From contig OX345647.1 in NCBI GenBank assembly GCA_947044365.1, positions 3,784,501 to 3,848,500 on the forward strand: a stretch of 64,000 nt of DNA, written 5' to 3'. Below the pieces are notes generated by a model that was not told where the DNA came from, ran no database searches, and saw nothing but the letters and a program-made list of their open reading frames with translations. Of this stretch, positions 1 through 64,000 are shown piece by piece; within the stretch, counting starts at the first letter, position 1; each line of letters begins with the position of its first letter. The translations under genes were made by a program, and so were the position numbers. This DNA comes from Petrosia ficiformis (Eukaryota > Porifera > Demospongiae > Haplosclerida > Petrosiidae).

Positions 1-65
1 AAATTTACTCACCAATTAGAACATTAATGTCATGATAATGAATATTCCTGCATTTACGGTATATA

Positions 66-103
<38 letters not shown>

Positions 104-1247
104 ACATAATTATAAATTATAATACATATTATATCCCGATACGGCAAAACTAAAATAAAATTGGTCAATAATGGCACCTTTAGTTAGTTCACTAGAACTA
201 AAACCAATCAAAAATTGTTTAGCTATGACTATGTGAGAGACTAGGCACACTATAACTAAGAGTGGTCATTATTGCCATACTGAATCAACCTCTGCCTAAT
301 ACATGTAGTATATACGTTTTGAATTACAACAGTAGAATAACAAAGGTTGATGACAATAATAAAGTTCAATGTAGAGGAAACTTCTGTTACCAAAATTTGT
401 TATTTTAAATGTAAATATGGAAAAGTATATACTACAATGTATTTTCCAGGTAAGATATGATTACAACTGTCTGTTATGTTAACTTTCATACATTTATATA
501 CAAATGTTTATACATTATTATATCAGTGAAAACATTTAGGCCCTATATTTATACCCCTGGGTGGGTGTGGCTTCCAAAAATATAAGATTGTGAAACTTGC
601 AAGACAAGAAACTGATTGGAGTTTCATCTACCCCTCCCCCTAGTACAGCTTAACGATTTTATTTCACTTCCTACTGACTAAAGATAGTTCATGCATATAA
701 CTACAATCTTTGGTCATCTAGAGGGTGTTGGTAGTCATAAAAACACTAGATATGAATAGGTATGAATAGGTATGTGTGTATTTAAATGTACCGGTATATA
801 TTACCAGAGATTTCAGCTCGTCACTTGCAATTGAAATGTCTGGGCGGCCATTGTTTTTTCGGTGCCATCCCTACATAGAGAGTACTACCGTACTCTCTGA
901 TTATACAACAATTTAATTCTTGTATAAAATTTTCATACATCAGCCTGTGTACAAATGTTTTTTACGATATTTCTTCACGATATCACGAAAGGGCCATTCC
1001 AATTTCAATTCATAAGTAATGGTATGAGGGAGGCTAAAGGGAAAAGTAACTGCCAACTTTCACTTTCTTTGATTCACTGGTTTCATATCGTCAGAATTAA
1101 CTTGCTTTTTCTTTTAAGGTTTTATATTGTACTTTAAACAAACTATAAATAAACTATTATTAAATTTGTTTTTTCTATGAATATACTTTAAACTAAATAT
1201 AATGCTCCAAAAACAATTCTAAGAAAATAATGTTAGCGGATAAATAG
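1..1247. other. Gene-free left edge
   Basis: I see no convincing coding region. It holds an (AT)n tract at about 61-97 and a short perfect hairpin at about 873-894 (arms agagagtac). The only longish open frame (955-1137, plus strand) is hydrophobic, low in complexity and lacks any recognised motif. The 3' part is probably the 3' untranslated region and downstream flank of the minus-strand gene that ends at 1248. Confidence 0.6.
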
Positions 1248-4200
1248 TTATTTGGTTTGAAACTTTGGGAAACTAGATACTCGTGTGATCTTGTTTTGTA
1301 CATCTTTAACTTGCTCTTCTGTAAAAACTATTGGAAGGGAAAAAAATAATTAATCATACACTACATCATACTCTCATCTGTAAATATAACCTTGAATATC
1401 CAGGCTTCTTGCCAACATTTTAAATTTTGGGTGTGAGTCATCAGATTTGTTTATCTTAGAGTCAGCTACAAGTAACTTTCTAGCAAGGGCTTTCTTGGAA
1501 GATTCTTCCTCCTCATTTCCTTCCCTCTTTGCTATCCAGTCCATTATCAGGTTAGAAATAATCCACCATTTGGGGATTTTGGGCCCTTTCAACAAAGTAA
1601 TATGTAGTTCATTCCGGAATACTTCAATAGCTTCATCAGAATAACTGCTGATTTCTTTGGCTACCATCATCACGTCATCTTGAGAAAGTTCTATGTATTG
1701 AGACAATCAGTCAATCACTAAGTGTATCAATCTAGATCATGCACTGTATAACATAATTTTTAGAATTAGTATTGTATTACCTCCATTCAATTTGAAACGA
1801 TGTTCTATTTGATTCTAGAGGGATGATTGATATTGAAGTTGATGAAATAACTAGCAGTTATACATACCTCTTGTAAAGCTTTATTCCAAGATGGGTGGAT
1901 TTGTTTATCAAAAAAATCGTTTTGACAACATTTTGGACATAACTTTTTGTTGGAGAGAATATGCCGACGGTGGTGTATGTTGTATGAAATCTTTTGATGA
2001 TCATCACTGGCACACACTACTGCAAAGTGATATTTAGCTTCACCCCCACGTTTAGCTCTCTTCAATGCAATATTATGTGCAGCTTTGACAATACTACTGC
2101 AGACAATGTCCATGTCTTCATCATTGCCATTGGGTTTTGTTAATAGCTCAATAACATCACCTTGTCCTACAATTTCAATCTCAATGGGACCCTTGGATAG
2201 TCGTGCTTGGATAGCTGTAACATTCATTTCTTTCACGGGAACAAACATTGAATGTGGTAGACAATTTAGAAGCTCAGAAGCAAATGCTATTTGCATATTC
2301 ATACCTGGAGCCTGCATACTGCTAATCATCTGTACAGCTCCTGGGTGACATTCGGTTTTAGGCTCTCCCAACCGAGCAAAAGCTATGTAATAAAAGCTGG
2401 GATCTTTAGTGACAGGAGCTGTAAAGTCATCTACAGCAGACAAACGACAACTTGGAACTTTAGCAGCAAGACCAACTGAGGTCAATACATCAAGAAAGAT
2501 ATTTGCATCTTCTCCAAACATATCACAGGACTTAGCACATTCAAGAGATAAGACCCCAAATGTAGATACGTCTCTGGCCATGGGTTTAACTAAAACATTA
2601 AGCTTTTTCAGGAATTCCACAGGCTTGACTATGATATATTCGGATTGGTCGTCAACAAGCTTGATGTCAAATATGTAACCAAAGGAAGTAAAGAACTTGA
2701 CGAATTTTGGGAGATTATCTTGGGTGATGCCACATTCTTTAGCTTTTTTTTCTAAATCAGTATGAGTTAGAAAAATCGACTCTTGCACTTGAAGTGAACT
2801 GCAAAGGAAAATCCATGAAATAGGAATATCAGCTTGTTGTACCTCTTGCTGTAATAGCTGGGTTACTTTCTCCAGAAACTCTGTTTGTAGTGTGGAGCTG
2901 TTTCGATTGATTGAAATGACATCAAAATCAAAAAGATGAGACAAACCAGCTTGTTCAGCAGCATTCTTACATCTGGTGTTGAGATTTTGCATCTTTGCCT
3001 TTAGATTTTCTTGTTGGTGCTTCCCACTGTGCACGGCAAAAATTTTGCAGACTTTTACTCGCTTAAACCTCAAATCTTCACTTAAGCAGCTTGATCGAAG
3101 TAAGTAATGAAGACGAGATCGCCATAACATTGTGGCTCCCTGAGTATCAGGAGGTAAATGTAGATTTGGAACGTCACGATCAAGATCAAGAAAAAGCCAC
3201 GTGTAGTTATTATACAAATAACCACGAAAACACTCAAGAAACCGTAGAATAGTTCTACTAACAGCCAGTTCCCAAATATTGCAAAAAGCTATCCCACTTG
3301 GTAGCGCTTTCTCTAGAGTACGTACATGACGTGGCTCAAAATGGTGGCGAAGGAAGTTGTGTACTGCAATAATGGTTGATGTTAGAATTTTATCTTTGAA
3401 CTGGCACTGTCCATCCATAGATGTATAGTCTGTATTAAAACTTGGTACTTTTTCATTTAGTAGAAGGCTTTGATGGAAGCCAGACAGAATACCATAAAAC
3501 AAGCTCATAGTAGGAGACCCTTGAGTCTCTGCAAATCGAATCTTCCGGGTAGAAGACTTAAAGCCACTTGCAATCAGCTGGTGTTGTGAGAAAGATGATG
3601 CTGAAAATTCCTTGTTTTGACCCCAGAGAATATTTTGAAGGGCTGTTGACTTTCCACTTTGAGGAAGACCACCAAATGTAAGTAGTAATGGATATATCAC
3701 TGCTTTCACTGATTGATCTTTTATCATATTTTTTATATGCAGCAAAGTGATGATTTCATTATTTTTACCTGTAAAATGAGAATTGTATAATTATTGTAAA
3801 ACGTAGTATAGACAGAGTTTTATTGCTTTAGTTTTAATAGCACTAATTTAAATTTCTGGTTTACACTATGTCGTCACCATGGTATAACTCAGAGTTAAGT
3901 GTAAATCTTGTTTACTATCTATTGGTTACATTCCCTTAAGTGCCATATCAGGTTAATAATCACAGTCCATGAGGTGATACATATAATTATACGGATTATA
4001 TATAAATTTATTTTACACATGCAAAATATGCATAGTTTTTTAAAAAATTTACTTGCAGCAAATTCTTTCTTAGAGCTTTTAAGAATTTAAGCAGTGTATA
4101 GTTCAAAGTAATGATAAAATTCGTTACATTTTAAGAGAGCATAAAAAACGTGCATATTTAATAATTTCAAAGCTAACCAGCATCTTGAATCATTTTCATT

Positions 4201-4993
4201 TTGCGAATTTCTACCTCTTTCAGTTTTGCAACAAACACATATTCGAAATTATTATAACCACACCCACCTTGATCAAGCATATAATGTGTGAGGTGTGGCT
4301 CAGCATCACAGATGCAACTGAATGCAGCTTCTTTGCAACTTTCTGGACCTCCTAACACTCACCTCAACCTTGCTTACCAATTACAGCAAGCATCCCATTC
4401 TAATTTCCTTTTACTTTTTTTTTTTTAAGTACTCAAGCTAACTTCAAAGTAACATCAAAGGGCAGACACTTGAATCAAAGCACTGGCCGACCACATCCAA
4501 CAAAGCGTGGGCATTTTTGACAATAGAATGCTGACATACCGCCACCACATTGGCATAGTCTCGTAATCTACAGTAATTTGGGGTGTGGTACATCCAAGTT
4601 CCCGTGAATTGTAGTTTAAATTCAGTATTCTATTAAGTTGGATACACTTCCTCTCTGACAGGATGTTGTAAAATTACAACCTTTGAAAGGGCTACAAAAC
4701 AGTTCAGTCGACCGGCCGCGAACCCGTAAAAATGAGCAGGTCGTGAATATAGTATCACGTCGGGAACGAGAGACTTGACTTGTATTACGTACCTTCTGGT
4801 ATTACAGTTGACTGTCCAAGTTCTTTTAGTTCTTCAAATCCACTAAAGACATAGGCACTACTTTGAAGTGGTGATGAGAATTCAGAACTCTGTTGTGCCT
4901 CACTCGCATACTCATCTTCAGAATCAATATGCTATTATTATAATAACAAGGCTAAATTAACAATTAGGCAACACAAAAATAACTCACAGCCAT
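1248..4993 (-). CDS. P-loop NTPase / COR-like / death-like domain protein, 6 exons
   Basis: Probable intracellular signalling NTPase of about 816 residues. Exons: 4988-4993 (ATG GCT, donor GTGAGT), 4793-4931, 1868-3768, 1781-1814 (a 34-nt microexon), 1391-1690 and 1248-1318. Codon phases agree at every junction and the coding sum is 2,451 nt, a multiple of three. Residues 3-48 are acidic and Ser-rich. Walker A is GLPQSGKST at residues 82-90, and LFLDLD is a possible Walker B. The middle (FVKFFTSFGYIFDI, then IIVKPVEFLKKL) resembles the winged-helix/COR region of Roc-COR and NLR-like proteins. From about residue 694 an alpha-helical death-like domain follows (WWIISNLIMDWIAKRE). The donor before the last exon (CAAG|GTTATA) is weak; reading through it gives an alternative stop at 1374. 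The family assignment is inference; the exon model is well supported. Confidence 0.72.
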
Positions 4994-5307
4994 CTTTATA
5001 CCTAGTCTCGCGAGCCAGACTCTCTGTTTCTTGAAAAAAATTATAATTGGGTGTGGCTATAGTCGCATCTCGCGGTCAACGAAGCAAAAATTTCACTCGT
5101 GCCTCGTGGTCAATAATGCCTTTAGACCTGTGACCTCAAGTTATGAATTCATGAATGGTAATATATACGTTTTGGTGCACAACTTACCGATGACTTGTGA
5201 GCACTCTTTTTCCGTCTCGTATCCCCGTCCACTATACACCCAATAATAATTTGCTTAACTGGCTAAGCAAAACTAGGTCCAGAAACGATCTTGATCACGC
5301 GTTCCAC
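4994..5307. promoter_or_regulatory. 5' flank of the P-loop/death gene
   Basis: Upstream side of the start codon at 4993. It must contain the promoter and 5' untranslated sequence, but I recognise no TATA box or other defined element. No coding exon is evident. Confidence 0.3.
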
Positions 5308-5309
5308 TA

Positions 5310-6298
5310 TGGCGTGCCGTTTGTCTCAAAATTCAAGCAAATCGTTACTTGTGAACTATGCGGTATTTACACTTGTACGTTTGATCGATATTTGTTACTT
5401 TTGTTCGATATTTATAAATAACTGTTACTTTTCATCGATATTTATAAATAACTGTTACTTTTCATCGATATTTATAAATAACTGTTAGTTTTTTTTATCA
5501 CTTTTGATTTATATTTATAAATAACTGTTACTTTTGTTCGATATCTGATCGAGCAATTAGTATCCGATATCCGTCTAATTTGAAGGTGGAGCTAATTGTT
5601 GCTGCAATGTCGATACTCCAAATTCAGTGGGGAAGATGAAGTGGTTGCCGGCCCTAGTGGCCTTACTGCACTGCAGAATGCCTTAGTAGGAGTAGTCTTT
5701 TCTGTTTTCTCTCAGTTTGAGTCTTCTAAATCAGAGAGTGATGAAGATTTTGAGCCAAAATCAAAGAAAACAATTGCAAAAAAGTAATAGTAACATGATT
5801 TATTAATATATAATTGGTTCATAATTATTATATTTATTTTCTATATAATTATATGTATATTATAATTATTATATTTTTTTTATTGAATTGACTACTATAT
5901 AACCTTTCTGCCATTTATTAAAAATTTACTAAGCCTAGATTAACTAATTGTATAATTATGATCAAAGTAACTGTTTTACAAGCAGTTATTTATAAATATC
6001 GATCGAAAGCAACGGTTATTTATAAATATCGATCGAAAGCAACAGTTATTTATAAATATCGATCAAAAGTAACAGTTATTTATAAATATCGATCAAAAGT
6101 AACAGTTATTTATAAATATCGATGAAAAGTAACAGTTATTTATAAATATCGATCAAAAGTAACAGTTATTTATAAATATCGAACAAAAGTAACAAATATC
6201 GATCAAAAGTAACAGTTATTTACAAATATGTACAAGTGTAAATACCGCATAGTTCACAAGTAACGAATTGATTGAATTTTGAGACAAACGGCACGCCA
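5310..6298. mobile_element. Foldback-type DNA transposon with inverted satellite arms
   Basis: A 989-bp element flanked by TA on both sides (5308-5309 and 6299-6300), consistent with a TA target duplication. The outer inverted repeats start TGGCGTGCCGTTTGTCTC and run for about 80 bp at each end. Inside them, both arms become tandem arrays of a 30-bp unit (core TAACTGTTACTTTT plus CGATATTTATAAA). There are about four to five units at 5388-5540 and about seven to eight, in opposite orientation, at 5990-6225. The centre (about 5545-5985) is unique and AT-rich. There is no transposase, so it is non-autonomous. The structure resembles Foldback/FB-like elements; the superfamily cannot be named from this. 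Confidence 0.85.
5596..5787 (+). other. Unrecognised 63-residue ORF inside the foldback element
   Basis: An open frame in the unique centre of the foldback element, with a Ser/Glu-rich then Lys-rich end (SSKSESDEDFEPKSKK). The composition looks more like coding sequence than the surrounding AT-rich DNA. It could be a captured exon or the remnant of the element's own gene. No family recognised and no splice context found. Confidence 0.2.
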
Positions 6299-6489
6299 TA
6301 TTCCACTTCCATTACTAAATTTACTACCGTAATTGTCCGTTTAATTGGCAGTATAGTGAAGAGTTTTTATGGCCCGTAGGGCCATCCCTATGATTGCTTT
6401 CCCACGGGTTCGATGTATGTTTATATATAATTATATATGTTTGTGTCACCTACGCGAGTATGGGTTGTATACGTAGTTAAGGAAGTTAC

Positions 6490-6771
6490 ATCATTCCCGG
6501 GGGCTCGGTCAATTAATGGGCGTGGCGCGTAAAAGAACGCGCGATCAAGCTCTACACACCAGCAGAAAGAAAGCTGTTGAGCTTACGTAGAAACTGTAAC
6601 TAATAGCTAGCTATTCTGCCTGAAATATATTCCTAAAGTTCTACAAGGTCCTTTGAAAGGTCAGGATAGAAAAAATCAAAAAAATAACTATAATAAGCTG
6701 TTGTCTTTCATGCTTGATAAAGTCAGCCATGATTACTGAATTCTGGACACCACAAAGCAGTCATAAGGATA
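6490..6771. repeat. Dispersed repeat, copy 1
   Basis: Diverged but colinear with 12981-13240. Both begin near catcattcc, share gtcaattaatggg and end with tactgaatt-tggacaccacaaagca. The copy at 12981 sits inside an intron of gene A. No coding capacity; probably a non-autonomous element of unknown class. Confidence 0.7.
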
Positions 6772-7358
6772 CTTTTATCTTCACTTAAATTTGTAAAGCA
6801 ATCATAGGGATGTTTTTTTCTCTATATACACTTGTTAACTATACCATAGTTTGTCATATCGTGGTCAGATATACCTGAAACTTACCACAGGTGTAGTTTG
6901 CAATATTGGAAAACTATGCTAGTTAGATTTGCGACACTTCTTTTGCTGTGTTTTGAGTGGTAAACACTGTCCGTTCAAAGGTACTACCCGTTCGAGTAAA
7001 TATTTACCAATACCTCCTTTTCTCCAGCCTCTAGTATCGAGACTGTACCTGCAATCTGGGTGAATTTTGCATATCTTGTGCTTAAAAGCCTTCTCTTTCA
7101 AATGCAGCTGGTTTCATATCCATAACATCTTCAGATCTGGAGATACAGTGTCCGATATAAGGGCGCGTCCGTTTATTCGCCCTTTACCCTATTCATTCAT
7201 TCCTTCCCAACTTTTTTTTACTTTGAACAGTTATAACTTCAAACGCATACCTCCCACAGCCGCCAAACTTTCAGATACATGGTCTTCTATTGCTCTGTTG
7301 TTTTTATAACGAAGTAAACTGTATGAAAAGTTACTTAGAATGGAAAATGCTAAACTCA
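6772..7358. other. No recognisable gene
   Basis: Short open frames on both strands (for example 6919-7101 minus, rich in Lys/Arg) have no motif, no matching splice-site pairs and no paralogue in the window. I see nothing else to annotate. Confidence 0.4.
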
Positions 7359-7511
7359 CTACACATCCTTGCCAGATGCTTTAAGCGTTGATTTAAAGAC
7401 TTGATAGAGTAGAGAAAGAAGTTTATCAAAATCGTATTGAAAAGAGATTTGCCACAGACATTGTTTTAGCAAGTTACATTCTATCTCTGTAAGCTCTCCA
7501 GTTTCTGCCAT
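7359..7511 (-). CDS. Possible 50-residue ORF or first exon
   Basis: Short ATG-to-TAG frame beginning MAETGELTEIECNLLKQCLW and continuing as an amphipathic, predicted alpha-helical sequence to the end. The composition is protein-like and unlike the flanking noncoding DNA. A GTGAGT donor consensus overlaps the stop codon (TA|GTGAGT), so this may be a first exon spliced onward, but I found no phase-2 acceptor that continues it. Family not recognised. It could equally be a chance ORF or a gene relic. Confidence 0.3.
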   Translation of the reverse strand: MAETGELTEIECNLLKQCLWQISFQYDFDKLLSLLYQVFKSTLKASGKDV

Positions 7512-8580
7512 TTACTTGCAATAACCCACACCCTCAGCCACACCCATGAGATCAAACGTGGAGGTCAGTTTAGAGCAATACCTTCCTTTCTGCTATTATT
7601 GTGACTTTCAAATTACATATATTTGAACTGTAAGTTCAATGTTTTTGCTCATTGTAGTTGTAACAATGTACAATTCATTATAAGATAATTATCTTTAGTA
7701 ACTGACAGTTGTGGCATAGATATTTTGAAGCTAAAGCGGCGAGGCCACGCACCAAAGGTGCTTCATTATTTTAGTAATATAAAAATATATTATAGATGTC
7801 TGGAATAATAATAATTACGAAATAATTTATGTACAATGCTATTCTTTTCATACAAAACACCGCACAAAATACTGTTGACTTTGAAAACATTCTTTGCCCA
7901 AGGATGTATGCATGTTAGCAATGATGATGATTTTTTTAAAAACGCTAATAATAAACCAGTCGAATTAGAAAACAAATTATATCGAAAATAGTTTATTTAA
8001 TTATAACAAAAAAGTAGAAAAAGTGATAGCTAGCTAATTCGAAAATATTTTCAAGAATGATAGTCTCGAGAAATATAGCTACTTGAAAGAGATAGAAATT
8101 AGTTCATACTATTTCCAATGAAATACAATTGAAAACGATAGTACTTAGTTAATTCATTGGATTAGGAAAAGAAAAAGGTTTTATAAAAAGAACATTAACG
8201 TTATAGGTAGTCGATAGAAGATAAAAGATTAAGAAAAATAGACTAGTATATTCAATACAAGCATAATTAATCATAGGCTTTTCACTGTAATAGACCAAAT
8301 TTAATTAGTATTCTTACGAATCGAAAATATAGAAAATTAAGTGTGCATGAAGCTACAATTTGCTCCAAGTTGTTAATTTTTGACAGAAGGAAGTTCTTTT
8401 CAGTGATTGTGTCGGTTTTAACATTTACCAACTCAGTAGATAAGGAGGAGATCTTGGATTCCAGATGGTACAACATAACCAGTATATTTTTAAGTGTTGG
8501 CTTTAAGCAGAGCCAAGAACCTTCTAAATCTCGTACGTAGTGACTGGTCATCCAGTCTCACACACTTCTGCATGGTGCAC
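7512..8580. other. AT-rich stretch; one weak coiled-coil-like ORF
   Basis: No supported gene. A minus-strand frame at 8282-8551 (first 60 or so codons Leu/Ser-rich and helix-prone) might be a relic of a coiled-coil exon or of a retroelement ORF, but it has no partner exons and no recognisable domain. Confidence 0.3.
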
Positions 8581-8760
8581 CCAAGCTTTGTATGTTATAT
8601 ATGCATTTATAATTATTCTCTTTTGTCTTATTTTGTTTTGTCTTATGTATATTATGTATATTGAGGAAGAACAGCTACACAGCTGATTTTAATCGCTTTG
8701 TTGAAATAAAACAATACAATACAAAACAAAACAATACAATACGATACAATACAATACTCT
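8580..8760 (+). mobile_element. Putative 3' tail of a LINE-like retrotransposon
   Basis: About 100 bp ending in gaagaacagctacacag, then gttgaaataaa, run straight into a degenerate (AATAC)n/(AAAAC)n microsatellite at 8703-8757. Many non-LTR retrotransposons end in a short simple-repeat tail like this. No reverse transcriptase sequence precedes it, so this would be a 5'-truncated relic. Identity is uncertain. Confidence 0.35.
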
Positions 8761-8787
8761 GCTGGAACTCCAGAGGATATAAAGTAA

Positions 8788-8793
8788 TTTATT
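8788..8793 (-). terminator. Candidate polyadenylation signal of gene A
   Basis: AATAAA on the minus strand, about 95 nt downstream of the gene A stop codon at 8886-8888. Position and motif fit a cleavage/polyadenylation signal; no transcript evidence is available. Confidence 0.4.
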
Positions 8794-8885
8794 GTTAACA
8801 TTTATCTGGCTTATATTAAAAATAAAACATTGCATCTCATAATTAGTGTATTGAATTCATAATGATAAACTGCCATACAAGTATG

Positions 8886-9256
8886 TTATATAAAAGATAA
8901 CTGTACTGAGATCTCCTGTGCTGCTTTTAACCAATCTCTTTCAAACTTTTTTGCAATGAATTCAAAACTACCTTTCATTCGAATTAAAACTTGGAGAAAT
9001 GTCTTACAATAATCTTCTAATTCAGACTGAGTGTCTCTTAATCTAATCCCAGCCATAAACGAATTCAGAATGCTATCAGGCTTTGGATTCCTCTGCACAT
9101 CTACTGATATAATTCCTTCTTGAAACATTTCATTCTTGATACTCTCCAAAGAGTTCTCTATGAGAGTACACAGATTAGCATAGTATTTGGTTACAACATC
9201 CTCAATCAATTTTTGCAGTTTGGTAATATCAAACTGAGGTTTACTTGTAGTAATAC
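8886..9256 (-). other. Terminal CARD-like exon of gene A
   Basis: Last exon of gene A (acceptor tttgcag at 9257 onward, phase 1). It encodes a compact helical segment from PQFDITKLQKLIEDVV to the stop. The gene B counterpart (47673-48046) is strongly diverged in sequence but keeps the helix spacing, the Asn-Pro before a Lys/Asp-Ile-Leu helix, and a W-L-x-A-A near the end. Six-helix death-fold domains (CARD or death) have this size and pattern. Which subfamily it is cannot be settled by eye. Confidence 0.5.
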
Positions 9257-12200
9257 CTGCAAAAAAACAAAAAAAAAACAACATTTCTCATCCACCTGTT
9301 ACACCGGATTGAGATGAAATGGTCTCTCAATTCAATTCTATAATGTTTTAACTTTAGAAAATGTATAAGACATAACAAATCTCAAAGAACACATACACAA
9401 ATGTCAATCACCTTCATGAGACAATGAAGTTAGATCTCTTTCTGATGATTCTACATGAAGACAGAGAGGAGATAGTGAATACATACATAAAAGTGTATGT
9501 ATATGTCATGTCTCAAGTGCTATATCTGATTTATAATTATTGAGCCCGATAGCCTGAGGGCAAGATGATTATAACCCTGATGTCAATAGCATGAGTGAAG
9601 CATAAAACATTAAATATGTCATGCCTTCTCTTTGGGATATGGCCCTCAGGCTCATCAACTGCAAACCTGATATGGCACTCAAGGCATAACATATCATATA
9701 CAAAATATAATAATAGCTGGTTAATCATAGCAATAAAAGTGTTATTACTCAGATACTTTTAATTAAATATGAGATCACTAAAACTAACATTAGTTTTGCC
9801 TCAAGTAAAATGTGTACTTGAAGACATGCCAATTTAGTTAGTATTTAGATTATTCAACTAATTGATTTTAATGTTCTCATATATGATCTATTTTTAATAT
9901 CAAATTATAATTTTGACTTAAAAGAGTACCTTCAAATGTCCGAACAATGAAAAGTTTTGATTCCTTTGTATCAACTCCATTGAGTTTGACAGGAATTTTG
10001 AGAATAGTTTCAGTAGTAATATTCGGATCATCCATTGCTTGTATAGTTACTAGAAATTCAGGAGGCTTTGGTATTTCTTTTCCAAACATATCCACCATTT
10101 CTTGATCAATCTTTAAAATTGAATTTGATAATATAGCAGATACATAGAGATTATCTTCTTACACTGAAAGGGTTGGCATGTGCCACTACTTTCCATCCAC
10201 ATGAAGCAGTATCTTCGTCTATAGTCATTTTCATATAAGACTGAGTGAATGTAAACTTGATATACTGATCATCCTCTGCATTTGGCATTGTCTTTTTTGC
10301 ATACTATATAATAATAAAAAAGAATAAAGAAACGCCTTTTAGACAGTCCACTGTTTATATACTAAACTAAACTTCCTGGCAATTTCAGCATACCAGTGTA
10401 CAATGTAGTAACTATAGTTAGGTGTAGTGTAAGATACAATAACTAAGAGAATTATATTCTTATATAGTCTCATGGTTTCAGGATAGTCATTGATGAAATT
10501 AAGATACAGGAGTAGTGAATATATGATCAAATAACTTGCCTCTAGAAGTGCATCTAATTTTTTAGTTGTTATAACTTTTGTCAACCACTCATTCATTGGT
10601 TTCTTTCTAATATAGAAGGTTTGTATATAATAGCTCTTCTTAATAGCACCAACTAGTTTAGGGGATGAATATGTGGTATTATGAAATGATAGTATTTCAA
10701 TTTTGATTGTACAGAACTATAGAGATTACCTACTGCCTCTAATTGGACCGTTGTATCCTCTACATGCTCCTCAGCAAGTTGTTCATCATTGTTCTGATCA
10801 TGATCAGTGTTTACCAATTCAAGTGGTGGCTGCTTTCCAGTTACATGTTCTTCATTCCCATAATCCACTTCCATCATTCCCAAACCTAACTCATGTTCCT
10901 GTTCTTCAGTTTCTTCATTCTCATCATCTTTTTTCACTTCCACTGCAAGCGCATTGTCATGTTTCTCCTCTTCATGCACCATTTCATTCACTAGACCATC
11001 TTCTGATTGTTCAACTGTGGTTTCATTCTGCTGTTGGTCACCGTGACTTTCCTGTTCGTTATTTGCTGAAAAATTACTATCATATAATACTTCATTCTAA
11101 ATTTAAAGAAAATTTACCTTGGTCATCTTCCTCAGATGACTGTGATGGATCACTATCAGTCTCCTCTTCATCACCAGAAGTACTTGCATAATCACGTTTA
11201 GTAAGAATTGCTACATTGCAAAACTGAGATCGTGAAATTACACCATACTCATTGTTAGGTGTGAATTCTCCTCCATCAATGAAGTTAAAACAGTATTTAT
11301 ATTGTTGTTCATAAGAACTTGGGTATGCAATGGCAAAGGAAAGAAACTGTATTTGCCCTTCCTCTTCAATATCTACACAGTGTTGAAGCTCAATGGTTAG
11401 ATCTTTTAGAACAGCTTTAGAGACTGTGATAGCATATACAGCACTGACTAATTCAGTTCCCTCAGGTAAAATGAAGTTCCCTCCAGCAAGAGCACTCACT
11501 CTCACTTCACATGTTTCAAGAAGAGAAAGAGTGCCTTGAGAAACACGAAGACAGAAACCACATTCCTTCCATTGAAAGAACTGATGTTTCTCTCCTTCTA
11601 TGAGAAACAGCTTCTGTCCAGCAATTAAAGCTCCATGTAGTAAATCTGAACAAATGAATTAATAATAGGATCAAAAATACATCAGTCATGTTAAACAAAT
11701 CACCTGTCATTGGAGTTAATTCATTGAATTGTACACCAATATCACAAAAAGATATATGAAATATGCCTTCTTTCTCACTAAGACGTTTCTCCAGTGTGTC
11801 TATTTCTGCTGCCATCATTTGCACCATTTTTTTGTAAGGGTCTACCAATATAAAATTACAATAAATATAATTGTACAGTAATATATGAATTTGGTAGTAT
11901 ATAATACTACCAAACGATTTGATTGACTGACTTTCAGTTCCACTTTGAACAATAGAAGAAATAACAGTCTCGTTTTCTTGCACAAGTTGTTCACCTTCAC
12001 TGCTGCTTTCGATTACAGAAGAAATACTGGCGTGCTTGTGTTTTGATTTTTGCTCAGAGAAATCATTTTCATCCTCTATAGTATTGGTAGTAATTTTGTG
12101 ACCAGTCTCAACTACTACAATACACAATACAAAGAATGAATGAAATGTGTATATGTCATTAATCACATTTGCAGAAGTCTACGGATAGTTTAACAAGCTA

Positions 12201-15200
12201 AATACTTCACACAAACAGATAATCAAACTTGTATAATAATGATCATAATTATAGCACAAACAAACCTTCAGATGAAATGTGTTGGGAGTCTTTCTCTACG
12301 ATTGGAACTGGGTTGTAAATCTTGTCCTTCAATTCATCTTTTATATATGTGGTACAGGAGGATTTTCTTTCTTTTTCTGTCTTTTCATGATCAGTGTCCA
12401 CTTTTTCTTTGAGACTTGTTACTTTGGAATCTAAAAAGTAGTCAGTAAACATTCAAGTGGAAAATGAGTTTAATAATAATAATTACAAGTATAATTATAT
12501 ATGATTTGCTAATTAAGTTCAGTTGATATAGAAGTGTTTGTTGATTACTATCTGGATAATTGGCATGTTTTTTAGAAGATGAAGGTCATAGAACTTTAGA
12601 AACAGATAGATCGTGATCAATTGATGGACATTTGTAGCATCTTACTACATTGTTTCTATGTCCAGTTTGATCGAGTAGTTCATCAACAATGTGTTTAAAT
12701 AGTTTGGTTGCACATGTCACTGTACCACTGTGATTAGTCACTAAAGCCAGTTTGAGTACAGAAGTATTTCACAATTGATTACAATTAATTCATCTGCAAT
12801 ATTCTTTGCTTTGCACCATTAATTCCATATCATATGCCCATTTAGTTGTTTGCAAGGTTTTCTTTGGTATTCAGTTATAAATTGCTTGTAGTATATCAAC
12901 TTTTGTTACTTCAGTAACGAATCTCTCCTTTGCACTTTTTGCAGCCATGCTGTGGCTTATGTGGTTGCTTTGCTTTGTTGCATCATTCCGGGAGCTAAGT
13001 CAATTAATGGGTGTTGCATGTGATAGAATGCACGCTCAATTTCTAAAGACCATTAGTAAGAAAGTTGCTTGTAGCTTACACTGGAAATAATAGCTGTTCT
13101 ATCTGAAATATATTCATAGCGTTCTACAAATTCTTTTAAAAGTGAGAAGAGTAGATAATCATATAATAGGCTGTTGTGTTCAGGTATGAGAAAGTCAGAT
13201 TACTGAATTTTGGACACCACAAAGCAATCATATGGGATACATATACCTTGTTTTAGAATAATAAATTACTATTTCTGTTTGATATCTTGTTAGTAATCTT
13301 TTTTTCACAAACATGCATATATAATAATTATGTGTACCACAGTGTTTTTGATAAGCTCATATGGCGCACCATTGGCCCATAGAGCTTTTTATTTGGCACT
13401 GCACAGTTCTCTCTTTGGGCCAGTGGCGCAGTTAATTATGATTATATTGTCAGTAACAGCATTAACCCTTTGTTAATTGGCTTAAGATGTATTCTCAATG
13501 GTGCACACACTAACCACTTTTGAGCCAATTTGGTCCAAGCTTCAAAAGTTATCAAAAACTCTGGTGTACCATCACCACTTCGTTCTTTAAAAACAAACAG
13601 GAGACTTCAAAGATTTATCAGTACTATCAAAAGATCTGGAAGTCACGTTTTTTTTTGTTATGATACTGGTGTACAATAATATCACAAAAACATGTAACTT
13701 CCAGTGAAACAAGATAAAGGGTATTAACCTATTTATTTCTTCATGTGACAACAACACAAAAAAATTTATGTCCTCGTATTTTCTCTTGTTTTCAAGCAAT
13801 GAGTATGTAATAAATAGTGTTGGTTAGAACCCTTTCAAGAGGGCTCTAACTATTACATAAACATACATTGAACCCATGTAAAAGTGGGATGGTCCTGTGG
13901 GCACATGCATAAAAATAATTCTGCAAGGGATCACCTTCAGTGCTACTTTCAATTAAAGAAGAACTATTAGTCTGCATGTCTTTTGATTGTTGCACAGAGA
14001 AATCATCACCTACAGTACTAGTCTCCTCCATTTCCCCTTTTATGTCTGTGTTATAAGATACTTCATTTTCCATCTCCACTTTGTTTTCAAATCTCGTTGC
14101 TATGGAACAAAAAGTAACCAGTAAATAAATAATATTTTATGCATGTGTAAACCACTTTAACATGAATATTCAAATAAAAATAATGTTAACATTAGGATAT
14201 TTTTATAACAGAGGTTACTGCTTTTCATTACTTGAAATATGAATATGTTTTAGGAACATACCTTTTATCTTGTTTTGCTGTTTTAGCATGTCTATTTCAC
14301 ATGCCATTTTAATTCTTACTTCTTTTTGAGTGAGTTTTACTATACATGAACAATTATGAATATGAACGAGTTGTGTTTTATATTAATATCATAATTATGT
14401 ATGTGGAGTGATAATTTGTGAAGCCAGAACAAAGATGATAATGTATTCACCTTCCAGATCACTGTATTTGTTTTCATTGGCAAGCAAAAATGATTTCTCT
14501 TCATCCAGCAATAGTTTAGTTTGCATATCTGGTTCTGATATGGAATCAATCATAATTCAATCGTCTTACACTAGTAACGAAATATTTTTACCTTGACCAA
14601 TTTTAATAGATTCTGAATCATACTCTTTTGTTGATAACTGAAATCTAGGAACTCGCACTTCAAACGTAGACTCAGATACTCCTATAGTACATAGTTATCT
14701 GTATTTACATGTGTTTGTATATATGCTAACATGTCTCTACATACACTGTAGATAATCATTTACTTACGATTATAACAGGCTATGATAGTATTAATAATAC
14801 AGTTACATTAGTAGTGAATTGAACTCTATAAACTATACCATACTGTTAAAGTACTTAAGGTGTTTTGTAAGAATGCTAGAAGACTTTAATTATGTAAGTA
14901 TATAGTTAATGTTCCTCACCTTCATGTTTTTCAAGCAGAATATGAGACTTGTCTGATGGAACTTGTACATCTTCTATGCTTTGGATAAACACCGAAAAAC
15001 CTGGAATATTAGTGAGCTTTGTCAATAAGCTTTTAGCACTGCATTTCTGCAGATATGAAATATTATCTACCATGACATCAGAAAGATTAACTCGTGAAGC
15101 AATACCAACTTCATCTTCAACTTTCTCTGTATACTCTGGATTATATGTGGAGAACAATTCAGTTTTAGAAATGTTGATAATATTTTGGTATACATCATTA

Positions 15201-18200
15201 GTGTCTGGAGAAGTTATAACTCCAAGTCGTATTAAAACAGTCTTATATTCATCATCATCTAAATCTTGTATATTAGATGGAAGTTTCACAACTGGTTTAA
15301 TTGTCCATACTAGAGATGCGTAATCAAATACTACTGCTTCGTTTAGTTTAGTAAGGCCAATATCAAGATGTGGAAATCTATGTGGAGGTTGACAGGGAGC
15401 CTTAATCCAACTGAAAGCATGTAAACTGGCAACCTGTACAAAACAAATATCTCCTATTTCAGATAAATAGTATGCATTATCTGATGAGTTATACCACTCT
15501 TTCCCCTTTTCTGAGAATAGGTACTGGATTAAAACATCAGAAGCTTTACCAAGATCTTTATGATTACCTTTAGAAACTTGTTTACAAAACTTGCTATATT
15601 CATTAAATGTAACTACTGCTCGAAGTCCAAGATAACGAAAAAAATCCATCCATTCTTCCTTTCTATACTCTTCACTTAAGAAAAGAAACTCATCAGGAAA
15701 TGTAGTAAAGATGGGAATAGTGTGATCAATAAACTCTTTAACGGGTAAAAGCTGAAGTGGGTTTTTTAGAGACTGTAAACATGCCAATTCTTTAAGGCTT
15801 TCTATAAACATATACGCAATTACTCCTCTTTGATTACGAAGCTGGACATCATGTTTAACTTCCTGATACAGATGATCTCTTATGTAGAGTAAGTGTTGCT
15901 TTCTTTCATCATGTGTGAGGGTATTGAATTGTGGAAAAATGAGTTGCCTGTAGATATCCTTTTGATCCAATTGTGACCCCAATAATGAAAAATCATGGCC
16001 ACATAATTTTCTCCATGAACCATTGTATTCTAAGAATACAACTGTGTCACTAGGAGCCCATTTGTCATAGCCTGCATTGCAGAAACCCAATGGCCACAAG
16101 TAAACTTTCTTCTCTCCTAGATTTGTCAATTCTCCCTGGATTGACTCGAATAAAGGTAATGCTTTGATCTTGTCCTCTATTTGATGATTGTGTCTGTAGC
16201 TCGTTCTACTCAGATAGTCTAGTAGAGTATCAACATAATTGTTACTTGTGCTTAGATTATTAAGTATTTTCTGTTGATAATGCATGTGAAACAGCACAAG
16301 CAAAATACAATCATAGTCTGTCATTTTTGGACAGTATTTTGTGATGGTTTGGTTAGTTGTTGTTGATACATTATCAAGTACTGGTATACCAAGATGATTT
16401 AGAACATCAAATGCATTCAGCAGCTCAGAATCCAGAATATGGTATATGTCCTCTACTGTTGGATCATCAGGTTTCACAACGGGAAGAATTTTAGAACTTG
16501 TGCTGTACAAGTGTTTGTTGGTGGCTGGAAGAAATGCCCAGGAACTCACAATGGATTTTTGATGATTTGTAAATAACGTGTCTTCTTCTGACGAGATGCA
16601 TTCCCAAATATGTTTCAGGGTTTCCATATTTAACAACTCATCAGAGTTATCAACAACTGTATGCTTTAACTCTGATGGAAAGTTATCAGTAATCAGACTA
16701 TTGATGATATGGAAGCTCACATCTTGTGACTCAAGGAAGTAGGAGGAACATAATCTTGTGGATAGCAAAGAAGGATGTAAGAATGCAGACAGACTTTTGC
16801 TAAAAAGATGTGTGAAAGAGCTGCACATTATTTTGTTGTGTTCATCAAAATGTCTCAAGTGGTTATCAGCTGTGAGTAACAGTGGATATCCAAATGGAGG
16901 ATTAGGGAATTGTTTTTGATAAGATATTACTGCTGTAGTATTAAACGTATACCTAAGGAAGTCAGCAAACTTCTCTTTAGTTTTAAAAGGTGTCTTTACA
17001 ATATGACATGGGCACCCATGCAGTAATATGTGAGGATGATAATGACAGTAAAAGTCATAAACTGAAGCTGGGCTTACAATGGCTGGTTGATACTCTTGTA
17101 AGTGTTTGTAAAGCCTATGTGGAGCACATGTTAATACCATTTGTATTCTACGTAAGATTGAAATTATATTTTTTTCTCTTGGCTGAAAATAAGCCTGACA
17201 AAACGGTGTATGTTCGTCATGTAGAACATTCCACTGTACTTTAACTCCATCTTTCTTTCCCTTTCTCACAAAGATCTCTGAGGCCAGAACACAAGGATTG
17301 GCCAACCACAGTTTCTTAAACACAGATTGTGCCAAGAGCACACAGTTTGGCTTTAATGGATTGGCTTTATGAGTTAATTGCACATCATCTTTTGACTCTT
17401 TCCAGTAAGGAAATAGCTCATAATATTGATTAATATCATGGTAAAAGTGGTTTCTATCTTCATATGGTTTATCACTGATGTAATGATCGCAAGCTTCGGT
17501 AAGAAAATGAATGTAAGATGAAGAAATAGCTTCCATAAGTTTATCATTCCATTCCTTCTTTTCATCTTGTCCTTCAGTATCTCCTGACCAAAGTGAATGA
17601 CGATTACTACTCAATACAAACTGACCATTAATATGAACTGGAAGACCAGATAGTCCTGGTAATGGTAGAAAACAAAAGATCTTTCCTAATGGAATGTCAC
17701 TTATATTTAATGAAGCTGCTATACCATGTTTTGGGAGGACTTGACTAATATATCTCCATTTCTGAGAAGGATTTTGAATGTCTCCTACTCCTTGTTGAAT
17801 AAGCCACTTCTCTTTGTGTGTAATGTACTCTTGATGAAGACCATGCATCTTTGTTAGTGGACTAACATACATGTTTAGTAAAGAGTTGTCCTCTTTAGAT
17901 TCAATACTCAATGGATATGTGACTACATAAGGTTTTTTGGTCCTTACGAATTCTCGTAAATTCTTGAACAATTTATCGTGATTCTGCTTTGCTTCAGCAC
18001 TAAGATGAGCTTCATAGCTTACTTTCAGATGAAATTCATTGGACTGGTCATCAATCACATAGTAATGGAACACTGTTACATGATTGAGAAAGAGAAGGGC
18101 TTCCTTGATCATTGGTACCCACACGTTTAGCATATGCTCCAAGTTTTCAGCTGTTAGAGGTTTTGTCATTATTTTGTTTTCAATAATCTCTGACTTTAGT

Positions 18201-21200
18201 ATCTGCTGTTTGGTATATCTCAGTGGAAAACGAAACAGAGAACCAGTCTGGAGACCTGGTGGTTGGTTAGGAAGTGATTTATCTTGTAAATATGCATTAC
18301 GTAAATCAGACATAGCAACCCAGAAATCGTCTTCTATATTATCATAACGTCTTCCAGGATTACTAATATTAGCTCCTGGTATGTAGTAACAGTGTGGATC
18401 AAACACACACAAGGTATTCCCTCCTGTAATGAAACTAGGACAGTCAGTGATATGATAGACAACATTGAACCCGATACCAAACTGTCCTATTGACTCTAGA
18501 TCATCTCGTTTTGATCCAAGACCCAGTTTCTGAATTCCTTCTATATCTTTCTCTGTGAAGTTTGCATCATTCCAAACCAATAAAGCTGGTCCTTGAAGCT
18601 CCTCCCACTCTTCAGAAGGTATTTGTTGTTTCCCATGTGTCCTCTTATCAAGAATAACACACATCTTAGTGGCTTTAGCATCATCAGCATTCAGTAATAA
18701 CTCTTTGATTAGTGTAACATCAAGAGGGTAATCTTGAAGAATATTCTTGATCCTCTGTGTCAATTCTTCTCGTTGACCAAATAGTATGCCACCAAACTCT
18801 TGATTTCCTGTGGCATATTTCTTCAAGAATTCACTTCGTATTTGCTTCACTCCCAAACACAGAGCTAGTTCTCTGTTAAGAGTTGAATGAACTAGTACAC
18901 ACTCCTTACCAACTGGTAACCATGGTGAATCATTGTGTGACAGCTCATTAGCTGGATACAGAGTATAACTGTTATCTGGTAAAACAACATCTAATTCATT
19001 CAGATCCTTCATATTTTCAGGAGTATTGTAGTTCAATTCATGCACTATTGCATCTACTATTTTATGACAGCTATCAGGAAGGGTTTCCTTTCCATATTGT
19101 TGATGCATTTCATCCAAAACACCAATTAACTTTTTAACACTAAACCTGCTATCAATGCATAAAACCTTAGTTAGAGACTTTCTCTCTGATAGCATAGAAG
19201 GTAGTTCAAACAAGTATGGTCCATTTTCTTTCCAATCTCTAGCTACATTTTCTGGACTAGTAAAGCAGTTTCCAGTCCAAATGAATGGTTTATTTCGAAA
19301 AGTAATTAATGTTTTTTCAGCTTCAGTAGGCTCTTGTTGTTTCTCTACTTCTTTTGAAGTTGCAAGATAAGAGCATGTTGGCCTTTCCAATTCCAATTTC
19401 CTGTCCAAAGCTTCGTATGATATACGACATATGTATTTGACTATACTATACTTGTCAGAAACTTCAACCGTACTAGATTTAAATGTATCAATAAGGCATT
19501 TGAAATGCAGTAGGATGTCATTAAGACTTGGTGTGGTTTGAAATCCAAGGTGAGCATGCAGCGACCTTGATATATAACCACAACCTCCTTTATCAGGTAG
19601 TTCTGTATTTACCAGAACTTTCTGACTCCCCAACATAAAACAGTTGTTTTTCAAATTCATCTGGTCTGAATAGAACATTTGTGACGGGCATGAAAATTGC
19701 AAGTCTTCACCTTTCCAAGATAGAAAGTAATCATCTGGTTTAGGAACAACAGGAATGAAAGGAATTTGCTTGAGTTCTTGTTGTTGTGGAATATTTAGAA
19801 GCGGACTTTCTGTTTGGTGAATGGTAGAGTACAATGTATAAGATGGTTTTTGTCTTAGTGTACACTTGATAGATTCCTGTTCTCTCTTAATATTTTCTTC
19901 AATGCATGAGATGATTAGTTTCACTCTTTTCAGAGCTTTCGTATTGTTTTTGCCATAGACTGACTGGATGCTCTTTGCACATTCTACAACTACATCCCAG
20001 GGAAGATTTGAGGTGAGTAAACCAATATCCAACATGGTTTGATGTACTGACTTTTGTTCACAAAATTCACTAATGGGAAACATTTCACTGTCTGGATCGA
20101 AGAGTTCATGAATGTCAGCTGAAGGGTCCACCAACTGAGAAGCTAGTTTCAGTTTCTGACCATTTGGAGTACAAGGAATGCAAGGATTATTCTGAAGAAT
20201 GTTCATTAACTCAGGCTCATTGGAAGTAGTAAGCTCATTAGCAACAGTTAAGAACATACTAAAGAGAACATCATTACGAATTTTACATTCTTTGTCAAAG
20301 TAAGTAATATTTTGGAAGAACTCTTGTGAGAACTCAAGTTGGTCTATCATGCGAAGACCTCCTATCAATACCTGTTGAAGTTGTGTGAGATAAGAAGTTG
20401 GCAAATATACTACAGGTATTTGAAGGATATCTACAGCTTTAGGGACACATTGTGGAATACTACTTGACCCTATTTGTAGTAGTATATTTGGAGACAAGAA
20501 CCTACTTTGGCCTAATGTTAACCACTGATTGGTAGCACCAGAATGAAAGAGATCTTCATTGGATATGAGCTGATAAAATTGACTTATCAGACTTTCCCAT
20601 GGCTGCTTGATAGATAATTGCTCGGTAAGAGGTAGTAAAGCAAAGAAATCATACTCAACAAGCTTGTTTGAGTTGTGTAAATCTTTCAGTAGTTTTAGTA
20701 GTTTGCAGTAGGCTTTTGGAATGACTACCTCCATTAACTTGAGATTCCACCATTCTCGTGAGTCTGATGGACTACTGGATGAAGTACTGGTCCATATACC
20801 ACTCCTATTACTCATAACAGCAAAGTTAGCACTTACATGTACTGGAAGACCCGTACTAGGAACTGATAATGGAAGAAAACAGAACACTGAACCTCCATTT
20901 AGTGGTTGACATCTGAATTGACCTGACTCTTCAGTAAGTTGACATGCTACAGTAGCTATACTCTGCTGATTCTGATGCTGATATATGTCATGTAACTGTT
21001 CTGTGTGAGATGAGACAAGCCAAGTTTCTTTTGTTATGCTACCTGAAAGAAATGAATGTGTTTCCACTTTCCTTGTACTATCGCTGTTGTCGCTTCTCTC
21101 TATGATGAGTTGTAAGGATGCAGCACTATCGTTACTCCTTATCGACTGGAATGTTATTTTCATTACATGGTTTAAAAATAGCAATAGTCTTGACCCATTT

Positions 21201-24200
21201 TTAGTCAAATCTTCTTGTAGTTCATTTATTATTGACTCTCCATATATAGTTGAACTGATTTGACTAGCATTTCTTCTGAATGGGAATCGAAACATTGTTC
21301 CACTGTATGGTATAGATGTATCAAAACCGAACAAGCCTTGATATGGTACTAACTGTTGTGACTTTGAAACAAATGTGGACATGTACTTCATTCGTTTACC
21401 TGGTTGGTTTTCATTCTTTACTACTCCTCTCAAATGTTTGAGTGTTGGATCAAAGATGTAAAGCCATTCACCACTCACAAAGGAAGGAACATCTGTGATG
21501 TGGTATACTGAACAAAACCCAACTCCAAACCTACCGATTTTTAATGGTTTGTCTTTCTTTGTTGCTCCAGCAAGTTTTGTTATGTTAGCAAAGTCTTCTT
21601 CAGAGAATGTACTGTTATTGTGAACTACTAGAGCTGGACCATGACTATCTGCCATTCCATTGAACAATAATCTATCAGTTGTATGAGAACGAGCATCGTA
21701 AAGAATGTTTACCTCTGTAGCCTCTGCATCATCAGCATTCTGGATCATCTCTTTGATAATTGTCAGTCCATCTTTGTATTCCTTGAGGATATTGCTGAGT
21801 CTAGTAGTCAGTGGTTCCTGTTGACCAGCATCTTCAAACACCTCTTCTGTGATGTCTAACTGATCACTCAAAGGTGTTAATCCAAGTTGTGAAGCTAGGT
21901 GAGCAACACTTGAATGGACCAATTTGTACTCCTTATCTGATGACTTGGCAATCTGAAGTAACATATCATTATCTGTATAGGCAACTTCATCTCTAGGTAG
22001 AAGTTGAGGGTAAGTTTCGTCACTTTCTATAGGTACCAAGATTTCATGCTTATCAATTAGATCAGGATTCTGAAATACCCATTCTAAGATATTCTTGATT
22101 GTAGATCTGGCATCATGATCACTGACATGATACTGTTCTTTTCGTATTGTTTGAAGTACAGATAAGATTTGTACTGGGGTAATGTGTTTCACTACACCAA
22201 ATTTATTGAGAAGCAATTCAAACTCGCGCATTCTTGATGGCAGAACAAAGATAAATGGCTCAATGTTCATTCTGAAAGAGGGATTTGCTTGGAGCGCACA
22301 TATTTGTGGACTATAAAATGTTGAATGGCTTTCGACCCAAACCCAATTTTTAATGGAATGTAAATTAATTACATGCATATCACATGAGCCAAGATATCGA
22401 TATGTTTGAAAAGCTATTTGTTCCAGAATATGAGACTCAATTTCAGTTTTGTTATCAATCACATTTTCAAAATGTTTAACTACAGCATTTGCTAACTCAT
22501 GTTTTGAAGTAGATAAGCCCTGACACATTTGAGAAGGGAAGTTCTCCACAAATATAGCTTGAGATCCAACTATCCTGTACAACCCTTTTGAATCAAGTGT
22601 TCCTGAATGAACTACTACATTTTCTGTATTGGAGGAGGCAAAACATCTTGGATACAGCATGGAGGCTTTCCATGTCAAACATTGTGGATAATCTGAAGGT
22701 GGATCACTAGCTACTGGAAGGAAGTTGTAACTTCTTGCTCGTTCTATCATGGCATCTTTTAAAGCATTGCCCCAGTAACCCACTTGTACCTTAACACTTT
22801 GGTTTATAAGATTTGGATACGTGTTAAGAACTTTAAGCAAAGCCACCATTCTGGAATAGCTTACTAGACTACATTTAACAGGGACTGTACTAGAATTAGG
22901 ATAGGGCTGTATAGTACAAATTATATCATATATATCTGTAGCTGTCACTGAGGTTCTCAGGCCACATTGACGAAGGTGAACGATGTACAATTGATATTCA
23001 TCTTTTGGAAATACAGGCTCATCTAGGTAGAGCTGTGAGAGGAGTTGATCTTGAGGATCAAATAAGGTTGAAGGGGATTTCCTCTCTCCTGAGTCAACAG
23101 TGACAAACGGGAGTGTTGAAATAGCCTTGATGAAGGAAGTTCGAGATTGAGGGAACTTCTGTAAGAAAAGATACAGGCTATCCAGTACACTTTTCATGAA
23201 ATCTGTCAAGTTCCCATCAGGAAACTGGTTGCAATTAATTTTTGGAAATACCACATTCTCTAGAAATTCTATTCCATTCATAATGTTCACATGGCCAACT
23301 AAATTCTGCAGAATTTTACTATTGTTGCTCTTATTAATAACCAAAGGCTGGCTAGGAAGCAAATCTGTTCTAAATTCAAAATAGTCCCCTTGAACAACTG
23401 CCTTGTTACTCATACCCTGTGATTTTAACGTATTGATGGAATAACGCATGCCATGATACTGTAAAACAGAGAAAATAGACATTGCACAGATCCTGTTGAT
23501 CCTACCTGCATTGGCGAAACTGGTATGTGTAGCTGCTAGGAAATTCTGGAGTGCACATGCTTCATTATCTGTCAGTTTTGTATTACTAAGGCTATACGGA
23601 GGAATAGTATCTATTACCTCACCTGCTTCAAACTGGTAAATGTATGTAGTAATTAGTTGATGACTTAAATATGAGAAATCATTTACACTAGCTAGTTTGA
23701 TGCCAAACTTCTCAAGAGTTGTTCTTAAAATTGACGTGATAGAATAATGGGCATATTGTGTCACATATATTAATCCTGCTTGCTTGTTTAGTGTGTGAAT
23801 ACTAATTGAACCATTTGAATGTTTAACAGGTACTATATATTTACTTTCAAATATACCCAAATCATAATTCTGAACCCATTTCCAAAATTTCTCAAACTGT
23901 TGTTGTGACCATGACTGTGAGTTTGATTGAGGAAGAAGCTGAGCTACTTCATCAACACCTAAGATTGTAAGCTGTGTTACACTACTGTTAGCTACATTTG
24001 TTAACTGTGTATGGACAAATGGATAGCTTGACAATAAATCAACCATCATGTGTTGGACACCTGGTAGGAGGTCATATCGAATGGAAGTATTACAAACGTA
24101 TATATGGGAAGATGCAAAGTACCTGCTCATTTTCTGAAAGGTAGCAAAACTATAATTTACAAGAGGTATCAGCTCAAGGCCAATCATGTCAGAATAATTA

Positions 24201-26284
24201 TTATCTGACAAGCAATACTGAAGAATATCCAGCTTCTCTTCATATGACATAGATGTGTAAGCATAGGGATTCAGTCTGAGATAATTCCTCAAATGGGAAG
24301 GTCCAATAATTGAAACACTTCTCTTGTAGTAATGCTCTATTGTGTTCCACTGATCTGTTGAAAGCTCAACTACTTTTGCTCTACAAACTAAAAGAACCTT
24401 TTTCACAGCTGGAGAGAGTGATCCAGCTTTGGGAACAAACATTGCCTCTGCTAATGAAATCCATTGACCGTTATTTGCTTCTGTATAAACTATGTTATTA
24501 TAAAGCAGTATCGTTTCAAATAGGGTCTTCAAAATGCCTTCCCATGGTGTATTTTGTACTAATTGCAACGAAGGCCAGCAATTGTATACTATCCTATGTG
24601 GAAGAGAAGGCACTCTTACCAGCGCTTCAATTAGCTGAGCATAGCAATGTGGCACACAGTATTGAACAAGCAGCTTATTCCATGTGCCTTCTTGATCATC
24701 TTGTCTTTCTTGGGCTTCCCATTTAAGAGATCGTCTGTTGTTACTAACAGCAAATGTTCCATTGACATGAATGCCAAATGGTGTCTTGTCCTCTGTTGGA
24801 AGAGGAAGAAAGCAAAAGATTCGACCTTTGGAATGAGCATCAGTATCACTGACCTCAAATGCCGTACCTACCCAGGGAAGGACATGTTGTTTTTCAGCTA
24901 ATGCTAATACCTTGGGATTATCACTACCTATTCTATGCACTACTACCCATTCATATTCACTTTTTATGCTCCCATCGATCATTTCAATATGAAAATGAGC
25001 TGTCTCTTGAATGACTTGCCTGACAGCATATGGAGATTCCCCTGTGAAGGTGGATTCTACACGTCTAACTAACAATTGTTGTTCACTCTGACGCTTTGTA
25101 GAATCACGCGAACTAATACATACTTTGAAAACTTGCTCGAAGTTTCCCAACTGTGAAATCTCAACTACTTCTATTGAACAAACAGATCGCAGAAATAAGA
25201 GTAGGTATTTTGCTTCTGCTTTCAAAGCCTCTAGTAGCTTTCTTAGTTTTTCAATCGTGTAAACTTCATTGGAAAGTTTGGAGGCTCTATTGCGAAGAGG
25301 AAATCGAAACAATGTCTTTCCATCGAATGATGGAGAATGCATGGAGAAATCACCTACTCCATTAAAGGGGCGTACTAAATCTGGACAGGTATACCGCACA
25401 TCTTTCAAGTAATACCCTTTACCAGACTCACCCTTCCAAATGTGTTCTTGTGGTTCTAGAAATCCACAGTAGTCTTCACTAATAATAACAGGAAGATCTA
25501 GAAATGTGAAATGTATGATAATGATATTGGGTATTCATTAGAATATGATTATATATAGCATTCTATTCTATGAAGATATAATATTCAGTATAACTTATGA
25601 ATATTATTATTATCATAGTTAGTGTGAATGAATACTGATTCTTCTTATCATAATGCATGAATATCATTATCAAGGAATGTTACCCCATGATTCACCTGTA
25701 ATGTGATAGACAGAATTGAACCCGATTCCAAATTTCCCCACTTTGTGAGGATTCTTTGCTTTACCACTTTGCTGCAAGCTTTGTATACTATCCCAGTCTT
25801 CTTTCTTGAAAGGGGCGTTATTAAATGACATCAAAGCTGGACCTTGGAATCGGTCCAGTTCTTTGAATGTGGCACTTTCCACCAAATTGTGTGGGAGTGT
25901 TTGCATGTGACGACAATCTAGGTAAAACTTGACTTCCGTGGCCCTGGCATCATCAGCATTCTGAATGATTTCCTGTGTAATGAACATGACATAATGAAAG
26001 TGCACTTTTCTCAATAGTGGTACATGATACACAAATTTGAAAATAAAACTGTCTGATAGATGTATGGTCTATATAGTAGCAATGAATAGTATATTAGAAT
26101 CAAGGATCAATATTCAAAATATCTATGTGGATGACACTAGGTCTGGTTCACCTAACTAGTCTAGCATAATAATGCCACAACTATTTTTGTTCACATTTTA
26201 ATTATAATAAAGTTGAGAAAGTAACATAACATTTGTAGTAACTGCTTGACCCTACAACTACAATAATGACTTACATATCTTATT

Positions 26285-26341
<57 letters not shown>

Positions 26342-27587
26342 GAGTAGCGTGGGCAATTGTGGGCCACCTAAGAGGAGGAGTTTAGTTTCTGCAAACACGA
26401 GAAGTTGAGCTATTGCAGATAGCACCTATATATGTCTACTCTAACTAAAGTAGTATGCAAATTGACAGACCTTGTTATAATTACCAATAGAAATGTTACA
26501 CCTGGTAATGGAGGCAATAATGGGCCACATGAAGCTAATGTGAGCCAGTCTACAAAACCTCTTTAAAAGGAGAGTGTGTTGACAGTTAAGTTGTTATACT
26601 AAATTTACTAGCTCAGGAATGATAATAAGTACGTTTAGAATGATTTAATTAATACAGTTTGTAGTAAAATGCATTAACGTAATATTTTGCACTATTAATT
26701 ATAATAGTTGTATTATTATTCTTACCAAATTACATAATAATTATATTTCTATATAATTGTAATGATAATATTAATAATTATTATTAACATCATAATTATT
26801 ATTATTATGATAATAATTATTGTATATATATTTGGATTGTAATTGCATTATGTATAACAGATTATGCATGCAATGTACAATAAAAAGATTTTAATTGATT
26901 ATAAAAGTGGTTGGTACATATAAAAATAGTAAGTAGTAGTATATTATCTGATATGATGTATCTTCACATAAATAATGTTCCGTTTTCAGTTTCAGAAAAT
27001 ATGAAAATTCTTTATCAGACTAAATTACCGAAAGATCTTATTACAGGGAATTTTGTTTCTCTCAAACTCTTCAGTACCTTTGTTTATAACCTTCTCCTTC
27101 CATTCAGTTACCAGAAATATTCTTATAAATAAGTAATTATATTGTTAACATGATGTGTCCATAATTGTAATTCTATTGTATGTTTTTCCATATACTGTAT
27201 ATATACCGAGATAGTTTCAATTGGCTAGTGTATATGATATACACTAGTCAATTGAAACTATCTCATGAATGGAATATTATTAAATTTGCTGCATTTTAGT
27301 ATATTGGATGCATAGTTTCTGACAAATGGTGAAACTGTAGGAGTCCCCCAAAGTAGATGGTCTGTTAGCTACCAGTTGTAACGAAGCAAATCATGGTAAG
27401 CTCATCCAAATCAGTGTACCTCAGTAGTAAAAGATTGGAAGTGTACCAAAGTTGTAAATCATGTAGGTAAGATACAAACCTACATTCGAGCAAAATTTGA
27501 GTTTTCTTGGTAACTTCTCTGAAAAATAATGTTATGTCCTATTAGGAGTGGCCCATAATAGCCTCTGGCCCACAATGCCCCACCCTA

Positions 27588-27622
<35 letters not shown>

Positions 27623-27791
27623 AGAAGCATTGATATCATTGTTAGAATATATGTGTGTGTGTAACCTAACTCACTTTGAATATCTGTCCACTGGGATATT
27701 CTTGCAGTATATTGGAGATCATCTGATACAATGGGGGTCTTCTCTGACCGAATGTTTCTCCAACAGGGTGAACTGGAGACAATCCAGCCAT
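8886..27791 (-). CDS. Gene A: sacsin-type GHKL ATPase – ZU5 – CARD-like protein, about 4,527 aa
   Basis: Giant intracellular protein, apparently intact. Eighteen exons: 27675-27791, 25696-25972, 14920-25497, 14592-14681, 14451-14534, 14262-14339, 13935-14099, 12266-12430, 11932-12114, 11704-11841, 11118-11645, 10730-11065, 10540-10652, 10163-10303, 9930-10110, 9412-9450 and 8886-9256 cover 17; I did not find an eighteenth. The coding sum is 13,584 nt, exactly 4,528 codons, and nearly all introns are phase 1. Residues 1-3657 form three sacsin repeats, each with a GHKL ATPase fold: N-boxes at about 40-49 (IIQNADDAR), N1385 (MIQNADDAE) and N2401 (LLLNADDAK), with G-boxes such as KFGIGFNSVYHIT. 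Residues 3658-3958 are charged, coiled-coil-prone linkers. ZU5 lies at about 3980-4105 (ILPEGTELVSAVYAITVSK). An acidic exon spans 4135-4246. The final 123 residues are a helical CARD/death-fold candidate. The sacsin UBL, DnaJ and HEPN parts are absent. Signalling function is inferred. Confidence 0.85.
9513..9690. repeat. Two hairpin repeats with a gagccc/gagggc core, in an intron of gene A
   Basis: One imperfect hairpin (9513-9597) has arms around gtgctatatctgatttataa and a gagcccga...ctgagggcaag core. A second, degraded half follows (9632-9690: ggccctcaggctcat, ggcactc). The design matches the perfect hairpin at 63932-63995, so these appear to be members of one palindromic repeat family. 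Confidence 0.6.
10304..10539 (-). other. GC–AG intron in gene A
   Basis: The exon ending at 10540 stops at CTAGAG and the intron starts GCAAGT, not GT. The frame is phase 0 on both sides (acceptor tatatag, then TAT GCA). Gene B has the same GCAAGT at 49911-49916. This is a textbook non-canonical GC–AG donor context (AG|GCAAGT). Confidence 0.7.
11118..11645 (-). other. ZU5 domain exon of gene A
   Basis: A single 176-codon exon carries the whole ZU5 fold: FQWKECGFCLRVSQGTLSL, a Cys-Glu-Val strand, ILPEGTELVSAVYAITVSK, TIELQHCVDI and a late FCNVAIL strand. The exon ends in an acidic Asp/Glu/Ser tail. ZU5 domains sit before UPA and death domains in UNC5, ankyrins and PIDD. The exons just downstream (9930-10303) could hold a UPA-like beta domain, but I cannot recognise it securely. 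Confidence 0.75.
12981..13240. repeat. Dispersed repeat, copy 2, in an intron of gene A
   Basis: Colinear with 6490-6771. It lies in the 1.5-kb intron between exons 13935-14099 and 12266-12430, which is the second-longest intron of gene A and is otherwise filled by short repeats. Confidence 0.7.
13333..13570. mobile_element. Small TIR element (MITE-like) in an intron of gene A
   Basis: About 238 bp bounded by inverted repeats of about 20 bp (accacagtgtttttgataa on the left, ttatcaaaaactctggtgt on the right), next to gta/tac at both edges. No coding capacity. Confidence 0.5.
13609..13704. pseudogene. Inverted/palindromic relic of a linker exon
   Basis: Plus-strand bases 13609-13655 match, on the opposite strand, the start of the gene B linker exon at 51084-51176. 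The adjacent 13665-13704 match the same exon in normal orientation. Together they make a palindrome (13636-13704, arms ctggaagt / acttccag). Gene A does not use this exon; its equivalent is 11704-11841, with a different first half. Confidence 0.6.
13935..14099 (-). other. Fused linker exon of gene A
   Basis: One 55-codon exon that in gene B is two exons (51577-51720 and 51323-51418) separated by an intron. The first half matches the B exon up to GAAATGGAGGA and the second half matches the next B exon from GAGACTAGTACT. The join is in frame, so the intron and some flanking coding sequence were removed by an in-frame deletion. A second linker pair (12266-12430 and 11932-12114) keeps the two-exon form. 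Confidence 0.7.
26290..26335. repeat. (AT)n microsatellite in intron 1 of gene A
   Basis: About 22 AT dinucleotides, immediately beside the TIR element that starts at 26347. Confidence 0.95.
26347..27585. mobile_element. 1.24-kb TIR transposon, non-autonomous, in intron 1 of gene A
   Basis: The ends are inverted: left GCGTGGGCAATTGTGGGCCA, right (reverse complement) GGGTGGGGCATTGTGGGCC, each flanked by TA (26345-26346 and 27586-27587). A second gggccac motif lies at 26523. No transposase frame is present; a 73-residue frame at 26911-27132 has no motif. The matching intron of gene C (43508-44564) lacks this element and carries a different one, so insertion followed the duplication, or it was lost from C. 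Confidence 0.7.
27208..27264. repeat. Near-perfect 57-bp palindrome
   Basis: Arms of 27 nt (gagatagtttcaattg onward) with one mismatch and a 3-nt loop. It is nested in the TIR element in intron 1 of gene A and would form a long hairpin in RNA or single-stranded DNA. It may be a separate tiny palindromic element. Confidence 0.85.
27586..27624. repeat. (CT)n–(AT)n compound microsatellite
   Basis: About ten CT units followed by about eight AT units, directly at the right edge of the TIR element. Confidence 0.9.
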
Positions 27792-27817
27792 TATGTGTAT
27801 GCTTCCTCCCCGGAAAA

Positions 27818-27834
27818 AGGGAGGGTCTAAAAAT
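27818..27834 (-). promoter_or_regulatory. Conserved block just upstream of the gene A start
   Basis: The sequence agggagggtctaaaaata (plus strand) lies about 27 nt upstream of the ATG at 27789-27791. The same block occurs at 44741-44757 upstream of the gene C ATG, although C has about 35 nt of extra sequence between block and ATG. Conservation amid diverged flanks suggests a core promoter or 5' leader element. This is inference only. Confidence 0.35.
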
Positions 27835-28159
27835 ATACGGATCGTATGTTGAGACCACACCTTGAGCTATAGGTGCACGTGCATTTTAATTGTGATATGA
27901 GTTTAGCACAAATGTATGTTTATCCTATATATGTTAATACGAATGAAATTTAGCTCTATTCCTTGCATACTGCATGTGTCTAGCTATTTTCAATTTTTCT
28001 AATATGAACTGATGTTTCTGCTATAGCAAAGGTCACTTCCAGATTATCAGTTGTAATAATAATTGAAACATTTCGGCTTGTTTCCATGTTGCTAGCTTCT
28101 CAATTGAAGAATATTCTGTTATCAGGTTTATGCTATAATTATGCTTATGGTGAGAATTT

Positions 28160-28515
28160 ACCTCAAATGTTTCAAGGATACATAATTACAATAATACAAA
28201 ACTATAACTAGATATCATTTTATGCAAAAACAGAAACTGAAGAGGACGTTTGAACAAAGAAAAAATGTTTTGACAAACTTCATAACTGTAGGTACAATAT
28301 GGAAAGTACAATATTAAAATTAGTACTACTTTTGATTCGTCTGCTGCTCATTAAAATGACATGTATCTTCTGTATGCTACAGTAAATAAATAAAAGAGAA
28401 CAAGAATCATGAAATCCACAAAATTCTTGATAATAGTTATGATATTATATTTTACTAATACATGATGTTGTCCTAAATAAACATACTTCTTTTTAAAGCT
28501 AAAGGGTGTTTTCAG
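28160..28515. repeat. Duplicated intergenic block, copy upstream of gene A
   Basis: Colinear with 44845-45217, upstream of gene C. Shared landmarks are ttcaaggatacataatta, the region around tgctcatta and ctaaagggtgttttca. It marks the edge of the large tandem-duplication unit. A short shared open frame (ATG AGC, then Arg/Gln-rich, minus strand) is visible in both copies but too short to call. It may hold the 3' end of the upstream gene or a promoter. Confidence 0.65.
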
Positions 28516-28694
28516 TCACTGCTATTAATCACTATACTACACCACCGGTTACATTTCAGGTACCTTTGAAACGTAACTGTCATCTCCAAAACAATTTGTT
28601 TGGAGGGAAAATAGGAAGTTCTAATTTAATTCTTTGGAGGATTGTCATGTAAGTCATATCACAATTGTATGTTATATAGTACTACATGTCTTAC

Positions 28695-29050
28695 CAAACA
28701 TAAGTCCAGCCTCTTTGCCAATGTTTCAAAGGTTACACGTTCTCCATTTTCAGGCAAATTTGGAACATAAGTGGATGTAGACACTGTAGATTCTTGGCTG
28801 TCCTTCTGATCAATATGTGGAAATTTTTTGTGTAAAGAAAGTAGTTTTTTAGCTAGTGATTTTTTAGAGGATTCATCTTCTTTGTCTTCTCTCTTTTTGA
28901 TCCATTCCATTATCATTTGGAAAACACACCACCATTTCATTTCCTCATCAGGTGGTTTCAAATTCAGTTCATTACCAAAGGCACTGATGACCTCTATAGG
29001 GTAAGACCCAATTACTTTTGCTGGCATCATTATATTATCTTGAGAGAGAT
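28695..29050 (-). other. Death-like domain exon at the end of gene C
   Basis: Phase-1 exon beginning LSQDNIMMPAKVIGSYPIEV, with WWCVFQMIMEWIKKRED and a final LAKRLDL helix; the donor GTAAGA follows at 28694. It is clearly related to the exon 1391-1690 of the P-loop gene (LSQDDVMMVAKEISSY, then WWIISNLIMDWIAKRE, then LARSLDI), with the same phase and start. So the same death-like module ends two otherwise different genes. The terminal stop-bearing exon after the donor was not identified. Confidence 0.65.
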
Positions 29051-29348
29051 CTGTAGAAAATTAATAAAATTTCAGAAATCAATAATATTTTGATTTTAAT
29101 GTTTACAAGGGCTGTCCAATTACTTAAGTGATTTATAGCACTTTAAATGCAAGAATCTTTGATTATATTTCTGCCTATATGCAAACAATTAATAATTAAA
29201 GCTCCACCCGAATAAATGAATCAAGAATAAACTCAAAGATAAATCCTTAAATTATCTGTCATTAGAGTTAATTCAGAAAACTGTTCACAAAAAGATGTAA
29301 CATTCAGATCTGATTGAACTGATGAACATATTTGGAAATAATGTATAC

Positions 29349-29351
<3 letters not shown>

Positions 29352-29414
<63 letters not shown>
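29352..29414. repeat. (AT)n microsatellite
   Basis: About 31 AT units, located just downstream of linker exon 29428-29517 of gene C. Confidence 0.95.
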
Positions 29415-29417
<3 letters not shown>

Positions 29418-30291
29418 ATTAACTCACTTTCAGTGCTACTTTGAATTATAGAGATATTAGTCTCTGATTCTGGCAAAGAGAAATCATTCTCATGTTCTAT
29501 ATTAGTAGTCTTAGCTCCTATAATACAAATACAACATAATTTGTGTATATATCATAATCACACAAAACATTTTGTATAGATGTCTATTAGCATACAAACA
29601 GTACATAAAAGATCTACTTTACAAAAAAACAGATAATCAAACTTGTATTACAATATAATACACACCTTCAAATGAAATGTGCTGGAATTCATTTGTTACA
29701 ATTGGATCATCCTTCGTTTTTACCGTCATGTCTGTGCTATAGGATGCTCCTTGATAGCTAACATTCTTGTGTTCGAAACTTGTTGCTTTGGAATTAAAAA
29801 AAGGTGAATACACATTTTAAACATGAATGAATATTCAATTAGAGAAAATAAAGCATTTGTTACAAACATTTTTGTAACAGAAATATTTCACCACATAATG
29901 AAACAAAATTATTAAATTAATATAATAAACTACTATCTTGTTTCGCTGTTTCAGAATGTCCATTTCCAATGCCATTTATAATTATAATCTAAATGCATCT
30001 CATGAAATTCTGACAAAATTCTGATAAATGTGATTGTAGGAAAGGCATCACCAGCCAGCGCTTTAAATCACATAATGCACATGCCCTTTTATGCATACAT
30101 ACAACATTAACATAAACATAATAATACTTATAATTAAGTATTAGTTAACGAGGTTGGGGTTATAAAGGTTCAGGTTACATAATGTACAAGTGCATTATGT
30201 AATCGAGATCCACCTCAAAACGGTAGTATAAGTGTTTTATTGCAAATTGACTTAATGCACAAACTCTTGAAGATAAAAGATGTTAAATATA

Positions 30292-30745
30292 TTAAGGTTG
30301 TCCAATGGGTAAAAATCTTAAACAGTGGGTACCCTAGCAAATTTAACATGTGTGAAAATGATTATTACTGCAATCTTAAGATGTGGTCAAGGGGTGTCTA
30401 ACCATGGTTAATACCATGCGTGTTTCAAACACTCACCTTGCTACCTTCTTGTGACTAAGAAAGAGCAATTTGGTATCTACTGCTTTCTTGGAAAATATTC
30501 CATTCCAGTCAGGAAATTAGAATCCTGATTTATTTAAATTGAACTTTTAAAGCTGAAATGCAAGTATTCAGATTGAAACTTCAAAGTTAATTGATAAATT
30601 GTACTTAGTTATTCATTTCCCTACATGCAATCTACTCTCATATTTTGTATTGTAGCTTAGAAGATCTATAATCATGAATAACACTAAAATTCCTGTGGGT
30701 TAAGAAATTAAACTGGGTATATCTGGTACCCATGGACAACCCTAG
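30292..30745. mobile_element. TIR element beside the last sacsin exon of gene C
   Basis: The ends are inverted: left aaggttgtccaatgggta, right (reverse complement) agggttgtccatgggtacc. It spans about 450 bp with no coding capacity. It lies in the intron directly after the donor at 30761. Confidence 0.6.
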
Positions 30746-30761
30746 AATATATATTATTCAC

Positions 30762-32380
30762 CTTCCTGATGACTGTCTTCACATTCAATAACAGAAATTG
30801 GTTTCTCTTTATTCAGCATTACTTTAGTTAGCTCTTGTCCTTTGACTTCATTTTCTGGGACAATAGTGATGAACCTGTACAGATCTAAAACTGACACTGT
30901 TTCCCCTTTGGGTTCTTGCTCATTCAGGAGAATCTTGTATCTTGTCATAGTAGGCTCTGAAGAAGTTGATTCTTCACCAGTGAGTTCATTTTCCCATACT
31001 GAATATTGATATAAGACAATGGCCCAGACAAATATTTGTGCTGATGTTTTGTAAACCACCCATTCCTTGGGACGGAAAATATGATTCTTATCTCTGTCCC
31101 GTATATGGTATAATTCCTTGGGACCTAATTTGGGAGTGTACAAACCCTCCTCCTCCTCCTCCTCCTCCTCTTCTTCTAACTGTAACTGAACTTCAAAATT
31201 ATAGTGATCATACAGTGACTGAATTTCTTCAACACATTTGATTTTTAAGCATTCACTAATACCTGGTATTAACTTCAAAAATGTTGTGAGATTGAGCTGC
31301 AAACTTCTTGCTACTTCTATACACAGAGACTGTGTTAACTCTTTTATTAACGGAGAGGTTACTTGAGTCTTCTTGGTTGCATATAGTGTGTAATCATTGT
31401 TTACATTTTGAAAAACAAAATCAGGAGAAATTGTTCCTATGTTAACTGTCAAATACACATTAGCCTGTATGTAAACTTGTAACACCAATAATGTTCACAT
31501 TATTCAATAGCTCTAGCAAAGTGGAAACGAATGTTGAAGCATGTTTGCTAGATAAATCATACCGTTGTACAATGAGTGGCAGAAGTTGTTCCAGATGTGG
31601 AAGAAGTCTTTTCAATTGGTTCATATGTAGATACAGTGGACACTCGTTTACATCTACAATGGGATTCAATACACTCTCGTAACAGATAAGAGACATTCCT
31701 TTAGGTCTTATTTCTCCTGGAACTCTGAGACAGATGTCTTTTTCTATCATACTTCTTTCAGAAGTAGAATAAAACCTGGTTGTGCTCTCAAGTTGCCTTG
31801 TTCGAAATGGCTGTTGAGGCCATGTGTCAGGTGGTATCCGAAAAAGAGAATATGGTGCATCTATGAAATTGAATTCTCTTAACTCTTTTGGCCTGTATCT
31901 GGTACTATCAGCAAATACAAGGTTAGTAGAATTAATCAATTGCCAAGTTTTCCAGTTGGTGATGCAAGGAAGCTGAGCTCCTGGACTAAATCTTCACTTC
32001 TTTTGTCATATCCTGTGAGTGTTGTCGCTATCTGTCTAAGTTTCAGTATGGCATGTCGTACAGTTTGTAATTCATTAAGACCAAGAGGTGTGTCATTAAA
32101 CTTTCTTTTTATCTTTGCTAACACATGCTGAATATGTTTCACACCAATAGTATCACAGACACCCATGATTTCAAGAGAGAAATCAATTTGACTCAAATAG
32201 TATGGTTTTCGATTGATATAAGGAATTAATGTTTCGTCTTCAAGTGAAAGAAGTTTCACTACCTCTATTGGCTTCACCAAGACAGGTTTCCTGGGCTCAA
32301 TGACATCAGCAGAAACTGGAATACAAGGAATATCATGAAGTTTCTTTATCAAATTCTCAACTTTGTGTTTCTGCAAATAT
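30762..32380 (-). pseudogene. Sacsin-like C-terminal tail, present only in gene C
   Basis: After the third repeat this copy continues from IPCIPVSADVIEPRKPVLVK through QLINSTNLVFADS, a poly-Glu tract and KEWVVYKTSAQIFVWAIVLY, then YKILL and VSVLDLYRF. Vertebrate sacsin has a similar segment ending in a DLYKF-type motif before its DnaJ domain. Two frame shifts interrupt it (near 31970 and 31485). In genes A and B the chain leaves this path at IPG(F/V)SVFIQSIED, so they share a deletion of about 500-540 codons. Confidence 0.65.
31145..31176 (-). repeat. (GAG)n / poly-Glu coding microsatellite
   Basis: Trinucleotide run encoding about ten consecutive Glu residues within the sacsin-like tail of gene C. 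Confidence 0.95.
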
Positions 32381-35300
32381 GAAATATTATCAATCATCAC
32401 ATTAGAAAGATAAGCTCGTGTAGGAGTATCATCTTCAGCTTTCTCAGTATACTCAGGATTATATGTGGAGAATAGTTCAAATTTAGAGAGGCCAGTTTTG
32501 GAAATGTTGATGATATTTTGGTATACATCATTAGTGTCTGGAGAAGTTATAACTCTAAGTCTTGTTAGAACTGTCTTATATTTATCATCATTTAAATCTT
32601 GTATATTAGATGGAAGTTTCACAACTGGTTTAATTGTCCATACTAGAGATGCGCAATCAAATACTACTGCTTCGTTTAGTTTAGTAAGGCCAATATCAAG
32701 ATGTGGAAATCTATGTGGAGGTTGACAGGGAGCCTTAATCCAACTGAAAGCATGTAAACTGGCAACCTGTACAAAACAAATATCTCCTATTTCAGATAAA
32801 TAGTATGCATTATCTGATGAGTTATACCACACTTTTCCCTTTTCTGAGAATAGGTACTGGATTAAAACATCAGAAGCTTTACCAAGATCTTTATGATTAC
32901 CTTTAGAAATTTGTTTACAAAACTTCCTATATTCATCAAATGTAACTGTAACTCGAAGTCCAAGATAACGAAAAAAATCCATCCATTCTTCTTCTCTATA
33001 CTCTTCACTTAGGAAAAGAAACTCATCAGGAAATGTAGTAAAGATGGGAATAGTGTGATCACAAAATTCTTTAATGGGTAAAAGCTGAAGTGGGTTTTTT
33101 GGAGACTGTAAACATGCCAATTCTTTAAGGCTTGCTATAAATGTACGTGCATGATGTCCTCTTTGATAGTAGAGCTGGACATCATGTTTAACTTCCTGAT
33201 ACAGATGATCTCTTATGTAAAGTAAGTGTTGCTTTCTTTCATCATCTGTGAGAGTATGAAATTGTGGAAAAATGAGTTGCATATAGATACCCCTTTGATC
33301 CAATTGTGACCCCAGTAACGAAAAGTCATTCCCACATAATTTTCTCCATGAACCATAGTATTCTAAGAATACAACTGTGTCACTAGGAGCCCATTTGTCA
33401 TAGCCTGCACTACAGAAATCTAGTGGCCACAAGTAAACCTTCTTTCCTGTTAGAATTGTCAACTCTCCCTGTATTGTCTTGAATAAAGGTAATGCTTTGA
33501 TCTGATTTATTATTTGATCATCATGTCTGTAGTGTGTTCTACTAAGATAAAGTAAATTTTGATAATAACGTCTGTAGATTGTTTTACTAAGATAGGATAG
33601 TAAACTATCAATATCATCATTACTTGAACTCAAATTATCAAGTATATTCTGTTGACAGTGCGTGTGATACAGTACAGACAGAATGCGATCATATTCTTTC
33701 ATTTCTGGACAATATTTCAGAATAGATGAATTAGTTATGTTTTTGTCATCAAGCACAGGAAAACCAAGACTATTCAAACAGAGAAAGCCTTCTTTTCTAT
33801 AACCTCAAAGTCTGAAGGTTTTACAATGGGAAGAACTGGACTGCATGAATTGTACAAGTGCTTGTTAGTGGCTGGAAGAAGTGCCCATGATTTAACTATT
33901 GATTCTTGATGATTTTTAAACAAAGTATCTTTTTTTGATGAGATGCACTCCCAAATTTGTTGTAAAGTTTCCATTTTCAGAAGTTCATCAGAGTTATTTA
34001 CATCTTTGTTGTTTAACTCTGACGGAAAATTATCTTCAAACAAACTGTTTATCATGGTGAAATGTATATCCTTTGACGACAGGAAGTATGAAGAATGTAG
34101 TGGTTCATCAATCAAGGATGGGTGTAGAAACATTGACAGACTGTTGTAGAATAGGTGTACAAAACGACTACGTATTGATTTACAATCCTCATCAAAATAT
34201 CTCAAGTGGTTATCAGCTGTAAGTAATAAAGGATATCCAAAAGGAGTTTTAGGAAACATATATTCAGTTTGAATTAACTTGGTAGTGTACAACATATACC
34301 AGAGGAACTTAATGAAGTCTTCTTTGTTCTAAAAGGTGTTTGTTCAATATGACATGGGCATCTATGTAGGAGAATGTGACAATGATGAGAACAGTAAAAG
34401 GTATAAACTGAAGCTGGGCTTACAATGGCTGGTTCATACTCTTGTAAGTGTTTGTAAAGCCTATATGGAGCACATGTTAATACCATTTGTATTCTACGTA
34501 AGATTGAAATTATATATATCTTTTTCTCTTGGCTGAAAATAAGCTTGATGAAATGTTTCATCATCATTTAGAACATTCCATTTTACTTTAACTTTATCTT
34601 TGTTTCCTGTTGTCACAAAGATTTCTGAGGCCAGAATGTCAGGATTTTCCAGCCAGAGTTTCTGAAACACAGACTGTGCCATGACCACACAGTTTGTATT
34701 TAATGGTTTGGGTTTATGAGAAGTCAATTGCGCATCATCAGGAAATAGGTCATAATATTGATTAATATTATGGTAAAACTGGTTTCCATCTTCATATGGC
34801 CTATCACTGATGTAATGATCACAAGCTTTAATAAGAAAATGAACGTAAGATGAAGAAATAGCTTCCATAAGATTATCATTCCATTCCTTCTTTTCATCTT
34901 GTCCTTCAGTATCTCCTGACCAAAGTGAACGACGATTACTACTCAATACAAACTGACCATTAATGTGAACTGGGAGACCAGATAGTTCTGGTAATGGTAG
35001 AAAACAAAATATCTTTCCTGATGGATTGCCACTGATATCTAATGAAGCTGCTATACCATGTTTTGGGAGGACTTGACTCATATATCTCCATTTCTGAGAA
35101 GGATTTTGAATGTCTCCTACTCCTCGTTGAATAAGCCACTTCTCTGTGAGTGTAGTATACTCTTGATGAAGACTATGTGTCTTTGATGGTGAACCAAGAT
35201 ACATCTTTAGTAAAGATTTGTCCTCTTTAGATTCAATGCATAATGGATATGTGACTACATGAGGTTTTTTGGTCCTTTTGAATTCTCGTAAATTCTTGAA

Positions 35301-36730
35301 CAATTCATCATGACTCTGCATTGCTTGATCACTAAGATGAGCTTCATAATTTGCTTTCAACTGAAATTCATTAGATCGATCATCAATTACATAGTAATGA
35401 AACTCTGTTATGTGGTTAAGAAATAGAAGGGCTTCTTTAATCATTGGAACCCACTCATTTAGCATACGCTCCAACCTTTCAGCTGTTAGTGGTTCTGTCT
35501 TCACTATATCATCAATTATGTTTGACTTTAGTATCTGCTCTTTGGTATATCTCAGTGGAAAGCGAAACAGAGAACCAGTCTGGAGACCTGATGGTTGGTT
35601 AGGAAGTGGTTCATCTTGTAAATATGCATTACGTAAATCAGACATAGCAACCCAGAAATCGTTTTCTAGGTTATTATAACATCTTCCAGGATTACTAATA
35701 TTAGCTCCTGGTATGTAGTAACAGTGTGGATCAAACACACACAAGGTATTCCCTCCTGTAATGAAACTAGGACAGTCAGTGATATGATAGACAATATTGA
35801 ACCCAATACTAAACTGTCCTATTGACTCTGGATCATCTCGTTTTGATCCAAGACCCAGTTTCTGGATTCCTTCTATATCTTTCTCTGTGAAGTTTGCATC
35901 ATTCCAAACTAATAGAGCTGGTCCTTGAAGCTCCTCCCATTCTTCCGAAGGTATTTGCTGTGTATCATGCCTCCTCTTATCAAGAATAACACACATCTTA
36001 GTGGCTTTAGCATCATCAGCATTCTGTAATAACTCTTTGATTAGTGTAACATCAAGAGGGTAATCTCGAAGAATATTCTTGATCCGCTGTGTCAATTCTT
36101 CTCGTTGTCCGAATGCTATGCCACCAAACTCTTGACTTCCTGTGACATATTTGTTCAAGAATTGACTTCGTATTTGCTTCACTCCCAAATAAAGAGCTAT
36201 TTCTCTGTTAAGAGTTGAATGAACTAGTACACACTCCTTACCAACTGCTAACCATGGTGAATCATTGTGTGACAGTTCAGTAGCTGGATACAGAGTATAA
36301 CTGTTATCTGGTAAAACAACATCTAATTCATTCAGATCTTTCATATTTTCAGCTATATTATGGTTCAATTCATCCACAACTGCATCTACTATTTTATGAC
36401 AGCTATCAGGAAGAGTCTCCTTTCCATATTGTTGATACATTTCGTCCAAAACACCAATTAACTTCTTGACACCAAATCTGCGTTCAATGCATAAAACATT
36501 AATTAGCGACTTTCTCTCTGATAACATAGAAGGTAGTTCAAACAAGTATGGTCCATTTTCTCTCCAATCTCTAGCTACGTTTTCTGGACTAGTAAAGCAG
36601 TTTCCTGTCCAAATGAATGGTTTATTTCGAAAAGTAATTAATGTTTTCTCAGTTTCAGTAGGTTCTTGTGGTTTCTCTACTTCCTTTGAAGTCGCAAGAT
36701 AAGAATATGTTGGCCTTTCCAATTCCAATT

Positions 36731-37290
36731 TTTTTTCCAAAGCTTCGTATGATATACGACATATGTACTCGACTATATTACACTTGTCAGAGTCTTCAAC
36801 CATACTAGATTCAAATGTATCAATAAGGGATTTGAAATGTACTAGGATATCATTAAGACTCAATGTGGTTTGAAATCCAAGGTGAATATGTAATGACCTT
36901 GATATTTCACCACAACCTCCTTTATCAGATAATTTTGTATTTACTAAAAGTTTCTGACTGCCCAACATGAAACAATTGTTTTTCAATTTCCATTTGCCTG
37001 AGTAGAACATTTTTTTCCAAAGCTTCGTATGATATACGACATATGTACTCCACTATATTACACTTGTCAGAGTCTTCGACCATACTAGATTCAAATGTAT
37101 CAATAAGGGATTTGAAATGTACTAGGATATCATTAAGACTTGATGTGGTTTGAAATCCAAGGTGAATATGTAATGACCTTGATATTTCACCACAACCTCC
37201 TTTATCAGATAATTTTGTATTTACTAAAAGTTTCTGACTGCCCAACATGAAACAATTGTTTTTCAATTTCCATTTGCCTGAGTAGAACAT
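36731..37290. repeat. 280-bp tandem duplication inside gene C
   Basis: Units 36731-37010 and 37011-37290 are nearly identical; I see about four differences. Both run from ttttttccaaagcttcg to agtagaacat. The period of 280 is not a multiple of three, so the duplication breaks the reading frame. Genes A and B have a single copy. Confidence 0.95.
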
Positions 37291-40200
37291 TTCTGATGGG
37301 CATGAAAATTGTAAACCTTCACCTTTCCAAGATAAAAAGTAATCATCTGGTTTAGGAACAACAGGAATGAAAGGAATTTGCTTGAGTTCTTGTATTTGAG
37401 GAATATTTAGAATCGGAGTTTCTGTTTGGTGAGTGGTAGTAGATTTATTAATATTTTCTTCAATGCATGAGATGATTAGTTTCACTCTTTTCAGAGCTTT
37501 CGTATTGTCTTCGTCATAAACTGACTGGATGCTTTTTGCACATTCTACAACCACATCCCAGGGAAGATTTGAGGTTAGTAAACCTATGCACAACATGGTT
37601 TGATGAACAGAGTTTTGTTTGCAAAATTCATTAATGGGAAACATTTCACTGTCTGGATCGAAAAGCTCATGAATGTCAGCTGAAGGGTCAACCAACTGAG
37701 AAGCGAGTTTCAGTTTCTGACCGTTTGGTGTACAAGGAATGCAAGGATTATTCTGAAGAATGTTCATTAACTCAGACTCATCGGAAGTAGTAAGCTCATT
37801 AGCTACAGTTAAGAACATACTAAAGACAACATCATAACGAATTTCACATTCACTGTCAACGTAAGTAATATTTTGAAAGAATTCTTGTTAGAACTCAAGT
37901 TGGTCTATCATGCGAAGAGCTCCTCTCAATACCTGTTGAAGTTGTGTGAGATAAGAAGTTGGCAAATATACAACAGGTATTTGAAGGATATCTACAGCTT
38001 TAGTGACACATTGTGGAATACTACTTGACCCTACTTGTAGCAGTATATTTGGAGACAAGAACCTACTTTGGCCTAATGTTAACCACTGATTGGTAGCACT
38101 AGAATGAAAGAGATCTTTGTTGGATATGAGCTGATAAAATTGACTTATCAGACTTTCCCATGGCTACTTGATAGATAATTGCTCGGTAAGAGGTAGTAAA
38201 GCAAAGAAATCATACTCAACAAGCTTATTTGAGTTGTATAAATCTTTCAGTAGTTTTAGTAGTTTACAGTAGGCTTTTGGAATGACTACCTCCATTAACT
38301 TGAGATTCCACCATTCTCGTGAGTCTGATGGACTACTGGATGAGGTACTGGTCCATATACCACTTCTATTACTCATAACAGCAAAGTTAGCACTTATGTG
38401 TACTGGAAGACCCGTACTAGGAACTGATAATGGAAGAAAACAGAACACTGAACCTTAATTTAGTGGTTGACATCTGAATTGACCTGACTCTTCAGTAAGT
38501 TGACATGCTACAGTAGCTATACTCTGCTAATTCTGATGCTGATATATGTCATGTAACTGTTCTGTGTGAGATGAGACAAGCCAAGTTTCTTTTGAAATGT
38601 TATCTAAAAGAAATGAATGTGTTTCCACTTTCCTTGTACTATCGATGTTGTCTTTTCTCTCTATGATGAGTTGTAAGGATGCAGCACTATCGTTATTCCT
38701 TATTGACTGGAATGTTATTTTCTTTACATGATTTAAAAAGAGCAACAGTCTTGATCCATTTTTAGTCAAGTCTTCTTGTAGTTCATTTACTATTGACTCT
38801 CCATATATAGTTGAACTGATTTGACTAGCACTTCTTCTGAATGGGAATCGAAACATTGTTCCACTGTATGGTATAGATGTATCAAAACCGAACAAGCCTT
38901 GATATGGTACTAACTGTTGTGACTTTGAAACGAACGTGGACGTGTACTTCACCCGTTTACCTGGTTGGTTTTCATTCTTTACTACTCCTCTCAAATGTTT
39001 GAGTGTTGGATCAAAGATATAAAGCCATTCACCACTCACAAAGGAAGGAATGTCTGTCATGTGGTATACTGAACAGAACCCAACTCCAAACTTACCGATT
39101 TTTAATGGTTTGTCTTTCTTTGTTGCTCCAGCAAGTTTTGTTATGTTAGCAAAGTCTTCTTCAGAGAATGTACTGTTATTGTGAACTACTAGAGCTGGAC
39201 CATGACTATCTGCCTTTCCATTGAACAGTCAATAATCTATCAGTGGTATGAGAACGGGCATCGTAAAGAATGTTTACCTCTGTAGCCTCTGCATCATCAG
39301 CATTCTGGATCATCTCTTTGATAATTGTGACTCCATCTTTGTATTCCTTGAGGATATTGCCGAGTCTAGTAGTCAGTGGTTCGTGTTGACCAGCATCTTC
39401 AAACACCTCTTCTGTGATGTCTAACTGATCACTCAAAGGTGATAATCCAAGTTGTGGAGCTAGGTGAGCAACACTTGAATGGACCAATTTGTACTCCTCA
39501 TCTGTTGACTTGGCAATCTGAAGCAACATATCATTATCTGTATAGGCAACTTCATCACTAGGTAGAAGTTGAGGGTAGGTTTCGTCACTTTCTATTGGTA
39601 CCAAGATTTCGTGTTTATCAATTAGATCAGGATTCTGAACTGCCCATTCTAAGATATTCTTGATTGTAGATCTGGCATCATGATCACTGACATGATACTG
39701 GTCTTCTCGTATTGTTTCCAGTACAGATAAGATTTGTACTGGGGTAATGTGTTTCACTACGCCAAATTTATTGAGAAGTGATTCACATTCTTGATGGGAG
39801 AACAAAGATAAATGGCTCAATGTTCATTTTGAAAGAGGGATTTGCTTGGAGCGCACATATTTGTGGACTATAAAATGTTGAATGGCTTTCGACCCAAACC
39901 CAATTTTTAATGGACTCTAAATTAATTACATGCATATCACATGAGCCAAGATATCGATATGTTTGAAAGGCTATTTGTTCCAGAATATGAGACTCAATTT
40001 CTGTTTCGTTATCAATCACATTTTCAAAGTGTTTAACTACAGCATTTGCTAACTCACGTTTTGAAGTAGATAAGCTCTCACACATTTGAGAAGGGAAGTT
40101 CTCTACAAATATAGCTTGAGATCCAACTATCCTGTACAACTCTGTTGAATCAAGTGTTCCTGAATGAACTACTACATTTTCTGTATTGGAGGAGGCAAAA

Positions 40201-43200
40201 CATCTTGGATACAGCATGGAGGCTTTCCATGTCAAACATTGTGGATAATCTGAAGGTGGATCACTAGCTACTGGAAGGAAGTTGTAACTTCTTGCTCGTT
40301 CTATCATGGCATCTTTTAATGTTCTGTTTTCATTGCCCCAGTAACCCACTTGTACCTTAACACTATGGTTTGTAAGATTTGGATATGTGTTAAGAACTTT
40401 AGTCAAAGCCACCATTCTTGAATAGCTTACCGGACTACATTTAACAGGGACTGTACTAGAATTAGGATAAGGCTGTATAGTACAAATAATATCATATATG
40501 TCTGTAGCTGCCACTAAGGTTCTCAGGCTGCATTCACGAAGGTGAAAGATGTATGATTGATATTCATCTTTTGGAAATGCAGGCTCACCTAGGTAGAGCT
40601 GTAAGAGCAGTTGATCTTGAGGATCAAATAAGGTTGAAGGGGATTTCCTCTCTCCTGAGTCAACAGTGACAAACGGGAGTGTTGAAATAGCCTTGGTGAA
40701 GGAAGTTCGAGATCGAGGGAACTTCTGTAAGAAAAGATACAGGCTATCCAGTACACTTTTCATGAAATCTATCAAGTTCCCATTAGGAAACTGGTTGCAA
40801 TTAATTTTTGAAAATACCACATTCTCTAGAAATTCTATTCCATTCATAATGTTTACATGGCCAACTAAATTCTGCAGAATTTTACTATTGTTGTTCTTAT
40901 TAATAACCAAAGGCTGGCTAGGAAGCAAATCTGTTCTTGTTACCCATACCCTGTGATTTTAACATATTGATGGAATAACGCACGCCATGATACTGTAAAA
41001 CAGAGAAAATAGACATTGCACAGATCCTGTTGATCCTACCTGCATTGGCGAAACTGGTATGTGTAGCTGCTAGGAAATCCTGGAGTGCACATGCTTCATT
41101 ATCTATCAGTTCTGTATTACTAAGGCTATATGGGGGAATAGTATCTATTACCTCACCTGCTTCAAACTGGTAAATGTATGTAGTAATTAGTCGATGACTT
41201 AAATATGAGAAATCATTTACACTAGCTAGTTTCATGCCAAACTTCTCAAGAGTTGTTCTTAAAGTTGACGTGATGGAATAATGGGCATATTGTGTCACAT
41301 ATATTAATCCTGCTTGCTTGTTTAGTGTGTGAATACTAATTGAACCATTTGAATGTTTAACAGGTACTATATATTTACTTTCAAATATACCCAAATCATA
41401 ATTCTGAACCCATTTCCAAAATTTCTCAAACTGTTGTTGTGACCATGACTGTGAGTTTGATTGAGGAAGAAGCTGAGCTACTTCATCAACACCTAAGATT
41501 GTAAGCTGTGTTACACTACTCTTAGCTACATTTGTTAACTGTGTATGGACAAGTGGAAAGCTTGATAATAAATCAACCATCATGTGTTGGACACCTGGTA
41601 GGAGGTTATATCGAATGGAAGTATTACAAACATATATACGAGAAGATGCAAAATACCCACTTGTTTTCTGAAAGGTTGTAAAACTGCAATTTACAAGAGG
41701 TATCAACTCAAGGCCAATCATGTCAGAATAATTATTATCTGACAAGCAATACTGAAGAATATCCAGCTTCTCTTCATATGACATAGATGTGTAAGCATAG
41801 GGATTCAGCCTGAGATAATTCCTCAAATGAGAAGGTTCAATAATTGAAACACTTCTCTTGTAGTAATGCTCTATTGTGTTCCACTGATCTGTTGAAAGCT
41901 CAACTACTTTTGCTCTACAAAGTAAAAGTACTTTTTTCACAGCTGTAGAGAGTGATCCAGCTTTGGGAACAAACATTGCCTCTGCTAATGAAATCCATTG
42001 ACCGTTATTTCTTTCTGTATAAACTATGCTACTAAGCAGTATTGTTTCAAATAGAGTCTTCAAAATGCCTTCCCATGGTGTATTTTGTACTAATTGCAAC
42101 GAAGGCCAACAATTGTATACTATCCTATGTGGAAGAGAAGGCACTCTTACCAGCGCTTCAATTAGCTGAGCATAGCAATGTGGCACACAGTATTGAACAA
42201 GCAGCTTATTCCATGTGCCTTCTTGATCATCTTGTCTTTCTTGGGCTTCCCATTTAAGAGATCGTCTATTGCTACTAACAGCAAATGTTACATTGACGTG
42301 GATAGCAAATGAAGTCTTGTCCTCTGTTGGAAGAGGAAGAAAGCAAAAGATTCGACCTTTGGAATGAGCATCAGTATCACTGACCTCAAATGCCGTACCT
42401 ACCCAGGGAAGGACATGTTGTTTTTCAGCTAATGCTAATACTTTGGGATTATCACTACCTATTCTATGCACTACTACCCATTCATATTCACTTTTTACGC
42501 TTCCATCGATCATTTCAATATGAAAATGAGCTGTCTCTTGAATTACTTGCCTGACAGCATATGAAGAGTCCCCTGGGAATGTGGATTCTACACGTCTAAC
42601 TAACAATTGTTGTTCACTCTGACGCTTTGTAGAATCACATGAACTAATACATACTTTGAAAACTTGCTCGAAGTTTCCCAACTGTGAAATCTCAACTACT
42701 TCTATTGAACAAACGGATCGCAGAAATAATAGTAGATACTTTGCTTCTGCTTTCAAAGCCTCTAGTAGCTTTTTTAGTTTTTCAATTGTGTAAACGTCAT
42801 CAGAAAGTTTGGAGGCTCTATTGCGAAGAGGAAATCGAAACAATGTCTTTCCATCGAATGATGGAGAATGCATGGAGAAATCACCTACTCCATTAAAGGG
42901 GCGTACTAAATCTGGACAGGTATACCGCACATCTTTCAAGTAATACCCTTTACCAGACTCACCCTTCCAAATGTGTTCTTGTGGTTCTAGAAATCCACAG
43001 TAGTCTTCACTAATAATAACAGGAAGATCTAGAAATGTGAAATGTATGATAATGATATTGGTTATGCGTTAGAATAATGATTATAGCATTTTATTCTATC
43101 AAGATATAATATTCAGTATAACTTATGAATATTATTATAATTATTATTATCATAGTAAGCTGATTCTTCTGTAGACACCTTATCATAATACATGAACATC

Positions 43201-43630
43201 ATTACCAAAGAATGTTACCACATTATTCACCTGTAATGTGATAGACAGAATTGAACCCGATTCCGAATTTCCCCACTTTGTGAGGATTGTTTGCTTTACC
43301 ACTTTGCTGCAAGCTTTGTATACTATCCCAGTCTTCTTTCTTGAAAGGGGCGTTGTTAAATGACATCAAAGCTGGACCTTGGAATCGGTCCAGTTCTTTG
43401 AATGTGGCACTTTCCACCAAATTGTGTGGGAGTGTTTGCACGTGACGACAATCTAGGTAAAACTTGACTTCCGTGGCCCTGGCATCATCAGCATTCTGAA
43501 TGATTTCCTGTGTAATGAACATGACACAATGACAGTGCGCTTTCGATAAAAATAAAATCGATCGTATGCATGGTCAATATTACTTAACTCTAATATAAGA
43601 AATATTATACAATGTAATAATGAATGGTTA

Positions 43631-44171
43631 TTTTAACCCTTATTTGGTTACAGAAGTTTTACTTCCTCCTGAGACTATGTAAATCAGTGATGCTTTCTTG
43701 TCTAGCTAGATAATGTTTACAAGATAGCTATTGATTTGATCTAGTATAAAGTACATGCCATAATGAAGAATAGCAAAAAAAGCAATATAATGTACATGTA
43801 CTTTAAACATGTAAATCTCATAATAATTACACATGTATGTGCTGCCTTTTCAGGAGCTATTATAAATATAAATTCATGTACATACTTATATTACTTAATT
43901 ACTCTGGAATGTGCTTATTGCTTTCGCAGATGTTGGAATTGGAATACTAATAATACATCACAGGTTGTACCTATATAATACTATGCTACATAATTTTTTA
44001 TATATAGCTACATTTTATTAATATATATGTTTGTTACCATATGCCTTGACATGACATGTACTTTATACTAGTCAAGATCAAATGAACTGTGACTTGTAAA
44101 TATTACCTAGCAGGAAAAATAAATAAGCGAGGAGGAAATTGAAACTCCTGTAAACAACTCAAGGTTAAAAA
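43631..44171. mobile_element. MITE, copy 1, in intron 1 of gene C
   Basis: About 540 bp with inverted ends of about 45 bp (ttttaacccttatttggtta on the left; the right end is its imperfect reverse complement, with tcctcc also shared). The same element recurs at 46089-46614. No coding capacity. Confidence 0.8.
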
Positions 44172-44740
44172 ACCTATTACTTTTTACAGTGTATGGATAA
44201 CAAGAATCAAGAATATATATAACATGTTAAGTTTTTTTTTTTAATGACTGCAAATCTTTTTCTATATATATCACTTTAATTCTTGTTCAACAGAGATAAC
44301 AGAATTAAATATTATAATTTAATACATATAATAGTCATGACACTAGTACTCATAGGATGTATGTTAGAGAAGTGACTTTGACTCACATAGACAAAAGAAA
44401 ATATCTGTCATTACAATTATTATATGTGTCACAAGTTGTGGGAAAATAGTCGAGAAGGTAACATTATTTTGTAGCAATTGCTCTACTCTTTACCGACTAC
44501 AAAGTATTGAAGACTGAGAAACATCTAACAGTACAGTACGTACGGTGTGTATGACCTAACTCACTTTGAATATCTGTCCACTTGGATATTCACGCAGTAT
44601 ACTGGAGATCATCTGATACAATGGAGGTCTTCTCTGACCGAACGATTCCCCAATAGGACGAGCTGGAGACAATCCAGCCATGACTTGTGTTCGCCTTGAA
44701 GGCAGACCCTATACCTTTTTTTTGACGACTAGGGACTCGT

Positions 44741-44757
44741 AGGGAGGGTCTAAAAAT
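44741..44757 (-). promoter_or_regulatory. Conserved block upstream of the gene C start
   Basis: Counterpart of 27818-27834 (agggagggtctaaaaat), here about 60 nt upstream of the ATG at 44679-44681. Confidence 0.35.
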
Positions 44758-44844
44758 GTGAATTCACTTTTGGTGAAGTCTAACAAGTTTTGGCCAAAAT
44801 TTTCAACCAACATGCATGAAAAATGTTATGGAAAGAATTTTCCT

Positions 44845-45217
44845 CTGATCATCGTTTCAAGGATACATAATTACGATAATAAAACACTGTTACTATAAAT
44901 ATATCAAAGACAGGATTACAGGAACTGAAGAGAAAGCTAGTATCAACAAAAAAAATAATTTTGACAACTGTAAGATACAATAAAAAATAATATAATTATA
45001 ATTATATACATTCTATGAAGCAGTACAAGACTAAAATTGTTACTACTCTTGATTTGTCTGTTGCTCATTAGAACGAAATGTATCTTGTGTATACTACAGT
45101 AAACAAAAGAGAATGTAAGCAACAAAACACTGAAACCAGTCACGATATATTATTGTTTTACTGTTATATGATTATGAAAGGATGAACATTATATTTAAAA
45201 CTAAAGGGTGTTTTCAA
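44845..45217. repeat. Duplicated intergenic block, copy upstream of gene C
   Basis: Colinear with 28160-28515. It shows that the tandem-duplication unit includes 5' flank as well as gene body. Confidence 0.65.
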
Positions 45218-45260
45218 ATATATATAATGTATAATATATAATTATTGTATTCGTATATGT

Positions 45261-45966
45261 AGGGCTGAAAACCATAGTGGGCTAACCCCCAAAAAATCAA
45301 CTACTGGAAATTGTCCACACAAAATTGGATATATCCTACTACCAACTTTTATCTGCTCCAGAAACACATTTTGAGATTGTTTTCATGTTAACCTGGGTAT
45401 ACACTGAAACCCCTAATTCCGGACACGCTTGGGACAAATATAAGTTTCTTGATTACAGGGGTGTCTTCATTTTAGGGTGTCCTCTAGTGTTATCGGTACT
45501 AAAACTAAAAGCCATTTTTAGTACCACTTTTCTATTTTAGTTTTCGTAACTAAAACTATAACTTAAATTTTTTGAAACTCAGACCCAGAAGTAAATCATA
45601 ACTAAAACAATTTTTGGTTTGTGAACTAGAACTAGAACAGAACTAAAATGAAAATATTAATTCAAAACAGAGCTAAAAAGTATACAACAGATATCGCAAT
45701 ACATCACATTTTCACTTCATAGATCATTACTTAACAGTTGTATCTGCTTTGTAGAAACAAGAAGTACATTAATATGTAATAGTAGTTTCACTAGTTTGAT
45801 CATTCAAAAGTTTAATTTCATTAATTCATTTTTATTTCATTCTGAGTTATCAAGAACTAATCGAAAACCAGGAACAGAATCAAAATCAATAACATTTTTG
45901 CCATTTATAACGGGAACTAAATCAGCATTACGTTTTTGTGGGTTAGACCACCATGCTCTCAGCCCT
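45261..45966. mobile_element. 706-bp TIR element
   Basis: Inverted ends: left agggctgaaaaccatagtgg, then gctaaccccc; right (reverse complement) agggctgagagcatggtgg, then tctaaccc. The interior is rich in aactaaaac-type motifs. No transposase. Target duplication not clear. Confidence 0.65.
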
Positions 45967-46088
45967 TCAATTATATAATGTATGTATAGTTAAGTCATTT
46001 AGTCATGTAGAAGTCATTTAGTCATGTATAAACCACCACCATACACTAGGCAACATTGTTGCTTGTACACTGTAAACATTAATGGATT

Positions 46089-46614
46089 ATTTTAACCCCC
46101 GTTTGGTTACATGTGTTTCAATTCATTCTGAGACTGTATAATCAATGCTGATTTTGCTAGATAATGTTTACAAGTAGTAATTTATTTCTTTTTGATCTTG
46201 ATCTATAATAACTATAGTATGTAAAGTAAACATGCTATAATAAAGAATGGTAACAAAAACAATACAATGTACATGTACTGTAAACATGTAAATCCCATAT
46301 TAATCGTGTAGATGTGCTTAATCTTAAACATGCAACAAATGTTATTTGCATTCAAATTCATGTACTTAATTATGTTAATTACTCTGGAATGAGCAAGTAA
46401 CATCTCTTGTTTTGCAGATGTTAGAATGGCAATACTAATAATACACACAAGTTGTATCTATAAATGCTTGTTACATATGTGTACTTTGCACAATATAGAT
46501 CAAGATCAAATGAACCATAACTTGTAAATATTACCTAGCAGGAAAAACAATTAAATTGGCATTGAGAAAAATAGAATTACATTGAAACTCCTGTAACCAA
46601 CTAAAGGTTAAAAC
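46089..46614. mobile_element. MITE, copy 2
   Basis: Same element as 43631-44171, in the same orientation and about 2.4 kb away. It is colinear through tagataatgtttacaag, then atgtacatgtact, then taaatattacctagcagg. Inverted ends ttttaacc...ggttaaaa. Confidence 0.8.
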
Positions 46615-46829
46615 ACCCTATTATGTTTTACAGTGTGAAACAATTCTTGGATCTTTCATGTAACACTCACAATGTTAAGCCATTTAGTCATTAAGTCATA
46701 TCATAATTTTTTGCTATAATCTATACAGTATTCTACATGTCTTATCAAAGGTGATATTTAATTTATAAAACAAAAATATTGAACTTTACATGTGCCTAAA
46801 AAAATTCAAACTTTCAGATATCCTCTCAC

Positions 46830-46861
<32 letters not shown>

Positions 46862-47672
46862 CCCCCCGGCCCCCCTTCAGCTGCTAACACAGCAACCACT
46901 CTAAATCTTGTAGATAGAAATAATTATTACTTACCTCTCGATTTGCATAGTAAATCTGATTAGCACTGTATACTGGAAATAATCCATTAAACCTTACTAA
47001 ATGGACTAGAAGAAACGTATGTACTAATTATGTAGTAGCTCCAGGACCATGAAGGGGACAGAATATCTTTCTCCATGGCCATCAGTCACTTAAGTGTTGA
47101 TCCAAAGTATAAGCTAGGTATTTGTACTATTTTGTTACTACTACAAAGATTGTCATTTAGCTATTTTATTTTTATCTCTTTTCAGTAGCAAACCAACAGT
47201 GGTGACATGCTGAATATGAATTAAGACAGACTATATACATTAGTCTTCATATGTATACCACAGAAATGAAACTGTAGATTGATCAATTTTTTTTACAGAT
47301 TCTGTAGCTATACATATGCCTGTCAGGATTGTATGTTAATTATGATCTCCCAAAATACTGTTTATGACAGGATGGAAAGAACAGTGATAGAAGTAACAAA
47401 TTTAAGAAGCTGGTTAGTGAATTTATAGAGAATCAACAAGCGATGTATCATCTATAACGACTTTTTCTGAGTAATGATTTTGTGAGAGGCAGGAATGTTG
47501 CTTGGTGGGATACAAATTATATTACTGTCTTTTGTTATTTCCAAGACATATTTTACTGCTACTCTTATAATTAAATGAAAAAACAAAAAAGGAATAACAA
47601 TTCAACAAATTCAAATGAATGTGGCAAAATCATTAATGAAAATTAATTAATACAACCAGAAACCTTATATTC
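46830..47672. other. (AT)n tract then gene-free 3' flank of gene B
   Basis: (AT)n at 46830-46856 and a short C-rich run at 46863-46877. A good donor-like site (GAGAG|GTAAGT, minus strand, about 46930-46945) could end a noncoding leader exon, but nothing pairs with it. The rest, up to the gene B stop at 47673, looks like 3' untranslated or intergenic sequence. Confidence 0.4.
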
Positions 47673-48779
47673 TCATGAATCAAAGGATAGTGTTATATTC
47701 ATGTCTTGCTTGGCTGCTTCTAACCATTCTTCGGTAAGTGTCTCTGAAGCAAGTATAAAAGTACCTCCAATTATATGAAAAGCATCCAGAAACTTCTTAC
47801 AGCGCTTCTCCATACTTACTTGATTTTTTATCCATTCCATCCCATTTATAAACTCTTTCAAAATCTTGTCTGCTGTTGGATTATCTTTGACTTCTTCGGA
47901 TATAATCTTTGCTTGATACATTTCTCTTGTAACACTTGGTAAAGACGTCTGTATGAGTTTAATCAAATTAGAGTAGTTATTATTTATTACAGCAACAATC
48001 AACTTCCTCAAATTAGCGATGTCAAACTGAGCTGAAATTCTTTGGTCTAGAAAAATTATACAAAAGTTTCTATTACAATTATCTTGTCATTTGCAATTTG
48101 GTTATTTTGTACAGAAAAATAATTTGATGTTGAGGAGCAAAAATTGCCAATACCCAATTGAATAACAGTCATTTGTGTTTGTTACAAATCAGGTCAAATA
48201 TTATTATAAAACATAGCATGAATAATTCCCTTTGATGCTACATGCTCTAATAAGGGAATTATATAGTATAAATCCCGATTCATAGTATGAACCGGGATTT
48301 ATTTTGTATAGTAGAAACCACAAACAAGTCTAAGACAACCTAAATTCTATGCAGTGTCATTGTGGGTTCACTTCCTAAAGACCAAAATTGTCAGTGAATA
48401 TGTTTTAAATCTTATGACCTAGGATTCAACTATGAATACAATTTAAATACCACGACTCAGCAAAATTATTGATGAATATGGTTTATACACCTATTTGTTG
48501 GCTATTTAGCATTTTCGGGCTTCGTCTTTGGGATCTAAATAGCATGAATTCCTCCAAATAGGTGTATAACCTATTATGATAATAATCATTAGTAATTTAC
48601 CTTCAACTTGTACTTGTGGCACTGAAGTTAGTTGTGTAGCAGAAACTTCTGCATGTGTGGAACAGACAAAAACATTCATTCAGGTATAGAGCACTTTTAC
48701 ATAAAACTAATTACAGTGCAGGAAGATGTAAAAGATTGGGAGATCGTACATGCTACTATATATGTGTGTGTTTGTGTGC

Positions 48780-48810
<31 letters not shown>

Positions 48811-51800
48811 TGTATGTATGTATGTATGTATGTATGCAGTAGCAGGAAGAGATGTTCAATTCTTTTCACGTTTTTAATTTTTAATTGCACTTTATTAATT
48901 AATTCAGCATCTAACACCCAGTAGTCTATGGCAATAATTATAATTATAATCAAGGGTGTAACTAGCAGTAGGCTTACCCTGAAGTTTTGAACTTATTCCT
49001 TTTCAAAATATTGTATATAATAATTGATAATTATGTTGGAAATATATATAATTCTCTTTTCAGTAAATACAGCCAAGGTCACTTCTATGGCATACCATAA
49101 TTATTAAACGAATAGGTAGGGGAATGGGTTGGTCAATTGTTATGAGTATTATTAATTGAGCACACCCTCCACGAATAATTAATTAACTAAAAGTTTTGGT
49201 ACACTTCATGCAGCATTTTCTTTAAACCTACCCTATTAATTCTTCCTGGGTATGCCCTTGATTATAATGATATAATGGCAGTTCAATATTATAATTTAAA
49301 AAAAATGTACCTTCTTCAAATGTGCGAACAATGAAAATTTTTGATTCCTTTGTATCAACTTCATCGAGTATGACAGGAACTTTGAGAATAGTTTCAGTAG
49401 GATTATCCATTGCTTGTATAGTTACTAGAAATTCAGGAGGTTTTGGTAGTTCTTTTCCAAACTTATCCACTGTTTCCTGATCAATCTTTAAAATTGAATT
49501 TAATAATAAAGCGTTTATACAGTGATTTACTTCATATAAACTTACACAGAAAGGGTTGGCATGTGCCACTACTCTCCATCCACATGAAGCAGTATCTTCA
49601 TCTATAGTCATTTTCATATAAGACTGAGTGAATGTAAACTTGATATACTGATCATCCTCTGCACTTGGCATTGTCTTATTTGCATACTATATAATAATAA
49701 AAAAGAATAAAGAAAAGCCTTTTAGACAGTCCATTGTTTATATACTAAACTGGCAATTTTAGCATACCAATGTACAATATATTAACTATAGTTAAAAGTA
49801 GTATAAGATACACTCAATTGTAACTAAGAGAATTATATTGTTATATATCATACTCTCATGGTTTCAGGATAGAAATCAAGATATAGGAGTAGTGAATATA
49901 TGATCAAATAACTTGCCTCTAGAAGTGCAGCTAATTTTTTAGTTGTTATAACTTTTGTCAACCACTCATTCCTTGGTTTCTTTCTAATATAGAAGGTTTG
50001 TATATAATAGCTCTTCTTAATAGCACCAACAGGCTTAGGGGATGAATCTGAGGTATTATGAAATGATAGTATTTCAATTTTGATTGTACAGAACTATGGA
50101 TACAATAAAGATTACCTACTGCCTCTAATTGCACTGTTATCTCCTCTATATGCTCCTCAGCAAGTTGTTCATCACTGTACTGATCATGATCAGTGTTTAC
50201 CGTTTCAAGTGGTGGCTGCTCTCCAGTTACATGTTCTTCATTCTCATAATTCACTTCCACCATTCCTAACACTAACTCATGTTCTTGTTCCTCAGTTACT
50301 TCTTCATTCTCATCGAGCTCATTGTCATGTTTCTCCTCTTCATGCACCATTCCATTCACTAGACCATCTTCTGATTGTTCAACTGTGGTTTCATTCTGCT
50401 GTTGGTCACCGTGACTTTCCTGTTTGTTATTTGCTGAAAAATTACTATCATATTAAATTATATTTGAAATGTAAGAAAATTTACCTTGGTCTTCTTCCTC
50501 AGATGACAGTGATGGATCACTATCAGTCTCCTCTTCATCATCAGAAGTACTTGTATAATCACATTTAGTAAGAATTGCTACATTGCAAAACTGAGATCGT
50601 GAAATTACACCATAGTCATTGTTAGGTGTGAATTCTCCTCCATCAATGAAGTTAAAGCAGTATTGTTGTTCATAGGAACTTGGGTATGCAATGGCAAAAG
50701 AAAGAAATTGTATTTGCCCTTCATTTTCTATATCTACACAGTGTTGAAGCTCAATGGTTAGATTTTTTAGAACAGCTTTAGAGACTGTGATAGCATATAC
50801 AGCACTGACTAATTCAGTTCCCTCAGGTAGAATGAAGTTCCCTCAGGTAGAATGAAGTTCCCTCCAGCAAGAGCACTCACTCTCACTTCACATGTTTCAA
50901 GAAGAGAAAGAGTGCTTTGAGAAACACGAAGACAAAAACCACATTCCTTCCATTGAAAGAACTGATGTTTGTCTCCTTCTATGAGAAACAGCTTCTGTCC
51001 AGCAATTAAGGCTCCATGTAGTAGATCTGAACAAATGAATTAATAATAGAATCAAAAACAATCAGTCATATTAAACACATCACCTGTCATTGGAGTTAAT
51101 TCATTGAATTGTACACCAATATCACAACATGTAACTTCCAGATCTTCTGATAGAACTGATAAATCTTCCAAGTCCTCTGTTATAAAAAAATTAGTGACTG
51201 AAGTGGTAATGTACACATAATTATTAAACATGTTTGGGAAAAAAGATTACTAACAAGATATCAAACTGAAATAATAATTTAGTTCATAATTACTCAAAAG
51301 AAATAATTCTGCAAGAGCTCACCTTCAGTGCTACTTTCAATTACAGAAGAACTATTAGTCTGCATGTCTTTTGATTGTTGCACAGAGAAATCATCATCTA
51401 TAGTACTAGTCTCAACACCTAAAATACAAACATAATGATTTTTGTGTATATGCCATTAATCATATATGCAGAAGTCTATGGACATGAATATCGATATTAA
51501 TTTAGCAATAAAACTACTTCTTGTGATACTTTGTACATAGATAAACAAAATTAATATGTACAGTGAAAAAACTAACCTTCAGATGAACTGTGTTGCGAGT
51601 CATTCTTAATAATTGCAACTTGGTTGCAAATATCATCCTCCATTTCCCCTTTTATGTCTGTGCTGTGAGATCCTTCATTGTCCATCTCCTTAACATTGCC
51701 TTTGTTTTCAAATCTTGTCGCTTTGGAACAAAAAGCAACCAGTAAATAAAAATATTATGCATGTGTAAACCACGAATATTCAAATAGAAAATAATGTATG

Positions 51801-54800
51801 ACTTTGTTAACATTAACATATTGCAAAGATCATTTTAATAACAGGTTTTCATCACATGAAATAGGAAACTTTGGTCAGTGTTTTATGAACATACCTTTTA
51901 TCTTGTTTTGCTGTTTTAGCATGTCTATTTCATATGCCATTTTAAGTATTACTTCTTTTTGAGCAAGTTTTACTATACATGAACAATTATGAGTATGAAC
52001 AAGTATAGTTGTGTTTTATATTAATATCTTAATTATGTATGTGGAGTGATAATTATTGACAATAAATATATATTATTTACCTTCCAGATCACTGTATTCA
52101 TATTCCTTGGCAAGCAAAAATGATTTTTCTTCATCCAGCAATAGTTTATTTTGTATATCTGGTTCTGATATGGAATCAATCATAATTCAACTTTCATGAT
52201 ACAAACATAATTATCTTAATAGTAATAAAACATTATTACCTTGACCAGTTTTGTTAGATTCTGAACCATGCTCTTTTGTTGACAATGGAACTCCTCTATC
52301 TTCAGCCTTGGACTCTGATATTGCTATAGTACATAATTATTTACATTTATCTTTTGCATATATGCTTAATATTAACATGTATCTACATACAACTATAGAT
52401 AATTATTTACATATGATTATAACAGACTGTGGTATTATAAATAATACAGTTACACTAGAACTCTATATACTGTTAAAGTACTTGTGGAGTTTTGTAAGAT
52501 AACTAAAGACTATAATTATGCAAGTATAAATATAATTAATGTTAATCACCTGGATTTTTGTCAAGCAGAATATGAGACTTGTCTGATGGAACTTGTACAT
52601 CTTCTATGCTTTGGATAAACACCGAGACACCAGGAATATCAGTAGTGAGCTTTGTCAATAAGCTTTTAGCATTGTATCTCTGCAGATATGAAATATTATC
52701 TATCATGACATCAGAAAGATTAACTCGTGGAGCAATACCATCTTCATCTTCAACTTTCTCTGTATACTCTGGATTATATGTGGAGAACAATTCAGTTTTA
52801 GAAATGTTGATAATATTTTGGTATACATCATTAGTGTCTGGAGAAGTTATAACTCCAAGTCGTGTTAGAACTGTCTTATATTTATCATCATCTAAATCTT
52901 GTATATTAGATGGAAGTTTCACAACTGGTTTAATTGTCCATACTAGAGATGCACAATCAAATACTACTGCTTCGTTTAGTTTAGTAAGGCCAATATCAAG
53001 ATGTAGAAATCTATGTGGAGGTTGACAGGGAACCTTAATCCAACTGAAAGCATGTAAACTGGCAACCTGTACAAAACAAATATCTCCTATTTCAGATAAA
53101 TAGTATGCATTATCTGATGAGTTATACCACTCTTTTCCCTTTTCTGAGAATAGGTACTGGATTAAAACATCAGAAGCTTTACCAAGATCTTTATGATTAC
53201 CTTGAGAAACTTTTTTACAAAACTTGATATATTCATCAAATGTAACCGTAACTCGAAGTCCAAGATAACGAAAAAAATCCATCCTTAATTCCTCTCTATA
53301 CTCTTCACTTAGGAAAAGAAACTCATCAGGAAATATAGTAAAGATGGGAATAGTGTGATCACTAAACTCTTTAACAGGTAAAAGCTGAAGTGGGTTTAAT
53401 GGAGACTGTAAACATGCCAATTCTTTAAGGTTTGCTATAAATGTACGTGCATGATGTCCTCTTTCATTGTGGAGTTGGACATCGTGTTTAACTTCCTGAT
53501 ACAGATGCTCTCTTATGTAGAGTAAGTGTTGCTTTCTTTCATCATGTGTGAGGGTATTGAATTGTGGAAAAATGAGTTGCCTGTAGATATCCTTTTGATC
53601 CAATTGTGACCCCAATAATGAAAAATCATGGCCGCATAATTTTCTCCATGAACCATTGTATTCTAAGAATACAACTGTGTCACTAGGAGCCCATTTGTCA
53701 TAGCCTGCATTGCAGAAACCCAATGGCCACAAGTAAACCTTCTTCTCTCCTAGATTTGTCAATTCTCCCAGGATTGACTTGAATAAAGGTAATGCTTTGA
53801 TCTTGTCCTCTATTTGAGGATTGTGTCTGTAGCTTGTTCTACTCAGATAGTCTAGTAGAGTATCAACATCATCATTGTTACTTGTGCTTAGATTATTACG
53901 TATTTTCTGTTGATAATGCATGTGAAACAGGACAAGCAAAATACAATCATAGTCTGTCATTTTTGGACAGTATTTTGTGATGGTTTGGTTAGTTGTTGTT
54001 GATACATTATCAAGCACTGGTATACCAAGATGATGTAGAACATCAAATGCATTCAGGAGCTCAGAATCCAGAATATGGTATATATCTTCTACTGTTGGAT
54101 CATCAGGTTTCACAACAGGAAGAATTTTAGAACTTGTGCTGTACAAGTGTTTGTTGGTGGCTGGAAGAAATGCCCAGGAACTCACAATGGATTTTTGATG
54201 ATTTGTAAATAATGTGTCTTCTTCTGATGAGATGCATTCCCAAATATGTTTCAGGGTTTCCATATTTAACAACTCATCAGAGTTATCAACAACTGTATGC
54301 TTTAACTCTGATGGAAAGTTATCGGTAATCAGACTATTGATGATATGGAAGCTCACATCTTGTGACTCAAGGAAGTAGGAGGAACATAATCTTGTGGATA
54401 GCAAAGAAGGATGTAAGAATGCAGACAGACTTTTGCTAAAAAGATGCGTGAAAGAGCTGCACATTATTTTGTTGTGTTCATCAAAATTTCTCAAGTGGTT
54501 ATCAGCTGTGAGTAACAGTGGATATCCAAATGGAGGATTAGGGAATTGTTTTTGATAAGATAATACTGCTGTAGTATTAAACGTATACCTAAGGAAGTCA
54601 GCAAACTTCTCTTTAGTTTTAAAAGGCGTCTTTTCAATATGACATGGGCACCCATGCAGTAATATGTGAGAATGATAATGACAGTAGTATTCATAAACTG
54701 AAGCTGGGTTTGCAATGGGTGGTTTATACTCTTGTAAGTGTTTGTAAAGCCTATGTGGAGCACATGTTAATACCATTTGTATTCTACGTAAGATTGAAAT

Positions 54801-57800
54801 TATATGTTTTTCTCGTGGCTGAAAATAAGCCTGACAAAATGGTGTCTGTTCATCATGTAGAACATTCCACTGTACTTTAACTTCATCTTTCTTTCCCTTT
54901 CTCATAAAGATCTCTGAGGCCAGAACACGAGGATTGGCCAACCACAGTTTCTTAAACACAGATTGTGCCAAGAGCACACAGTTTGGCTTTAATGGATTGG
55001 CTTTATGAGAAGTCAATTGCACATCATCTTTTGACTCTTTCCAGTAAGGAAACAGCTCATAATATTGATTAATATTATCGTAAAACCGGTTTCTATCTTC
55101 ATATGGTTCATCACTGATGTAATGATCACAAGCTTCAATAAGAAAATGAACGTACGATGAAGAAATAGCTTCCATAAGTTTATCATTCCATTCCTTCTTT
55201 TCATCTTGTCCTTCAGTATCTCCTGACCAAAGTGAATGACGATTACTACTCAATACAAACTGACCATTAATGTGAACTGGAAGGCCAGATAGTCCTGGTA
55301 ATGGTAGAAAACAAAAGATCTTTCCTAATGGAATGTCACTTATATCTAATGAAGCTGCTATACCATGTTTTGGGAGGACTTGACTAATATATCCCCATTT
55401 CTGAGAAGGATTTTGAATGTCTCCTACTCCTTGTTGAATGAGCCACTTCTCTTTGTGTGTAATATACTCTTGATGAAGACTATACATCTTTGGTAGTGGA
55501 CTAACATACAAGTTTAGTAAAGATTTGTCCTCTTTAGATTCAATACTCAATGGGTATGTGACTACATGAGGTATTTTGGTCCTTATGAATTCTCGTAAAT
55601 TCTTGAACAATTCATCATGACTCTGCTTTGCTTCAGCACTAAGATGAGCTTCATAACTTACTTTCAGCTGAAATTCATTGGACTGGTCATCAATTACATA
55701 GTAATGGAACACTGTTACGTGATTGAGAAAAAGAAGGGCTTCCTTGATCATTGGTACCCACACGTTTAGCATATGCTCCAAGTTTTCAGCTGTTAGAGGT
55801 TTTGTCATTAATTTGTTTTCAATAATCTCAGACTTTAGTATCTGCTGTAGGGTATATCTTAGTGGAAAACGAAACAGAGAACCAGTCTGGAGACCTGATG
55901 GTTGGTTAGGAAGCGGTTTATCTTGTAAATATGCATTACGTAAATCAGACATAGCAACCCAGAAATCTTCTTTTAGATTATTATAACATCTTCCAGGATT
56001 ACTAATATTGGCTCCTGGTATGTAGTAACAGTGTGGATCAAACACACACAAGGTATTCCCTCCTGTAATGAAACTAGGACAGTCAGTGATATGATAGACA
56101 ACATTGAACCCGATACCAAACTGTCCTATTGACTCTAGATCATCTCGTTTTGATCCAAGACCCAGTTTCTGGATTCCTTCTATATCTTTCTCTGTGAAGT
56201 TTGCATCATTCCAAACCAATAAAGCTGGTCCTTGAAGCTCCTCCCACTCTTGAGAAGGTATTCGTTGTTTCCCATGTGTCCTCTTATCAAGAATAACACA
56301 CATCTTAGTGGCTTTAGCATCATCAGCATTCAGTAATAACTCTTTGATTAGTGTAACATCAAGAGGGTAATCTCTAAGAATATTCTTGATCCTCTGTGTC
56401 AATTCTTCTCGTTGACCAAATGGTATGCCACCAAACTCTTGATTTCCTGTGGCATATTTCTTCAAGAATTCACTTCGTATTTGCTTCACTCCCAAACACA
56501 GAGCTATGTCTTTGTTAAGAGTTGAATGAACTAGTAAACACTCCTTATCAACTGGTAACCATGGTGAATCATTGTGTGACAGTTCAGTGGCTGGATACAG
56601 AGTATAACTGTTATCTGGTAAAACAATATCAAATTCGTTCAGATCCTTCATATTTTCAGCTTTATTGTAGTTCAGTTCGTGCATAATTGCATCTAATATC
56701 TTGTGACAGCTATCGGGAAGAGAGTTCTTCGCAAATTGTTGATACATTTTATCCAAAACACCAATTAATGTCTTAACATCAAATCTGTGTTCAATGCATA
56801 AAACCTTAGTTAGCGACTTTCTCTCTGATAACATAGGAGGTAGTTGGAACAAATATGGTCCATTTTCTCTCCAATCTCTAGCTACGTTTTCTGGACTAGT
56901 AAAGCAGTTTCCTGTCCAAATGAATGGTTTATTTCGAAAAGTAATTAATGTTTTCTCAGCTTCAGTAGGTTCCTGTGGTTTCTCTACTTCCTTTGAAGTC
57001 GCAAGATAAGAATATGTTGGCCTTTCCAATTCCAATTTCCTGTCCAAAGCTTCGTATGATATACGACATGTGTACTCGACTATATTACACTTGTCAGAGA
57101 CTTCAATCGTACTACATTCAAATGTATCAATGAGGCATTTTAAATGTAGTAGGATGTTATTAAGATTCGGTGTGGTTTGAAATCCAAGGTGAGCATGCAG
57201 TGACCTTGATATATAACCGCAACCTCCTTTATCAGGTAGTTCTGTATTTACCAGAACTTTCTGACTCCCCAACATAAAACAGTTGTTTTTCAAATTCATC
57301 TGGTCTGAATAGAACATTTGTGACGGGCATGAAAATTGCAAGCCTTCACCTTTCCAAGATAGAAAGTAATCATCTGGTTTAGGAAGAACAGGAATGAAAG
57401 GAATTTGCTTGAGTTCTTGTAGTTGAGGAATATTTAGAATTGGACTTTCTGTATGGTGAATGGTAGAGTAAAATGAATAAGATGGTTTCTGTCTGAGTGT
57501 AGGCTTGATAGATTCCTGTTCTCTCTTAATATTTTCTTCAATGCATGAGATGATTAGTTTCACTCTTTTCAGAGCTTTCGTATTGTTTTTGCCATAGACT
57601 GACTGGACGTTCATTGCACATTTCACAACTACATCCCAGGGAAGATTTGAGGTCAGTAAACCTATATCCAACATGGTTTGATGTACTGACTTTTGTTTAC
57701 AAAATTCATTAATGGGAAACATTTCACTGTCTGGATCAAAGAGTTCATGAATGTCAGCTGAAGGCTCAACCAACTGAGAAGCAAGTTTCAGTTTCTGACC

Positions 57801-60800
57801 ATTTGGTGTACAAGGAATGCTAGGATTATTCTGAAGAATGTTCATTAACTCAGACTCATCGAAAGTAGTAAGCTCATTAGCAACAGTTAAGAACATACTA
57901 AAGAGAACATCATTACGAATGTTACATTCTTTGTCGAAGGAAGAAATATTTTGAAAGAATTCTTGTGAGAACTCAAGTTGGTCTATCATGCGAAGAGCTC
58001 CTCTCAATACCTGTTGAAGTTGTGTGAGATAAGAAGTTGGAAGATATACTACAGGTATTTGAAGGATATCTACAGCTTTAGTGACACATTGTGGAATACT
58101 ACTTGACCCTATTTGTAGTAGTATATTTGGAGACAAGAACCTACTTTGGCCTAATGTTAACCACTGATTGGTAGCACTAGAATGAAAGAGATTTTCATTG
58201 GATACGAGCTGATAAAATTGATTTATCAGACTTTCCCATGGCTGCTTGATAGATAATTGCTCGGTAAGAGGTAGTAAAGCAAAGAAATCATACTCAACAA
58301 GCTTGTTTGAGTTGTGTAAATCTTTCAGTAGTTTTAGTAGTTTACAGTAGGCTTTTGGAATGACTACCTCCATTAACTTGAGATTCCACCATTCTCGTGA
58401 GTCTGATGGACTACTGGATGAGGTACTGGTCCATATACCACTTCTATTACTCATAACAGCAAAGTTAGCACTTACATGTACTGGAAGACCTGTACTAGGA
58501 ACTGATAATGGAAGAAAACAGAACACTGAACCTTCATTTAGTGGTTGACATCTGAATTGACCTGACTCTTCAGTAAGTTGACATGCTACAGTAGCTAAAC
58601 TCTGCTGATTCTGATGCTGATATATGTCATGTAATTGTTCTGTGTGAGATGAGACAAGCCAAGTTTCTTTTCTTATAGTATCTGAAAAAAATGAATGTGT
58701 TTCCACTTTCCTTGTATTATCCCTGTTGTCTCTTCTCTCTATGATGAGTTGTAAGGATGCTGCACTATCGTTATTCCTTATCGACTGGAATGTTATTTTC
58801 TTTACATGATTCAAAAAAAGCAACAGCCTTGATCCATTTTTAGCCAAATCTTCTTGTAGTTCATTTACTATTGACTCGCCATATATAGTTGAACTGATTT
58901 GACTAGCATTTTTTCTGAATGGGAATCGAAACATTGTACCACTGTATGATTTAGATGTATCAAAACCAAACAAGCCTTGATATGGTACTAACTGTTGTGA
59001 CTTCAAAATGAATTTGGACATGTACTTCATTCGTTTACCTGGTTGGTTTTCATTCTTTACTACTCCTCTCAAATGTTTGAGTGTTGGATCAAAGATGTAA
59101 AGCCATTCACCACTCACAAAGGAAGGAATATCTGTCATGTGGTATACTGAACAGAAGCCAACTCCAAACTTACCGATTTTTAATGGTTTGTCTTTCTTTG
59201 TTGCTCCAGCAAGTTTTGTTATGTTAAAAAGGTCTTCTTCAGAGAATGTACTGTTATTGTGAACTACTAGAGCTGGACCATGACTATCTGCCATTCCATT
59301 GAACAATAATCTATCAGTTGTATGAGAACGAGCATCGTAAAGAATGTTTACCTCTGTAGCCTCTGCATCATCAGCATTCTGGATCATCTCTTTGATAATT
59401 GTGACTCCATCTTTGTATTCCTTGAGGATATTGCTGAGTCTAGTAGTCAGTGGTTCGTGTTGACCAGCATCTTCAAACACCTCTTCAGTGATGTCTAACT
59501 GATCACTCAAAGGTGTCAATCCAAGTTGTGGAGCTAGGTGAGCAACACTTGAATGGACCAATTTGTACTCCTCATTTGATGACTTGGCAATCTGAAGCAA
59601 CATATCATTATCTGTATAGGCAACTTCGTCTCTAGGTAGAAGTTGAGGGTAAGTTTCATCACTTTCTATAGGTACCAAGATCTCGTGTTTATTAATTAGA
59701 TCAGGATTCTGAACTGCCCATTCTAAGATATTCTTGATTGTAGATCTGGCATCATGATCACTGACATGATACTGTTCTTCTCGTATTGTTTGAAGTACAG
59801 ATAAGATTTGTACTGGGGTAATGTGTTTCACTACGCCAAATGTATTGAGAAGTGATTCAAACTCGCGCATTCTTGACGGGAGAACAAACATAAATGGCTC
59901 AATGTTCATTCTGAAAGAGGGATTTGCTTGGAGCGCACATATTTGTGGACTAAAAAATGTTGAATTGCTTTCAACCCAAACCCAATTTTTAATGGAATCT
60001 AAATTAATTACATGCATATCACATGAGCAAAGATATCGATATGTTTGAAAGGCTATTTGTTCCAGAATATGAGACTCAATTTCTGTTTCGTTATCAATCA
60101 CATTTTCAAAGTGTTTAACTACAGCATTTGCTAACTCACGTTTTGAAGTAGATAAGCTCTCACACATTTGAGAAGGAAAGTTCTCTACAAATATAGCTTG
60201 AGATCCAACTATCCTGTACAATTCTGTTGAATCAAGTGTTCCTGAATGAACTACTACATTTTCTGTATTGGAGGAGGCAAAACATTTTGGATACAGCATG
60301 GAGGCTTTCCATGTCAAACATTGTGGGTAATCTGAAGGTGGATCACTAGCTACTGGAAGGAAGTTGTAACTTCTTGCTCGTTCTATCATGGCATCTTTTA
60401 ATGTTCTGTTTTCATTGCCCCAGTAACCCACTTGTACCTTAACACTATGGTTTGTAAGATTTGGATATGTGTTAAGAACTTTAATCAAAGCCACCATTCT
60501 TGAATAGCTTACCGGACTACATTTAACAGGGACTATACTAGAATTAGGATAGGGCTGTATAGTACAAATAATATCATATATGTCTGTAGCTGTCACTGAG
60601 GTTCTCAGGCCGCATTCACGAAGATGAAAGATGTATGATTGATATTCATCTTTTGGAAATACAGGCTCATCCAGGTAGAGCTGTGAGAGGAGTTGATCTT
60701 GAGGATCAAATAAGGTTGAAGGGGATTTCCTCTCTCCTGAGTCAACAGTTACAAACGGGAGTGTTGAAATAGCCTTGGTGAAGGAAGTTCGAGATTGAGG

Positions 60801-63145
60801 GAACTTCTGTAAGAAAAGATACAGGCTATCCAGTACACTTTTCATGAAATCTGTCAAGTTCCCAACAGGAAACTGGTTGCAATTAATTTTTGGAAATACC
60901 ACATTCTCTAGAAATTCTATTCCATCCATAATGTTTACATGGCCACCTAAATTCTGCAGAATTTTACTATTGTTGTTCTTATCAATAACCAAAGGCTGGC
61001 TAGGAAGCAAATCTGTTCTAAATTCAAAATAGTCCCCTTGAACAACTGCCTTGTTACCCATACCCTGTGATTTTAACGTATTGATGGAATAACGCACGCC
61101 ATGATACTGTAAAACAGAGAAAATAGACATTGCACAGATCCTGTTGATCCTACCTGCATTGGCGAAACTGGTATGTGTAGCTGCTAGGAAATCCTGGAGT
61201 GCACATGCTTCATTATCTGTCAGTTCTGTATTACTAAGGCTATACAGAGGAATGGCATCTATTACCTCACCTGCTTCAAACTGGTAAATGTATGTAGTAA
61301 TTAGTCGATGACTTAAATATGAGAAATCATTTACACTAGTTAGTGTGATGCCAAACTTCTCAAGAGTTGTTCTTAAAGTTGACATGATGGAATAATGGGC
61401 ATATTGTGTCACATATATTAATCCTGCTTGCTTGTTTAGTGTGTGAATACTAATTGAACCATTTGAATGTTTAACAGGTACTATATATTTACTTTGAAAT
61501 ATACCCAAATCATAATTCTGAACCCATTTCCAAAATTTCTCAAGCTGTTGTTGTGACCATGACTGTGAGTTTGATTGAGGAAGAAGCTGAGCTACTTCAT
61601 CAACACCTAAGATTGTAAGCTGTGTTACACTACTGTTAGCTACATTTGTTAACTGTGTATGAACAAGTGGATAGCTTGATAATAAATCAACCATCATGTG
61701 TTGAACACCTGGTAGGAGGTCATATCGAATGGAAGTATTACAAATGTATATATGGGAAGATGCAAGGTACATGCTCATTTTCTGAAAGGTAGCAAAACTA
61801 TAATTTACAAGAGGTATCAGCTCAAGGCCAATCATGTCAGAATAATTATTATCTGACAAGCAATACTGAAGAATATCCAGCTTCTCTTCATACGACATAG
61901 ATGTGTAAGCATAAGGATTCTGCCTGAGATAATTCCTCAAATGAGAAGGTCCAATAATTGAAACACTTCTCTTGTAGTAATGCTCTATTGTGTTCCACTG
62001 ATCTGTTGAAAGCTCAACTACTTTTGCTCTACAAAGTAAAAGAACCTTTTTCACAGCTGGAGAGAGTGATCCAGCTTTGGGAACAAACATTGCCTCTGTT
62101 AATGAAATCCATTGACCGTTATTAGCTTCTGTATAAACTATGCTATTGTAAAGCAGTATCGTTTCAAATAGGGTCTTCAAAATACCTTCCCATGGTGTAT
62201 TTTGTACTAATTGCAAGGAAGGCCAACAATTGTATACTATCCTATGTGGAAGAGAAGGCACTCTTACCAGTGCTTGAATTAGCTGAGCATAGCAATGTGG
62301 CACACAGTATTCAACAAGCAGCTTATTCCATGTGCCTTCTTGATCATCTTGTCTTTCTTGGGCTTCCCATTTAAGAGATCGTCTGTTGCTACTAACAGCA
62401 AATGTTCCATTGACATGAATGCCAAATGGTGTCTTGTCCTCTGTTGGAAGAGGAAGAAAGCAAAAGATTCGACCTTTGGAATGAGCATCAGTATCACTGA
62501 CCTCAAATGCCGTACCTACCCAGGGAAGGACATGTTGTTTTTCAGCTAATGCTAATACCTTGGGATTATCACTACCTATTCTATGCACTACTAGCCATTC
62601 ATATTCACTCTTTCTGCTCCCATCAATCATTTCAATATGAAAATGAGCTGTCTCTTGAATTACTTGCCTGACAGCATATGGAGATTCCCCTGTGAAGGTC
62701 GATTCTACACGTCTAACTAACAACTGTTGTTCACTCTGACGCTTTGTAGAATCACGCGAACTAATATATACTTTGAAAACTTGCTCAAAGTTTCCCAACT
62801 GTGAAATCTCAACTACTTCTATTGAACAAACGGATCGCAGAAATAAGAGTAGGTATTTTGCTTCTGCTTTCAAAGCCTCTAGTAGCTTTCTTAGTTTTTC
62901 AACCGTGTAAACTTCATTAGAAAGTTTGGAGGCTCTATTGCGAAGTGGAAATCGAAACAATGTCTTACCATCGAATGATGGAGAATGCATGGAGAAATCA
63001 CCTACTCCATTAAAGGGGCGTACTAAATCTGGACAGGTATACCGCACATCTTTCAAGTAATACCCTTTACCAGACTCACCCTTCCAAATGTGTTCTTGTG
63101 GTTCTAGAAATCCACAGTAGTCTTCACTAATAATAACAGGAAGAT
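47673..63145 (-). CDS. Gene B: sacsin-type GHKL ATPase paralogue; 5' end outside window, 3' part disrupted
   Basis: Close relative of gene A. The large exon 52550-63145 is fully open (over 3,500 codons) and carries the end of repeat 1 and all of repeats 2 and 3 (MIQNADDAE; LLLNADDAK; QFGIGFNVVYHITD). Exons 1 and 2, with the first GHKL core, are not in 63146-64000. Downstream exons match A one for one: 52240-52323, 52081-52164, 51895-51972, 51577-51720, 51323-51418, 51084-51176, 50485-51026 (ZU5), 50116-50433, one ending at 49917, 49546-49686, 49311-49485, 48601-48648 and 47673-48046 (CARD-like). The ZU5 exon is 542 nt instead of a multiple of three because of a 20-bp duplication, which brings a stop a few codons later. 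The acceptor used in A at 10653-10654 reads TG here (about 50030). So the C-terminal signalling part is probably not translated in frame, unless these are assembly errors. Confidence 0.8.
48268..48302. repeat. Hairpin repeat
   Basis: 17-nt arms (ataaatcccgattcata and its near-perfect complement) around a single-base loop, with one mismatch. It lies in an intron of gene B. Confidence 0.8.
48480..48571. repeat. Nested hairpin repeat
   Basis: Outer arms ggtttatacacctattt / aaataggtgtataacc and inner arms gctatttag / ctaaatagc flank a ttcgggcttcgtctttggga core. It lies in the same intron of gene B, about 180 bp from the previous hairpin. Confidence 0.75.
48781..48836. repeat. (TATG)n microsatellite
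   Basis: About 14 tetranucleotide units, in an intron of gene B. Confidence 0.98.
50821..50860. repeat. 20-bp tandem duplication in the ZU5 exon of gene B
   Basis: The unit cctcaggtagaatgaagttc occurs twice back to back (50821-50840 and 50841-50860); gene A has it once. Twenty is not a multiple of three, so the frame shifts inside the ILPEGT strand of ZU5 and meets a TAG within about ten codons. Confidence 0.95.
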
Positions 63146-63167
63146 CTAGAAATGTGAAATAATAATG

Positions 63168-63171
<4 letters not shown>

Positions 63172-63230
<59 letters not shown>

Positions 63231-63290
63231 ATATATATATATATATATATATATCTATATATACGTATATATATATATATATATATATAT
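63172..63290. repeat. Long (AT)n microsatellite
   Basis: About 120 bp of nearly pure AT with a few TC and CG interruptions, between the gene B intron edge and the TIR element. Confidence 0.95.
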
Positions 63291-63291
63291 A

Positions 63292-63838
63292 GAATAAAGA
63301 GTCAATTATTGGACACCACCCATACTTGGAAGTTATAGAGCTCTCTCTACCATTGCAACTGGAATTATTATACCATGGTAAGAAAGTATAGTAAATAATA
63401 TTCCTGCATAACAAGTTTGATGATCGCTTGCTTGGTCTTGGAGTTATAAGCTTGCAAAAATTAAATAAATGACTACTGTACCATCTGCTGCAACAACATC
63501 TACTTTAGTCATAAATAAACCAAATCTCGTCTCTTACAGTTGCTTGACTGATTTTTGTATTCAACTATCTGGACCACTTTGAGCAATCAATAATCCGCCA
63601 CATCTTTTTGGAATTAGTATAGAGTTCAATTGGAAATTCTTCAAATTTTATTAGTCACCAAAAAAAATTTTAAAATTATACAAACACTGTTACTATTTAC
63701 AAGACCAAACAAGTGATCGTCATGACACTTGTTATGCAGGGATATTACTTAGTATACTATGGTGTAGTAATTCCAGTTGCAGTGGTAGAAAGAGTGCTAT
63801 AGCATCCGAGTATCGGTGGTGTCCGATAATTGACACTT

Positions 63839-63843
<5 letters not shown>
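63292..63843. mobile_element. 552-bp element with about 150-bp terminal inverted repeats
   Basis: The left arm (gaataaagagtcaattattgg onward to ttgcttggtcttg, about 63292-63440) is matched by the reverse complement of the right arm (about 63698-63843). The elements gtcaattat-ggacaccacc, ctaccattgcaactggaatta and ctgcataacaagt are shared. TA flanks both ends (63290-63291 and 63844-63845), and the element sits within AT repeats. The spacer has no coding capacity. Non-autonomous DNA transposon. Confidence 0.85.

Positions 63844-63908
<65 letters not shown>
63844..63908. repeat. (AT)n microsatellite
   Basis: About 31 AT units on the right side of the TIR element. The insertion probably split one original AT tract. 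Confidence 0.95.
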
Positions 63909-63911
<3 letters not shown>

Positions 63912-63931
63912 ATATTTATAACACCCTACGA

Positions 63932-63995
63932 GTGCTATATTGGATTTATATGCACTGAGCCCGAGGGCAAGGTGCATATAAATCCAATATAGCAC
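63932..63995. repeat. Perfect 24-bp-arm hairpin with gcccgagggc core
   Basis: Left arm 63932-63955 (gtgctatattggatttatat, then gcac) is exactly complementary to 63972-63995. The 16-nt loop tgagcccgagggcaag itself holds a gccc/gggc mini-palindrome. Related to the hairpins at 9513-9690. Confidence 0.92.
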
Positions 63996-64000
63996 GAGTG

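Follow-up and report, generated by a model that had tools for sequence, protein, structure and literature searches.

Vertebrate sacsin has a ubiquitin-like domain at its N-terminus. The human protein is a chaperone, and sacsin paralogues with N-terminal DEATH domains, found in certain animals and several times in the sponge Amphimedon queenslandica, are perhaps part of a suicidal response, according to the available part of PMC3710099. In PMC8195603, TRADD-N is joined to sacsin and, separately, to a UPA-ZU5 module. CARD8 and NLRP1 cut themselves at an SF/S site late in a ZU5-like domain; Ser, Thr or Cys can start such reactions, and Nup98 and CARD8 were little affected when the residue preceding the Phe was replaced (D'Osualdo et al., PMC3210808, in the excerpt available). 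Among the openly licensed matches listed, no paper describing a sacsin with ZU5 was identified, both words occurred only in PMC8195603, and sacsin was absent from the available parts of PMC12909245 and PMC8260672.

The window analysed here, a 64,000-nucleotide stretch that is one part of a genome searched as 191 Mb in 29 contigs, carries on its minus strand a gene, copy A, in which a sacsin array is followed by a ZU5 and a CARD-like domain. Its 17 exons join into 13,491 nt, or 4,496 codons and one terminal stop; 15 of the 16 introns are GT-AG, the single GC-AG intron follows exon 13, and the introns preceding exons 3-13 are phase 1 throughout. The initial annotation had described three GHKL repeats followed in phase-consistent exons by a ZU5 domain, an acidic linker and a helical death-fold candidate. 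As a whole this observation is real: the junctions it named, 25497/14681 and 11118/11065, are exact exon edges of the model, phase and splice sites agree as above, and its total of 4,528 codons has to be corrected.

Exon 1 (27675..27791) opens with a conserved ATG (MAGL...FGQRRPPLY) that is also present in copy B (44681-44565), copy D and gene E, introduced below, and codes for only 39 residues. Exon 2 (25696..25972) holds the first part of ATPase repeat 1, and the big exon 3 (14920..25497) the remainder of this SACS repeat together with repeats 2 (about 21119-21820) and 3 (about 18029-18772). A Pfam scan of the corresponding open frame (25534-14906, 3,542 aa) returns three SACS stretches (PF25794, 3e-168), and both ATP motifs, E-x-x-[QL]-NADDA (model residues 40, 1381 and 2397) and G-x-FG-x-GF (118, 1453 and 2469), are intact in every repeat. 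Neither the big exon nor the 839-aa tail of copy A has a Pfam match to HEPN, NACHT, LRR or a J domain; for the latter, none is listed for the A. queenslandica protein P0086 either, so that a diverged J domain could escape this search.

The tail begins with a Ser/acid-rich and coiled-coil-like linker made by exons 4-10 (11704..14681), namely 14681-14592, 14534-14451, 14318-14262, 14099-13935, 12421-12266, 12114-11995 and 11841-11704, the last two of which align with the pre-ZU5 segment of P0086. It continues with the ZU5 exon 11 (11118..11645), which has a Phe-Cys pair near its end, and with an acidic linker in exon 12 (10730..11065). Exon 11 itself has no Pfam match to ZU5, and PF00791 run against the genome finds only two other places, none in the window, so the domain was tested through alignments of paralogues. 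In the alignment, PF00791 recognises seven of 18 members (best 6e-5), and the fold comparison, which rests on a weak model and has ankyrin as its nearest ZU5 structures, agrees with ZU5; the ZU5 profile had no match among PDB sequences. Through its relatives and this fold, the ZU5 call holds. The Phe-Cys pair occupies residues 141-142 in the translation of 11119-11643, and at this end of the domain Phe/Tyr followed by Cys/Ser is seen in 14 of 18 aligned rows. The 30 loci nearest copy A, a subset of the family in which copy C is counted at two loci, gave 30 frames; Phe/Tyr-Cys stands in 23 of these and Asn-Ala in the other seven, all on contig C6. On that contig, loci L037-L043 (1.9-2.8 Mb) form a ZU5 subfamily with Asn-Ala for Phe-Cys, as if cleavage had been lost. 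Because the pair precedes the last strand of the weak model, we read its position as putatively equivalent to the CARD8/NLRP1 cleavage site.

Exons 13-15 (9930..10652; 10652-10540, 10303-10163 and 10110-9930) occupy the place of UPA in UNC5, PIDD and CARD8. They have no counterpart in Pfam, their best PDB sequence match is an ABC transporter at E 1.2, and they align with P0086 (32% identity) and with A. queenslandica P0121 (25% identity), in which Kelch repeats precede a ZU5 tail. After a short linker in exon 16 (9412..9450), exon 17 (8886..9256) encodes the last domain and the stop, and in the fold comparison this domain is a helical death fold closest to CARDs, in line with the candidate first proposed. 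The CARD profile picks up two of the 24 members of the last-domain alignment, below cut-off (best 0.023), and not copy A's own domain; members scanned singly (ten plus eight) gave scattered weak families, with CARD only twice. Searching PDB sequences with the last-domain profile returned nothing meaningful (best 0.32, a designed repeat protein), and this domain on its own had no match at E 10 in a protein search. With the whole tail the search had one match, P0121, among 7,997 candidates, those sharing most words, to which scoring was confined probably because of the acidic stretch.

Starting from this exon structure and these domains, and from the tandem copies, the constraint on the big and ZU5 exons, the tail exchange and the similar domain order in A. 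queenslandica predictions described below, we consider the odds slightly in favour of copy A being one protein of about 4,500 residues, a sacsin array with a ZU5-CARD-like signalling tail, that acts by the following hypothetical mechanism. The N-terminal part would be a sacsin array, lacking HEPN and made of three HSP90-type repeats that bind ATP, and the C-terminal part a ZU5, a middle domain and a CARD-like domain, laid out like the signalling end of CARD8, NLRP1 and PIDD. The array would bind misfolded or foreign protein, using ATP, and ZU5 would hold the tail in check, with self-cleavage possible at the conserved Phe-Cys, where Cys takes the place of the Ser of CARD8/NLRP1. Once the N-terminal part is changed or removed, the CARD-like domain could be freed and assemble, and would recruit a partner with a CARD, upon which a death or inflammatory response would begin; the initial annotation likewise inferred a giant sensor or cell-death adaptor, which the protein may be. 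That the tail is instead a scaffold or cytoskeletal adaptor, like the ZU5 of ankyrin, and the protein a specialised chaperone with no cell-death or immune role, is unlikely: although ankyrin provides the nearest ZU5 structures and human sacsin is a chaperone (available part of PMC3710099), the last domain is CARD-like, its exon has diverged and appears exchanged between copies, and sacsin-Death fusions are reported from sponge in the same part of that source.

Exon 3 ends at a phase-1 donor, 11 nt ahead of an in-frame stop codon, and a donor-like AGGTRA in phase 1 lies directly ahead of the big-exon stop in all four copies, A and C sharing one truncation point and B and D the other. The same motif occurs within 30 nt of the stop in 0 of 9 HEPN-ended sacsin exons (from 9 of 13 such genes), and its background in the big exon of copy A is 0.02 per 30 nt. 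The locus could alternatively comprise two adjacent genes of the same orientation: a truncated sacsin whose frame closes at 14906, and an independent ZU5-CARD gene with its start codon near 14551 or within exon 6. This would suit the stop codon that starts 5-11 nt past the donor in all four copies, the in-phase ATGs that stand before exon 5 (near 14551) and in exon 6, and the wide occurrence of ZU5-last-domain units away from sacsin. We hold it to be quite unlikely, however, given phase-1 donors at two truncation points against none of the nine controls, the splice sites and frame of exon 4 that are kept in copy C (as read by eye), and two A. queenslandica models in which the parts are also joined. 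A single chain, as initially proposed, is thus favoured by splice sites, phase and A. queenslandica relatives, with the in-phase ATGs still giving the two-gene model some weight. Among the best 120 of 1,170 proteins matched, 11 are named A. queenslandica entries, two of which match the ZU5 profile (built with P0086 itself, not with P0115), and nearly all others are ENA entries without a name; the ENA entry P0006 stops where the big exon's frame does, in the manner of an unspliced frame, and entries of this kind would hardly reveal a tail. Every match with a species in its name, in this search and in that with the whole tail, is from A. queenslandica, which makes the genome analysed here probably that of a sponge.

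The window holds two further copies that the initial annotation did not mention. Copy B (28690..45000, minus strand) is broken: its big exon is spread over several frames, its tail exons survive as remnants, and it has no ZU5 match. Copy C (47673..64000, minus strand) has an open big exon (52542-63254), a ZU5 exon (50453-51039) whose frame is shifted by a 20-bp tandem duplication and a last exon at about 48050-47673, its exon 2 lying beyond the window. In copy D, next to the window (C12:3852989-3875558), the big, ZU5 and last exons are all open and part of the acidic exon is lost. TA-type simple repeats at about 26290-26345, 29351-29420 and 63150-63260 fall in introns or between tandem copies.

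A genome search for SACS gave 71 exon-level matches, of which the 17 to the first-repeat exon were taken as 17 genes (our own tally, omitting one weak C14 match), 10 of them in the C12 cluster. HEPN has 15 matches in the genome and none within copies A-D; by our tally, in 13 of 13 genes other than A-D a same-strand HEPN match follows the first-repeat exon at a distance of 12.9 to 20.8 kb, whereas ZU5 and last-domain matches follow copies A, C and D, so that these copies have the ZU5-CARD tail in the position of HEPN. The ZU5-exon search was limited to 150 of its 358 candidates, so another sacsin may have a more distant ZU5 in its vicinity. The tail belongs to a very large family: the ZU5 exon and the last domain (150 of 249 candidates scored) each have at least 150 matches, on contigs C1, C2, C3, C6, C11 and others. 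Among the best 50 of the 150 last-domain matches, 30 are preceded, on their own strand and at most 8 kb away, by a listed ZU5 match (median distance 3.1 kb), and none has one downstream on the same strand or on the other strand.

The Death-like exon at 29050-28690, lying upstream of exon 1 in the interval that separates copies B and A, was considered as an N-terminal Death domain of copy A, as in P0086, and rejected: tblastn finds no such exon ahead of copy B or D, and ahead of sacsin gene E the same exon comes after a P-loop frame, just as 1706-1374 follows the P-loop frame 3790-1805. Since it is paired with P-loop frames elsewhere, this orphan is most likely a left-over 3' exon, the relic of a P-loop gene. 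It is 89% identical to C12:3901190-3901561. The pair at 1374-3790 (minus strand) consists of a 661-aa P-loop protein frame (GLPQSGKST) and then the Death-like exon, and a similar pair lies upstream of gene E (L086, C12:3904500-3901160).

Comparison of the copies bears on constraint and on the histories of array and tail. The big exons of A and C are nearly equal (dS 0.086, dN/dS 0.37, Fisher p 4.4e-22), and those of A and D (dS 0.64) and C and D (dS 0.63) are far older, with dN/dS 0.37; the ZU5 exons of A and D give dS 0.11 and dN/dS 0.26 (p 0.0016), copy C being left out because it is frameshifted. The values of 0.37 for the A-C big exon and 0.26 for the A-D ZU5 exon make the pattern more than chance. 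Among recent tail comparisons constraint reaches significance in some only, as would be seen if changes were few or if the copies were relaxed: exons 14-15 have dN/dS of 0.31 for A-D (p 0.016), 0.62 for A-C (p 0.26) and 1.13 for C-D (p 1), the acidic exon 0.45 for A-C (p 0.15) and the last exon 0.68 for C-D (dS 0.075, p 0.55). The last exons of A (8889-9254) and C (47676-48047), by contrast with their nearly equal big exons, share only 39% protein identity (dS 1.15, dN/dS 0.44, p 0.00084). With old, different arrays but near-equal ZU5 exons in A and D, and near-equal arrays but very different CARD-like exons in A and C, the tail, and the last exon within it, seem to have been exchanged between copies; in particular, a dS of 1.15 in the last exon against 0.086 in the big exon points to a likely exchange of the CARD-like exon. 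That copy A is a decaying duplicate without function is improbable, since despite the breaks in copy B, the frameshift in the ZU5 exon of copy C and the loss of one acceptor in copy A, its frame is open across 4,496 codons and neither the A-C big exon nor the A-D ZU5 exon reaches a dN/dS of 1, a signal that may partly predate copy A.

Near-identical sacsin arrays with exchanged CARD exons would mean that the same sensor can be connected to different partners. We float, tentatively and with considerable doubt, a sacsin-based counterpart of NLRP1/CARD8, in which the HSP90-like, ATP-driven array would be bait or sensor, ZU5 would cut itself through its cysteine, quality-control removal of the N-terminus would free the CARD fragment and arrays would be wired to exchanged CARD exons. 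If the signalling role is correct, an early animal lineage would link the surveillance of protein folding straight to death-fold signalling, and a sensor other than LRR or NACHT could drive the ZU5-CARD output known from NLRP1/CARD8; ZU5 autocleavage at Phe-Cys, and what the sacsin array senses, become testable.

The closest relatives of this architecture are predicted models of A. queenslandica. In P0086 (sacsin-like isoform X2, 4,979 aa, an NCBI prediction) Death, three SACS and HEPN are joined by a ZU5 that scores 17.1 bits, short of the cut-off of 21; P0115 (sacsin-like, partial, 3,948 aa) combines two SACS stretches and HEPN with a ZU5 likewise short of the cut-off, at 17.8 bits, and continues past it. 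Copy A exons 9-11 align with the P0086 tail at 5e-30, and exons 13-15 with about 40 residues of exon 17 at 5e-19. The earlier interpretation stands in its domain calls (sacsin, ZU5, death-fold or CARD-like) and in its single chain, and only in part in its novelty: that no described protein has this order holds for the searches of openly licensed literature and not for the predicted P0086 and, to just past ZU5, P0115, and sacsin-Death fusions were already published (PMC3710099, as far as available). The combination is partly anticipated, a variant on a known sacsin/death-domain theme.

In summary, copy A resembles sacsin (SACS) in its three SACS/HSP90-type ATPase repeats with intact motifs and differs in having a ZU5-CARD-like tail with no HEPN or J domain detected. 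With P0086 and P0115 it shares SACS repeats followed by ZU5, and with P0086 also the middle domain of exons 13-15 and a last helical stretch; these models, however, keep HEPN, and P0086 has an N-terminal Death domain and a last domain only about 20% identical to that of copy A. The sacsin-Death and TRADD-N-sacsin proteins likewise combine sacsin with death-superfamily or adaptor domains and have suspected roles in cell death or antiviral conflict, but in the available parts of PMC3710099 and PMC8195603 no ZU5 or CARD on sacsin is named. As in CARD8/NLRP1 (FIIND-CARD), PIDD and UNC5 (ZU5-UPA-Death), a ZU5 with Phe and a nucleophile late in the domain is followed by another domain and a C-terminal death fold; unlike them, copy A has a long acidic insert after ZU5 and exons 13-15 without a Pfam match to UPA, carries Cys for the Ser of CARD8/NLRP1, and has a sacsin array in place of LRR, NACHT or receptor.
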